Under the pieces are notes generated by a model that worked only from the letters and a program-made list of their open reading frames with translations, searched no databases and was not told where the DNA came from. Both the position numbers and the translations under genes were made by a program. From a virus, in the IMG/VR virus record IMGVR_UViG_3300042465_006666, positions 1 to 44,009 of that record: 44,009 nt of DNA, one strand, 5' to 3'. How positions within the stretch are numbered: the first letter of the stretch is position 1; each line of letters begins with the position of its first letter. This document shows positions 1-44,009 of this stretch, piece by piece.

Positions 1-1
1 C

Positions 2-526
2 CCCCTGGTTGCGGGGTTAGGGACGTATACGTTCAGTCCTACCGGGATTGTAGTTATGCCCAAGCCGCCTCGGGCGATTGATGCTTACTACATGGACTCC
101 AATGGTATTCGGCGGCCGCTGGTTCCGTTAAGCTGGAATGATTACATTCGCCTGAGCCAGGTTAACACAACTGGCCAGATCAACTCTTACTTTGTTAACA
201 AGAAGCAGGAAGAGCTGAGTGTATTTTTCTGGTTAATCCCCGATGCAGTAGCTGCAACAGGCACTGCACACTTGCTGCTGCAAACACAAGTTACTAATTT
301 TATCTCCGTAACGGAGACGATGAACTTCCCAATCGAGTGGCGAATTGCGCTGCGTTGGGGACTTGCGGATGAGCTGGCGACTGGCCAACCCCAGGCAATC
401 ATGGATCGTTGTCAGCAGCGAGCAATCAGCTACCGGACGATGCTGGAAGACTGGGATGTGGAAGATGCGCCGACTCGGTTTACTCCGGATTCGCGCAATC
501 AGTACTCTACAGGGAAGTTTCGTTAA
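2..526 (+). CDS. P22 gp4-like tail accessory factor, C-terminal part (partial)
   Basis: This is the C-terminal part of a head-to-tail adaptor that seals the portal after packaging. The frame is open from base 2, before the first ATG at 56, and begins PLVAGLGTYTF, which is a continuation and not a start. The N-terminal 61 codons are at 43827..44009. The motif SWNDYIRLSQ and the region FPIEWRIALRWGLADELATG are typical of the P22 tail accessory factor family (gp4). The stop is next to the start of the gp10-like gene, the usual gp4-gp10 order. Joining the two ends directly breaks the frame, so about 2 (mod 3) bases are missing or one base is extra. The family call comes from motif memory and gene order. 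Confidence 0.85.
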   Translation, partial: PLVAGLGTYTFSPTGIVVMPKPPRAIDAYYMDSNGIRRPLVPLSWNDYIRLSQVNTTGQINSYFVNKKQEELSVFFWLIPDAVAATGTAHLLLQTQVTNFISVTETMNFPIEWRIALRWGLADELATGQPQAIMDRCQQRAISYRTMLEDWDVEDAPTRFTPDSRNQYSTGKFR

Positions 527-1951
527 ATGGCACAAGCTGAAACAGTTGCGATTCCTAAGCGTTTGCCGCTGGTGCTTGAAGCGGCGAACCGGGATCACAC
601 ACCTTTTAAAGATGCACGTCTTATCAATGGTTACGTCGAAAAGAATGACAAGACTGAAGAGTACTGGATTTTTAAGCGCCCGGGATTGCTGCAAACAGGC
701 GCAACAAAAGTTGGTAACGGCTATGGTGTTTATAACTGGAATGGAGACATATACTCAATCTTTGGAGCGACGCTGTATAAAAACGGAACTAGCATTGGGA
801 CGGTAGACGCAACGGGTGGAGTGTATAGATTTTCTTCCAGCCTCGGGGCTACCCCGCGTTTGCAGCTAGGCAATGCAGCAGCTTCGTATAACTGGGATGA
901 TACTACACTTGCGCAAATATCTGGGGTTAACTTTCCAGGCAACACTTACACCACCGCCGGGGCAGTTGCAGTTAAAGGATTTGCGTACCTAGACGGTACG
1001 ACTTACGTGCTAGACACTACGTCTTATATCCACGGATGCGACGTCTTAAATGACCCTACCTTGTGGACAGATTTGCTAAACATCATCGGCGCACAGATTG
1101 AGCCAGACGCCGGAGTGTTCCTGGCTAAACAGCTTGTATACGTCCTGGCGCTTAAGGGTTGGTCAACCGAGGTTTTCTACGACGCCCAGAATACTAGCGC
1201 ATCTCCCCTTGGCCCGGTGCAAGGAGCTAAAATAAACTACGGTTGCGTCAGCGCAGATTCTGTTCAAGAAATCGACGGTACGTTGCTCTGGGTAGCTACA
1301 AACCGTTCGTCCGCTGCGCAGGTAATTCTAATCGACAACCTTAAGCCGACTATCGTATCTACAAAACCTATTGAGCGGATACTAGGGGAAGCTGATTTCA
1401 CCAACGTAGCATCCTTCGGCATTAAGTACGATGGACATAGATTTTATGGCATCACACTGAAAAACGATAACATCACGTTAGTCTATGACATGACTGATAA
1501 GATGTGGTCGCAGTGGACAGATGTGGATGGAAATTACTTTAAGATTGTTTCATCGACGTTTCTTCCGGGGACTGGCCGCGTACTCCAGCATGAGACGAAC
1601 GGGAAGTTGTATCTGTTTGATTCTGACTATACTTCCGACGACGGTCAAGTTATTACTGTGGATTTGTTTACACCTAACTTTGACGGTGGACTGCGCCGAA
1701 GAAAACAGATGACTATGATGGAGTTCATCGGGGATCAGACTACTGGAAGCACTCTGCAAGTACGGGTGAATGATTCTGACTACGAAGCCAGCAAGTGGTC
1801 TAGTTTTCGCCTTGTCGACATGGGAGTACGCAAGCCCATCCTGGCAAACTGCGGCACTTTTATGCGTCGGACTACACAGATCCGCCACCAGTCCAACACC
1901 CGGATGCGCCTGCAAGCAATAGAGTTGCAGTTGGATATCGGAACACTCTAA
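527..1951 (+). CDS. P22 gp10-like packaged-DNA stabilisation protein
   Basis: This 474-residue protein probably forms the hub of the tail tube below the gp4 ring and holds packaged DNA inside the head. The N-terminal pattern PLVLEAANRDHTPFKDARLINGY, followed by a beta-rich body with repeated YNW, FYGI and YDMTDKMWSQW segments, is typical of the phage stabilisation protein family. Length fits P22 gp10 (about 470). The ATG directly follows the upstream stop, and the 3' end overlaps the next start by one base (TAATG), so the gp4-like, gp10-like and next genes are translationally coupled. No catalytic residues are expected. Confidence rests on length, position and motif style. Confidence 0.88.
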   Translation: MAQAETVAIPKRLPLVLEAANRDHTPFKDARLINGYVEKNDKTEEYWIFKRPGLLQTGATKVGNGYGVYNWNGDIYSIFGATLYKNGTSIGTVDATGGVYRFSSSLGATPRLQLGNAAASYNWDDTTLAQISGVNFPGNTYTTAGAVAVKGFAYLDGTTYVLDTTSYIHGCDVLNDPTLWTDLLNIIGAQIEPDAGVFLAKQLVYVLALKGWSTEVFYDAQNTSASPLGPVQGAKINYGCVSADSVQEIDGTLLWVATNRSSAAQVILIDNLKPTIVSTKPIERILGEADFTNVASFGIKYDGHRFYGITLKNDNITLVYDMTDKMWSQWTDVDGNYFKIVSSTFLPGTGRVLQHETNGKLYLFDSDYTSDDGQVITVDLFTPNFDGGLRRRKQMTMMEFIGDQTTGSTLQVRVNDSDYEASKWSSFRLVDMGVRKPILANCGTFMRRTTQIRHQSNTRMRLQAIELQLDIGTL

Positions 1952-2481
1952 TGGCAACTAACGTATTTCAGCCGCCGCCAACCTGGGCTTTGCCTGTGAT
2001 ACTTGATGAAGTGTCAGGCAAGGCTGCGTTTAATCCTATCTGGCTTCGCTGGTTTCTTGACTTGTCGCAGAACCTGGGGCAAGGCGGTGCAGGATCAGTT
2101 TCGAGTGTAGCTGCTTTAACCCTCGGAACATCGGGGACTAACTTAAGTTCTACTGTAGCCAATCCAACGACTAACGCAGTTATCACATTAAACGTCCCGA
2201 CTGCTTCGGCGACTAATCGAGGTGCGTTGAGTGCAGCAGATTGGACTACGTTTAACGGCAAGGGTAACGGAACAGTTACTAGCGTCAGCGGCACCGGAAC
2301 AGTGTCTGGTTTGACTCTTACGGGAACTGTCACTGGCTCCGGTAATTTAACACTTGGTGGTACGCTAACAACAACCGGAGTTAGCGCCACAATCGTAACT
2401 GCTAAACTGACCGCACTCGGCGCAAATGGCAGCATGACTTTTACAAACGGTTTGCTTACCTCGCAGACCCCTGCAACCTAG
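1951..2481 (+). CDS. Putative tail-associated structural protein
   Basis: This is a 176-residue protein. Residues 1-40 contain a P/W-rich segment with FNPIWLRWFLDLSQNL, followed by a long Thr/Ser/Gly/Val-rich beta-repeat region. It contains ATNRGALSAADWTTFNGKG, a segment common in tail-fibre and tail-needle proteins of environmental phages. The composition (over 40 percent T, S, G, A, V) suggests an extended beta-strand fibre. It starts by TAATG overlap with the gp10-like gene and precedes the putative ejection proteins, where P22 has its tail needle. A needle or short fibre role is an inference from position; I do not recognise a specific family. Confidence 0.75.
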   Translation: MATNVFQPPPTWALPVILDEVSGKAAFNPIWLRWFLDLSQNLGQGGAGSVSSVAALTLGTSGTNLSSTVANPTTNAVITLNVPTASATNRGALSAADWTTFNGKGNGTVTSVSGTGTVSGLTLTGTVTGSGNLTLGGTLTTTGVSATIVTAKLTALGANGSMTFTNGLLTSQTPAT

Positions 2482-2489
2482 GACTGACT

Positions 2490-3389
2490 ATGGCATATGA
2501 TGATGGAGGTTTTGAAGCCTACGGAGAAAACGCAGCGCCTAGCGGGAATGCAATGGTTGACTTTGGGTTGTCCGCTGGCAATCAACTAGGACTCAGTGCG
2601 CCAACGCTTTCTGGCATGGGGATTAACCTAGGCACAGGCAGTCAAGCTGGTTTGCAAGCTCCGGGTTTTGCGGCAAATGTTGGAAAGACAGCTTTTGGAA
2701 CCTACGGAGAAGATCCGGGTATGATGCCTGATTACGACTTTAGCGGCAGGGCGTTGGAAGGCATGGCGAGCTTGGGCAAAGCTAGTTCTGGGTTACAGCA
2801 GACTGGTTACGAGGGGTTGCAAGCTAATGCAAACACTCGCGGATACAACATGAGCCCGACTACGCAGACAGTCGGCCTGGAAGGAACGCAACCAGCGCCA
2901 GGATTTTTTGATACCCCCGCGGGAAAAGCTGTGCAGACAATCGCGGGATTCATACCGATAGTTGGAAATATATTCAACAGTGCGGTAAATTTTAGTAAAA
3001 ACCAAGACCCAGTGCAGGCACTGTTAGGACTGATCCCCGGCGTTGCCGGTTTTGCTGCAAGTACTGCATACAACGCTTCGCAGTCTCGAGATCCTTTAGG
3101 TTTCCTGGGTGAGCGGGCAGTGGGGGCTGGAGCTAGTATGTTAGGCGGGGCACTTGGGGGACGGGCTGGAGCTATGGGAGCTAGTCAATTAGCCGGCGGC
3201 TTAATGGGCAATGCGGCGGCGGAGCGCGCATCCTATGGCCCGTTTGGAAATGCTACTCTTGGCAATATGCAGCAAGCATCTGCGCAGCAGTCTTTAATGG
3301 GGCAAATGCCAGATCCTAACTTTGCCGGCCCTGGTAATGAGAATGCTCAAGCAAGTTTACTTTTGCGTCGATTAGCAACTACTAGTTAA
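2490..3389 (+). CDS. Gly/Ala-rich putative ejection (internal virion) protein
   Basis: This 299-residue protein is low in charged residues and rich in Gly, Ala, Met and Ser. It has a hydrophobic stretch around residues 145-200 (GFIPIVGNIF, LLGLIPGVAGFAAS) and an AGASMLGGALGGRAGAMGASQLAGG tract near 210-235. Such amphipathic, small-residue-rich proteins in this position are typical of podovirus ejection proteins (P22 gp7/gp20/gp16 or T7 gp14-16 analogues), which leave the head with the DNA and line a channel through the envelope. There is no sequence match I can name. It lies 8 bases after the upstream stop, with a weak AGGA element ahead of the ATG. Confidence 0.75.
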   Translation: MAYDDGGFEAYGENAAPSGNAMVDFGLSAGNQLGLSAPTLSGMGINLGTGSQAGLQAPGFAANVGKTAFGTYGEDPGMMPDYDFSGRALEGMASLGKASSGLQQTGYEGLQANANTRGYNMSPTTQTVGLEGTQPAPGFFDTPAGKAVQTIAGFIPIVGNIFNSAVNFSKNQDPVQALLGLIPGVAGFAASTAYNASQSRDPLGFLGERAVGAGASMLGGALGGRAGAMGASQLAGGLMGNAAAERASYGPFGNATLGNMQQASAQQSLMGQMPDPNFAGPGNENAQASLLLRRLATTS

Positions 3390-3399
3390 AGGATATTTT

Positions 3400-4278
3400 A
3401 TGGCTGATAATTACTATATTCCAGGATACTCTGACGTTCGAACAACGTTGCCAGTAGTAAACGTAGATGCTACAAGCTACTCAAATAATCCGTATCCTCC
3501 GGAATTTGACGCTCCAGCGTACTCGCCTACGTCCCCTTCGTACAATCAAACTAGCTATCCCGGCGGTGAGATTGCGCCTCAGTTTGATGCTCCTGAGTAC
3601 TCGCCTACGGGCAGTATGCCGGCATCGACGCCGTACCAGTACATGGATTTACCCATAAACTCTTCTAGCAGCGTTGGCAATTGGCTACAAAATCTTTACA
3701 GTTCCATGATGGGGCCGGGGACTGCGTTAGGCGGAAAGTCCGGGGCTTTTACAGGCGGAGCCTCAGGCGGCATGGGAGCGGGTGGGCAAGGCTGGCTATC
3801 TCCACTTATGAGCATTGGCTCGGGTATTTATGGGATGAGCCAGGCGGAGAAGCAGCGGCAAGAAGCTCAGCGGGCTATTGCAGGATCTAGCCCCTGGACG
3901 TCTTCCGGTGGGCAAGCAGCCGCAGGTACTGAACTGACGCGGGTGATGCAAGGAGATTTTACAAATGATCCGGGATTCAAAGCTGCTCAGTTAGCCGCAT
4001 CGCGCACCTCGTCTCAGCAACCCGGCGGCTTCGCAGCGCAGGCGGCGGCACAGGCGGCGCTGAAGTACCAGAACGACCGGATACAAGCGCTTAGCCAGCC
4101 GGCGGGTGTAGGGTTTAGTCCAGGGGCAGGCTACCAAACAGCTATGGGAGGAATGACTTCAGCTAATGAGCTGGCGTCACGGAGCCTTGGCTCAATAGGG
4201 TACGGTGTAACTGGCACGCAACCTATGCCGCCTTGGTTGCAGCAATACTTAATCACCAACGGAATGGGGAATCGGTAA
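3400..4278 (+). CDS. Putative ejection protein with FDAP-YSPT repeats
   Basis: This is a 292-residue protein. The N-terminal 70 residues are Pro/Tyr/Ser-rich and contain a duplicated segment, FDAPAYSPTSPSY and FDAPEYSPTGSM, so this part is probably disordered. A Gly-rich hydrophobic section follows (about 100-150), then an Ala/Gln-rich helical part (AAQAALKYQNDRIQALSQ). Start is supported by AAGGA about 7 bases upstream. The stop overlaps the next ATG by one base (TAATG at 4276-4280). Position between the gp10-like gene and the giant protein points to an internal virion protein. I do not recognise a family. Confidence 0.75.
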   Translation: MADNYYIPGYSDVRTTLPVVNVDATSYSNNPYPPEFDAPAYSPTSPSYNQTSYPGGEIAPQFDAPEYSPTGSMPASTPYQYMDLPINSSSSVGNWLQNLYSSMMGPGTALGGKSGAFTGGASGGMGAGGQGWLSPLMSIGSGIYGMSQAEKQRQEAQRAIAGSSPWTSSGGQAAAGTELTRVMQGDFTNDPGFKAAQLAASRTSSQQPGGFAAQAAAQAALKYQNDRIQALSQPAGVGFSPGAGYQTAMGGMTSANELASRSLGSIGYGVTGTQPMPPWLQQYLITNGMGNR

Positions 4279-5321
4279 TGGCTGAACTATTCGGCGCCCC
4301 TCTAGGGATGATAGCCGCCGGCGAGCAAAGTCGGCAGAATGCACTAGTCGGGCTGGAAGCACAAAAGGTTATGAATACCTTGGCGTTGCAGCCTTCTAAA
4401 ATTGCGCTTGACGAAGCACAGACAAAGTACTACGGAGCACAAACAGCCGAGGCAGACGCAAAAGTTGAAGCGGCACGAGTAATGCAGCGGCTTGGCGAAG
4501 GGTTTACTGCAGATACGCAACGTCGGCAAGGTGCTATAGATAAAGCTGCTGCACAAGGTCAAATAGCAACGGCAGCTGACCTAAAAAGCGCAGGGCAAAA
4601 AGTTTCAACTGCGCAACCACTAAAAGATTTTGCTGCGTATGCTGCTGGTAAAGGTGCTTCTCCGATGGTACTTGAAAGGCTTTATGGAGAAATTGCTACG
4701 ATAGAAGAAAAAGAGGCACAGGGGGCTTGGAGAGACCAGCAAGTATTATCTGATCAAGATAAAACAGCACGCGAGCAGCGCACGGAGATAGGAGGCATTG
4801 CTGCAGCCGCGGCAGAAAGTCCTCAACAGTACGCAGCGATCATGATGAATCAGGATCTGCGAAAGCGCTTGCCGCCAGAGCTTACAGGTAGTTACGACGC
4901 AGATCGTAATACGCTACGCGCAATCGGGCAAGCCAGCATGGATGCAAATAAGCAAGCTGACAACAGGCGCCAGCAAGCGGAGCTTGATGCGCGGCAAGCT
5001 AACTTTAACGCGGGAGAAGCAAAACGGGATGCGCAAGTTGCAGCGGCGACTGCACAGGCCGACCTTGCGGCTGAACGTCTTGCTAACCTAATTAAGTTTG
5101 GAGATCAAAATTCAGAGGCGGGGCTTGCTGCCAAGAACGCAGCGCTAGAAGCAGCTCGCGCTAAAACAGCTGCCTTACGGGAAAAAGCCACTCCGCAGTT
5201 ACCACTTGACCCGGGCAGCCGAAAACTTGGCCAATCGTATATGTTGCCGGATGGCCGGACAGCTCGGTGGGAAGTTGATCCGACTACTAAGAAACCCGGT
5301 CTTAATGTATTAGGAGATTGA
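4278..5321 (+). CDS. Ala/Gln-rich helical putative ejection protein
   Basis: This 347-residue protein is almost entirely alpha-helical by composition: Ala, Gln, Glu, Arg and Lys dominate, with long stretches such as ADNRRQQAELDARQANFNAG and a likely coiled coil at about 210-290. The start at 4278 (MAELFGAPLG) is set by TAATG coupling to the upstream stop; an in-frame upstream start at 4233 would lie inside the previous gene. It resembles the helical internal core or ejection proteins of podoviruses by composition and place only. The stop is one base before the ATG of the giant protein, so the two are probably made and packaged together. Confidence 0.75.
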   Translation: MAELFGAPLGMIAAGEQSRQNALVGLEAQKVMNTLALQPSKIALDEAQTKYYGAQTAEADAKVEAARVMQRLGEGFTADTQRRQGAIDKAAAQGQIATAADLKSAGQKVSTAQPLKDFAAYAAGKGASPMVLERLYGEIATIEEKEAQGAWRDQQVLSDQDKTAREQRTEIGGIAAAAAESPQQYAAIMMNQDLRKRLPPELTGSYDADRNTLRAIGQASMDANKQADNRRQQAELDARQANFNAGEAKRDAQVAAATAQADLAAERLANLIKFGDQNSEAGLAAKNAALEAARAKTAALREKATPQLPLDPGSRKLGQSYMLPDGRTARWEVDPTTKKPGLNVLGD

Positions 5322-5322
5322 T

Positions 5323-8300
5323 ATGGCATTCATTACTGAAGCGGAAGCTTTTCGTTCTGTTACGCGTACACCGGCAGCACCGGCAGCAGCTCCGGCCGCA
5401 GCACCCACGGTTGAAGTTCCCGCGGCACCTCCAAAAGTTGGTAACTTTATTGACGAGCGTGAGGCTACGGGTATGTCCGCAGCTCCTTCTATGTTTGCCG
5501 GGGTGCTTGAGCAGGGTCGCGCATTAGCTGGGCAAATTGGTTCTGATGTGCGGGGCATAACACAGCCTTTCCGTAGCGTGCTGCGGGACTCACCTAAAGT
5601 ACCGCCGCCAACTTTTAACACTGACGCAGCTGCTAATCGGTATTATCGGGATAAGAGTGTAAGCCCCGGCTCTGTAATGTTTTCGCAGACAAATCAAGCA
5701 GACAAGCGCGCGCAGGTGATGAAGGATCTTGCTAACGCTCCGCCGGCACCTCCTACGTTCATGGCAAATCCCCGAAAATACGTAGAGGGAATGACGCTAG
5801 GAACTGCTGGACAACTATCCGATATGTTTAGCAGCATTCCTAAGAGTGTGCTAGGCAGCGCGGTTTATAACTACGCTCGCCTTTACGATGAGCTGTTTAC
5901 GAAGGTGCCTCGAGCAGACAGTGTCAAAAACGCGCAGGCACTCAAGGACAAATGGCCGCAGCAACTTAACGCGCCTTGGAGCGTAGTAGCCAAGTCAATG
6001 GGGCCGGAGGCTCAGTACTTTTACGAAAACAATCCAGTTGCTTTTGTAATGCACCATATTGGCAAGGGGATTGAAACTGCGGCGGGGGGTGCTGGAGCTG
6101 CAAGTGGTGTGCCAGTTGGGGATATTATGAATCTGGCCGATGCCACGATGGGCTGGCTGGGGGTTGCTGGGGTTAAGAAAGGCGTGACGAGTTCTGTTAA
6201 AGCTCGTACAGCGCAGTTGCGTGGAGCGCTTGAGCCCAAGGCACCGGCAGTGCCCGGCGGAGTAGAACCTACGCTGGAAGGGGCACTTGCTCCTGAACTA
6301 GCTCCGGCTCCAGCTCCTGCTGCGCCCGCTCTGGGCATGGGCGCGCGAGTTCGCGGGGCACTGGAAGGCGTGCGGCAAGATTTTCGCGAAGCATCTGCAA
6401 TGGGAACGGACGCAGTGGCGGCGGCAGCAGAAGCTGTAGCTGTGTCTAAGGCGCGGATTGCTGCGCTTACGCCAGAGACGGCAGTGGATCTTACGGAAGC
6501 ACTGCCGGCTGCCCCGACAAAAGCGGAGCTTAAAGCGCAAACTGCTGCAGTGGATTCGCTGGTAGTGGATAAAGCTAAGCTGCAAGAGATCTTTGGCCTT
6601 GCGGCTAGAAAAGGCCCGGCGGCTGAGGCAGCGTTAGTGCAGAATATTTTTGATCGGGTGTTAAAGCCTGTTACTAAGGTAGAACCCCCGCCTGTAGTAG
6701 AATCTCGAGTTCCTTACGATGCAACTACTTTTCCACCGGGGGCAGGACTAAAAACTACTTTACCCAAAACGCCTGTAATAATTGGCGAACCTGTTAAACC
6801 AGATTTAGTAACATCAGGACTGGATAAGCTTCGGCAAGGACTGCTTATCTCGACGCCAGAAGCAAAAGCAATTAGAGGGCTGCAAGTACGTGCAGGAGAA
6901 GGTGTGATTGTAGATCAGTCTGGTAAGCCACTGTTTCAGCGAGGGGCGGCTGATCCATCCTTGCTTAAGGTGCTGGGGCTTATGGGCCTAGGCGCGGTGG
7001 CGGCGAATCAGATTTATGACTGGTGGAATAGTTCAAGCGGATTATCGGAGGATAAAGCGCGCGATGTTGGCATGGGACTGGCTGCCGCTGGTGCTGCAGG
7101 AGTGATGAAACCTAAGGGAGGTATGTGGCATCCATTTGCTGTGCCGAGGTTAGCCGGGCCGTTGGCGGAGTCGTTAACCTTTTATCCTAACCTGGGCGTT
7201 GGAGCAGCCGCTGTACGCGCTCCCGGAGAGCCGCTACACTTTGGCGAAACGTGGGCTAATAATGCGGTGACGAAGTGGCTTAATAAAGAAGCTGGTACGG
7301 CAGCGGATAGAGCTAAAGATATCGTGCTACCCAATGGGCAGACGCTAGAGTCCGTAACAGACCAAGCGTTTGGAAGTGCGCCAGCGGGAGACTATGCGTC
7401 AGCAGCGGCTGCGCGCGGCGCAAAGTACGGCTTACGCTCAGTTCGACAAGGATCTCAGAGTGCTATTCCGGGACTTAACAAACTTATTCAAGAGGGTAAG
7501 GTTAGCTTAGACGAACCTATTTATCAGGTAGCTACTGAAAATTTTGACCGACAGTACGGGCACCAAGGCGATAATGTTGCTTACTCTGCATCCGTGCTAT
7601 CGGATTATCTTAGTCACGTTGGCGATTACATGAGGTCGCTGAATCTTACGCCGGAGAAGTTACAGCAGTACGACCTGCCTCGTGCTATGCAAGAGACGAC
7701 GGCCAATGATGCACGGATCGCAGCGCAAGCGTTAAAGGACTTTACCAAGCCAAATCCTATTCGTATTGCTGATACGCAAGCATTACCGGTGTATGAAGGG
7801 AAGAGCTACCCTAGCGAGATGGCCCCCGCGCGTACGTTCTCTTTTAACAGAGACGGTTCGATTAGAAAAATGGAGTCGATTGACTTGCCGGCGGGGGAAG
7901 TGCAGTATACTTGGCATGAGCTGAAGTTGCCGGATGCTCTGACGCCGGAGCAAGCAAGCAGGATTCTTCCTCTTGACAGCTGGGGGGCGAATACAGCTAT
8001 TGGAAGAGTTCCACCCGATATGCGTTATAAAGCGGTGGATGCTAAAGGTAAGGTGATAATAGATAATTTTAGCGAGCAGCCAGCGGTCGGGCGTACTCCG
8101 GAAGAAGCGCACCTTGCGGGGCAAATGGCGCAAGAGGGAAATGCATTAGGCCACTGCGTAGGTGGGTACTGTACAGATGTGCTGGACGGGAGTTCGCGGA
8201 TTATATCACTGCGCGATCAGCTTGGTCGGAGCTATGCTACGGTGGAGTTAAAGCAGGATCCACTTACAATGCGTGCACTACGCGGAGATATTGGAGAAGC

Positions 8301-11300
8301 TTCCCGGGTTAACGCGCAGAAAATGATTGCAGAAGGTCGCGAGCGTCCACGTAGCATTGCCCAAATCAAAGGCCCCGGCAACGGCGCGCCAGCGGACTAT
8401 GTTAAACCTTACGTGCAGGACTTTGTTAAGTCAGGCAAATGGTCAGATGTTAAAGATCTGGACAACGCAGGGCTACTACCTTATAAAACTGCGATGGGGG
8501 GTATTGATCCTTACACTTACAAGCTCGGCACAGTTGATTACCAAGCCATAACTTTAGAGCCTGGCTATTATACTAAAGCTGAGTTAGCTGACGCATACGC
8601 AAAAGCCGGGGGTGAAATTGATCCGAGATACACCGATCAGCGAGGCGCTGCTAAGCCCGAACAGCTTGCCTTACTAGCCGGCGGAGCAGCTGCGGCAGCC
8701 TATCTCGCCAACGATCCTAATCCGGATACACTAGCTAACCTGTCAATGGCTCTTGGCGCTGGAGTTATTGCAGCACGCGGTGGTAAGTTTGCCGACCTAC
8801 CCGAAGGGAAGTTGATTGAAACCTTCCGTGCTGGTGGCCGGGAAGGGGAGGCGGCAGCTGCGCAGATCTGGGAAGATACACATAGGCAGCTAGGCCGGAC
8901 AATCGGCAACATGAACCGGCAGCTGGATGAAGCGGGTATCCAGGATATCAGTCAGCGAGTTTACGAGAAGGTGTTTAAAGCGCTGAAGCAATCCCCCGAC
9001 GAGCCAGGTGGTTTTCGCGGAGACGCTAAGCTGTCTACATTCCTCCACGGAGTTGCGTCGAATGAGGTTAAAAACTCCTTCGCCGCCGCTAGCCGTCGAC
9101 CAGCTACAGACTCCATGACCGTAGATGCGGAAGGCACGACAGCTGTTCCTGAAAAGTACATGATGGAGCAGAATCCTGAGCGTTACCAAAGCGCGGAGGA
9201 TATAACGGCTAACAACCAGCTTGCTCAGCAAATGCAAAAGGCGTTGGACAAACTGCCTGAAGACTCTCGAGCGTTGTTTGAGTCTATCGAGATGGAAGGC
9301 CTATCGTACCAGGAAGCTGCAGATCGTTTTGGGATTCCTATTGGAACTGTCCGTTCGCGGGTCAGCCGGGCAAAGGATGCGCTTAGCCAAAGCCTTCGTC
9401 AGTACCGTACTCAAGGGGGAAAGATTGATGCAGATGCGGTAATTGCTCTGGGTGCGTTAGGCAGCGGGGTGGCTCTGGGGGCGTATCTGGACTCTGACAA
9501 TCCTATCCGCGGCGGGGTGCTAGGGGCTATTGGCGTAGCCGGGTTTGGGGCGATGGCGAAAGGTAAGCCAGGGAATGCTCTTGATTATACCTTAGGACTA
9601 ACATCAACTCGACTAGGCGGTGTGTCCCAACCATTACTCCGGCGTGCGAGAGATTACGAGCGTACAGTTATGGAACGGACGGATAGAGCACTGGACGCTG
9701 TAACGCCTTTTATTAAGGGGATTAAAAAACTACCAGCGGCAGCAGCTGACGCATTAAATCTAGCATTGCTGCGGAATGATCCAGGCGAAATTGCCGCCGC
9801 AATTAAAGGAAATCCTGCGCTGGTTGCCGGGTATCGGCAAGTGCAAAACCTTCTCGCAGCATTCCGTGCAGAGCAGATTAGCATGGGTCGCTTTGCTGCC
9901 GGGGTTAATGAGTATTTTCCGCGGGTAGTTAAAGATCTGGAAGGGCTTAAAGAAGCGCTAAACCAGCCAATGCGTACGCACCTGGAAACTTTGCTGGCGA
10001 AAGCTGAAGCAGATATGATTAAGACTCGTGGGCGCGGAATGACGGATGTAGAGCGCTCGCTTGTTGTTAACAGGGCACTGCAGACTGTTCCACCTAACGC
10101 AGCGCTGCCTGGATTTGCAAGAGCCCGAAGTGTAGATGTTACAGCAGATCTTGCACCGTTTTATTTAACACCAACAGAGTCATTGCTGCGGTATATCGTA
10201 GGCGCGGTAGAAGATGCGGAAGTAGCTAAGTTCTTCGGTAAAGATCTTGCGTCTAATAAACTAGCCAGCGGGCAACTTGCTACGAACGTAGATAAATCTA
10301 TTGGCAATCTTGTGCAGACAGAGCTAGCAGCTGGCAAAATATCTCCCGAACAGCAGCTGGAAATTAAAAGCATACTTGAGTCTCGCTTTAAAGCTGGTGA
10401 GCAGCAGATGGGCGGGTTTTTGCAGGACGTGCGAAACGCAACTAACCTAGGATTGCTAGGTAACTTTGCTTCCGCTGCCACGCAGATTGGTGACTCAATG
10501 ATGACTGCGTATCACCACAATTTAATGCCCACGCTTAGCGCGCTGCGGATGAAGCTGACAGGTTCTTCCCAAATCACAACAAAGGAATTTGGGCTGGTAA
10601 ATCACATTGCGGAAGAAATGGGGAGTACGCGACTCAGCGGTAAGGCTGTGCAAACTGTGTTTAAGTACACAGGGTTTTCTGCGATTGATCAGTTTGCTAA
10701 AGGGTTGAACTTAAACGCAGCGTTGATTAAAAACCAAAAACTAGCGCAGACGCCGAAAGGCCAAGCGGCACTTGCAGAGCGTTGGGGGCAGGCGTTTGGC
10801 CCGGAGTTTCCGCAGTTGCTGGCAGATCTTGCAGGGAAGCGAATGAGTGAGCCGGTTAAGAGTTTACTCTTCAGCGAGCTGTCTAATACCCAACCTATCA
10901 CGAAACTGGAAGTACCGCAAGCGTACCTTGACCATCCGAATGGGCGGATCTTATACCAGATGAAAACGTATATGCTAAAGCAGATTGATGTAGTTCGCCG
11001 CGATGCGTACCAGGAGATTGCGAAAGGTAACTATGTTAAGGGTGCGCGTAATTTAGTTGGGCTGGCCGCCGCACTGTCTCTTGCGAATATTCCAGGGGAT
11101 CTTGTTAAAGATATGTTAGCTGGGCGGCCGATTGATTTGGATAAGATAGACTACGTAGAGAACCTGTTGCAGAACTTTGGCATTAATCACTATACAATGG
11201 GGAAGATTAACAGAGAAACGCTGGCTAAGGGAGTTAAAGAATTTGCCGTAGGAGCTGTTACGCCGCCGAGTTTGAGTATACTTAGCGACCTGGACAAACC

Positions 11301-11517
11301 AGAGCGGCTTATCAAGTACATCCCTGGCGTAGGCCGGCCACTGTACGATAGAGAGTTCGGCGGCAACGAAGCACGGAAGTGGGCAGAGCTAGTCCAAGCT
11401 AAGCGTAAGGAACGCGACCGCCTGGAGGAAGCGTCTCCTGCATTAAAGGCCGAACGTCTTCGCAAGGCCGAGGCTATCAAGCGCAAACGCAACGAGGCTA
11501 TGCAAGCATTACCTTGA
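5323..11517 (+). CDS. Giant putative virion protein with PcfJ-like domain and embedded ECF sigma factor
   Basis: At 2064 residues this is the largest gene, about 14 percent of the window, at the end of the ejection-protein block. Seen in order: a Pro/Ala-rich N-terminus; hydrophobic hairpin 1 (about 547-600); a PcfJ-like domain with GHCVGGYCTDV at 943-953 followed by SRIISLRDQLGRSYATVELK; hairpin 2 (about 1115-1153); an ECF sigma factor at about 1175-1365, with sigma2 (DISQRVYEKVFKAL from 1208, then FRGDAKLSTFLHGVASNEVK) and sigma4 (LPEDSRALFESIEMEGLSYQEA, then GIPIGTVRSRVSRAKDAL, to about 1359); hairpin 3 (about 1373-1413); then about 650 helical residues. The sigma4 recognition helix GTVRSRVSRA is close to E. 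coli RpoE GTVRSRIFRA. I infer it is packaged and ejected with the DNA. No internal ribosome site is evident before the sigma part, so release would need proteolysis. The PcfJ-like call is moderate; the sigma call is strong. Confidence 0.93.
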   Translation: MAFITEAEAFRSVTRTPAAPAAAPAAAPTVEVPAAPPKVGNFIDEREATGMSAAPSMFAGVLEQGRALAGQIGSDVRGITQPFRSVLRDSPKVPPPTFNTDAAANRYYRDKSVSPGSVMFSQTNQADKRAQVMKDLANAPPAPPTFMANPRKYVEGMTLGTAGQLSDMFSSIPKSVLGSAVYNYARLYDELFTKVPRADSVKNAQALKDKWPQQLNAPWSVVAKSMGPEAQYFYENNPVAFVMHHIGKGIETAAGGAGAASGVPVGDIMNLADATMGWLGVAGVKKGVTSSVKARTAQLRGALEPKAPAVPGGVEPTLEGALAPELAPAPAPAAPALGMGARVRGALEGVRQDFREASAMGTDAVAAAAEAVAVSKARIAALTPETAVDLTEALPAAPTKAELKAQTAAVDSLVVDKAKLQEIFGLAARKGPAAEAALVQNIFDRVLKPVTKVEPPPVVESRVPYDATTFPPGAGLKTTLPKTPVIIGEPVKPDLVTSGLDKLRQGLLISTPEAKAIRGLQVRAGEGVIVDQSGKPLFQRGAADPSLLKVLGLMGLGAVAANQIYDWWNSSSGLSEDKARDVGMGLAAAGAAGVMKPKGGMWHPFAVPRLAGPLAESLTFYPNLGVGAAAVRAPGEPLHFGETWANNAVTKWLNKEAGTAADRAKDIVLPNGQTLESVTDQAFGSAPAGDYASAAAARGAKYGLRSVRQGSQSAIPGLNKLIQEGKVSLDEPIYQVATENFDRQYGHQGDNVAYSASVLSDYLSHVGDYMRSLNLTPEKLQQYDLPRAMQETTANDARIAAQALKDFTKPNPIRIADTQALPVYEGKSYPSEMAPARTFSFNRDGSIRKMESIDLPAGEVQYTWHELKLPDALTPEQASRILPLDSWGANTAIGRVPPDMRYKAVDAKGKVIIDNFSEQPAVGRTPEEAHLAGQMAQEGNALGHCVGGYCTDVLDGSSRIISLRDQLGRSYATVELKQDPLTMRALRGDIGEASRVNAQKMIAEGRERPRSIAQIKGPGNGAPADYVKPYVQDFVKSGKWSDVKDLDNAGLLPYKTAMGGIDPYTYKLGTVDYQAITLEPGYYTKAELADAYAKAGGEIDPRYTDQRGAAKPEQLALLAGGAAAAAYLANDPNPDTLANLSMALGAGVIAARGGKFADLPEGKLIETFRAGGREGEAAAAQIWEDTHRQLGRTIGNMNRQLDEAGIQDISQRVYEKVFKALKQSPDEPGGFRGDAKLSTFLHGVASNEVKNSFAAASRRPATDSMTVDAEGTTAVPEKYMMEQNPERYQSAEDITANNQLAQQMQKALDKLPEDSRALFESIEMEGLSYQEAADRFGIPIGTVRSRVSRAKDALSQSLRQYRTQGGKIDADAVIALGALGSGVALGAYLDSDNPIRGGVLGAIGVAGFGAMAKGKPGNALDYTLGLTSTRLGGVSQPLLRRARDYERTVMERTDRALDAVTPFIKGIKKLPAAAADALNLALLRNDPGEIAAAIKGNPALVAGYRQVQNLLAAFRAEQISMGRFAAGVNEYFPRVVKDLEGLKEALNQPMRTHLETLLAKAEADMIKTRGRGMTDVERSLVVNRALQTVPPNAALPGFARARSVDVTADLAPFYLTPTESLLRYIVGAVEDAEVAKFFGKDLASNKLASGQLATNVDKSIGNLVQTELAAGKISPEQQLEIKSILESRFKAGEQQMGGFLQDVRNATNLGLLGNFASAATQIGDSMMTAYHHNLMPTLSALRMKLTGSSQITTKEFGLVNHIAEEMGSTRLSGKAVQTVFKYTGFSAIDQFAKGLNLNAALIKNQKLAQTPKGQAALAERWGQAFGPEFPQLLADLAGKRMSEPVKSLLFSELSNTQPITKLEVPQAYLDHPNGRILYQMKTYMLKQIDVVRRDAYQEIAKGNYVKGARNLVGLAAALSLANIPGDLVKDMLAGRPIDLDKIDYVENLLQNFGINHYTMGKINRETLAKGVKEFAVGAVTPPSLSILSDLDKPERLIKYIPGVGRPLYDREFGGNEARKWAELVQAKRKERDRLEEASPALKAERLRKAEAIKRKRNEAMQALP

Positions 11518-11525
11518 AAATAAAT

Positions 11526-11554
11526 GGAACTAAAGTAACAGTCTCGGGTCTAAC
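11526..11554 (+). promoter_or_regulatory. ECF-type promoter, site G (rightward)
   Basis: The -35 element GGAACTA (11526-11532) and -10 element GTCTAAC (11548-11554) are separated by exactly 15 bp. This is the same architecture as six other intergenic sites in the window and as E. coli RpoE promoters. It lies in the 80-bp gap after the giant gene and would drive the transglycosylase-like, tail fibre and lysis genes. Confidence 0.8.
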
Positions 11555-11597
11555 AGATTGTATGCGGTGGTTTTAAGTAGCATTGAAAGGCATAGCC

Positions 11598-12371
11598 ATG
11601 GCTGGGTGGATTGATAGTTTACAGCAGATGCTGAGCAGCTGGGGTGCTATGTCGCCTGAGCAGCGGACAGACACGCTGCAGAAAACTGAATCGCCTATCC
11701 AACCCAGGCGGCAAAAACCTAGCCTAGGGTATGATCCAGATGAACCTTTGAGCTTTGTGCCGAATCTCGGTTATCTAGATCCGCGTAAACCTAAAGCGCC
11801 TGAGCGCAGCATTGATCGAGGTGGAGCAGCTTCTATTGCTAACGCGCAGCGACAGGCAGAAAACACTGGCGTGCTGACGAAAGAGCTTGGTCAGTACTTT
11901 CCAGCAATAGCTATGACGGAAGGCTGGGGGCCTAACATGGGCGTGAAGATGGGGACTACCGACAACGCCCTGTATGCTTCTCAGCGGACTAAAGATGCTC
12001 TTGCAAAAATGAACTTGCGAGAAGGCAAAGACTTTATTGTTGTAGATGTGCGGAGTAAAAAAGACGGCAAAATGTATCCGCACTATATTGCAGGCCAAGA
12101 CCTAGAATTTGCGGATGTGCCTAAGCTGGCTGCGGTGTACCTTGGCGAAGCTGCGAAAGTCCGAGCAGCTAAAGGAGACGTTAGTCTTGCTGGCGCAATA
12201 GAAAAGTATAATGGCAAGGGCAAAGCAACAGAAATTATAGGCGGAAAGCGGGTTCCAGCGGACTCTAAAGCTTACGTAAAAAAAGTTATGGAAGCGTTTG
12301 ATCTGCGTAACCATCCGACTAATGCAGAGTTTTACAAACACTACAACAGTATTTATAAGAGGCAAGACTGA
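11598..12371 (+). CDS. Putative virion-associated lytic transglycosylase-like protein
   Basis: This is a 257-residue protein. Residues about 85-105 carry YFPAIAMTEGWGPNMG, where the Glu after AMT could be a catalytic acid. The C-terminal half (LAAVYLGEAAKVRAA, then AIEKYNGKG and ADSKAYVKKVMEAF) resembles the alanine-rich helices and KYNGxG...YVxxV segment of lysozyme-fold transglycosylases. A role in local peptidoglycan opening during DNA ejection fits its position after the ejection proteins. The start at 11598 has GAAAGG seven bases upstream; an in-frame TTG at 11583 is less likely. It is the first gene after ECF promoter site G. Fold assignment is an inference; a structural protein with no enzyme activity is possible. 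Confidence 0.6.
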   Translation: MAGWIDSLQQMLSSWGAMSPEQRTDTLQKTESPIQPRRQKPSLGYDPDEPLSFVPNLGYLDPRKPKAPERSIDRGGAASIANAQRQAENTGVLTKELGQYFPAIAMTEGWGPNMGVKMGTTDNALYASQRTKDALAKMNLREGKDFIVVDVRSKKDGKMYPHYIAGQDLEFADVPKLAAVYLGEAAKVRAAKGDVSLAGAIEKYNGKGKATEIIGGKRVPADSKAYVKKVMEAFDLRNHPTNAEFYKHYNSIYKRQD

Positions 12372-12697
12372 TGGTCGGCCGCGCAGACTTTCTTGACCTC
12401 GGCGACTGGAACGCGGTATGCTACCAGTGCGGAAGGAAACGGAAAGCCAGTATGCTTATGCGGCATTGGCAAGGGTATTACGTTTGCCCGGAGCACTGGG
12501 AGACTCGGCAACCGCAGGACTTTGTACGGAGCGTCCCGGATGTGCAGACGCCGCCTTGGGCGCAGCCAATGCCAGCAAATGTGTTTGGACTGATGTGTAC
12601 GCCGAATGGACAGAGCGCTGTGCCAGGGCAGATGGAACCTGGGTGTATAGTGCCGGGGTGGTTAAGCACTGCGTATAATCCGGAATCGGATATTTAA
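12371..12697 (+). CDS. Small zinc-binding-type phage protein
   Basis: This 108-residue protein starts in an ATGA-type overlap with the preceding stop. It has a Cys pair CYQCGRK near residue 17, CPEHWETRQPQDFVRSVPD near 39, and a Pro-rich tail. The C-x2-C plus C-x2-H arrangement suggests a zinc ribbon. The WETRQPQDFVR...PPWAQP block is a recurrent pattern in tail regions of environmental podoviruses, though its role is unknown to me. It is co-transcribed with the transglycosylase-like gene. Confidence 0.75.
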   Translation: MVGRADFLDLGDWNAVCYQCGRKRKASMLMRHWQGYYVCPEHWETRQPQDFVRSVPDVQTPPWAQPMPANVFGLMCTPNGQSAVPGQMEPGCIVPGWLSTAYNPESDI

Positions 12698-12705
12698 GGA
12701 ATTTT

Positions 12706-12981
12706 ATGCCACTTCATGTACCGTTTATAGATAATGACGTATCGTCTGGCAACCGCGTTATGGCGGACTGGTTGAATGGCGTTAACAACCATACCTATGG
12801 GCCGGTTAATAATCTGGTAGGAGATGGGACTACAACGGTCTTTGCAATTTCGGGAGCTGCAAGATCTGTCTATATTAACGGTGTTTATCAGAATATAAAT
12901 ACTTACACAACGACGACTGCTAGTATTACGTTTAGTCAGGCTCCGCCTTACACATCCCTTATTGAAGTTGTTTGCAACTAG
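12706..12981 (+). CDS. Small tail structural protein
   Basis: This is a 91-residue protein. NNLVGDGTTTVFAISGAARSVYINGVYQN followed by an ITFSQAPP segment is a compact beta domain found in phage tail-fibre connector proteins. An AAGGA element precedes the ATG by about 5 bases. Together with the two genes that follow it forms a tail-fibre module, and it may be a baseplate-side adaptor for the fibre. It has no catalytic features. Confidence 0.7.
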   Translation: MPLHVPFIDNDVSSGNRVMADWLNGVNNHTYGPVNNLVGDGTTTVFAISGAARSVYINGVYQNINTYTTTTASITFSQAPPYTSLIEVVCN

Positions 12982-12990
12982 GAACTTGTT

Positions 12991-13545
12991 ATGTTAAAAA
13001 ACGCTAACTCGATTATCAACGCCAGCCAGATTGCAACGCCGATTTCATTGCCCGGTGACGTTACGCTATCCACCGGCAACCTCATCATCGGCACAGCAGG
13101 CAAAGGCATTGACTTTTCGGCCACAGCAGGCACAGGCACAAGCGAGTTGCTGGCTGACTATGAAGAGGGTACTTGGACGCCTACCGTTTCTGGCTTTGGA
13201 TCACCAACGTACATCACACAAACAGGCGAATATACGAAAGTTGGAAATCTTGTCCACATCACAGGAAAACTGCATTTCTCAGGCGCAAGCGGCGCAAGCG
13301 CAATTTCAATTGGTGGGTTGCCTTACGCATCTGCTGACCCAAATGACGCCTATCAACGAGCCTCGTGTTTTGTTGAGGGTGATTGGGTGGGCGCTTTAAC
13401 TTTTATCGCCAGTTACGGAATGTTCAGAACAAACGGTTCCAGTTTGCAAGGTGTGAAAAATTCGCTAGGATCGTCTGCTCTTGCGGTTGCGTCTGATTTT
13501 TCGGCAGAAGCATCGTTTAATTTTAGCTTGACGTATTATGTTTAA
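12991..13545 (+). CDS. Tail fibre protein with GIDFSATAG/EEGTWTPTV motif
   Basis: This is a 184-residue protein. TLSTGNLIIGTAGKGIDFSA, then LADYEEGTWTPTVSGFG, is a hallmark segment of distal tail-fibre proteins in marine and freshwater phages, and is followed by a beta-rich C-terminal domain. It probably takes part in receptor contact. From about 13000 on the base use changes: more ACA, GCA, AAC and TTG codons than the upstream GC-rich virion genes, which suggests the fibre module (12991..14978) was acquired separately. The ribosome site is AGGA ahead of the ATG. Confidence 0.8.
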   Translation: MLKNANSIINASQIATPISLPGDVTLSTGNLIIGTAGKGIDFSATAGTGTSELLADYEEGTWTPTVSGFGSPTYITQTGEYTKVGNLVHITGKLHFSGASGASAISIGGLPYASADPNDAYQRASCFVEGDWVGALTFIASYGMFRTNGSSLQGVKNSLGSSALAVASDFSAEASFNFSLTYYV

Positions 13546-13554
13546 GGTAAACAA

Positions 13555-14814
13555 ATGAGCTTGACAAAAGTATCTTATTCAATGATTGAAGCTGCGCCTG
13601 TCAACATTGTTGACCTTGGCGCAAGTCCATCCGCAAGCGCTGCAACAAATGACGCAGCAATCGTTGCGGCTGTTGCTCAATGCAACACGTTAATTCGGCC
13701 AAAACTTGTCATTCCTTCTGGCGAATACACGATCAGCAACACAGCAATTTTTGATTTGCCAAATTATTCAACAATGGAGTTTATTGGCTCTTTTGTAACC
13801 GCAACAGGAGTGCCTGCAATTCGCATTGGCAGTGCATCTGCAAACCGCTTTGGATACCGAGTAACTGGCATTAAGGTAAGTCGAACAACTGTTGACACGG
13901 CAGGGACTTCTGTTGGCGTCCAGCTTCGCAACATTGTTTGGTCTTACATTGACATTAGATCAGTCACAAATTTCAAAGATGGTGTTTATGTTTTTGCTGA
14001 CCAAGGTAACGGTGGTGTCAGCTACAACGAAATCCATCTTGGTCAATTGCATGACAACAGAACAAACTTGTTGATTCAAGCAAACGGCACAGCCAGTGGT
14101 TATGTCAATGAAAATTTGTTTTTTGGTGGCAGTTTTAACCATTCTTCTGGTTACCCCGCAGTTACAACCACAAACATTTATCTTGATTACGATGGTGTTT
14201 ACCGAAATAACAACAACCGATTCTTTAGCCCATCGCTTGAAGATAATTCAACCCTTGCTGTTGCCGCTGTTATCAATGGCGACAACAACATTATTTTTCA
14301 CCCGAGGCTTGAAAGAACAACAAGCCAAAGCACATACGAGATTCAGTTCACTGCAAACTCAAGGGAATGTCAACTAATAAGCAATGGCTTTACAGTTGTT
14401 AACTCCAACATAAGTGATTTGGGTGACACTAACTCTTATGTGACAAGACAGGGCACGACATACAAGGCTCAGACTGCGGCATCTGCTGGTCAAGCTGTTT
14501 TTTCTGGCCAATCCACAGCAACATCAGCGGCTAAAATTTATTTAGCCAAAGATTCTGCGGGAGTTGAAAGATTCTATGTGTTGGGTAGCGGCGATGTTAT
14601 CTCAAGCACAAAAGGTTATTTTGAGACAGGAACACGCTGGTCATCCGCTAGTGGATCACTTAATGATCGTGGTTTGTTTAACGGAACAGGATCGCCAGAA
14701 GGTGTTTTAACTGCTGCACCAGGCTCTTTGTACTGCAACAACTCTGGTGGTGCAGGAACAACTTTGTACGTTAAAGAAACAGGCTCTGGCAACACAGGAT
14801 GGGCTGCAAAATGA
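13555..14814 (+). CDS. Tail spike / fibre with pectate-lyase-like beta-helix
   Basis: This 419-residue protein opens with VNIVDLGASPSASAATNDAAIVAAVAQC, the pectate-lyase-type lead-in of phage tail spikes. A right-handed beta-helix rich in N, G, T and V follows to about residue 300, then a C-terminal domain with KIYLAKDSAGVERFYVLGSGD and a terminal GTTLYVKETGSGNTGWAAK. The last part is a common fibre tip segment. It probably binds or cleaves surface polysaccharide; no catalytic residues can be assigned from sequence alone. AAGG lies upstream of the ATG. The gene is visibly more AT-rich than its virion-gene neighbours. Its stop overlaps the next start (ATGA). Confidence 0.8.
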   Translation: MSLTKVSYSMIEAAPVNIVDLGASPSASAATNDAAIVAAVAQCNTLIRPKLVIPSGEYTISNTAIFDLPNYSTMEFIGSFVTATGVPAIRIGSASANRFGYRVTGIKVSRTTVDTAGTSVGVQLRNIVWSYIDIRSVTNFKDGVYVFADQGNGGVSYNEIHLGQLHDNRTNLLIQANGTASGYVNENLFFGGSFNHSSGYPAVTTTNIYLDYDGVYRNNNNRFFSPSLEDNSTLAVAAVINGDNNIIFHPRLERTTSQSTYEIQFTANSRECQLISNGFTVVNSNISDLGDTNSYVTRQGTTYKAQTAASAGQAVFSGQSTATSAAKIYLAKDSAGVERFYVLGSGDVISSTKGYFETGTRWSSASGSLNDRGLFNGTGSPEGVLTAAPGSLYCNNSGGAGTTLYVKETGSGNTGWAAK

Positions 14815-14978
14815 AAATCATCAGAGACAAAGACGGCAATTTGATTAACATTGGTGAATGGGACACTGAGGATGGATTGCACCCTATTCCTGAAGGCGCA
14901 ACTGAGCATGAAGCTGAAGTTTTGATTGGATACGATGGTGGTCTTTATTTAGCTGACGATCCACGAAGGTTAGGATAA
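14811..14978 (+). CDS. Small protein downstream of tail spike (55 aa)
   Basis: This is a 55-codon gene beginning MKIIRDKDGNLINIGEWD and ending YLADDPRRLG. The ATG overlaps the tail-spike stop (ATGA at 14811-14814), which supports translational coupling. It has an acidic composition and the same AT-leaning codon use as the spike. Short genes in this place often encode spike or fibre chaperones or small assembly proteins, but nothing in the sequence proves that here. Confidence 0.6.
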   Translation: MKIIRDKDGNLINIGEWDTEDGLHPIPEGATEHEAEVLIGYDGGLYLADDPRRLG

Positions 14979-14983
14979 CCGTA

Positions 14984-15000
14984 CCAGTTCGGACAACTGG
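14984..15000 (+). terminator. Hairpin after tail-spike module
   Basis: CCAGTT (14984-14989), loop CGGAC and AACTGG (14995-15000) form a perfect 6-bp stem just after the 55-aa gene stop. A second weak AGCCT/AGGCT pairing follows at about 15002-15031. No T-tract follows, so this could be a processing or stabilising hairpin instead of a terminator. Confidence 0.35.
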
Positions 15001-15048
15001 AAGCCTTAATGCTTGACTGGATGGTTAGGCTGGAAACAAGGAAATGAT

Positions 15049-15285
15049 ATGTTGGAAAAAGTTATCTCTGTTGATCTGATTGAAGTCTTGGAAAACGGCT
15101 CCGTGCAAGTTCGCACTAAGACCGCCATCATGGAAGATGGCAAGCAGATCAGCGGCACGTTCCACCGTCACGTTGTTGCCCCCGGTGATGACTACAGCGC
15201 CGAGGATGCCCGAGTGAAGGCTATCTGCAAAGCAACGCATACGGCGGCTGTGGTGGCTGCTTACAAGGCTGCTGCCAAGTCATGA
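15049..15285 (+). CDS. Conserved phage hypothetical protein (78 aa)
   Basis: This 78-residue protein begins MLEKVISVDLIEVLENGSVQVRTKT, a beta-rich start, followed by HRHVVAPGDDY and an Ala-rich C-terminal helix (ATHTAAVVAAYKAAAKS). The chosen ATG at 15049 has AAGGA at 15038-15042; an in-frame upstream start at 15013 has no better site. The stop overlaps the next ATG (ATGA). It belongs to the small-gene string between the tail fibre and lysis genes. I do not recognise a function. Confidence 0.7.
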   Translation: MLEKVISVDLIEVLENGSVQVRTKTAIMEDGKQISGTFHRHVVAPGDDYSAEDARVKAICKATHTAAVVAAYKAAAKS

Positions 15286-15539
15286 TTCGCACTGCCTCTG
15301 GCCTGATCTTGCGATACATGAAAGCCTGTGGTTTTCAGGGCTGGACTAGCTTTTGGGGCGTGATCTACATGGCGCCAGGCTATGAAACGCACGAAGCATT
15401 GATACGCCACGAACGCAAGCACCTAGAGCAGATGCAGCGCGATGGCAAACTGGTGTACCTGATTAAGTACAGCTTTTGGCTACTGCGCTATGGCTATAAA
15501 ATGAACCCCTATGAAATCGAGGCGCGAGCCGCCGAATAA
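15282..15539 (+). CDS. Mini zinc-metallopeptidase-like protein (HExxH)
   Basis: This is an 85-residue protein. RHERKHLEQMQRDGK contains HERKH, a perfect HExxH zinc motif at about residues 43-47, and NPYEIEARAAE at the C-terminus could supply the third ligand (Glu). Residues 60-75 (LVYLIKYSFWLLRYGY) are hydrophobic. Phages often carry such minimal gluzincin-like proteins near lysis genes; their role is unknown. The start overlaps the previous stop (ATGA). Whether it is an active peptidase cannot be told from the sequence. Confidence 0.65.
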   Translation: MIRTASGLILRYMKACGFQGWTSFWGVIYMAPGYETHEALIRHERKHLEQMQRDGKLVYLIKYSFWLLRYGYKMNPYEIEARAAE

Positions 15540-15554
15540 CTTTGAAAGACTACT

Positions 15555-15896
15555 ATGCTTACTACACCTGAAGCAATTGCTTTTGCCCCCCTTGGGCCGA
15601 CTGTATCATTCCTTGCAGCTACGCCCACGCCACCCACGGCTGCGCAAGCTACGACTAATACAGGAGAAACTCCAACAGGCTCGTACCGCGTAGTTAACTC
15701 GGGCGCAGTCACGGTGTTCTTGGGCGTTGGAACATCTAGCGCACGGGCTATTACGGCGGCTAGTACGCTGGCGACTTCAATTCCCCTGCTGCCGGGGGCG
15801 GTTGAGATTCTTCGCTTTGCCCCAAATCTTTACTTTACCGGTCTGTCTGCTTCAGGCACGGCGACAGTCTATGTAACCCAAGGCGGCGGGATATGA
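15555..15896 (+). CDS. Putative small virion/decoration-type protein
   Basis: This 113-residue protein is rich in Ala, Thr, Pro and Gly, with a beta-sandwich-like pattern: GSYRVVNSGAVTVFLGVGTSS, IPLLPGAVEILRFAP and GTATVYVTQGGGI. Similar short all-beta proteins in phages report as structural or fibre-associated. A GAAAG element precedes the ATG. It overlaps the next gene by four bases (ATGA), which places it in the same transcript as the lysis genes. Confidence 0.65.
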   Translation: MLTTPEAIAFAPLGPTVSFLAATPTPPTAAQATTNTGETPTGSYRVVNSGAVTVFLGVGTSSARAITAASTLATSIPLLPGAVEILRFAPNLYFTGLSASGTATVYVTQGGGI

Positions 15897-16147
15897 CAGA
15901 CGATGATTTTAAGCGTCTGGAAAGCAAGGTAGACAAGCTGACCGATGCCGTTGGCAAGCTGATCTTGTTCGAGGAACGGCAAGCTAACCAGGGGCAACGC
16001 ATAGGAGCAGTTGAAGCACAACTCAGCGTCCACGACGATGCGCTGCACCGGGTTGATCAAAAGATTGACCAGTGGGTTAACCGCGGCATGGGCGTTTGGG
16101 CTGCGGCGGCAATCGTGTTCAGTCTTGTCCAGTTCTGGAAAAAATGA
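15893..16147 (+). CDS. Coiled-coil protein with C-terminal membrane segment (lysis cassette)
   Basis: This is an 84-residue protein: a charged coiled coil at residues 1-65 (FKRLESKVDKLTDAVGKLI, then GAVEAQLSVHDDALHRVDQKID), then one hydrophobic segment VWAAAAIVFSLVQFW and a KK end. This layout is frequent just before phage holins and may encode a holin regulator or a class III holin-like protein. ATGA overlaps occur at both ends. The role is inferred from the neighbours: a 3-TM holin and an endolysin lie downstream. Confidence 0.65.
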   Translation: MTDDDFKRLESKVDKLTDAVGKLILFEERQANQGQRIGAVEAQLSVHDDALHRVDQKIDQWVNRGMGVWAAAAIVFSLVQFWKK

Positions 16148-16599
16148 TTGACGTAACCAAGGCCATTGGAGCAGTCGCGGCCAGCATTGCAGCCATTGGC
16201 GGCGGTTACACCTTGGCAGACAAGTTTGGCTGGTTTGACAGGGCTATATTGGAGTGGGCGCCAGAGCATTTTAAGATCACAGCAGCCGCTGGACAGCCCA
16301 TCAACGTCACAGTGGCCCGAATCAAAAAGCGCGATGACTGCTCTGTTGAAAGTTTTACGCCAAGCATTAGGGATGCGGCAGGCATGGTGCATGAGGCAAC
16401 GACAACAGCAAGCAAATTCAGCGGCCCAGCAGGGCCACAGATTGATACGTTTACCTACCAGTTAACGATGGTGCGAAAAGAGAAGATTGCGCTGGGTGCA
16501 GCTACTCTGCTGGCGACGATTAAGTACAAATGCCCAGAGGGTGAGCGCGTTGTGCAGTATCCCCGCCACGCAAACCTGTCATTTTTATTGGAGAAATAA
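16144..16599 (+). CDS. Membrane-anchored lysis-cassette protein of unknown function
   Basis: This is a 151-residue protein. Residues 5-24 (TKAIGAVAASIAAIGGGYTL) form an N-terminal hydrophobic segment or uncleaved signal; the rest is a soluble beta-rich domain with two Cys (DDCSVESF and KYKCPEG). The start is at 16144 by ATGA overlap with the upstream gene. A periplasmic domain tethered to the inner membrane in a lysis operon could act like a spanin component or a lysis regulator, but no lipobox or second spanin is visible. The 3' end overlaps the holin start by one base (TAATG). Confidence 0.65.
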   Translation: MIDVTKAIGAVAASIAAIGGGYTLADKFGWFDRAILEWAPEHFKITAAAGQPINVTVARIKKRDDCSVESFTPSIRDAAGMVHEATTTASKFSGPAGPQIDTFTYQLTMVRKEKIALGAATLLATIKYKCPEGERVVQYPRHANLSFLLEK

Positions 16600-17084
16600 T
16601 GGACTGGCTCAAACAGATTGCACCAACTATTGCCACTGCACTAGGTGGCCCACTGGCAGGCATGGCGGTGTCTGCTATCTCAAAAGCCATCGGCGTAGAT
16701 GAAGCAAAGGTTGGCGACCTAATCAGCAACAACAAGCTAACCGCCGACCAGATCGCGCAGGTGAAACTAGCTGAAATTGAATTGCAAAAGCAGGCGCAAG
16801 AACTTGGCTTGAACTTTGAAAAGCTAGAGGTTGAAGACCGCAAGAGCGCCCGGGATATGCAGGCCACGACTCGCTCAATGATGCCGCCATTGCTTGCTAG
16901 TGCTGTGACCATTGGATTCTTCAGCATCATGGTGATGATGTTCTTCAACCAGATCGACTCCAGCAACCCCGCTATTCTGATGATGTTGGGCAGTCTTGGT
17001 ACAGCCTGGACGGGCATCATTGCTTACTACTTTGGTTCCTCTGCCGGTTCTCAGGCTAAGACTGATTTGTTGAGCAAAAAATGA
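16599..17084 (+). CDS. Holin, GTA-type three-TM family
   Basis: This 161-residue protein opens MDWLKQIAPTIATALGGPLAGMA, a first hydrophobic segment. A charged helical linker follows (QVKLAEIELQKQAQELGLNFEKLEVEDRKSARDMQ), then MPPLLASAVTIGFFSIMVMMFF and AILMMLGSLGTAWTGIIAYYFGSS. This matches the three-TM holin pattern of gene transfer agents and many phages (GTA_holin_3TM type). It would permeabilise the inner membrane at lysis time and release the endolysin encoded next. TAATG and ATGA overlaps tie it to both neighbours. Confidence 0.88.
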   Translation: MDWLKQIAPTIATALGGPLAGMAVSAISKAIGVDEAKVGDLISNNKLTADQIAQVKLAEIELQKQAQELGLNFEKLEVEDRKSARDMQATTRSMMPPLLASAVTIGFFSIMVMMFFNQIDSSNPAILMMLGSLGTAWTGIIAYYFGSSAGSQAKTDLLSKK

Positions 17085-17485
17085 CACCGCACTTTACCCT
17101 TGCCGAGTTGACGCACACTGATCACCGCAGCCTAGACAACACGCCAAACGCGCAGGAGTTGGCCAATCTTCAACGGTTGGCTGAGTTTCTGGAGACAATC
17201 AAATCCACATTGGGTGGCAAACCAATAATGATCAACAGCGCCTTCAGGTCAAAGGCCGTTAATGACGCCGTGGGCAGCAAAGACAGCTCTCAGCATAGGC
17301 TAGGACTAGCTGCTGACTTCCGAGTTCCTGGGATGGCTCCTGATGCCGTTGTGAGGGCGTTGCTGCACTTGCCCTATGACCAAATCATCCGCGAATATGA
17401 CGCCTGGACGCACATCAGCATCAGCGACAAGCCCCGGCGTCAGGCGCTAATCATTGACCGCAGCGGCACACGTTTGTTTGCGTAG
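17081..17485 (+). CDS. Endolysin, M15 family peptidase
   Basis: This 134-residue protein matches the peptidase M15A/M15_3 fold, which cleaves peptide cross-links of peptidoglycan. FTLAELTHTDHRSLDN is the usual N-terminal lead-in; INSAFRSKAVNDAVGSKDSSQHRLGLAADF contains the SxHxxGxAxD zinc motif (His and Asp ligands), and WTHIS gives the third ligand His. It has no signal peptide, as expected for a holin-dependent enzyme. The start overlaps the holin stop (ATGA). Its last 39 bases overlap the end of the leftward gene at 17447..17644. Confidence 0.9.
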   Translation: MTPHFTLAELTHTDHRSLDNTPNAQELANLQRLAEFLETIKSTLGGKPIMINSAFRSKAVNDAVGSKDSSQHRLGLAADFRVPGMAPDAVVRALLHLPYDQIIREYDAWTHISISDKPRRQALIIDRSGTRLFA

Positions 17486-17644
17486 CAGGCGCATTGCATC
17501 CTTGAGGTCACCGCGCAACTGCTCCAACGCCTCTTGCTGCTGCTGAAGGCGGATGTAGGCGTCTAGGGCGAACTTGTCCAGTGTCGTGCGTTCCCAGGCT
17601 GCAAAGTTCGGTAGATCGTTCAATTTAGCGTTTTCAGTGACCAT
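17447..17644 (-). CDS. Small helical hypothetical protein (65 aa)
   Basis: This 65-residue protein has a helical, Gln/Leu-rich middle (YIRLQQQQEALEQLRGDLKDAMRLLRK), likely a coiled coil. The start lies inside the end of the upstream gene (17634..17948), the usual coupling in this leftward string. Its 3' end overlaps the endolysin gene tail to tail, marking the meeting point of the leftward and rightward transcription blocks. Function unknown. Confidence 0.6.
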   Translation of the reverse strand: MVTENAKLNDLPNFAAWERTTLDKFALDAYIRLQQQQEALEQLRGDLKDAMRLLRKQTCAAAVND

Positions 17645-17948
17645 TTTTAGCTTTCAGTTTGGCTTCCACCGCCAGTGCAATCGCCATGTGATTCCCCGTC
17701 TGCCAAAACTCATCGGTGTCAATTTGTGCGAGGTCTTCTGCCTCCAGTCCTACCCACGGGCGCTGTGAGCAAACGTGCCCGCAGCGGGGGCAGTCAACAA
17801 CTTGCTCTGGCTGTGCTGCCTGCCATCCTGCCCATGCCCAGTACGCTGCTGAATCTTCCTTAAAGGGGTTTGCCGAGTCGTCATAGTCGCTGTCCCACCA
17901 GTCGTTGAAACTGGCGCTAGTGCGTTTCCACTGTGCTGCGTCAGTCAT
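17634..17948 (-). CDS. Hypothetical protein with zinc-ribbon-like CPRCG motif
   Basis: This is a 104-residue protein. It has an acidic and Trp-rich N-terminal half (FNDWWDSDYDDSANPFKEDSAAYWAWAGWQA), then VVDCPRCGHVCSQRPWVGLEAEDLAQID, where C-x2-C plus one more Cys suggests a small metal site. Proteins with the pattern SAAYWAWAGWQAA are common in phages and prophages, without known function. ATGA overlap with the upstream gene sets the start. Confidence 0.65.
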   Translation of the reverse strand: MTDAAQWKRTSASFNDWWDSDYDDSANPFKEDSAAYWAWAGWQAAQPEQVVDCPRCGHVCSQRPWVGLEAEDLAQIDTDEFWQTGNHMAIALAVEAKLKAKNGH

Positions 17949-18130
17949 GGTTTCTCCTTGATGTTGTGGGCGGCTTCGATGGCTCGGGCAAAGCTGTGGA
18001 AATCGTCCCCGCCATAGCCTGCTGACCGTTTGTAAAGCTTTTCAATCTCCTCATCCGTCAGCGGCTTGCGCTGTGCTGCCTTGCCGTCGTAATAATAGAC
18101 CTGCGTGTCATCGTCGTCTTCGTTGATCAT
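17945..18130 (-). CDS. Small acidic hypothetical protein (61 aa)
   Basis: This 61-residue protein begins MINEDDDDTQVYYYDGK, followed by PLTDEEIEKLYKRSAG and FHSFARAIEAAHNI, a pattern often seen in phage small proteins. The start at 18130 is chosen because it forms an ATGA overlap with the 37-aa membrane protein upstream; an in-frame start at 18208 would bury most of that gene. Function unknown. Confidence 0.65.
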   Translation of the reverse strand: MINEDDDDTQVYYYDGKAAQRKPLTDEEIEKLYKRSAGYGGDDFHSFARAIEAAHNIKEKP

Positions 18131-18240
18131 GTCAAGTACCCCAATACAAAAGCCAATGCCGCAAGCGACACCAGCGAGATTACGCTTGCAATGCCAAGTG
18201 CCACCCAATCGGGGCGGTACAAGTCTTCGTCGTCGTTCAT
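18127..18240 (-). CDS. Single-TM microprotein (37 aa)
   Basis: This 37-codon gene encodes a short acidic N-terminus (MNDDEDLYRPD) followed by one hydrophobic helix (WVALGIASVISLVSLAALAF) and a short tail. Both ends are coupled: its ATG overlaps the stop of the gene at 18237, and its stop overlaps the next ATG (ATGA). Chance ORFs rarely show this on both sides. It is a small inner-membrane protein of unknown role. Confidence 0.6.
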   Translation of the reverse strand: MNDDEDLYRPDWVALGIASVISLVSLAALAFVLGYLT

Positions 18241-18500
18241 GCCCGATTCCCCCTACTTGGCAGGCTGAACGCTCGCAGGCTACCTACTCTCGGCACTTGA
18301 GCGGTGTAATCACCATCACCGATCTTGTACTCCGGTCGCTCCCACAGGTCGTTATGCCCTGCTTGAACTTCCTCGGGATTCTTCACTCGCTCAACATACG
18401 GCCCGAGTGCCCCAACGGACTTTTTAATTTCTTTGCCAACAATGTTGCTAGGTTTTCTAGCTAAGTGCAGAGGCAAAGCCTCTCGTTCTGGTTTTTTCAT
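18237..18500 (-). CDS. Basic hypothetical protein (87 aa)
   Basis: This 87-residue protein opens with a charged region (MKKPEREALPLHLARKPSNIVGKEIKKSV), then ERVKNPEEVQAGHNDLWERPEYKIGDGDY, a pattern I recall only from uncharacterised phage proteins. The start overlaps the previous stop (ATGA). Nothing indicates a function. Confidence 0.6.
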   Translation of the reverse strand: MKKPEREALPLHLARKPSNIVGKEIKKSVGALGPYVERVKNPEEVQAGHNDLWERPEYKIGDGDYTAQVPRVGSLRAFSLPSRGNRA

Positions 18501-18802
18501 AGCATTCTCACTTTCGTTTTCTTTCCGTGTTTAGTGTAACATTGGACTTGACCGTTGGGTAGTAACTCCCAGGCCGCATTTTCTCCGCACATAGCCTGTG
18601 CGTCGGCTTCTAACTGTGCCCACTTCTCTGCAAGGCGATGGTGTGCCTGGGCTTGAGCAGCAGCGGCCTGAGCAGCACGGACTTCCCCCGGCCAGTCTAA
18701 CAGGTAGCTAGTGCTTAGTACTCCTGCAATAACGATTGCAAGGAGGGTGTTGATGAAACTGTGGTATAATCCACGCGGTTTATGAAATCGTAATTCGCGC
18801 AT
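18497..18802 (-). CDS. Membrane-anchored hypothetical protein (101 aa)
   Basis: This 101-residue protein has a TM segment at about 17-37 (INTLLAIVIAGVLSTSYLLDW), then an Ala/Gln-rich helical part (AAQAAAAQAQAHHRLAEKWAQLEADAQAMCG) and a C-terminal CYTKHGKKTKVRML with a Cys pair. The topology would suit an i-spanin, but no o-spanin is seen and the gene points away from the lysis genes. Its first codons carry palindromic element P5 (18774-18800). Confidence 0.6.
   Translation of the reverse strand: MRELRFHKPRGLYHSFINTLLAIVIAGVLSTSYLLDWPGEVRAAQAAAAQAQAHHRLAEKWAQLEADAQAMCGENAAWELLPNGQVQCYTKHGKKTKVRML
18774..18800 (-). repeat. Dispersed palindromic element P5
   Basis: On the minus strand this reads GCGCGAATTA, a 7-base centre, then ATAAACCGCG. 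It matches the consensus GCGCGGATTA-N7-ATAATCCGCG of four other copies. It sits in the first codons of the 101-aa gene. Confidence 0.5.
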
Positions 18803-18814
18803 AGTAAATCCAAG

Positions 18815-20002
18815 TTAGGGAGAGGTTGCCTGTAGCATGATACCTGCTGCAGTGTTGATGATGCGGAGCTGGCCGGAGTTGATTGCGCCGGAGAGGATGC
18901 CTTCGAAGTCGCGGAAGTCGGGGAAGTAGATATGGATCATCTTGTAAGCATCGTGGTAGGGGACGGAACCTTTGCGGCGGACGAAGTCGATGAAGCGCTC
19001 GGCTTGCATAGAGTCTTCGGTGCGACCGATGCGAGAGAAGACTCGGTGCATATCTTTTTCTAGGTCTTCTAGCATCTCGTTAGCAAGCTGGAGATCTTCG
19101 GAGGTCAGGATCAAGGAGCTGGAGCGGGAGGCGGAGAGCACCATTGCGACCTTGTGCATATGGGTTTGCTTGCGGGCGGCGTAGCCTTCCAGCATCTGGT
19201 CATCCATGCGGGAGGCGGCGTCCTTCCAGAACCTCTCGTACCAAGCGCGGCCCCACTCGCGAGCGCCGGAGGAGATCGTGTAAGGGCCGGTGAGCATGGC
19301 GATGCGCTCGAGGTCTTCGATAAGCTTGACACGCATCTCGGTGTCGCCAGCACCTACTTGCTCGTCAACGTAGGCAACGTAGCGTTCTTTGGTGTCTCCG
19401 TAGACAAAGATGCAGCGGGAAGACAGTCCGCCGCCGATCATTGCTTGGGGCATATTGTCAGCAATCCAGTGCGGGGTAGTGCCAGCTTGCAGGTTGATCC
19501 AGGGTGCTTCTATGATATCATTCCCTGACATTTTGGTGATCTTTTCGTAAGTTTTCTTTCCATCCCAGAGCTCGATGAGTAAGTTTATCATCTCCTTGTC
19601 TTGCAGGTTGAGGAGCGAGCCGAGTTCCGAGGCGACTAGGGTGAGCGGCGACATAGGATGCCACTCGGCATTGTACTCGAAGGACTCGGAGGCGGACGCG
19701 AAGGCGGTGACGAGGGCTTGCCAGGTGATAGCGTTAGGCCCGAACTTGATGCCGGGCACTTGGCGAAGCAGGTCAGTCGATATGTCGATGGTGGTGGACT
19801 TGGCGATGATGCCTGGCGGCCCTACGAAGATGATGTAGAAGGAAGGATACCAGCAGAAACGCTTCATGTCAATCCAGACCCTGCGGCGAAGGCAACCGGC
19901 GACTGTGCCTACGGCACTCCAGAAGTGCATACGCTTCGGCGCCTCGGTGACGGACGCGTACTGGAGGTACTGAGGAATCCAATCAGGGTAGTTACGGGTC
20001 AT
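18815..20002 (-). CDS. DUF3987-like replication ATPase (putative helicase)
   Basis: This is a 395-residue protein. YPSFYIIFVGPPGIIAKSTTID at about 54-73 is a P-loop of the kind seen in phage DUF3987/D5-like proteins, but the Gly usually before the Lys is Ala. LTLVASELGSLLNLQDKEM looks like the Walker B acidic segment, and the C-terminal 80 residues resemble a winged helix (FIDFVRRKGSVPYHDAYKMI). It follows the DNA polymerase gene in an ATGA overlap, so it is probably the replicative helicase or an accessory ATPase. No DnaB-type helicase is otherwise visible. The start at 20002 (MTRNYPDW) was chosen over a TTG six bases upstream. Confidence 0.7.
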   Translation of the reverse strand: MTRNYPDWIPQYLQYASVTEAPKRMHFWSAVGTVAGCLRRRVWIDMKRFCWYPSFYIIFVGPPGIIAKSTTIDISTDLLRQVPGIKFGPNAITWQALVTAFASASESFEYNAEWHPMSPLTLVASELGSLLNLQDKEMINLLIELWDGKKTYEKITKMSGNDIIEAPWINLQAGTTPHWIADNMPQAMIGGGLSSRCIFVYGDTKERYVAYVDEQVGAGDTEMRVKLIEDLERIAMLTGPYTISSGAREWGRAWYERFWKDAASRMDDQMLEGYAARKQTHMHKVAMVLSASRSSSLILTSEDLQLANEMLEDLEKDMHRVFSRIGRTEDSMQAERFIDFVRRKGSVPYHDAYKMIHIYFPDFRDFEGILSGAINSGQLRIINTAAGIMLQATSP

Positions 20003-22461
20003 ACACAATCTCCCCAGGAGACAGCGGAAGTCTTGACGCCTGTGGGGATGATCAGGGGCGGGTCGTAGGGAATCTCGATGCGGGAGTGCTTCTCCATGAG
20101 AGGGAGGATCGTAGCGGAGCGATGCGTGGGGAACTGTCCAGCAAGGGAGTCGTGGACTTGGAGGAGCACTTGGACTTCCGGAATGTTCTCGTAGAAGGAA
20201 GTCCAGATCCGATTGATCAGGATGCCAACAGTGGACTGAGGAACCCAGGCAAGGGCTTCGGGGAGAAGCGCTTCGAGCCTGTCGAATATGTACCAGCGGT
20301 AGCCCCAGCGGTTCTCAACAAAGCGATGGCGGTTGATCTGGTCAAAGGTGCGAGTATGCCACTCTCGGATGCCCGGATGGGCGGAGAACCAGTACTTCTG
20401 CGCAACGTCGATTTCGTGGATCGTGCGGCCAGTGTGACCTGCAACAGTCTTTGCACCTCCGCCGTAGTTGGTAGCGTGGCAGAACACCTTGGCGAATTCC
20501 CTAGCGTGCTTAAGCGGAGCGCGATGGTCGCGGTAGTTCGGGTGGGATTCTACCAGCTCGTCAAGGGGGGGCGGGGACTTCTTAGCTAGAATGTACGCGT
20601 TGAGCAGGTGCATATCGACGCCCTGGAGCATGGCGGCTATCCAGTCCGGTTCGGCAGCCTCGCGTACGACTACTTGAAGATCCGCCCTATCCAGATCCAT
20701 GTCGAAGAAAGTGAAGCCTGGATCTGGGCCGTACATACTGCGAATGTTCGGGAGAGTGAAGTCCATAGAGCCTCGAGCCGCGGCCTTGCCGGACGATTTA
20801 CTCTTTTCAGAAGGGATTGTTTGGAGATTTCCGCCAGATCCGAAGGGGTTCTTGGACGAAGAAAGTCGATAAGAATACGGCGCAGATTTTCCACCGGCAT
20901 CTCCTGCTATGTTGAAGGAACAACGCATCCGGCCGTCGTCGTCTAGAGGCATCATGACGAAGTCGCCGAGGAACTTGTTGAGGGTACGAATGTCTGCGAT
21001 AGCGTTGCAGAGAGGCTTGACGAGAGGCTCTTTGGCCGCGATCTTGCTGAGGGCTTCGTCATCGCAGGTTGGGTTCATCGTTGTCTTGCCGGCTAGGATG
21101 ACGCGCTTGTAGATGACGGGTTGCTTGAGGTCATCGTAGAAGAGCGTCTGCATCTGCTTGGGGGAGGCAGGGTTGATTGAGTGTCCTAGGACATTGTGGA
21201 GAAAGGCTTCGCGGTGGGAGAGCTCTTCCTGGATATCAAGGGCCATTTGGTTCTTGATCTCGTGACGGATGCGGACTCCACGGAGCATCGCGCGCAGGAC
21301 AGGGTAGAAGAGCTTCTGCTGGTGTATGTCAACCTCAGCAAGGTGCATGGACTCAGCGACTTGCTGGAGGACTTCACCGGACTCTCGCGTGTATACGCAG
21401 TCTTGGAGGTTGTAAGTCCAGCGTTGTTCCTCCGGAACGTCAGAGGCAATCTTCCCTTCGTCTTTCCAGTAGACGTACCAGTCCGCGTACATGGAGGCGA
21501 TGAAGGCTAGGCCCTTGGGCAGCGCGCAGAAGACGCTGTGCTGAGTTATCATTGTATCCTGGCCGCCGTTCGGGATAAAGTGCCAATGGCGGTAGACATA
21601 CTGCGCGTCGTAGAGGCCGTTTTGCCAGCGCACCTTGACGTTCTTATGCGTAAGCAAGCGATAGATTGCGAAGACAATCTGAGACTCCTCGTCGGCAGAC
21701 CAGTAGCCCTCTGGCTTGCCGCGCGCCATCAGGGGGATGCACAGAGCGTCTTGGCGCGACCAGCTGAGGCCGATGCAGTCTATATGTCCTCCGCGTGTCT
21801 CGATATCGAAGTCAATCCAGACCGTCTCGGCGAATGCGGTAGCGTCGGAGTGCAGGGCCTGGAGGCAAGTGAGTGCTTGCGGGAACGTCGGGCGGACTAG
21901 GAAGTTCCAGGTTGGCTTGTTATCGTAGACGCGGGAAGTCATGTGACGCTTGAGGCGGCGGAGGTCGGAGAGGACTACCGCACGCTGGTTCCACTCGCGA
22001 ATGACTGCGCCAGGGGTAAGGGTTGGTATGACCTTGATGCTGTCGGAGGTTGACAGGAGTGACCCGCGCCACTTGAGCACACCCCAGTGGCCGGTTAGTG
22101 CCCAGAGCGCTAGGTTGCCCATGGCCAAGATGATGTTCGGCTGCACCATCTGGATTTCCGTGAGGAGTTCTGCGTAGCCCTCGTGGATGTGGTAGGTGCA
22201 GTACTTGTCCTTGAGCAAGGTGTGATGGGCGGATATGTCTTTCTTTTTCAGGGCAATCCAGGTGGACAGCTGGCCCAGCGGGGGACGCTCCTTGCAGACG
22301 TAGGTAGCGTAACACTCTGAGCGCATCACGCCGACTTCGTGGAGCATACGATTAAGCTCCATGCCGGAGGCTCCGTCGAAGGGCTGACGGTCACGCTCGG
22401 CAGGGAACTCCCCGACGATCATCACGCGAGTAGGGATAGGGCCTTCGCCTTTTACTCGCAT
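19999..22461 (-). CDS. Family A DNA polymerase fused to a UDG-like N-terminal domain
   Basis: This 820-residue protein is the replicative polymerase. Residues 1-165 resemble uracil-DNA glycosylase family 4/5 (GEFPAERDRQPFDGASGMEL at 17-36), but the motif-2 His is Thr149 in IPTLTPGAVIR and no N-terminal CxxC is present, so glycosylase activity is doubtful. The 3'-5' exonuclease has D219-x-E221, N281/D285 and Y350/D354. Polymerase motif A is DMDLDRADLQ (D587, D589; the usual steric-gate Glu is Asp), motif B has R654, K658, His662 in place of Phe762 of Pol I, and Y666; motif C is QVHDS at 768-772. A one-base overlap (TGATG) with the methyltransferase gene fixes the start. UDG-like fusions are known to me from SPO1-like polymerases. 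Confidence 0.92.
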   Translation of the reverse strand: MRVKGEGPIPTRVMIVGEFPAERDRQPFDGASGMELNRMLHEVGVMRSECYATYVCKERPPLGQLSTWIALKKKDISAHHTLLKDKYCTYHIHEGYAELLTEIQMVQPNIILAMGNLALWALTGHWGVLKWRGSLLSTSDSIKVIPTLTPGAVIREWNQRAVVLSDLRRLKRHMTSRVYDNKPTWNFLVRPTFPQALTCLQALHSDATAFAETVWIDFDIETRGGHIDCIGLSWSRQDALCIPLMARGKPEGYWSADEESQIVFAIYRLLTHKNVKVRWQNGLYDAQYVYRHWHFIPNGGQDTMITQHSVFCALPKGLAFIASMYADWYVYWKDEGKIASDVPEEQRWTYNLQDCVYTRESGEVLQQVAESMHLAEVDIHQQKLFYPVLRAMLRGVRIRHEIKNQMALDIQEELSHREAFLHNVLGHSINPASPKQMQTLFYDDLKQPVIYKRVILAGKTTMNPTCDDEALSKIAAKEPLVKPLCNAIADIRTLNKFLGDFVMMPLDDDGRMRCSFNIAGDAGGKSAPYSYRLSSSKNPFGSGGNLQTIPSEKSKSSGKAAARGSMDFTLPNIRSMYGPDPGFTFFDMDLDRADLQVVVREAAEPDWIAAMLQGVDMHLLNAYILAKKSPPPLDELVESHPNYRDHRAPLKHAREFAKVFCHATNYGGGAKTVAGHTGRTIHEIDVAQKYWFSAHPGIREWHTRTFDQINRHRFVENRWGYRWYIFDRLEALLPEALAWVPQSTVGILINRIWTSFYENIPEVQVLLQVHDSLAGQFPTHRSATILPLMEKHSRIEIPYDPPLIIPTGVKTSAVSWGDCV

Positions 22462-23798
22462 CAGAGTCCAATCGACAAGTCAAGTTCTTGCTGAGCGCGA
22501 AGATCCGCGATCCGCTTGCAAGCGATGCCGTAGCTGGACTGATCCATCTCGATGCCAGTTGCTCGGGCTTTCATCGCATGGGCAGCGGGGAAGACAGGCC
22601 CGCTGCCACAGAATGGGTCAAGGACAGCTTGGCCAGGGAGGACGGATCGGCGAAGGAGGTCTTCGAAGAGCGCTACAGGTTTCTGCGCGGCGTGGCCGAG
22701 GTTGCTGTCGGGCGGGTAGTCAAGGACGTCTCCGAGCATCTTGAGGATAGGTCGCTTACCCTTGACGGCGTAGAGGAGAATCTCGTACTTACGCTGCGGG
22801 CCTTGCTCGGGCCAGGGTGCGCGCATACCGGACTTCTTGTACCAGATAAGCGGAGTACGGAAGACATTCCAGCCGGCCTCGACCATCAGGGATTTGAGCT
22901 GGGCGAACTTGTCAAAATCGCAAAAGCAGTAGAGATGCGCTTGAGGCTTTGCGATACGGTAGCCCTTGAATGCCAGGGCGGTGGCGCAACGCATGAAGGT
23001 TTCGTAGCTGTCCTCGTAGCCGTGAGCGCCGGCAGCTAAGCCGCCCGAGTCTCCGAACTCATCTGCGCTCATGCCGTAGGGAGGATCGGTGATGATGCAG
23101 TCGAAGCTGTCAGCAGGGCAGGCATCCATCCAGTTGATTGAGTCAGCGTGGACTGCCTGGTGCATATCGGCGGTGAAGGTCTTGCCGACCGACGCCCCGA
23201 GCTCCCTGTGCTTTATAGCGGTCTCTTCCTTGCGGAGGATCTTAAAAGCTTCATCGACGGTTTTCGCTGCTTTGATGGCGGGATTGTCCAGGTGACCTGC
23301 AACGATAAGTTCCCGGCGAGTGTTTTCTTGATGGATACCTTCGGAGCTCCCGCGAACCTCAAGCGAGATGTCAGCTGTAGTAGGCGGCGGTGCTCCCCGC
23401 TGGACTGCCTGGGCGGTACGAAGTGTGTTGAGGCGAGCATGGGCGGCTGCGCGCTCTTGCCATGTAAGGTTTTCACGATGGATGTTCTCGGAGAGTTCAG
23501 CTTCCTCTGCCGCCAGTGGGTCTAGGTCGCTGAGGAGAGTGTAAGGGATGCTGTTCGCACGGACGCGCTCGCCGTCGTGCATGATCTCCCCGCCTAGGGC
23601 GTATATGTCCTTGACTGCTCGGAGGCGACGCTCGCCGGCGACTAGGTAGTAATCGTCGCCGACTATTCGCAAGATGATAGGGTGGAGAAGCCCCTGGGTC
23701 TGCAGCACCTCGGAGAACTCGCGTAGCTTGCCTTCCTCGAATACTTTGCGTTGGCGATCTGCTGCGATCTTGATTGCGTCTACGTGGATGAGTTTCAT
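22461..23798 (-). CDS. ParB-like domain fused to DNA methyltransferase (N4/N6)
   Basis: This is a 445-residue protein. Residues 1-100 are a ParB/sulfiredoxin-like domain with LVAGERRLRAV (the GERRxRA box). The C-terminal 230 residues are a beta-class amino-methyltransferase: CIITDPPYGMSADEFG (motif IV, DPPY) precedes VLDPFCGSGPVFPA (motif I, SAM site) and ATGIEMD. It methylates adenine N6 or cytosine N4 in DNA, probably to protect phage DNA from host restriction; no cognate nuclease is nearby. The start at 23798 (MKLIHVDAIK) has AGGAC just upstream; a longer frame to 23834 begins with a poly-Phe stretch and is unlikely. It is coupled to the polymerase gene. Confidence 0.9.
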   Translation of the reverse strand: MKLIHVDAIKIAADRQRKVFEEGKLREFSEVLQTQGLLHPIILRIVGDDYYLVAGERRLRAVKDIYALGGEIMHDGERVRANSIPYTLLSDLDPLAAEEAELSENIHRENLTWQERAAAHARLNTLRTAQAVQRGAPPPTTADISLEVRGSSEGIHQENTRRELIVAGHLDNPAIKAAKTVDEAFKILRKEETAIKHRELGASVGKTFTADMHQAVHADSINWMDACPADSFDCIITDPPYGMSADEFGDSGGLAAGAHGYEDSYETFMRCATALAFKGYRIAKPQAHLYCFCDFDKFAQLKSLMVEAGWNVFRTPLIWYKKSGMRAPWPEQGPQRKYEILLYAVKGKRPILKMLGDVLDYPPDSNLGHAAQKPVALFEDLLRRSVLPGQAVLDPFCGSGPVFPAAHAMKARATGIEMDQSSYGIACKRIADLRAQQELDLSIGL

Positions 23799-23863
23799 GA
23801 AAGTCCTAAGAAAGAAGAAAAAGGGGACGAGCACCGAAGCACTCGCCGCCCTAGCCTGGGGGA

Positions 23864-24349
23864 TCAGCTCGGCAGGATAGCGCCGACGCGTTCCTGGATG
23901 GACTCGTTGTAGAGTTCATGCTGCACCTTGACCATGACGGTCTTGCCTTGCAGCTGGCGCCAGGCCCACGGCACACCCGCGACGTTGGTTCCGGTGGCTT
24001 CTCGGTAGTCTTTCTGCCGGCGATTTTTGCCCTTGGAATTGTCCAGTGCGCCCTGTGCGGTCAGGTCGAGAAACGCGCGGTCGCTGAGGGTGATCTCTGG
24101 CGGGATGCCGAGACCCTGGACGGACGGGGGAACCTGCACACGCAGCGGGATAATCATGGAGACCCAAGGCTTGCCAGCATTATCGCCCTTGCTGATTGTG
24201 CCAGAGCCGGTGGTGATTTCGCCGATGACTGCGAGGTACAGGCCGTTAGCGTGCTCGGGGTTCTCCGTGGGAAGCGGAGGACGCTTCTCGTTGACTTCGG
24301 TAACTTGCGCGTCGAGGAACACGCTGGGATCGAACTGACTTGTACTCAT
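23864..24349 (-). CDS. Putative single-stranded DNA-binding protein
   Basis: This is a 161-residue protein. It has a beta-rich pattern: GLYLAVIGEITTGSGTISKGDNAGKPW, VSMIIPLRVQVPPS, LQGKTVMVKVQHELYNE. It lies directly downstream of a Sak4-like ATPase and a Cas4-like nuclease, a set that in many phages includes an OB-fold SSB. The start at 24349 (MSTSQFDPS) has AGGAG eight bases upstream. The family is not certain; the SSB role is an inference from context and fold-like pattern. Confidence 0.55.
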   Translation of the reverse strand: MSTSQFDPSVFLDAQVTEVNEKRPPLPTENPEHANGLYLAVIGEITTGSGTISKGDNAGKPWVSMIIPLRVQVPPSVQGLGIPPEITLSDRAFLDLTAQGALDNSKGKNRRQKDYREATGTNVAGVPWAWRQLQGKTVMVKVQHELYNESIQERVGAILPS

Positions 24350-24374
24350 ATGAGTAACTCCTGTGTGGTTAACT

Positions 24375-24396
24375 GGGGACACTTGGCGCAGTCCCC
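24375..24396 (-). other. Hairpin between small gene and SSB-like gene
   Basis: GGGGAC (24375-24380), a 10-base loop and GTCCCC (24391-24396) form a perfect 6-bp stem in the leader of the SSB-like gene. There is no T-tract in either direction, so it is more likely a leader hairpin than a terminator. Confidence 0.4.
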
Positions 24397-24409
24397 TTCT
24401 CGCATCTGA

Positions 24410-24589
24410 CTAGAGATACATTGTTTCCTTGCCGATGATCTTGACTTGCGTACCATTGGCGAAGGAGGAGAGAGGGCCAGGCTGCTTCATCGCGCCGAGA
24501 ATCCAGGCTACGACTTCCTTCTGCGACAGGCCGGGAGGTTGGGTGACTTTAACCGCCAGGGTGAGGGTGGTGAAGGAACGCTTGGTCAT
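24410..24589 (-). CDS. Small hypothetical protein in recombination cluster (59 aa)
   Basis: This 59-residue protein opens MTKRSFTTLTLAVKVTQPPGLSQKEVVAWIL and closes VKIIGKETMYL, with a beta-strand, helix, beta pattern. The start at 24589 overlaps the ATPase stop by one base (TGATG) and has GGAGG at 24596-24600. A longer frame to 24709 lies inside the ATPase gene and is rejected. Function unknown; it may be a partner of the ATPase or the SSB. Confidence 0.6.
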   Translation of the reverse strand: MTKRSFTTLTLAVKVTQPPGLSQKEVVAWILGAMKQPGPLSSFANGTQVKIIGKETMYL

Positions 24590-25467
24590 CACACACCTCC
24601 GGAGCGCTTGGCCCAGATATCCATGACCTGCGCGAAGTCGGGGGTGATCTTGCTGCGGTATCCAAGGCTGCGCGTCTTGGTGTCCACTCCGTAAGCGGCA
24701 GTGTCCCACCAGAACTGCGCACCGTCGCGCGTGGTGTAGATGATGTCGCTGAACAACGTGGGGATCTCGGTCGCTAGGGCCTTGCCGATAGCCTTAATCA
24801 TGACCTTGGTGGACTGCGTGATCGAGTCGGTCTCGCGGTCTACGTGAGCAGTCATGACGAACGGACACTCCATGCCCTGGGTGCAGAGGCGGAGGAAGTT
24901 CATCAGGTTGTTCTGGGCTACGCCGTAGTCGCCGGGGCTGGCCATCGGGCGGGAGCCGATCTGCATTTTCATGGCAGCATTACTGGTCTCGGTGAGGGAG
25001 TCCATGACGAAGATCCTGCGGGAGGAGAACGCGTCGATAGGGCCGAGTTCCTTGCCGGTTCGGTCATCTTTGAAGTTGCTGCAGGACTGAAGGATTTTCC
25101 AGAACGCATTGTTGTCCCCGCCTCGGTTGCCGTCTACTGACTTGGCCAGGGCTTCGTAGGACAGCTTGCCTACGTTGTCGGCGGTAGCCATGAGGGACTT
25201 GAGGGAGATGGGCCGAGTCCCTTGCTGGTGCCAGAAGACACAAGCCGGGGGTTCTTTGCCCTTGTCGCGGAAGTAGCCGAGGAGCGTCTCGAGTCCGTTT
25301 TCTGTAAACAGCACGGCGACCTCGAATCCGTTCTTGTCTGCCCAGTCGCAGAGCGTACCGATGGCGTAGGTTTTGCCCGTCCCGCCTAACCCCATGAGGC
25401 AGATTTTCGGGCCGACAAGTACTTGCTTGTCTTTAGTAACCAGGGATGCTGGTGTGATAGTGGTCAT
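24589..25467 (-). CDS. Sak4-like RecA-family ATPase
   Basis: This 292-residue protein has Walker A GLGGTGKT at 26-33 (KICLMGLGGTGKTYAIGTL) and Walker B RRIFVMDSLTE at about 149-159, with MTAHVDRE further on. This is the short RecA/RAD51-core type found in phage single-strand annealing systems (Sak4 group). It probably works with the Cas4-like nuclease and the SSB-like protein in replication-linked recombination. ATGA overlap with the upstream gene sets the start, preceded by GAAAGTCTC. Confidence 0.8.
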   Translation of the reverse strand: MTTITPASLVTKDKQVLVGPKICLMGLGGTGKTYAIGTLCDWADKNGFEVAVLFTENGLETLLGYFRDKGKEPPACVFWHQQGTRPISLKSLMATADNVGKLSYEALAKSVDGNRGGDNNAFWKILQSCSNFKDDRTGKELGPIDAFSSRRIFVMDSLTETSNAAMKMQIGSRPMASPGDYGVAQNNLMNFLRLCTQGMECPFVMTAHVDRETDSITQSTKVMIKAIGKALATEIPTLFSDIIYTTRDGAQFWWDTAAYGVDTKTRSLGYRSKITPDFAQVMDIWAKRSGGV

Positions 25468-25793
25468 AAGAGACTTTCAAAGTAAGCTAAATGTACGTCC
25501 AACTCGCGCTTGATGCAGTCGTAAGACAGCTCGTCGAGATTGTAGACGAGTTCGCCAGTGAGCAGAGAACCCGGGATGTTCCAGGGATCACGATGCTGGC
25601 GGCAGGAGACCTCGGCGACCCGGAAGCTGTGGGGGTTGCCCTTGGCGTCCTGGAGAATCACTCGTGCCCAGATCTCTCCGCAGGTGGCGCAGAAGTACGC
25701 GCGAGAAGGCCAACCCCAGCTGTCCGCTGCTTGCGAAGCATAGCGGAACGTGCCGAGGTAGGTCTCCTCTGCGATGATGTACCCAGCAGGCAC
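25464..25793 (-). CDS. Hypothetical zinc-binding-type protein (109 aa), GTG start
   Basis: This 109-residue protein starts at GTG 25793, which overlaps the upstream TAG by one base. FCATCGEIWARV and VSCRQHRDPW give C-x2-C and C-x2-H pairs, consistent with one zinc site. The C-terminal helix (ELSYDCIKRELDVHLAYFESLL) is amphipathic. It sits between the nuclease and ATPase genes and may be an accessory to them; no family is recognised. Confidence 0.65.
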   Translation of the reverse strand: MPAGYIIAEETYLGTFRYASQAADSWGWPSRAYFCATCGEIWARVILQDAKGNPHSFRVAEVSCRQHRDPWNIPGSLLTGELVYNLDELSYDCIKRELDVHLAYFESLL

Positions 25794-26710
25794 TAGTCTA
25801 CCTGTACTGTTTCAGTCCGAGCGACTGGATCCCAGCGTCGGCGCTGGAACTGTTGCTCTAGCAGCGGGGTAGGGTCGCGCATCTGGCAGACGGACTTGAA
25901 CGGACAGCCGCCGTACTCCGCGCAAGCGTGATCGAGATTCCAGTCCCAGTACCCGGACTCCCATGCCTGGATCATTCGCTTGGCGTCTCGGATGAGCTGC
26001 TCGTACCAGCGGTCGATAAGCCACTGGGGGCGGTAGGTGATTGCTTGGAGAGTGTCGTACTTGGTTTTGAGGATGCTGACTCCTCGGACAAGAAAACCGT
26101 CCAGTTTAATCCCCGCTTTACTAGCACCCCAGACATACCCAGTGAACTGAGATCGTAAGTCCCATTGGCGAGGCCAACTAGCCCCGAGCTGGGAAGTGGT
26201 TTTATCATCTTCTCCAAGGTGCATCCCTTCATATTCACACATCATGTCCATGCGGCCTGAGTACAGCAGTGGATCTCCGGTTACTGGGTGAGTCAAATCA
26301 ATTGGCTCGAGAAAGGAGAACTCGATGCCTCGCTTACCACCCGGCAGGGTCATCGGGATCGCCTTGTCCTCCCCAAGACGGTACTGGGAGAAGTAGTACT
26401 CCAGCGCCCCGGCAGTACGCTCGGCGGACTTCGCGGACTCGGGGGGGCACTCGAAGTCTCCGTAGGCAGTCAGCAACGCCTTGAGACCCAGGGCAAGGGA
26501 GTCTTCCGGAGACCTCCCGTCGATGTAGTAAGCTACCCGAGCCTTCTCAATTCCGGTTGCGTAGGCAGCTCCGGCGTGGAGATGGACAGACTGGTCACGG
26601 AGTTTCCAGTGCTGCATGAACTCGAGATAGGCTTTCTGGGGACAGGACTTAAACGCCGCCATAGTGGTGGAGTCAAGGACTGCCGGAAAGGGCGGACGCT
26701 GGCGGGTCAT
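25793..26710 (-). CDS. Cas4/RecB-like PD-(D/E)XK nuclease with Fe-S cysteines
   Basis: This is a 305-residue protein. The nuclease core shows GRMDMM, then LGEDDKTT (D plus DxK), and the QFTGYVWG (QxxxY) motif. One Cys at about residue 23 (FKSCPQKAY) and three near the C-terminus (HACAEYGGCPFKSVCQM) match the 4-Cys iron-sulphur site of Cas4 and AddB nucleases. It probably resects DNA ends for recombination with the Sak4-like ATPase. The start overlaps the upstream stop (ATGA). Confidence 0.85.
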   Translation of the reverse strand: MTRQRPPFPAVLDSTTMAAFKSCPQKAYLEFMQHWKLRDQSVHLHAGAAYATGIEKARVAYYIDGRSPEDSLALGLKALLTAYGDFECPPESAKSAERTAGALEYYFSQYRLGEDKAIPMTLPGGKRGIEFSFLEPIDLTHPVTGDPLLYSGRMDMMCEYEGMHLGEDDKTTSQLGASWPRQWDLRSQFTGYVWGASKAGIKLDGFLVRGVSILKTKYDTLQAITYRPQWLIDRWYEQLIRDAKRMIQAWESGYWDWNLDHACAEYGGCPFKSVCQMRDPTPLLEQQFQRRRWDPVARTETVQVD

Positions 26711-26994
26711 ACGGAACTCTCCAGGCAGAGGAGTTTCTGGATTTCTTCTTTAATCTCCACGACTTCCTCTTCTGCTTCCAGGTGGATCTTGGCGATAGCT
26801 TTCTCCATGACAGCTACGCGAGCTGGGATGAAGTTATCAGGCACCTCGAACTCAACCTCATGCTCATAGGGAGTTATAAGAACATAGTCTTTTGAATCCG
26901 GTTCCCAGGCTTGGAAACTGTACTGCGGCGGATCGCCTGGCTTGGCGTAACGGCTGAAATAGGCTACAATATAGCCCTTGATGGTCATCTTCAT
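26707..26994 (-). CDS. Hypothetical protein (95 aa)
   Basis: This 95-residue protein has a beta-rich N-terminal half (GYIVAYFSRYAKPGDPPQYSFQAWEPDSKDY) and a strongly acidic C-terminal helix (EEEVVEIKEEIQKLL). The start at 26994 has AGGAG seven bases upstream; a second Met two codons in is possible. It is the first gene of the nuclease-ATPase-polymerase string after a 49-bp gap. I recognise no function. Confidence 0.65.
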   Translation of the reverse strand: MKMTIKGYIVAYFSRYAKPGDPPQYSFQAWEPDSKDYVLITPYEHEVEFEVPDNFIPARVAVMEKAIAKIHLEAEEEVVEIKEEIQKLLCLESSV

Positions 26995-27043
26995 TTAGCT
27001 TCTCCTAGACTCGAGGGTGAAACTGCACCCACAACAGATTTGG

Positions 27044-27268
27044 TTACAGATCATCCAGCTCGTCGAGCATGGCATCTTGGCTTGGCGCAGCGGAGCGCTT
27101 GCCGGGTACGCGCTTGGCAGCAGCAGCAGCGGAGGCAGCCCCGAGGCGACCTGCGCGGAGGAATATCACGCCCTCTTTCATCTCTTCAAGGGTGAGTGTG
27201 CCCTCGGCGGCACGAAGGCGCCAAGATGCGATCTTGGACTGAAGTTCCAGCGGGATAGGATTACTCAT
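27044..27268 (-). CDS. Small Ala-rich hypothetical protein (74 aa)
   Basis: This 74-residue protein begins ELQSKIASWRLRAAEGTLTLEEMKEGVIFLRAGR, a helical segment, followed by an Ala-rich, basic linker and an acidic tail (MLDELDDL). The WRxRAAEGxLTxEExxEAVxxLR pattern is common in tailed-phage small proteins of unknown role. The start overlaps the previous gene by eight bases. Confidence 0.65.
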   Translation of the reverse strand: MSNPIPLELQSKIASWRLRAAEGTLTLEEMKEGVIFLRAGRLGAASAAAAAKRVPGKRSAAPSQDAMLDELDDL

Positions 27269-27539
27269 TTGCGCTCAGCAAGGTGCGTAGTGCCTTGACT
27301 GCCTCGGGGGAGCCGGCGACTGTGAACGCGCCCGGCTGAGTGTTGGTGAAAGGGGCGAGATCGAATTGCTCAGCGGTGAAGTACCCGCGGAGCAGGTCGA
27401 TCAGGAAGCGAGAGTACCCGCCGTGAGGCACGCGGCCTTCCAGCTCGGAGTACAAGTGCGAAGTGAGCTGGACGTAGAGAGGCAAGGGGAGTGCCACGTT
27501 AAGCTGCTGCGAAGGAATGATCGACTTGGTCTTAGTCAT
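27261..27539 (-). CDS. Ribbon-helix-helix-like small protein (92 aa)
   Basis: This 92-residue protein reads KSIIPSQQLNVALPLPLYVQLTSHLYSELEGRVPHGGYSRFLIDLLRGYF: one strand (LNVALPLP) followed by two helices, as in ribbon-helix-helix DNA-binding folds of phage regulators. Residues 65-92 form a second alpha/beta segment. If it binds DNA it may act on the early promoters, which is speculative. AGGAGCC lies ahead of the start, which overlaps the upstream gene. Confidence 0.6.
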   Translation of the reverse strand: MTKTKSIIPSQQLNVALPLPLYVQLTSHLYSELEGRVPHGGYSRFLIDLLRGYFTAEQFDLAPFTNTQPGAFTVAGSPEAVKALRTLLSANE

Positions 27540-27717
27540 CGTAGGCTCCTAGGAGGAGATCTCCGTCCTCATCGGCGGAAGCGAGTTCGAAGCTAGCGCG
27601 GACGTTAGCGATGATAGCTTGCATTGCTGCCTCCTCGTCTTCTCCCTCCACGGTAACGGAAGTCCAAGGGTCATCCCAGTCAAGGGACGAACGGGGTCTG
27701 ACGAATATGCGAATCAT
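27532..27717 (-). CDS. Small acidic hypothetical protein (61 aa)
   Basis: This 61-residue protein begins MIRIFVRPRSSLDWDDPWTSV and ends acidic (SADEDGDLLLGAYDD). The start at 27717 is set by ATGA overlap with the gene at 27714; the long frame upstream of it is the shadow of that gene. Unknown function. Confidence 0.6.
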   Translation of the reverse strand: MIRIFVRPRSSLDWDDPWTSVTVEGEDEEAAMQAIIANVRASFELASADEDGDLLLGAYDD

Positions 27718-28256
27718 AGTGGTTGGCCTAGCTGGGTGAGGAGGAGCGTGATGGTTGCGCGGGAGAGGTCGCGGAGAATATCGGTCTTCGCGGGGAGGAT
27801 GATGAGCTCCGTGAGGGAGCTGCCGGGGCGAGCGAAGAGTGTGTCGGCGGCGAGTTCGACGCGATCTAGGTGCCCTTCGCCGAAGACTGCGTAGACAGCA
27901 GCGGACGGGGAGGAGACGCCGAGAGTGCGGAAAGCGAGAGGGAGAGTGGTGAGGCGCGACTCGTGCCACGCGCGCCTGGGGGTTGGTGCTACGTCCTGGC
28001 CAGTCCACCAGCTGCCGCAGAGGGTCTCGGTGGCTTCCACTGGCATGGGAGGATCTTCGCGGACGAGTCTGCGAGAACCCGGCTGCCCGCGATGCAGGTA
28101 CTCGGTGAAGTTACCAAGCAGCGCCTGGGTGTCGGAGTGGATGAGAGCGATACCGCGGGAGCGATACCAGCTGGAAGGAGCCGCTGCCGGAGTTGGCGTG
28201 GCTGCGCGAATCGTAGCGATAGCTTCGCTGAATAGATCGTCTAGGGAAGTTTCCAT
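27714..28256 (-). CDS. Hypothetical protein, first gene after promoter A (180 aa)
   Basis: This 180-residue protein starts at 28256 (METSLDDLFSEAIATIR) with GAGGCTC seven bases upstream; the longer frame to 28514 overlaps another gene and crosses the promoter, so it is rejected. RIGHT-side features are few: LVREDPPMPVEATETLCG, then WHESRLTTLPLAFRTLGVSSPSAAVYAVF, and a C-terminal helix RDLSRATITLLLTQLG. It is the first gene of the transcript expected from ECF promoter site A. I do not recognise a family. Confidence 0.65.
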   Translation of the reverse strand: METSLDDLFSEAIATIRAATPTPAAAPSSWYRSRGIALIHSDTQALLGNFTEYLHRGQPGSRRLVREDPPMPVEATETLCGSWWTGQDVAPTPRRAWHESRLTTLPLAFRTLGVSSPSAAVYAVFGEGHLDRVELAADTLFARPGSSLTELIILPAKTDILRDLSRATITLLLTQLGQPL

Positions 28257-28272
28257 GAGTGAGCCTCGGTTT

Positions 28273-28299
28273 GCGCGGATTATACAATCATAATCCGCA
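28273..28299 (-). repeat. Dispersed palindromic element P1 / 5'-end hairpin of transcript A
   Basis: GCGGATTAT (28275-28283), a 6-base loop and ATAATCCGC (28290-28298) form a perfect 9-bp stem. It is one of five copies of the GCGCGGATTA-N7-ATAATCC element. It lies where the leftward transcript from promoter A should begin (about 28296), so the mRNA would start with this hairpin. Its centre contains TATACAAT. Confidence 0.7.
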
Positions 28300-28301
28300 T
28301 T

Positions 28302-28331
28302 GATTAGACATGAACTGTTTGCAAAAGTTCC
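28302..28331 (-). promoter_or_regulatory. ECF-type promoter, site A (leftward)
   Basis: The -35 GGAACTT (28331-28325) and -10 GTCTAATC (28309-28302) are spaced 15 bp apart. The -35 is preceded by TAACTGT, which is also found at sites B and nearly at C. It lies in the gap between the 71-aa gene and the 180-aa gene. Confidence 0.85.
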
Positions 28332-28335
28332 ACAG

Positions 28336-28551
28336 TTATGCGGGTTCTTTTTCCAGCTCGGGACGCGGGCCTTCGCCGTTGCGGAAGAGCCGCCAGGACT
28401 TGAGCAGCAGCGCGCAAGCGGGATCGGCGATGGCAGCTTTGTTGAGGATCTCCGCAATCCCCTGGCTGCGCTTCCAGACCGAATGGTCATCGCTGTACTG
28501 GTAGTGCCAGTCATGCCGAGAGCAAAGCTGGTGGAATTCTTGAATTGTCAT
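28336..28551 (-). CDS. Small hypothetical protein (71 aa)
   Basis: This 71-residue protein reads MTIQEFHQLCSRHDWHYQYSDDHSVWKRSQG, then a helical LNKAAIADPACALLLKSWRLF. The pattern FHxLCxxHDWxYxYSDD is frequent in phage small proteins of unknown role. AAGGCTC precedes the start. It lies between a strong leftward terminator (28578-28617) and promoter A, so its expression needs readthrough or an unseen start. Confidence 0.65.
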   Translation of the reverse strand: MTIQEFHQLCSRHDWHYQYSDDHSVWKRSQGIAEILNKAAIADPACALLLKSWRLFRNGEGPRPELEKEPA

Positions 28552-28577
28552 AGGTTGAGCCTTGGAGAGAGCCTTGG

Positions 28578-28617
28578 AAAAAACACCGGGGAGGCGAGCT
28601 TTATAGTCCCGCCTCCC
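28578..28617 (-). terminator. Rho-independent terminator (leftward)
   Basis: On the minus strand, GGGAGGCG (28617-28610), a 13-base loop and CGCCTCCC (28596-28589) form a perfect 8-bp GC stem, followed within a few bases by TTTTTT (28583-28578). It lies downstream of the 208-aa gene and would end the transcript from promoter D or B. Confidence 0.75.
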
Positions 28618-28731
28618 GATGCCCCCAGCAAGCGAGGCTCAATTCATCTTGCCGAGTCGGAGGATGTGACCACCCTTCCTAGTGCCTATGGGCCACTGAA
28701 GGCCCACAAGGGTTTGCTAGACCAGCTGGGG

Positions 28732-29358
28732 TTAGAACATCGCCAGCTCAGCGTCTGCGTCAACCTTGGCGACTTTGGCGAGCTTGGCATCTTCCATGCG
28801 CTTGATGATGACGCCAGTCTTGGTTCCGGCCACGCGGAAGGAATCGTACAGGGCACGGCGGGTGAGTGCCGAGTCTGCGTCGAGTTTCTTCTGCAGGTAG
28901 GCTTTGACGGTCGCCACGTCTTTGCCAGTGGCTTCGCAGATCGCCTGGACTACGACCGAAGCGCCTGAGACACCGCCACCGGAGGCAGCGCGACCAGCAC
29001 CCCACTTGCCGGACTGGACAAGCGCGTTCAGGTCGTCGATAGCAAGTACCATGTCGTCTTCGCTGAGGGGCTTGTCTGCTGACGTAGCGAGTTCGTCACC
29101 GAACTTCTGCTCTGCACCGTGCCCGGCGAAGCGAGCGAGGAGTGCCAGTGGCAGCGGGATTGTTCGGGTTTCTCCGTTGCGGAAGTCCATGCGGATGCTG
29201 ACAGCGCCCGCAGTGATCTGCATAACACCGTCTTCAACGACGATACCTGCGTCATCGACTAGCGTTTCCTTGTTCACCTTGCGTTTGCCGGCGAAGTTAA
29301 CCTTGCGCCCGTCAGTCATGGTAACTTCACTGTACTCTGTCTTGCTTTCTGTAGCCAT
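28732..29358 (-). CDS. Hypothetical protein (208 aa), possibly nucleic-acid binding
   Basis: This 208-residue protein has a beta-rich N-terminal domain (VTMTDGRKVNFAGKRKVNKETLV, then GVMQITAGAVSIRMDFRNGETRTIPLP), a Gly/Ser linker (GRAASGGGVSGASVVVQ), and a C-terminal helical domain with ATGKDVATVKAYLQKKLDADSALTRRALYDSFRVA, which looks like a winged-helix or NUDIX-less DNA-binding arrangement. GAGAGAG lies upstream of the ATG. It may be an abundant early DNA-binding protein; no family is recognised. Confidence 0.65.
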   Translation of the reverse strand: MATESKTEYSEVTMTDGRKVNFAGKRKVNKETLVDDAGIVVEDGVMQITAGAVSIRMDFRNGETRTIPLPLALLARFAGHGAEQKFGDELATSADKPLSEDDMVLAIDDLNALVQSGKWGAGRAASGGGVSGASVVVQAICEATGKDVATVKAYLQKKLDADSALTRRALYDSFRVAGTKTGVIIKRMEDAKLAKVAKVDADAELAMF

Positions 29359-29411
29359 TTTCTCTCTCCGATTGCAGCAGTCCTTTGAGCCGGCGACTGC
29401 GGATTCCGGTA

Positions 29412-29455
29412 GCAGGGAGCCCCTACTGGGGAAGGGAGACGCGCTCCCCTCCGCG
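29412..29455 (-). other. Two short GC hairpins in leader
   Basis: In the 104-bp gap upstream of the 208-aa gene the minus strand contains GGGAG-CGCGT-CTCCC followed by CCCC-AGTA-GGGG. No T-tract follows. The rest of the gap shows only the ribosome site. Confidence 0.4.
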
Positions 29456-29462
29456 GTAAGGG

Positions 29463-29693
29463 CTATTCAGGCAAGCAAGCTTCAACTGCGTCTCGAGCCG
29501 CCTCGATGATATCACGAGCTTCCTCGAGGCATTCCAGCAAATAGTCAGCTTCCTGGATTTTCTCCTCGCTGCGGGAGTCTGGGCAGTCATCGACGAATTC
29601 CTGCTGATCGGCGACCATGCTTTCCAGTTGCTTGTGTTGGAGATCAAGGATTGACAAGACTGCTTCCAGCTTGCGTTTCATATCTGCTTTCAT
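29463..29693 (-). CDS. Coiled-coil small protein (76 aa)
   Basis: This 76-residue protein is acidic and helical throughout: MKADMKRKLEAVLSILDLQHKQLESMVADQQEFVDDCPD and IQEADYLLECLEEARDIIEAARDAVEACL. Heptad-like spacing suggests a coiled coil. The start at 29693 has AAAGGCTC upstream and lies downstream of the expected start of transcript D; the upstream in-frame ATG at 29735 would precede the transcript start and is rejected. Function unknown. Confidence 0.65.
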   Translation of the reverse strand: MKADMKRKLEAVLSILDLQHKQLESMVADQQEFVDDCPDSRSEEKIQEADYLLECLEEARDIIEAARDAVEACLPE

Positions 29694-29714
29694 ATTGAGC
29701 CTTTCTGTAATCGC

Positions 29715-29731
29715 TGGTGCACTATGCACCA
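29715..29731 (-). other. 5'-terminal hairpin of transcript D
   Basis: TGGTGCA, a 3-base loop and TGCACCA form a perfect 7-bp stem. Its outer edge is about 7 bases from the -10 of promoter D, so the mRNA should begin with it. Confidence 0.6.
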
Positions 29732-29737
29732 ACATAT

Positions 29738-29766
29738 GTTAGACACGGACTTTCGGGATTAGTTCC
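29738..29766 (-). promoter_or_regulatory. ECF-type promoter, site D (leftward)
   Basis: The -35 GGAACTA (29766-29760) and -10 GTCTAAC (29744-29738) are 15 bp apart. It is in the gap between the 58-aa gene and the 76-aa gene. The -35 differs from consensus at its last base. Confidence 0.75.
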
Positions 29767-29791
29767 CAAGAAATTTGTTGTATTTTCACCA

Positions 29792-29968
29792 CTAACCGCG
29801 TTCCTGCTCACGCGGGAATTCCTTGCGCGCTGCTGCCCAGGCGTTGAGGTGAGCTGTCCGGTCGGGAGGGATTCCTGACCAGAGGCGCTTGTACGCTGCG
29901 ATGTGGGAAGAGTAAGCTGCCAGGACTTTTCTAGCCCACGTTTGCTCTTGCTTGGGGGAGAGACTCAT
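29792..29968 (-). CDS. Small hypothetical protein (58 aa)
   Basis: This is a 58-codon gene: MSLSPKQEQTWARKVLAAYSSHIAAYKRLW, then SGIPPDRTAHLNAWAAARKEF. The start overlaps the upstream stop by one base (TGATG at 29970-29966), as do its neighbours. It is helical, basic and of unknown function. Confidence 0.6.
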   Translation of the reverse strand: MSLSPKQEQTWARKVLAAYSSHIAAYKRLWSGIPPDRTAHLNAWAAARKEFPREQERG

Positions 29969-30180
29969 CACGCTGTCCTTTTCGGGTTGAGTTGCTTGAG
30001 CTCCTCAAGATTGCTGATCAGCATATAATTGCTCTTATTGATCGGAGCAATCGTATGCCGCACTTTGCGAGCTGCCCGCTCCCCGCAAGCGCAGCAGGTA
30101 GGCCTGACCGCCTTCGCCCGAGGTAGCTCTACACGAACTGCATAGCAGCTCATGCAGATCGGGAGATGGTAGTCTTCCAT
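29968..30180 (-). CDS. Small zinc-ribbon-like protein (70 aa)
   Basis: This 70-residue protein has ICMSCYAVRVELPRAKAVRPTCCACGERAARK, two C-x2-C pairs that should form a zinc ribbon, followed by HTIAPINKSNYMLISNLEELKQLNPK. Short zinc ribbons of this type in phage early regions may bind DNA or host proteins. The ATG at 30180 overlaps the previous stop (TGATG). Confidence 0.65.
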   Translation of the reverse strand: MEDYHLPICMSCYAVRVELPRAKAVRPTCCACGERAARKVRHTIAPINKSNYMLISNLEELKQLNPKRTA

Positions 30181-30488
30181 CAAGCGGCCTTGACGCGCAG
30201 AGCTGCGACGAGGGGAGCGGAGATCTCGTCCCAGAGCGGGTTTGCGTTTCCTTCAGCGTCGTAAGCTGCTTGGCGTTCGTCTTCGTATTCGTCGCCTTCC
30301 CGCAGGTACGCCACGACTTCGTAGTAATACCCGAAGTCGTGCGGGAATCCCTTGACTGCGAAGAAACCTGCAGGGAACTCCCGCTCGAGCTGCGCCATGA
30401 AGAGCTTGCATTCCTCTTTTGCCAGGGGATTTCCCACGCCGAAGCAGTCTTCTTCCGTCGGAGTGCTTCCGATGTTGATAAAGTCCAT
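30180..30488 (-). CDS. Hypothetical protein (102 aa)
   Basis: This 102-residue protein begins MDFINIGSTPTEEDCFGVGNPLAKEECKLFMAQLEREFP, followed by FPHDFGYYYEVVAYLREGDEYEDERQAAYDAEGN. It is acidic and aromatic-rich; similar proteins occur in phages without assigned function. The start at 30488 has AAAGGCTC upstream (30497-30491); the frame extends to 30512 without a better site. Confidence 0.65.
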   Translation of the reverse strand: MDFINIGSTPTEEDCFGVGNPLAKEECKLFMAQLEREFPAGFFAVKGFPHDFGYYYEVVAYLREGDEYEDERQAAYDAEGNANPLWDEISAPLVAALRVKAA

Positions 30489-30521
30489 AAGAGCCTTTCT
30501 AGTTACTCGCAAAATGCCAGC

Positions 30522-30550
30522 TTGTTAACTGTCTCATAACCAGTTAACAA
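30522..30550 (-). other. Perfect 10-bp hairpin in leader
   Basis: TTGTTAACTG (30522-30531), a 9-base loop and CAGTTAACAA (30541-30550) form a perfect stem between the 35-aa gene and the 102-aa gene. There is no T-tract beyond the stem; a processing or stabilising element is likelier than a terminator. Confidence 0.5.
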
Positions 30551-30555
30551 AAGGA

Positions 30556-30663
30556 TCACTTGGCTTTGGTAAGGGATTTCTTGGTTTTCTTGTACCCTTG
30601 CTTGTGGAATCGCCCAGGGCCGGACTTCGTTGCAGAAGGATTGCGATTGGTTCCAGTTTTCAT
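30556..30663 (-). CDS. Basic microprotein (35 aa)
   Basis: This 35-codon gene, MKTGTNRNPSATKSGPGRFH then KQGYKKTKKSLTKAK, is strongly basic and Gly/Ser-rich. It has AAGGAG eight bases upstream of its ATG and is the first gene after promoter B, which supports it in spite of its size. It might bind nucleic acid or a host target; that is a guess from charge. Confidence 0.55.
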   Translation of the reverse strand: MKTGTNRNPSATKSGPGRFHKQGYKKTKKSLTKAK

Positions 30664-30676
30664 ATTGATTCTCCTT

Positions 30677-30709
30677 GATCTGCGAAGTCGGCGGCAGATC
30701 ATTCGCCGA
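30677..30709 (-). ncRNA. Possible H-type pseudoknot at 5' end of transcript B
   Basis: In the leftward RNA, TCGGCG (30709-30704) pairs with CGCCGA (30693-30688), and GATCTGC (30700-30694) pairs with GCAGATC (30683-30677). The two stems interleave with loops of 3, 0 and 4 bases, an H-type pseudoknot, or else two mutually exclusive hairpins. The 3' arm ends next to the AAGGAG ribosome site of the 35-aa gene. Confidence 0.5.
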
Positions 30710-30714
30710 TATAT

Positions 30715-30743
30715 ATTAGACAGGAACTCTCCGTCGAAGTTCC
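30715..30743 (-). promoter_or_regulatory. ECF-type promoter, site B (leftward)
   Basis: The -35 GGAACTT (30743-30737) and -10 GTCTAAT (30721-30715) are 15 bp apart. The flank ATAACTGT before the -35 is the same as at site A. It lies directly after the stop of the 117-aa gene. Confidence 0.87.
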
Positions 30744-30747
30744 ACAG

Positions 30748-31101
30748 TTATTGCGACAGAATTATCCGCCCCGCTTGACCAGCGAAAACCTCCCCGGCAA
30801 AGCTGGCCATGATATCTCTATCACACATGGCTAGCTCGGCCTCCGTCCAGCCTTGCTCTTTACAGTACGCAGTGCTGACTTGATTGAACGTCTGACTGAG
30901 CACTCGCAGAGCGTCCATCGCCTCTCCGTCTTGCCGAGCCTGCGCCTTCCTCGCCAAGGTCGCTGTGGCCTCCGAGCACATTCCTGCTCCGTACACCAGC
31001 GCGACCATTCGCCTCCCATGTGTCTTCGCTGGGCCGCGAAGCGCTTTGGGCAAATCCTCCAGCCCTTCATGCTCGCTATCAATTCCGTTAAGCTTACTCA
31101 T
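30748..31101 (-). CDS. Hypothetical protein (117 aa)
   Basis: This 117-residue protein is helical, with KALRGPAKTHGRRMVALVYGAGMCSEATATLARKAQARQDGEAMDALRVLSQ. The ATG at 31101 has GGAG eight bases upstream and lies just inside the end of the HTH gene. Ribosome-site quality and coupling favour it over the TTG at 31104. Unknown function. Confidence 0.65.
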   Translation of the reverse strand: MSKLNGIDSEHEGLEDLPKALRGPAKTHGRRMVALVYGAGMCSEATATLARKAQARQDGEAMDALRVLSQTFNQVSTAYCKEQGWTEAELAMCDRDIMASFAGEVFAGQAGRIILSQ

Positions 31102-31483
31102 CAAGTGGACTCCTCAGCAATTCATACCGCGCTTGCGCCTCGGGAGACATAAGGGACTGCTTCGGCGGCGAAGCGCGCTCCCCTGCTCCTCCGAGCATCC
31201 CTTGCAACCGTGCCAAGCTTGCCGCAACCTCCTTCTCCAGCCCCGCTCCTGGAGAATTCGCCGCTGCCGCAGCTGCCGCTTCCATCGTCAACCCTCCCGG
31301 TTCCACGCGGCCCATTTTCTCATAAGCCGCTTGCTTATTAAGCACTCGCCAGATAGTCGACTCACTCACGCCTAGCGCCACCGCAATCTCCATTCCTGTC
31401 CACTTGGGCTCCCCCCAGTCATTCACCTCCGCTCTCATCCGCCGGACTTCCCCTGCAGTAAACTGCGTCATAACTCTTTTCAT
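31094..31483 (-). CDS. HTH DNA-binding protein, candidate early regulator (129 aa)
   Basis: This is a 129-residue protein. Residues 10-55 contain WTGMEIAVALGVSESTIWRVL, a clear helix-turn-helix of the MarR/CENPB-like type, followed by a charged, Ala-rich tail (EKEVAASLARLQGMLGGAGE). It could regulate the early promoters or act as a second terminase-like HTH; the gene at 33257 is the better small terminase. The start at 31483 (MKRVMTQF) has AAAGGAG upstream. It is the first gene after promoter C. Confidence 0.7.
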   Translation of the reverse strand: MKRVMTQFTAGEVRRMRAEVNDWGEPKWTGMEIAVALGVSESTIWRVLNKQAAYEKMGRVEPGGLTMEAAAAAAANSPGAGLEKEVAASLARLQGMLGGAGERASPPKQSLMSPEAQARYELLRSPLDE

Positions 31484-31532
31484 CTCTACTCCTTTGTTCA
31501 ATCAGGCAAGGCAGCCAGTCCACCTCACCTCC

Positions 31533-31561
31533 ATTAGACCGTAGGCTGGCGATAAAGTTCC
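31533..31561 (-). promoter_or_regulatory. ECF-type promoter, site C (leftward)
   Basis: The -35 GGAACTT (31561-31555) and -10 GTCTAAT (31539-31533) are 15 bp apart, with TTACTGT before the -35 as at sites A and B (TAACTGT). It would drive the HTH regulator gene. Confidence 0.87.
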
Positions 31562-31698
31562 ACAGTAATCCACCGTCTATCATTCATCTATCCATCACCT
31601 ATCTATCTCCTTCCTCCTATGCTGTCTATCTGTCACATGGGGTTATAAAGGGCTTCGTGGTTTAAAAGCAACAGTGGTATATATGAGACATAAAAAAA

Positions 31699-31714
31699 AT
31701 ATTGTATACAATAT
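31699..31714. promoter_or_regulatory. AT palindrome, possible operator
   Basis: ATATTGTATACAATAT is a perfect 16-base palindrome. A related dyad, ATTGTACA-CTG-TATACAAT, is at 32868-32886, and a TATACAAT half site lies in P1. On the minus strand it is followed by eight T bases, so weak termination is another reading. Confidence 0.4.
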
Positions 31715-31806
31715 ACCCTAACCTTACCCTACCCTGTCCTTTTAATGTACCATTGACAGATAGAAAACATAGACGGAAGAAGACGAATAGACAGAGAAAG
31801 AAACCC

Positions 31807-31835
31807 GCGCGGATTACGTTTCCATAATCCAAGCG
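31807..31835 (-). repeat. Dispersed palindromic element P2, possible terminator
   Basis: Plus strand GCGCGGATTA, a 7-base centre, then ATAATCC and AAGCG. It lies about 25 bp after the stop of the leftward gene at 31860. Read leftward, its 16 bases CGTAATCCGCGCGGGT are identical to those of P4 after the capsid gene and are followed by TTTCTTTC, so it may terminate transcript E. Confidence 0.55.
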
Positions 31836-31859
31836 AGTTATCCCAGACCCTTTTTTCCA

Positions 31860-32279
31860 TCAGACCATCTTGGCAAGAGCCTCCATTTTGGCCTTCGCTT
31901 TGTCTGTCACTTTCCACGCGCGCAGAACTGTTGTTCCAGCCTTAGTCGTCCCTTGCCAGTCATGCACCACTCCTTCCACTACTGCGAAAGCGTGCCCGAA
32001 CTTATGCAGAACAAAGCTCCCCTTTGTCGCGAGCATTAGAAAAGCCTCCAGCCGCATACCTTCCGCAGACTCAATCCGCTTCATCCCCAGCATCTCTTCG
32101 TGAAGCTTTATTGACAAGCTCAGCTCTGTCCCTTTTTTCAGCCGCCGCCCTATCGAGCTGAATGCGATACTCGCTGCCGCATAAGGCACTCCTGTCGCTA
32201 CCGCAAGTGCTCTGATCGAGCAATCGTCCTTGTCCCAGACCGGTTTCTCTGCCGCATACGCAGTGGTTTCTTTTTTCAT
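31860..32279 (-). CDS. Papain-like (C39-type) cysteine-peptidase-fold protein
   Basis: This is a 139-residue protein. DKDDCSIRALAVATGVPYAAASIAF carries a Cys at the start of a helix, and FVLHKFGHAFAVVEGVVHDWQG carries His followed by Asp. The C...GHAxAVxxGxxHDW order is the pattern of papain-like or C39-like proteins that recur in phage early regions. Possible roles are host-protein cleavage or inhibition, but activity is unproven. The start at 32279 has AAAGAGGCTC upstream, the same leader as the gene at 32345. Confidence 0.65.
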   Translation of the reverse strand: MKKETTAYAAEKPVWDKDDCSIRALAVATGVPYAAASIAFSSIGRRLKKGTELSLSIKLHEEMLGMKRIESAEGMRLEAFLMLATKGSFVLHKFGHAFAVVEGVVHDWQGTTKAGTTVLRAWKVTDKAKAKMEALAKMV

Positions 32280-32344
32280 AGAGCCTCTTTCAATCAAGGG
32301 AAAATACCCGGTAAGGCCACCTGTCACATGGCCTTGGCTGGTAT

Positions 32345-32728
32345 TTACGCCAGTTCTGCGAGCATACGCCGTTGAATCTCTGCCTCGGCCTCTGTGTAGG
32401 TCAGGCCCATCTTGGCTGCGATCGCGAGAATCGTCGGATTCTGTGGCGACTTACGCTCAGCGACCTTGAGGTTCCACTCGACGCTGCCACTCGTGTAATG
32501 ATTGACTAACTCAAGCACTGCCTCGCGCCGCATGGTTTCTGTGACGGTGAAGTTATTCTCAGCTGACTTCTGTATCGCTGCATTGTCACCGATTCTCGCT
32601 GCGAAACCGTGTAACATGGCGTAGGTAGCATTGGCTGGGGTAACGTCACTCATCGACAGGGTGACTGGTGCAAGACCCTCGAATGTGAAGGTGACTGCTT
32701 GCGCTGCGGTATTAATAACTTTTTTCAT
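32345..32728 (-). CDS. First early protein, hypothetical (127 aa)
   Basis: This 127-residue protein begins MKKVINTAAQAVTFTFEGLAPVTLSM, followed by ATYAMLHGFAARIGDNAAIQ and a helical C-terminus (AKMGLTYTEAEAEIQRRMLAELA). The first part is beta-rich and the pattern MLHGxAARIGDNAAI is common in phage hypothetical proteins. It is the first gene of the leftward block, after ECF promoter E, with the AAAGAGGCTC leader. Function unknown. Confidence 0.65.
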   Translation of the reverse strand: MKKVINTAAQAVTFTFEGLAPVTLSMSDVTPANATYAMLHGFAARIGDNAAIQKSAENNFTVTETMRREAVLELVNHYTSGSVEWNLKVAERKSPQNPTILAIAAKMGLTYTEAEAEIQRRMLAELA

Positions 32729-32750
32729 GGTGAGCCTCTTTGGTAAAATG

Positions 32751-32767
32751 CCGATATCGTGTATCGG
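32751..32767 (-). other. 5'-terminal hairpin of transcript E
   Basis: CCGATA (32751-32756), a 5-base loop and TATCGG (32762-32767) form a perfect 6-bp stem at the expected start of the leftward mRNA from promoter E. Confidence 0.55.
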
Positions 32768-32772
32768 TAAGT

Positions 32773-32801
32773 ATCAGACAGCTGGTTTCACAATTGGTTC
32801 C
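32773..32801 (-). promoter_or_regulatory. ECF-type promoter, site E (leftward)
   Basis: The -35 GGAACCA (32801-32795) and -10 GTCTGAT (32779-32773) are 15 bp apart. The -10 matches the E. coli RpoE form TCTGA. An A-rich stretch upstream of the -35 (to about 32836) could act as an UP element. It opens the leftward block. Confidence 0.75.
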
Positions 32802-32867
32802 ATTTATTTTCAGATCTTTTGCGTTGTATTTTTACCACAGCTGCAGGGTTAGATGATCGACCGTATG

Positions 32868-32886
32868 ATTGTACACTGTATACAAT
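32868..32886. promoter_or_regulatory. Operator-like dyad
   Basis: ATTGTACA-CTG-TATACAAT: the half sites match at 7 of 8 positions, and the core is shared with the 31699-31714 palindrome. It is placed between the divergent promoters, where a repressor or activator could act. Confidence 0.4.
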
Positions 32887-33091
32887 GGTGCATTGCAACA
32901 ATCCTGCCAGCCCACCATCGGACAGTGGTATGAAAACAACAGCCTTATTCCTGTTGCTTCCGCGCCACAGTTGTGCCGGCGCCACAGTCCATTGACCGAT
33001 TCGCCTGCGATTGATGGGGTGGGGGGCAAAAAAAAGATTCGCGCGCAAAACACAAATGCACTCTGGAATAGTTTAGGTGCTGTGAAAGATC

Positions 33092-33120
33092 GCGCGAAAT
33101 ATCCTTTCATAATCCACGCG
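33092..33120 (+). repeat. Dispersed palindromic element P3
   Basis: GCGCGAAATA, a 7-base centre, then ATAATCCACGCG. It lies about 50 bp upstream of the -35 of promoter F. Its left arm departs from the consensus at three positions. Confidence 0.5.
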
Positions 33121-33168
33121 AAGAGGCCTTTCCCTTTTTTCTAAAATTTTTTTACTTTCCAGCCCGGC

Positions 33169-33197
33169 GGAACTTCGTGGAGAGTTAGCGGTCTAAC
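33169..33197 (+). promoter_or_regulatory. ECF-type promoter, site F (rightward)
   Basis: The -35 GGAACTT (33169-33175) and -10 GTCTAAC (33191-33197) are 15 bp apart. A run of T and A at 33133-33158 precedes it. It would drive the packaging and head genes from the small terminase on. Confidence 0.87.
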
Positions 33198-33256
33198 AGG
33201 GGTGAGGGATAGATGTTAGTGGTGATTGCCGCCGACCCCCGCGAAGGAGAGATACG

Positions 33257-33742
33257 ATGAGTGAGCTAAGGGAAACTGCCCCGACGATGGGGAACGTGGC
33301 GAAGGTGGGGTACTCGCACAAGGATATGATTGATTATATCATAGCGAATCCCGGGATTACCCAGAACCATCTGGCGTCGCGATACGGATACTCGGTGGGC
33401 TGGGTGAGTAACGTGATGGCCTCGGACGCTTGGCAGAGTGCCATGGCCGCCCGCCGCGCGGAGATTTGTGACCCCGTGCTGGTGGCGACAGTGGAAGAGC
33501 GGTTTCGCGGAATCACGCTGTTGTCGCTGGAGCGGTTGAAGCAGAAACTTGAGGCCCCGGCCGTCTCGGATAACGTGGTGTTGAAAGCGGTGGAGCTAGG
33601 CGCGAAGGCGATGGGAGTTGGGGGCAATGCGCCGCCGGCCCCGCCCGGCCAGGATCACCTAGCCCAGCTCGCGAATAGGTTGATTGAACTGCAATCCCGC
33701 GTCCGCGTGACGCATAGTCAAGGAGAAGTGATAAATGTCTAG
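33257..33742 (+). CDS. terS: Terminase small subunit
   Basis: This is a 161-residue protein. MIDYIIANPGITQNHLASRYGYSVGWVSNVMAS is a helix-turn-helix near residues 24-55, followed by a helical oligomerisation region (VEERFRGITLLSLERLKQKLEAP). It recognises the packaging site and hands DNA to the large subunit. Its place as first gene of the rightward block, a few genes before terL, and its length fit. AAGGAGAG lies seven bases upstream of the ATG. It overlaps the next gene by eight bases. Confidence 0.8.
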   Translation: MSELRETAPTMGNVAKVGYSHKDMIDYIIANPGITQNHLASRYGYSVGWVSNVMASDAWQSAMAARRAEICDPVLVATVEERFRGITLLSLERLKQKLEAPAVSDNVVLKAVELGAKAMGVGGNAPPAPPGQDHLAQLANRLIELQSRVRVTHSQGEVINV

Positions 33743-33956
33743 TCCTAAGTGTACATTCGGCGGCAAGCCGGCGGTTTGTAAAGTTGGTAAGACTCCAACC
33801 CTTCGCACGGTCAGTTGGCCCATGGGTACAGATGAGGGTGGAAAGTTTGTGGATCGCAACCTGATGCCGTTGAAGTCGGCGGCCCAGCAGAACCAGTTCG
33901 CCCCTACCGACGCTGTGCCCATGCGTATGCACTTTACCCTTGCGGGTGGGTGCTAG
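33735..33956 (+). CDS. Small hypothetical protein (73 aa)
   Basis: This 73-residue protein, MSSPKCTFGGKPAVCKVGKTPTLRTVSWP, followed by NLMPLKSAAQQNQFAPTDAVPMRMHF, has no clear domain. The Cys residues at 6 and 15 could be structural. AAGGAG precedes the start inside the end of terS. It belongs to the packaging operon; role unknown. Confidence 0.65.
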   Translation: MSSPKCTFGGKPAVCKVGKTPTLRTVSWPMGTDEGGKFVDRNLMPLKSAAQQNQFAPTDAVPMRMHFTLAGGC

Positions 33957-33982
33957 GCCGCAACTAACACAAGGAGCTCTAA

Positions 33983-34129
33983 ATGAAACCAGGCCTCTAC
34001 GCTAACATCAATGCGAAGAAAGCTCGCATCAAAGCCGGCTCCGGCGAACGCATGAAGAAGCCTGGTGCCCCAGGCGCGCCGACGGCTAAAGACTTTAAAG
34101 ACTCCGCTAAAACGGCAAAGAAGAAATGA
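33983..34129 (+). CDS. Basic small phage protein (48 aa)
   Basis: This 48-codon gene reads MKPGLYANINAKKARIKAGS, then GERMKKPGAPGAPTAKDFK and AAKK-type basic tail. The MKxGLYANINAKxxRIxAGSGExM pattern recurs in many environmental phages next to the terminase genes. AAGGAG lies eight bases upstream, and the stop overlaps the next ATG (ATGA). Possibly DNA-binding; no proven function. Confidence 0.75.
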   Translation: MKPGLYANINAKKARIKAGSGERMKKPGAPGAPTAKDFKDSAKTAKKK

Positions 34130-34419
34130 AATCTCCCGCCTGGCAAACCAAGGCTGGCAAGAACCCGAAGGGCGGGCTTAATGCCGCCGGCAGAGCATCG
34201 TACCATGCCGAGACGGGCGGGACGCTTAAGGCGCCTGTTAAGTCCGGCGACAACCCACGCCGCGCTTCCTTTCTTGCTCGCATGGGCAGTATGCCAGGCC
34301 CCGAACGCAAGGACGGCAAGCCGACCCGCCTGCTCCTGTCCCTCCAAGCCTGGGGCGCCTCCAGCAAGGCCGACGCTAAAGCCAAAGCCGCCGCCATATC
34401 CGCGAGGAACAAGAAATGA
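34126..34419 (+). CDS. DUF6321-like basic phage protein (97 aa)
   Basis: This 97-residue, strongly basic protein matches the pattern I associate with DUF6321: KAGKNPKGGLNAAGRASYHAETGG, then SGDNPRRASFLARMGSMPGPERKDGKPTRLLLSLQAWGASSKADAKAKAAAIS. It is common next to terminase genes in tailed phages and probably binds DNA. Its start overlaps the previous stop and its own stop overlaps the next possible start (both ATGA). The family name is from memory. Confidence 0.75.
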   Translation: MKSPAWQTKAGKNPKGGLNAAGRASYHAETGGTLKAPVKSGDNPRRASFLARMGSMPGPERKDGKPTRLLLSLQAWGASSKADAKAKAAAISARNKK

Positions 34420-34691
34420 ACCTGTCCCCGGCTGTTGGCTGTTTGGCTGTTTGTCCCCGGCTGTTCGGCCTTCCCCAGAAAGGCTGTTTCCTTGCCGGCG
34501 CGCTATCCCTGTTAAGCCGGCTGTTCTCTTGCCCTGGAAACCACCTCCCCCGAGAAAGTGGTGCCTCTTCTTCCCCCAAAGAACCCTTGCCGGCGCGCGT
34601 GTCTTTTAATTACTCCCGGCCTTCTGCCATAGTGTTTGCGCTTGCGCCCTTAACACCCATGTTGGGAAGCGCCGGGGGTTTCACCTTATGA
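34416..34691 (+). CDS. Possible small protein over a GGCTGTT-repeat region
   Basis: This 91-codon frame is uncertain. In favour: its ATG overlaps the previous stop and its stop overlaps the next ATG (ATGA at both ends). Against: the product is unlike any phage protein I know, Cys/Leu/Pro-rich (SLLSRLFSCPGNHLPRESG), and the DNA holds six GGCTGTT copies and a repeated CTTGCCGGCGCGC, which suggests a non-coding or structural role. If real it would be a small hydrophobic protein. Confidence 0.4.
   Translation: MNLSPAVGCLAVCPRLFGLPQKGCFLAGALSLLSRLFSCPGNHLPRESGASSSPKEPLPARVSFNYSRPSAIVFALAPLTPMLGSAGGFTL
34430..34525 (+). repeat. Six copies of GGCTGTT
   Basis: GGCTGTT or GGCTGTTT occurs at 34430, 34437, 34445, 34459, 34482 and 34519, the first three head to tail. 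CCCCGGCTGTT occurs twice (34426 and 34455). CTTGCCGGCGCGC is repeated nearby at about 34490 and 34587. The location, between terS and terL, is where a packaging site could lie. Confidence 0.7.
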
Positions 34692-35002
34692 GTTATCGGA
34701 GCATCTTTAATGCGAAAATCTCCAGCACTAACTTCTACGCGGTCTTCGACTTTGCCCAGTACCTTGCCGTTGGTGAAACCATCTCAAGCGCGAGCGTTAC
34801 AGCAACTGTCTATTCTGGGACGGACGCGTCCCCCAGCTCGCTTATTAGTGGCGGCGCGACGAGCAGCGGCGCCCAAGTAACACAGACTATAACTGGCGGA
34901 GTGATTGGCGTAACTTACATTCTTACTTGTGTTATCACAACCAGCGCCAGCAAGACTTTTGTGCTTAACGGATATTTAACTGTAAAGGCCATAGGAACGT
35001 GA
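34688..35002 (+). CDS. Small beta-rich structural-type protein (104 aa)
   Basis: This 104-residue protein, NAKISSTNFYAVFDFAQYLAVGETISSASVTATVYSGTDASPSSLISGGATSSG, then YILTCVITTSASKTFVLNGYLTVKAI, is an Ig-like beta-sandwich pattern. Such proteins next to terL in podoviruses are sometimes found in virions, but the role is unknown. Its start is by ATGA overlap with the upstream frame and its stop overlaps the GTG of terL. Confidence 0.7.
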   Translation: MSYRSIFNAKISSTNFYAVFDFAQYLAVGETISSASVTATVYSGTDASPSSLISGGATSSGAQVTQTITGGVIGVTYILTCVITTSASKTFVLNGYLTVKAIGT

Positions 35003-36471
35003 GCAAAGTACAGCTTAGTGCAGACTTAATTGAATCCTTTGGCGGGACGTTTATCTCGCCAAAGTATGATCAGTTATGCCCTACGCCTTTCTTTCACCGG
35101 GAAGCGTGGAAGCTGTACACGTCTGACGTAACTTCTGCAATGGTCATTGCTCCGCGAGATCACGCAAAGTCCAGCGCGCTTTCCATGGTTTATATTCTGG
35201 CGGAAGTTCTTTTCCGTTCCAGCGATTACGTAATCCTAGTCGGTTCTACGGAAGACGGCGCAGCAGAGCAACTTGGCAACATCACAGAAGAACTGTCCGA
35301 AAACGAAGATTTGATTCGCGAGTTTGGAATTAAAAAGTTTCACCGTACCGCCACTACTGACGTCATCGTAGAAATGTCTGACGGGCACAAGTTCCGCATC
35401 CTAGCTCGCGGTGCTGAACAGCGTATCCGCGGCCGCTTGTGGAAAGGTAAACGTCCTAACCTTCTTGTCTGCGATGACATGGAAGACGACGAGCAGGTAG
35501 AAAACGCTGATCGCCGCCGTAAGTTTCGTATTTGGTTTTTTCGCGCTGCCAAGCAAGCTTTGAGTAAATCCGGCAAGATCCGCGTACACGGTACAATCTT
35601 GCACGACGACTCTTTACTTTCTCGCCTGCGCAAAAACCGCACTTGGCAGCATCTATTTTACTCTGCTCACGCAAGCTTTGACGATTTCTCCGGAATGCTT
35701 TGGCCTGAGCGTTGGACTGAAGCACACTTGCGCGCGCGTCGGCAAGAATTTATTGAGGACGGTGATTCTGCGGGTTACTCACAAGAGTTCTTAAACAACC
35801 CCCTTGACCACTCAGACGCATTTCTTAAGCAAGCCGATTTCAAGCATATGTCAAGTGATGACTATGAAACGGATAAGATTATCTGCGTGGCTGCTGATTT
35901 TGCAGTATCTCGCGCGGACAAGGCTAACCGTACTGCTTTTGCAATCGGCGGAAAGGATGTTAATAACATCTTGCACTTCATTGATGTTCGGAAGGGCCGC
36001 TGGGATCCAACCGAATGGATTGAGGAGATGTTTGATATTCAGCGACAGTACAATCCGGAAGTGTTTTGGGTTGAAGATGGCGTAATCTGGAAGTCCGTCA
36101 AGTCAATGATCTACCGCGAAATGCAAGTGCGGGATCTACGTATTAACTTTGAAGCTATCTTGCCCGTCAAAGACAAAGGAACGCGTGGCCGCTCTTACCA
36201 GCGTCGTATGCGAGCCGGCCAGTGCCGCTTTAACAAGCGCGCAGAGTGGTACGCGGACTTTGAACAGGAAAACTTACGCTTTACCGGCACTGCCCAGGCA
36301 ACCCTTGACGATCAATTTGACGCAGCGGCTTTGCTTAGTCGCGGCTTCGACGATCTTACTCACGTAGAACCTGAGGATTTTTTCACCGAAGACGAGTGGG
36401 AAATGGAAAAAGGTTTTTGGAACCGGCCAAGTTCTGGTGCTGACGGCCGTTCTGCGGTAACAGGATATTAA
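34999..36471 (+). CDS. terL: Terminase large subunit, GTG start
   Basis: This 490-residue DNA-packaging motor has an ATPase Walker A VIAPRDHAKSSAL at 49-61 and Walker B LLVCDDMEDDE at about 155-165. The RNase H-like nuclease has VAADFAVSRADKANRTAF (first Asp at 300), FWVEDGVIWKS and ATLDDQFDAAALL. It starts at GTG 34999, which overlaps the previous stop (GTGA); no ATG alternative gives a full N-terminus. The stop is directly followed by the portal ATG. Length and motifs are standard. Confidence 0.95.
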   Translation: MSKVQLSADLIESFGGTFISPKYDQLCPTPFFHREAWKLYTSDVTSAMVIAPRDHAKSSALSMVYILAEVLFRSSDYVILVGSTEDGAAEQLGNITEELSENEDLIREFGIKKFHRTATTDVIVEMSDGHKFRILARGAEQRIRGRLWKGKRPNLLVCDDMEDDEQVENADRRRKFRIWFFRAAKQALSKSGKIRVHGTILHDDSLLSRLRKNRTWQHLFYSAHASFDDFSGMLWPERWTEAHLRARRQEFIEDGDSAGYSQEFLNNPLDHSDAFLKQADFKHMSSDDYETDKIICVAADFAVSRADKANRTAFAIGGKDVNNILHFIDVRKGRWDPTEWIEEMFDIQRQYNPEVFWVEDGVIWKSVKSMIYREMQVRDLRINFEAILPVKDKGTRGRSYQRRMRAGQCRFNKRAEWYADFEQENLRFTGTAQATLDDQFDAAALLSRGFDDLTHVEPEDFFTEDEWEMEKGFWNRPSSGADGRSAVTGY

Positions 36472-38544
36472 ATGCTTAATCTTGACAAGCCTATTACTCT
36501 AAACGCCAAGGCAATAGGCTCGCCTAACCTTTGTGACTTGTTTGACTCTAACGATCTGCGGAGAATCGGGGAAGAGTGCCATGCAGGTTACACGCGAGAT
36601 GAGTATTCTCGGTCTATCTGGATGAAGCGCAATGAGTCTGGGATGGACTTGGCGCTGCAGATTCAGAAAGACAAGACTTTTCCGTGGCCCGGTTGCAGTA
36701 ACGTAGCGTTTCCGCTGGTAACTATCGCCGCAATGCAGTTTCATGCGCGCGCGTATCCTGCGATTGTCAACGGAACTGATATTGTCAAGTGCACAGTTTT
36801 TGGCGATGACCCGCAAGGGGAGCAAACTGCCCACGCTGACCGCGTTTCTACGCACATGAGCTGGCAATTGCTGTACCAAGATAAGACTTGGGAAGAACAA
36901 GAAGACAAAGCGATCTTAAATCTTAGCATTATCGGTACGAATTTTAAGAAATCTTACTATTCCGCTTCACTTGGCCACAACGTCAGTGAACTTGTGCTGG
37001 CAAAAGACTTGGTGCTGGATTACTGGAGCAAGTCCGTCGAGGATTCTCCCCGCAAGACCCACAAGCTCCCGATGTTCCGTAACGAAGTTTACGAAAAAGT
37101 CATGCGTGGTGTTTTTTGCGACGTGCTTGAGCAGCCTTGGTATATGCACGCTCCGTCGCCGACGATTTCTACGTTGCAGCGGGTTAATCAAGACAATCGC
37201 CAGGGACTAATTCCCCCGCCGCCCGATGAAACTACAGCTTTACTGTTCCTTGAGCAGCATTGCAATATGGACTTGGACGGGGATGGTTATGCTGAGCCTT
37301 ACATTATTACTTTTGAGTCTACCTCCAAATACGTAGTCCGTATCGTAACTCGCTTTGACCGGGAAAGTGATATCGAACGCGTTGCTAGCGGGCCACATAA
37401 AGGCAAGATTATTCGCATTAACGCAATGGAGTACTTTACTAAAAAGACCTTTATTCCAAGTCCGGATGGCGGCATCTACGATATTGGATTCGGTGTTTTC
37501 CTTGGGCCACTTAACGAAGCCGTTAACTCCTTAGTAAATATGCTGCTTGATGCGGGGACTATGCAGACTACCGGCGGTGGTTTCTTGGGTCGCGGTGCTA
37601 AGATTCGCGGGGGTGTCTATACAATTGCTCCGTTTGAGTGGAAACGCGTAGACTCTACAGGGGATGATCTGCGTAAGTCGATCTACCCGCTTCCCATTAA
37701 CGCCCCTTCTGACGTACTGTTTCAGCTTCTTAGCTTGCTGATTAACTACACTTCGCGTGTCAGCGGAACCACTGATATAACTGTAGGCGAAAACCCCGGC
37801 CAGAACACTCCGGCTCAAACTACACAAACCATGGTAGAGATGGGCCAGAAAATTTACACGGCAATCTTTAAACGTATCTGGCGTTCGTCTAAGGAAGAAT
37901 TTTCCAAGCTATTCAAGCTCAACGGAATGTTCTTGCCTCTTGACGTACCCCAGCCCGGCGGAGCCACGCGTGCTGACTACCAAGGCAGTACGGATAAAAT
38001 ATCTCCAGTTGCAGATCCAAACGTAACCAGCGATTCTATGCGCTTGCAGATGGCTGGTGCGCTTAAGCAAGCCGCCATGACAACTCCCGGATACAATCGC
38101 GACGCTGTGGAAGTACGTTACCTCAAGGCTTTGCGCATCGATGGAATTCCTGCGGTATTCCCCGGTACTCAAGGCCAACCTCCGGCAAAAGACCCCAAGC
38201 TCCAGATCGAAGAGACTAAAATCCAGGGGCGTCTGCAAGAGCAACAAATTGCCCTGCAAACCCAGATGCAACAATTTGCGATTACGCTGGAAGAAGAAAA
38301 GCGTATGAACAATGCGAAGATAATAGAACTTATGGCAAAGGCCCAAAACGAAGCTGCCAATGCGCAGACCGAACAAGCTTACGCTCAAGTCGCTATCATC
38401 AACGCGGAGATTGCGCGCGTCCGCGCAGAGAACGAGCACATCAACACCAGAATCGAGCACCTGCTTTCCGCTGCAAAAATTCAAGCAGCTCATCAAATCG
38501 GAATCCAAGGACTTGCTACGGCCCAAGAGAAAGCTAAGAAATGA
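36472..38544 (+). CDS. Portal protein (P22 gp1-like)
   Basis: This is a 690-residue protein. It forms the dodecameric ring for DNA entry. Visible are DKTFPWPGCSNVAFPLVTIAAMQFHARAYP near 70-100, a middle wing domain (ENPGQNTPAQTTQTMVEMGQKIYTAIFKRIW) and a long helical, Gln/Glu-rich C-terminus at about 580-690 that would form the barrel or tunnel. P22-type portals have such a C-terminal helical barrel, and this length is typical. It lies between terL and the scaffold region. Confidence 0.9.
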   Translation: MLNLDKPITLNAKAIGSPNLCDLFDSNDLRRIGEECHAGYTRDEYSRSIWMKRNESGMDLALQIQKDKTFPWPGCSNVAFPLVTIAAMQFHARAYPAIVNGTDIVKCTVFGDDPQGEQTAHADRVSTHMSWQLLYQDKTWEEQEDKAILNLSIIGTNFKKSYYSASLGHNVSELVLAKDLVLDYWSKSVEDSPRKTHKLPMFRNEVYEKVMRGVFCDVLEQPWYMHAPSPTISTLQRVNQDNRQGLIPPPPDETTALLFLEQHCNMDLDGDGYAEPYIITFESTSKYVVRIVTRFDRESDIERVASGPHKGKIIRINAMEYFTKKTFIPSPDGGIYDIGFGVFLGPLNEAVNSLVNMLLDAGTMQTTGGGFLGRGAKIRGGVYTIAPFEWKRVDSTGDDLRKSIYPLPINAPSDVLFQLLSLLINYTSRVSGTTDITVGENPGQNTPAQTTQTMVEMGQKIYTAIFKRIWRSSKEEFSKLFKLNGMFLPLDVPQPGGATRADYQGSTDKISPVADPNVTSDSMRLQMAGALKQAAMTTPGYNRDAVEVRYLKALRIDGIPAVFPGTQGQPPAKDPKLQIEETKIQGRLQEQQIALQTQMQQFAITLEEEKRMNNAKIIELMAKAQNEAANAQTEQAYAQVAIINAEIARVRAENEHINTRIEHLLSAAKIQAAHQIGIQGLATAQEKAKK

Positions 38545-38837
38545 CACGAGCTATAACTGAACACGAGTTCGAAGAATGGAAGTCACATCCAGTAACACTG
38601 GCAGTGATGGAAATCCTTGCCAAGAAACGCGATGAAATGCGCCATGCTTGGGAAGGTGGATCCTTCACCGATTACGACGAGCGCGCAATGGCTCTGACTA
38701 ACGTGGGGAATATTGGTACTTGCAAAGGCTATGCTTTTGTTCAAGACCTAGATTATGAGCAATACATAGGAGAGTTAGATGACAGAGGTGATAAACACAT
38801 CGGGCCTGGAACCACGCGGAGTGGCGGTACTGATTAA
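38541..38837 (+). CDS. Small hypothetical protein after portal (98 aa)
   Basis: This 98-residue protein, AITEHEFEEWKSHPVTLAVMEILAKKRDEMRHAWEGGSFTDYDERAMALTNVGNIGTCKGYAFVQDLDYEQY, is helical, with a pattern common beside podovirus portals. It starts in ATGA overlap with the portal. Its last 59 bases overlap the GroES-like gene in another frame, which is unusually long for this phage. Function unknown. Confidence 0.65.
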   Translation: MTRAITEHEFEEWKSHPVTLAVMEILAKKRDEMRHAWEGGSFTDYDERAMALTNVGNIGTCKGYAFVQDLDYEQYIGELDDRGDKHIGPGTTRSGGTD

Positions 38838-39114
38838 ACTTTACGAACCCGAACGCAGAGGAGCTCAGATAGTGTTACCAGAGTCTGTTCAAGGACGATT
38901 AAGCATGGTGGATAACCGTGCTGTAGTTGTTGCTGTTGGGCCTAGCGCCTGGCATGATGAACCGACTCCGCGCGCAGTTATCGGCGACCGCGTACTGGTG
39001 ACAAAGTTTGCAGGTTTCATGGCAAAAGGGCCGGCAGATGGAATCATCTACCGTTTGGTAAACGACCGAGATATATTCTGTGCTATCACGCACGAGGAGA
39101 CTGAGCATGGCTGA
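38779..39114 (+). CDS. GroES-like co-chaperonin
   Basis: This 111-residue protein has the GroES beta-barrel order: PRGVAVLIKLYEPERRGAQIVLPESVQGR (first strands and the start of a mobile-loop-like segment), NRAVVVAVGPSAW, AVIGDRVLVTKFAGFMA, and YRLVNDRDIFCAI at the end. Length is close to bacterial GroES (97). Phage GroES analogues (T4 gp31, RB49 CocO) adapt GroEL for folding the capsid protein, and here the gene lies between portal and scaffold, which supports that role. AGGAGAG lies before the ATG. Confidence 0.75.
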   Translation: MTEVINTSGLEPRGVAVLIKLYEPERRGAQIVLPESVQGRLSMVDNRAVVVAVGPSAWHDEPTPRAVIGDRVLVTKFAGFMAKGPADGIIYRLVNDRDIFCAITHEETEHG

Positions 39115-39961
39115 TGAAAACATTGCAAGTGTAGAAAGTGTTGCACCAGCCGAGGTGCAGCAAGCTGCGGAGAAAATGGGCTGGATTCCTCCGTCTCGCT
39201 TTCGCGGTGATCCGGAACGCTTTGTTGATGCTGACGTTTACATTGAGCGTGGTGAAGCTGTGTTGCCAATCGTTAAAGAGCAAAACAAACGGCTACACGC
39301 AGAACTTGAAAACCTGCGAGGAGAATCCCGGAAAACCGCGGCTGCGCTAAAGGCAGCTCAAGATTCCATTTCCCAGATTGAAGAGCGGCATACGGTTGAC
39401 ACGCAGAAAGCTGTGGAAGCCGCGCGTCGCCAGGTGAAGTTGCAACTGTCTGCGGCTTCCGAAGCAGGTGACCACGATGGAGTAGCAGAGTTAACTGATC
39501 GGCTTACGCAGCTGAACACGACTCCTGCGCCAGCTGTCAAGCAAACGCCTTCGGAAGCCCCGCCGGTATTTCAACCGCCGCCTGATCTTGCAGAGTGGAA
39601 TGCTGAGAACCCTTGGTTTGGCACAAACAAGCGTAAAACTGCACTGGCTTTGGGCATCGCCCAAGAACTGCGGGATGCCGGCGAGTCTGGAGTTGGCCGA
39701 GCCTTTTTCGACAAGGTTGCAGCGGAAGTTGCAAAAGAACTCGGCACCGCCGAGACCCCGCGCGGCGATAAAGTTGAAGGTGCGCGAAATGGTTCCGACA
39801 GCGAAGTACGCAGCAGTGGTCGCAAAGGCTACGCTGCAATGCCAGCAGACGCACGGGCCGCTTGCGATGCGGACTCTCGCCGTTTCGTGGGCAGTGACAA
39901 AAAGTACAAGAGTCAACAAGAGTGGCGTAATCGGTACGCTGAGATATATTTCGGAGAATAA
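39107..39961 (+). CDS. Capsid scaffold protein
   Basis: This 284-residue protein has a short N-terminal domain (KMGWIPPSRFRGDPERFVDADVYIERGE), a coiled coil at about 55-130 (LPIVKEQNKRLHAELENLRGESRKTAAALKAAQDSISQIEE), a Pro-rich linker, and a basic C-terminal helix (GSDKKYKSQQEWRNRYAEIYF) of the type that contacts capsid subunits. The start at 39107 has GAGGAGA six bases upstream and overlaps the GroES-like stop; the longer frame from 39080 is rejected. Position before the capsid gene fits a scaffold. Confidence 0.8.
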   Translation: MADENIASVESVAPAEVQQAAEKMGWIPPSRFRGDPERFVDADVYIERGEAVLPIVKEQNKRLHAELENLRGESRKTAAALKAAQDSISQIEERHTVDTQKAVEAARRQVKLQLSAASEAGDHDGVAELTDRLTQLNTTPAPAVKQTPSEAPPVFQPPPDLAEWNAENPWFGTNKRKTALALGIAQELRDAGESGVGRAFFDKVAAEVAKELGTAETPRGDKVEGARNGSDSEVRSSGRKGYAAMPADARAACDADSRRFVGSDKKYKSQQEWRNRYAEIYFGE

Positions 39962-39963
39962 AA

Positions 39964-40479
39964 ATGGAATTGCTTAACCCTGCAAACAAGAAAGAAAGCG
40001 TCGCGCGTGAGCGTAAGCGCATCCCAATGTCAGTGCCGGTACAACGCCTTGAAGTGGCGGAGTTACCAGGTTATCACCTGCATTGGTTTCTGAACACCCC
40101 AGAGCGCCTTCAGCGGGCTATCGATGGTGGGTACGAGTTTGTAAACGAGTACGAAATGAAACTCAATAACGTAAGTCTCGGCGGCGAATCTAGCGTCAGC
40201 GGGAATACCGACATGGGCTCAAGAGTAAGTGTTGTCTCCGGACAAGAGGTAGGAAAAGATGGTCAACCAACTCGGCTGGTTTTAATGAAAATCAAGCAAG
40301 AGTGGTGGGACGAAGACCAGGTACTGGTTGAGGCTAAAAATTCGAAGATTCGTGAGTCTCTTCTTGGCGGAATGATTGGAGCAGAAAACGATCGCCCAGG
40401 CGACGCTCAGCACCGCTACGTAGACAAAACGAAAACTCAAATTCCGGACTTTTTCAAATCCAAGCGCAGAAGCGCTTAA
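39964..40479 (+). CDS. Conserved head-region protein (171 aa)
   Basis: This 171-residue protein has RKRIPMSVPVQRLEVAELPGYHLHWFLNTPERLQRAIDGGYEFVN, followed by RVSVVSGQEVGKDGQPTRLVLMKIKQEWWDEDQ and a basic tail DFFKSKRRSA. This pattern is recurrent between scaffold and capsid genes of environmental podoviruses. Role unknown; a minor head protein is likely. Confidence 0.75.
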   Translation: MELLNPANKKESVARERKRIPMSVPVQRLEVAELPGYHLHWFLNTPERLQRAIDGGYEFVNEYEMKLNNVSLGGESSVSGNTDMGSRVSVVSGQEVGKDGQPTRLVLMKIKQEWWDEDQVLVEAKNSKIRESLLGGMIGAENDRPGDAQHRYVDKTKTQIPDFFKSKRRSA

Positions 40480-40494
40480 CCTACGGAGATTTTC

Positions 40495-41103
40495 ATGGCA
40501 AATGCTAATCGTCCGAGTGGCTTTACACCAGTGCAGTACCTTAGTGGTGCGCCCTGGAGTGGGCAAGCTCGGCTTTACTCTATCGCGGCTGCTTACGCTA
40601 CCGCACTCTACATTGGCGACCCTGTAATTAGCAGTGGAACCGCTGATGCAAACGGCGTTCCAGGCATTATACTTGGCGCTGCAACGGGCGCACTTCGCGG
40701 CGTGATTGTCGGCTTGGGGTCTTCTGAAGGCCTTCCAGCTAACATTATCAATCCCAATGTTGCCTATCGTCCTGCTGCTGCGCAGACAACCGACTGGTAC
40801 GCAATGGTTGTAGATGATCCAAATGTGATCTTCGCTATCCAGGAAGAGTCTAACGGTACTGCGATTGCGGCTACCCAGATTGGTTTGAATACTATCCCAG
40901 TCGTTGGCACTGGTAATGGATTCATCTCGGGCTGGTTGCTGAGTAGCTCCACCGGTGCAACTCCCGCGACTACCGCAACCCTCCAGCTTCGCTTGATGGG
41001 TCTGGTTCGCACTCAAGACAATGCGTTTGGCGCCTATGCTAAGCACCTTGTAAAGATTAACGTGCATGAACTTGGCACAGGTACCGGCGCCGCTGGCGTC
41101 TAA
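40495..41103 (+). CDS. Putative head decoration (cement) protein
   Basis: This 202-residue protein, mostly beta, has RPSGFTPVQYLSGAPWSGQARLYSIAAAYATALYIGDPV, with repeated Gly/Ala/Thr turns. This is the style of capsid decoration or cement proteins and stands directly before the major capsid gene. CGGAG lies before the ATG. The assignment is by position and fold-like pattern. Confidence 0.7.
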   Translation: MANANRPSGFTPVQYLSGAPWSGQARLYSIAAAYATALYIGDPVISSGTADANGVPGIILGAATGALRGVIVGLGSSEGLPANIINPNVAYRPAAAQTTDWYAMVVDDPNVIFAIQEESNGTAIAATQIGLNTIPVVGTGNGFISGWLLSSSTGATPATTATLQLRLMGLVRTQDNAFGAYAKHLVKINVHELGTGTGAAGV

Positions 41104-41115
41104 AGGAGATATATT

Positions 41116-42036
41116 ATGGCAGGCGGTGTAATTAACACAGGCAGTCACCCAAAGCTTTTGTGGCCAGGGGTGTATACTACGTGGGGTCAGGTTTACGACT
41201 CTCACGCCAAGGAATATACAGATTTGTACGATATCAAAACGTCAGACAAAGCGTATGAACAAGGCGTGCAGGTGACTCCATTTGGCTTGGCTCCGGTCAA
41301 GGCACAGGGCGCTCCAGTGACGTACGATGGTGAAGTTCAAGGTGTTGTCAATACCTATACGCACGTTGCGTATGCGCTTGGCTATATCGTGACCTTTGAA
41401 GAACTGCGCGACAACCAGTACAAAGAGGTAGCGACTCGGCGCGCGGAAGCTAACGCTTTCTCGATGAACCAGACGACGGAGAACGTGGGGGCTTTCCCTT
41501 ACAACAACGCTTTCTCGACGGCTTACTTTACGACTGGCGATGGTGCGTCACTGGTTTCTACCAGCCACATCAACGCTACCGGCGGTACGTTCAGCAATGC
41601 GCTGAGCCCTGCGGCTGATCTGTCCGAAGCTTCGTTGGAAGACCTGACCATCCAGATCATGGGTGCGCAGAATGATACGGGTTTGCTGATCAACATCATG
41701 CCGGAGTCACTGCACATTTCTCGTCAGGAATGGTACAATGCCAACCGCATCTTGCAGTCGGTGTTGCAATCCAACACAGGTAACAACAACATCAACGTGT
41801 TGAAAGCTACTAATGCCTTCCCCAAGGGCATCAAGATGAACCACTACTTTACCGCGCCTCACGCGTGGTTTATTCGGACTAACTGCCCGAATGGTATGAC
41901 GTTCTTCTGGCGTGACGAGCCGATGTTTGATCAGGACAACGACTTCGACACAAAGAACGCAAAGGCTGCAAGCTATATGCGTATGAGCGTTGGGTGCACT
42001 GATCCACGTGGCATCTATGGAAGCAATGGGCCGTAA
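41116..42036 (+). CDS. Major capsid protein
   Basis: This is a 306-residue protein. LWPGVYTTWGQVYDSHAKEYTDLYDIKTSDKAYEQG at the N-terminus, VTYDGEVQGVVNTYTHVAYALGYIVTFEELRDN (E-loop and spine-helix region), then INIMPESLHISRQEWYNANRIL, and the C-terminal FFWRDEPMFDQDNDFDTKNAKAASYMRMSVG match HK97-fold capsid proteins of this phage type. AAGGAGATATATT gives a strong ribosome site at the optimal distance, fitting high expression. Gene order (scaffold, cement, capsid) supports it. Confidence 0.9.
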   Translation: MAGGVINTGSHPKLLWPGVYTTWGQVYDSHAKEYTDLYDIKTSDKAYEQGVQVTPFGLAPVKAQGAPVTYDGEVQGVVNTYTHVAYALGYIVTFEELRDNQYKEVATRRAEANAFSMNQTTENVGAFPYNNAFSTAYFTTGDGASLVSTSHINATGGTFSNALSPAADLSEASLEDLTIQIMGAQNDTGLLINIMPESLHISRQEWYNANRILQSVLQSNTGNNNINVLKATNAFPKGIKMNHYFTAPHAWFIRTNCPNGMTFFWRDEPMFDQDNDFDTKNAKAASYMRMSVGCTDPRGIYGSNGP

Positions 42037-42052
42037 GTTCTAGCTAATGCTC

Positions 42053-42080
42053 GCGCGTATTATTTAATCGTAATCCGCGC
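42053..42080 (+). repeat. Dispersed palindromic element P4, possible terminator
   Basis: GCGCGTATTA (42053-42062), an 8-base loop and TAATCCGCGC (42071-42080) pair at 9 of 10 positions, 17 bp after the capsid stop. Its 3' part, CGTAATCCGCGCGGGT, is identical to P2 in transcript orientation. It may terminate, or stabilise the 3' end of, the capsid transcript. Confidence 0.6.
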
Positions 42081-42111
42081 GGGTATTGTCGAGGGCTTAC
42101 GCCTGAGGTGT

Positions 42112-42127
42112 ACCGGCATTTTCCGGT
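42112..42127 (+). other. Small hairpin between capsid and beta-helix genes
   Basis: ACCGG, a 6-base loop (CATTTT) and CCGGT form a 5-bp stem in the 168-bp gap after the capsid gene. The rest of the gap shows only P4 and the TTAGGAG ribosome site of the next gene. Confidence 0.35.
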
Positions 42128-42204
42128 TGGCTGTAGAGTACGAAATTGCTGAGCTGGCCACTTGGTGTAGGTAATCTCCCCGAATCGTACTTAGGAGAAT
42201 CAAT

Positions 42205-43251
42205 ATGACTACGTTTGCAGATGGACTATTTCAGTTTGGTGGCGTGCCTGTAGTAGGTGCTGTACCTCCACTCTTTGGGTTAAATTCCCGAGCTTTCTTT
42301 GTCGATCCCATCAACGGCTCGGATGGTAACAGTGGCTTGCGGCTTGGCGACGCGCTGGCAACGCTCTACCGTGCACATTACCTCATGCAAGCAGGGCGCA
42401 ACGACGTTTGCTACCTGATCAGTGACGGCACTACCGCAAGTACAGCACGGCTAAGCACGGCGGTTGCAATATCTGCACAGGGCCCTTCAGAGACTCCCGC
42501 GACCACTGGCACACTTACCTGGAGCAAGAACGCCTGCCACCTTATCGGCGTGACAGCTCCCGGCGGTGTTAACAGTCGCGCACGTATCGCTACGCCTACC
42601 GGCACGTACACTTCTGCAACCTTTGGCTCCGGCAACATGGTCGTAGTAAGCGCCCAGGGTTGTTACTTCTCCAACATCAGCGTCAACCACGCATTCACTA
42701 CGGGTGGAGTTACCGACATCGCCTGGACAGACAGCGGCGGCCGCAACACTTACAGCAACATGGGGTTCTTCGGAGCACAGTCAGCAGCTGCTGCCGGCGC
42801 TTCTGGTTCTATGTCGCTGCTGGTAACTGGTAATGTTGGCGAAAATGCTTTCTACACTTGCAGTATTGGCAATGACGCAAGCACCGCGCGTACGGGTAAC
42901 TTTGCGGAGATGCAACTCACCGCCGGTTCGCCGCGAAATCGTTTCTATAAATGCTTCATACAGACCCAGGCAGGTTCGACAACTGCGGCATTCTGGATGA
43001 CAATTGGCGCAAGCGGCATTGACCGCTACGTGCTGTTTGACGATTGCGTATTCTTGAATATGCGCGTTGGTTCAGCTTCTCCGTTCTCCCTAATGGCGGT
43101 TGGTTTTAGTCTTGACGCAGCCCCCGGCGGTACGGTTCTTATGCGGAACTGCATCGGCACAGGCGCAACGAAGTTCACAACTACCGGCGTGGCGGTGACT
43201 AATCAGGCAGCTGGCGCAGCCGGCGGCGGTCTGGGCGTTGCTATTACTTAA
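42205..43251 (+). CDS. Virion protein with right-handed beta-helix
   Basis: This is a 348-residue protein. FVDPINGSDGNSGLRLGDALATLYRAHYLM is the typical opening of pectate-lyase-like repeats, followed by strands with N, S, G and T ladders (ARIATPTGTYTSATFGSGNMVVVSAQGCYFSNISV, NTYSNMGFFGA, NRFYKCFIQTQAGS). Such a protein next to the capsid gene is likely a head fibre or decoration protein. TTAGGAG gives its ribosome site. No catalytic residues can be assigned. Confidence 0.75.
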   Translation: MTTFADGLFQFGGVPVVGAVPPLFGLNSRAFFVDPINGSDGNSGLRLGDALATLYRAHYLMQAGRNDVCYLISDGTTASTARLSTAVAISAQGPSETPATTGTLTWSKNACHLIGVTAPGGVNSRARIATPTGTYTSATFGSGNMVVVSAQGCYFSNISVNHAFTTGGVTDIAWTDSGGRNTYSNMGFFGAQSAAAAGASGSMSLLVTGNVGENAFYTCSIGNDASTARTGNFAEMQLTAGSPRNRFYKCFIQTQAGSTTAAFWMTIGASGIDRYVLFDDCVFLNMRVGSASPFSLMAVGFSLDAAPGGTVLMRNCIGTGATKFTTTGVAVTNQAAGAAGGGLGVAIT

Positions 43252-43283
43252 ACCAACGGGGCTTCGGCCCCTCCGGAGAACTT

Positions 43284-43820
43284 ATGTATCCAATTACACA
43301 GAGACTGTCGGCAGCAGGATACGCTCCCTGGGTGCCGATTAACAGGTTGCAGACTAGCTTTAACACTAACGTAAGTGCCGTTCTTTCTAGCGGCGCTGTT
43401 CTTGAGTACTCTATCGAGTACACGCTGGACAACGCACAAGATCCAAGGAATCTTACGCAACAGTTTACGCTGTCCCGGACTACAACAGTGCTAACAGTTA
43501 CCAAGGCTGCGCACGCATTAAGTGTGGGATCGTCTGTTAAACTTTGGGGAAATGGTGGAGCTAACTTGGACGGAGACTTTAACGTAGCGAGCGTCGTGGA
43601 CGACAAGAACTTTACTGTTACTGTTGCAAATTCTGGCCTGACTGCTGGCAACGGTGTCGGTTGGCTGCAGACTTTACGAGTCTTGCCACTGACGGCTCCG
43701 ACAACTAACAGCACCAGTTCCTCCTTCGGGCTTGACCACGTAATTACAGCCGTGCGAGTTCGCGTAAATACCTGGACTAGCGGAACGCTTGACTTCCAAG
43801 TCATCCAAGGTCGGGGATAA
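43284..43820 (+). CDS. Structural-type protein before gp4-like gene (178 aa)
   Basis: This 178-residue protein begins MYPITQRLSAAGYAPWVPINRLQTSFNTNVSAVLSSGAVLEYSIEYTLDN, then QFTLSRTTTVLTVTKAAHALSVGSSVKLWGNGGANLDGDFNVASV, a beta-barrel-like pattern. The end (VRVRVNTWTSGTLDFQVIQG) resembles a beta-rich C-terminal domain. GGAG lies before the ATG. Virion role inferred from its neighbours. Confidence 0.7.
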   Translation: MYPITQRLSAAGYAPWVPINRLQTSFNTNVSAVLSSGAVLEYSIEYTLDNAQDPRNLTQQFTLSRTTTVLTVTKAAHALSVGSSVKLWGNGGANLDGDFNVASVVDDKNFTVTVANSGLTAGNGVGWLQTLRVLPLTAPTTNSTSSSFGLDHVITAVRVRVNTWTSGTLDFQVIQGRG

Positions 43821-43826
43821 ACTACC

Positions 43827-44009
43827 ATGACTGCACCTAACCCTAACACTCCAATCGCTATCATCAGCGATGCGTACTTTGATGCGGGATTAACGCAGGA
43901 AGGGCAGTCTCCTAACTCTGAGCAGATCGTAACTGGTATGCGGAAGCTTACAGATATTATAAATCTGTGGCAGACGCAAGGGCTGAAGCTCTGGCTGAAC
44001 GTAGATACG
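43827..44009 (+). CDS. P22 gp4-like tail accessory factor, N-terminal part (partial)
   Basis: The first 61 codons, MTAPNPNTPIAIISDAYFDA then GMRKLTDIINLWQTQGLKLW, match the N-terminal domain of gp4-like tail accessory factors. The frame runs to the last base of the window. The protein continues at base 2 of the window, so this is the other half of the gene at 2..526. A direct end-to-end join is out of frame by one base. Confidence 0.85.
   Translation, partial: MTAPNPNTPIAIISDAYFDAGLTQEGQSPNSEQIVTGMRKLTDIINLWQTQGLKLWLNVDT

Follow-up and report, generated by a model that had tools for sequence, protein, structure and literature searches.

Phages may inject an RNA polymerase, as N4 does, or enzymes that modify the polymerase, such as Alt of T4, or they make sigma factors once inside the cell. 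The locus described here raises the question of whether a sigma factor may itself be carried in by the virion. The window, i.e. the whole stretch of DNA that was analysed (44,009 nucleotides of an uncultured virus of bacteria, IMG/VR virus record IMGVR_UViG_3300042465_006666), has a giant gene with an open reading frame of 2064 amino acids (5323..11517, + strand), which is the last of a putative ejection block and bears a sigma module. What this module is, which promoters it might read and how it might reach the host RNA polymerase are considered in turn.

The sigma domain of the giant protein

An earlier note had claimed that a complete ECF sigma factor lies within the 2064-residue protein, and this is borne out: the peptides that it quoted are present, and the TIGR02937 model, the PDB comparisons and an AlphaFold model all identify the domain. 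Its placement at about residues 1175-1365 (8836-9420) is right, although the domain begins slightly earlier, near residue 1161 (base 8803). The domain comprises residues ~1161-1366 (window 8803-9420), is closest to RpoE/AlgU and has the arrangement of an ECF (group IV) factor, with sigma2 followed by sigma4 over a short linker and no sigma3. In region 2 (residues ~1161-1260, 8803..9102, +), F1231 and N1247 correspond to F64 and N80 of RpoE, and region 4 (residues 1302-1354, 9226..9384, +) contains the recognition helix PIGTVRSRVSRAK. The likeness of this helix to that of RpoE had also been seen correctly, with GTVRSR[VL]SRAK corresponding to GTVRSRIFRAR in RpoE.

The profile search that the note proposed is positive for region 4, where Pfam Sigma70_r4_2 scores 55.3 bits (cut-off 25.7, E=5e-15, residues 1302-1354), but the Pfam sigma2 model PF04542 gives no score in the window copy. 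The same model is above its cut-off in seven relatives (L015, L020, L023, L026, L027, L029 and L067), and its silence in the window is a matter of weak scoring of this copy and not of a missing sigma2. TIGR02937, which covers the full ECF length, scores 67.5 bits (cut-off 42.9) over residues 1179-1357 and model positions 3-164 of 165. The best NCBIfam model is that of RpoE itself, TIGR02939 (E=1.2e-24), with 87.4 bits against an equivalog cut-off of 236 bits, so the domain is RpoE-like and not an RpoE equivalog. PHROG 1740, a profile of 567 positions annotated as sigma factor, matches residues 1208-1384. As a single sequence the domain matches AlgU (E=4e-18) and RpoE (E=6e-17) in the PDB, and with a profile of 14 family sequences the E-values for AlgU/RpoE fall to 2e-40 to 2e-39, SigW and SigH following at a clear distance.

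Structure prediction, also proposed earlier, gives the same answer, in that the AlphaFold model of the region has E. coli sigmaE as its first PDB match, and Foldseek pairs it with 1or7 and 6jbq. The mean pLDDT is 67.6, with about 80 in sigma2 and 85 in sigma4. Modelled sigma4 superposes on 2h27, the complex of sigmaE4 with -35 DNA, with TMt 0.82-0.84 and an rmsd of 1.6-1.7 A. Whole-length TM-scores are low (0.3-0.5) because sigma2 and sigma4 are differently placed relative to each other. Chance as the source of the sigma match is excluded. The embedded domain has the sigma2/sigma4 arrangement, the recognition helix and the promoter motif in common with host RpoE/AlgU, but differs in being built into a giant protein and in scoring far below the RpoE equivalog cut-off.

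The sigma is the part of the giant protein under the strongest purifying selection. Comparison of close relatives gives a dN/dS of 0.01-0.05 for sigma2 and of about 0.02 for sigma4 when the allele is the same; the N-terminal part has 0.13-0.22, the part with a PcfJ-like domain 0.19-0.29 and the C-terminal part 0.08-0.11. In RpoE the -10 element is read by F64 and N80 and the -35 element by R171, S172 and R176. Among the copies tabulated, F64, N80, R171 and R176 are kept in nearly all of those that occur together with the promoter motif, and S172 is kept in most of them (T in L020/L026). The contact residues are mostly lost in the divergent copy of L029, and the L029 contig has no promoter sites. 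These residues bear on the suggestion that the domain is no longer a sigma and merely binds either the incoming DNA or the polymerase of the host, perhaps to pull DNA in or to block host transcription. Such a role would suit its position in a polypeptide of great size and partly hydrophobic character, and the glutamate of region 2.2 (E52 in RpoE) is replaced by R in most sigma copies, but the -10 and -35 contacts are retained together with a cognate promoter set, and we regard this reading as very improbable.

Promoters and their occurrence together with the sigma

Exactly seven places in the window fit GGAAC-N17-GTCT[A/G]A, all intergenic and each 44-60 nt ahead of a start codon, with a sequence resembling a ribosome-binding site at most of the seven junctions. 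The E. coli RpoE promoter is GGAACTT, 16 nt and TCTGA; the motif of the seven sites, with GGAACTT at the strongest, is this same promoter. The sites are -35/-10 promoters of the GGAAC/GTC type that is cognate to ECF factors, and the embedded sigma would presumably read them.

Two of the seven sites face right and head late operons. One of them (11526..11553, +, with GTCTAA) lies just after the giant gene, 44 nt before the ATG at 11598 of a gene that by eye is lysozyme/transglycosylase-like. The other (33169..33196, +) precedes the 33257 gene, which encodes 161 amino acids with an HTH and is small-terminase-like by place, and the rightward packaging and head genes (terminase, portal, capsid). 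The remaining five face left, towards small genes and then the genes for exonuclease, Sak4, methylase, DNA polymerase and primase. They are found at 32774..32801 (-, with GTCTGA) before the ATG at 32728, at 31534..31561 (-) before the ATG at 31483 of an HTH protein, at 30716..30743 (-) before the ATG at 30663 (35 amino acids), at 29739..29766 (-) before the ATG at 29693 (76 amino acids) and at 28304..28331 (-) before the ATG at 28256, which heads the leftward exonuclease/Sak4/polymerase/primase genes. The HTH protein (31094-31483, -) has a weak match to phage transcription regulators.

The same seven sites are found in G001 and G005, which together with the window make three near-complete close genomes (in G005 the contig end cuts the giant gene, which leaves its sigma outside the comparison). 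Across the three genomes no orthologous site is missing, and all 77 motif positions are invariant whereas 24 of the 119 spacer positions vary, a conservation that is partly circular since the sites were found by exact motif match. Promoters of sigma-70 type are no commoner than in shuffled sequence, and none with 10 of 12 matches occurs in the early region.

Relatives were gathered by scans with the C-terminal part of the giant protein, down to about 25% identity. A sigma within the giant gene is found in 16 contigs including the window (L003-L006, L015, L020-L023, L025-L027, L029, L067 and L094 being the others), with identity down to ~32%. In 579 kb from the family and its phage relatives the motif occurs at 41 sites when the spacing is 17, and at 0-4 for any other spacing from 8 to 27. 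Exact sites are present in 11 of the 16 sigma-bearing contigs and in all seven of those above 25 kb; every contig that bears a sigma but no site measures less than 20 kb. By comparison, none of the 24 sigma-less contigs (531 kb) has an exact site, nor has any of the 9 among them above 25 kb, the sigma-less contigs being mostly distant or partial. The co-occurrence of sigma and promoter gives a Fisher p of 2e-6 for all contigs and 9e-5 for those above 25 kb, values that ignore relatedness and, because the contigs are related, are not for independent events.

One exception is the Alcaligenes phage OK172329 (L018, 40% portal identity), which has no sigma but one exact intergenic site (48814-48841) ahead of a rightward gene. 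Promoter-like matches at 32377 and 31419 of the same genome lie inside genes and were set aside as probable chance.

Such a site in a phage without the sigma is what would be seen if the host's own RpoE, freed by damage at entry, were the reader of the seven sites, with the embedded domain acting as a minor helper or as a competitor for the anti-sigma factor, and the motif does equal the host-type sigmaE promoter (GGAACTT-N16-TCTGA). The distribution described above speaks against it, however, because the motif follows the embedded sigma and is missing from all 24 sigma-less relatives. Host RpoE is also normally bound by an anti-sigma factor, and the strong purifying selection on the domain and the kept promoter contacts likewise count against this explanation. 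It is considered unlikely. The fold, the contact residues, the selection, the promoter set and the co-occurrence together support a working sigma that would take over the host RNA polymerase.

Place in the ejection block and delivery to the cell

The giant gene has the place of an ejection gene of P22 type. It is preceded by a tail adaptor (2..526, +; its homologue in MW202796 is so annotated), a head closure Hc3/tail stabilization protein that is P22 gp10-like (527..1951, +) and four further genes that extend up to the giant gene (1951..5321, +), three of which (2490, 3400 and 4233) encode small Gly/Ala/Gln-rich proteins. In P22 the corresponding place is occupied by the ejection genes gp7, gp20 and gp16, whose proteins have no sigma. 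What these genes share with the giant gene is the position after a tail adaptor, a gp10-like closure protein and small genes; sequence similarity between the P22 proteins and the giant protein is undetected, and the sigma is found only in the latter.

The conserved C-terminal 650 residues have no match in the PDB by sequence profile or fold, known ejection proteins of P22 or T7 type included. No relative of the giant protein body was found in 50,697 GenBank phage records with methods including tblastn, so that a homologue in a cultured phage is lacking, and the whole protein has few matches in these records, all to the sigma part only. Homology of the C-terminal part to an ejection protein was sought by sequence profile, fold and tblastn with no match, and an ejection role is suggested by gene order only. 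The place of the giant gene in a P22-like tail/ejection block, together with the bootstrap argument given below, suggests that the giant protein is present in the virion and injected.

Directly C-terminal of the sigma is a Gly/Ala-rich hydrophobic segment (residues 1371-1389, 9433..9489, +). Similar segments are seen by eye before the sigma (~1112-1155) and before the PcfJ module (~547-600), and of the three only residues 1371-1389 pass the hydropathy threshold. Release of a free sigma via an internal ATG at residue 1136, just upstream of the sigma, was considered and set aside, in that L003 and L006 do not share this codon.

The bootstrap argument is as follows. As both the leftward and the rightward operons appear to open with promoters of the sigma type, and sigma-70-type promoters are not above shuffles, nothing else is seen that could start the genome, and the first dose of sigma would have to come from the virion or from host RpoE. 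The other main rival, beside host RpoE as sole reader, is a purely late role, where the factor acts only after late synthesis as a conventional late-gene sigma, its carriage in the virion being incidental or the sigma being cleaved off first. The gene does lie within the late operon, and late genes stand behind two of the seven promoters, so that a late action of the sigma, alone or in addition, is conceivable. Phages of phiEco32 type employ an ECF sigma that is free-standing and synthesized in the course of infection (PMC7881722). Five of the seven sites, however, head replication-side leftward genes where sigma-70 promoters are not above chance, and a free sigma would need no fusion, kept across the family, to an ejection-block protein. 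A purely late role is accordingly judged quite unlikely.

The explanation that we hold to be probable is that a P22-like ejection-block protein delivers an RpoE-type sigma, which captures host RNA polymerase for the seven promoters of the phage. The 2064-residue product would be the last ejection-block protein, with the ECF sigma as a cargo module, and would be packaged in the virion and enter the cell together with the DNA. The sigma domain would then bind host core RNA polymerase and direct it to the seven GGAAC-N17-GTCT[A/G]A promoters, and so turn on the early/replication operons that run left and the late operons that run right. Later, new copies of the giant protein would sustain the same promoters before being packaged into progeny. 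It may be speculated that the hydrophobic segment beside the sigma anchors the complex at the membrane and that transcription could help to pull the DNA in; transcription-aided DNA entry has been proposed for T7 and N4. The sigma fold, the selection, the promoters and the sigma-promoter link across the family are the computed parts of this explanation; that the protein is packaged and injected, that the sigma binds core enzyme, and that and when the promoters are used are the parts that we infer.

As to the host, the only link in bacterial genomes is a contig of 4.4 kb from a metagenome bin assigned to unclassified Pseudomonadota, which is too little for naming a host. Models of anti-phage defence gave zero matches. 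A ParB-like domain fused to a DNA methyltransferase is encoded at 22461-23834 (-).

Cargo modules, known systems and meaning

The giant protein varies considerably in its modules between relatives. In the window a PcfJ-like domain (residues 934-989, 8122..8289, +) lies inside a module of residues ~600-1106 (7120-8640), ahead of the sigma. L004 (9555-14141) and L005 (8293-12813) lack this entire module and retain the sigma, L019, L024, L069 and L070 contain the PcfJ-like module alone, with no sigma, and in L015 (2461 amino acids) the sigma precedes two PcfJ-like modules (their resemblance being an alignment to the window module and not a Pfam match). Many distant relatives of 900-1100 amino acids are free of cargo, with the N- and C-terminal parts joined. 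The sigma is therefore a movable module, and the cargo slot that it occupies has Gly/Ala-rich segments at its borders. Exchange may also occur within the domain: L004 and L005 have a different sigma4 allele, with dN of ~0.48 against the window, while sigma2 is nearly identical, so that the two halves seem to be exchanged separately, and the kept, identical recognition helix in a differing allele is a sign of such exchange. Other relatives (L083, at 177-9575, L092, L093, L095, L097 and L098) are sigma-less and 1750-3130 amino acids long, with extra cargo that has no confident Pfam match and possibly represents other injected activities.

Mix-and-match modules in one large phage protein are shared with the polyvalent proteins (Iyer et al. 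2017, PMC5512222), large injected proteins of several domains that give transcription or replication an early start. The giant protein has several unrelated effector modules of this kind, PcfJ-like and sigma, in a different order in L015; no zincin peptidase domain was found in it with Pfam. Neither 'sigma' nor 'PcfJ' occurs in the text of the polyvalent-protein survey (PMC5512222).

In coliphage N4 the early genes are read by an injected virion RNA polymerase (PMC4496689). As is proposed for the giant protein, that polymerase is an injected late-operon product of giant size that begins early transcription before any protein has been made, but N4 brings the polymerase whereas the sigma of the giant protein would borrow that of the host. 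No T7-like RNA polymerase domain was found in the giant protein in Pfam or among the NCBIfam matches listed. Phage-encoded ECF sigmas are described for phiEco32/Kuravirus and Privateer (PMC7881722), and that of phiEco32 binds E. coli RNA polymerase. Those of phiEco32 and Privateer are free-standing proteins, in contrast to the sigma embedded in the giant protein, and the sigma is not named among the virion proteins in the passages on the Privateer virion. No published virion-borne sigma factor was found among the open-access papers searched. Start-up of transcription by an injected protein is known, and so are phage ECF sigmas that stand free; the novelty would be the virion-borne sigma as the means.

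If true, a virion-borne sigma would be a third way of taking over transcription at time zero; its regulon is legible in the genome sequence, and it makes exact predictions in the form of seven promoters and a cognate domain. It could explain how a phage starts in hosts that hold their own RpoE inactive, and it would make a natural sigma/promoter pair available for study. We lean towards the view that this is a podovirus-like lineage in which a virion-delivered specificity factor rules the whole genome, so that infection would proceed without the housekeeping sigma of the host. The virus probably steers host transcription from the moment of entry.
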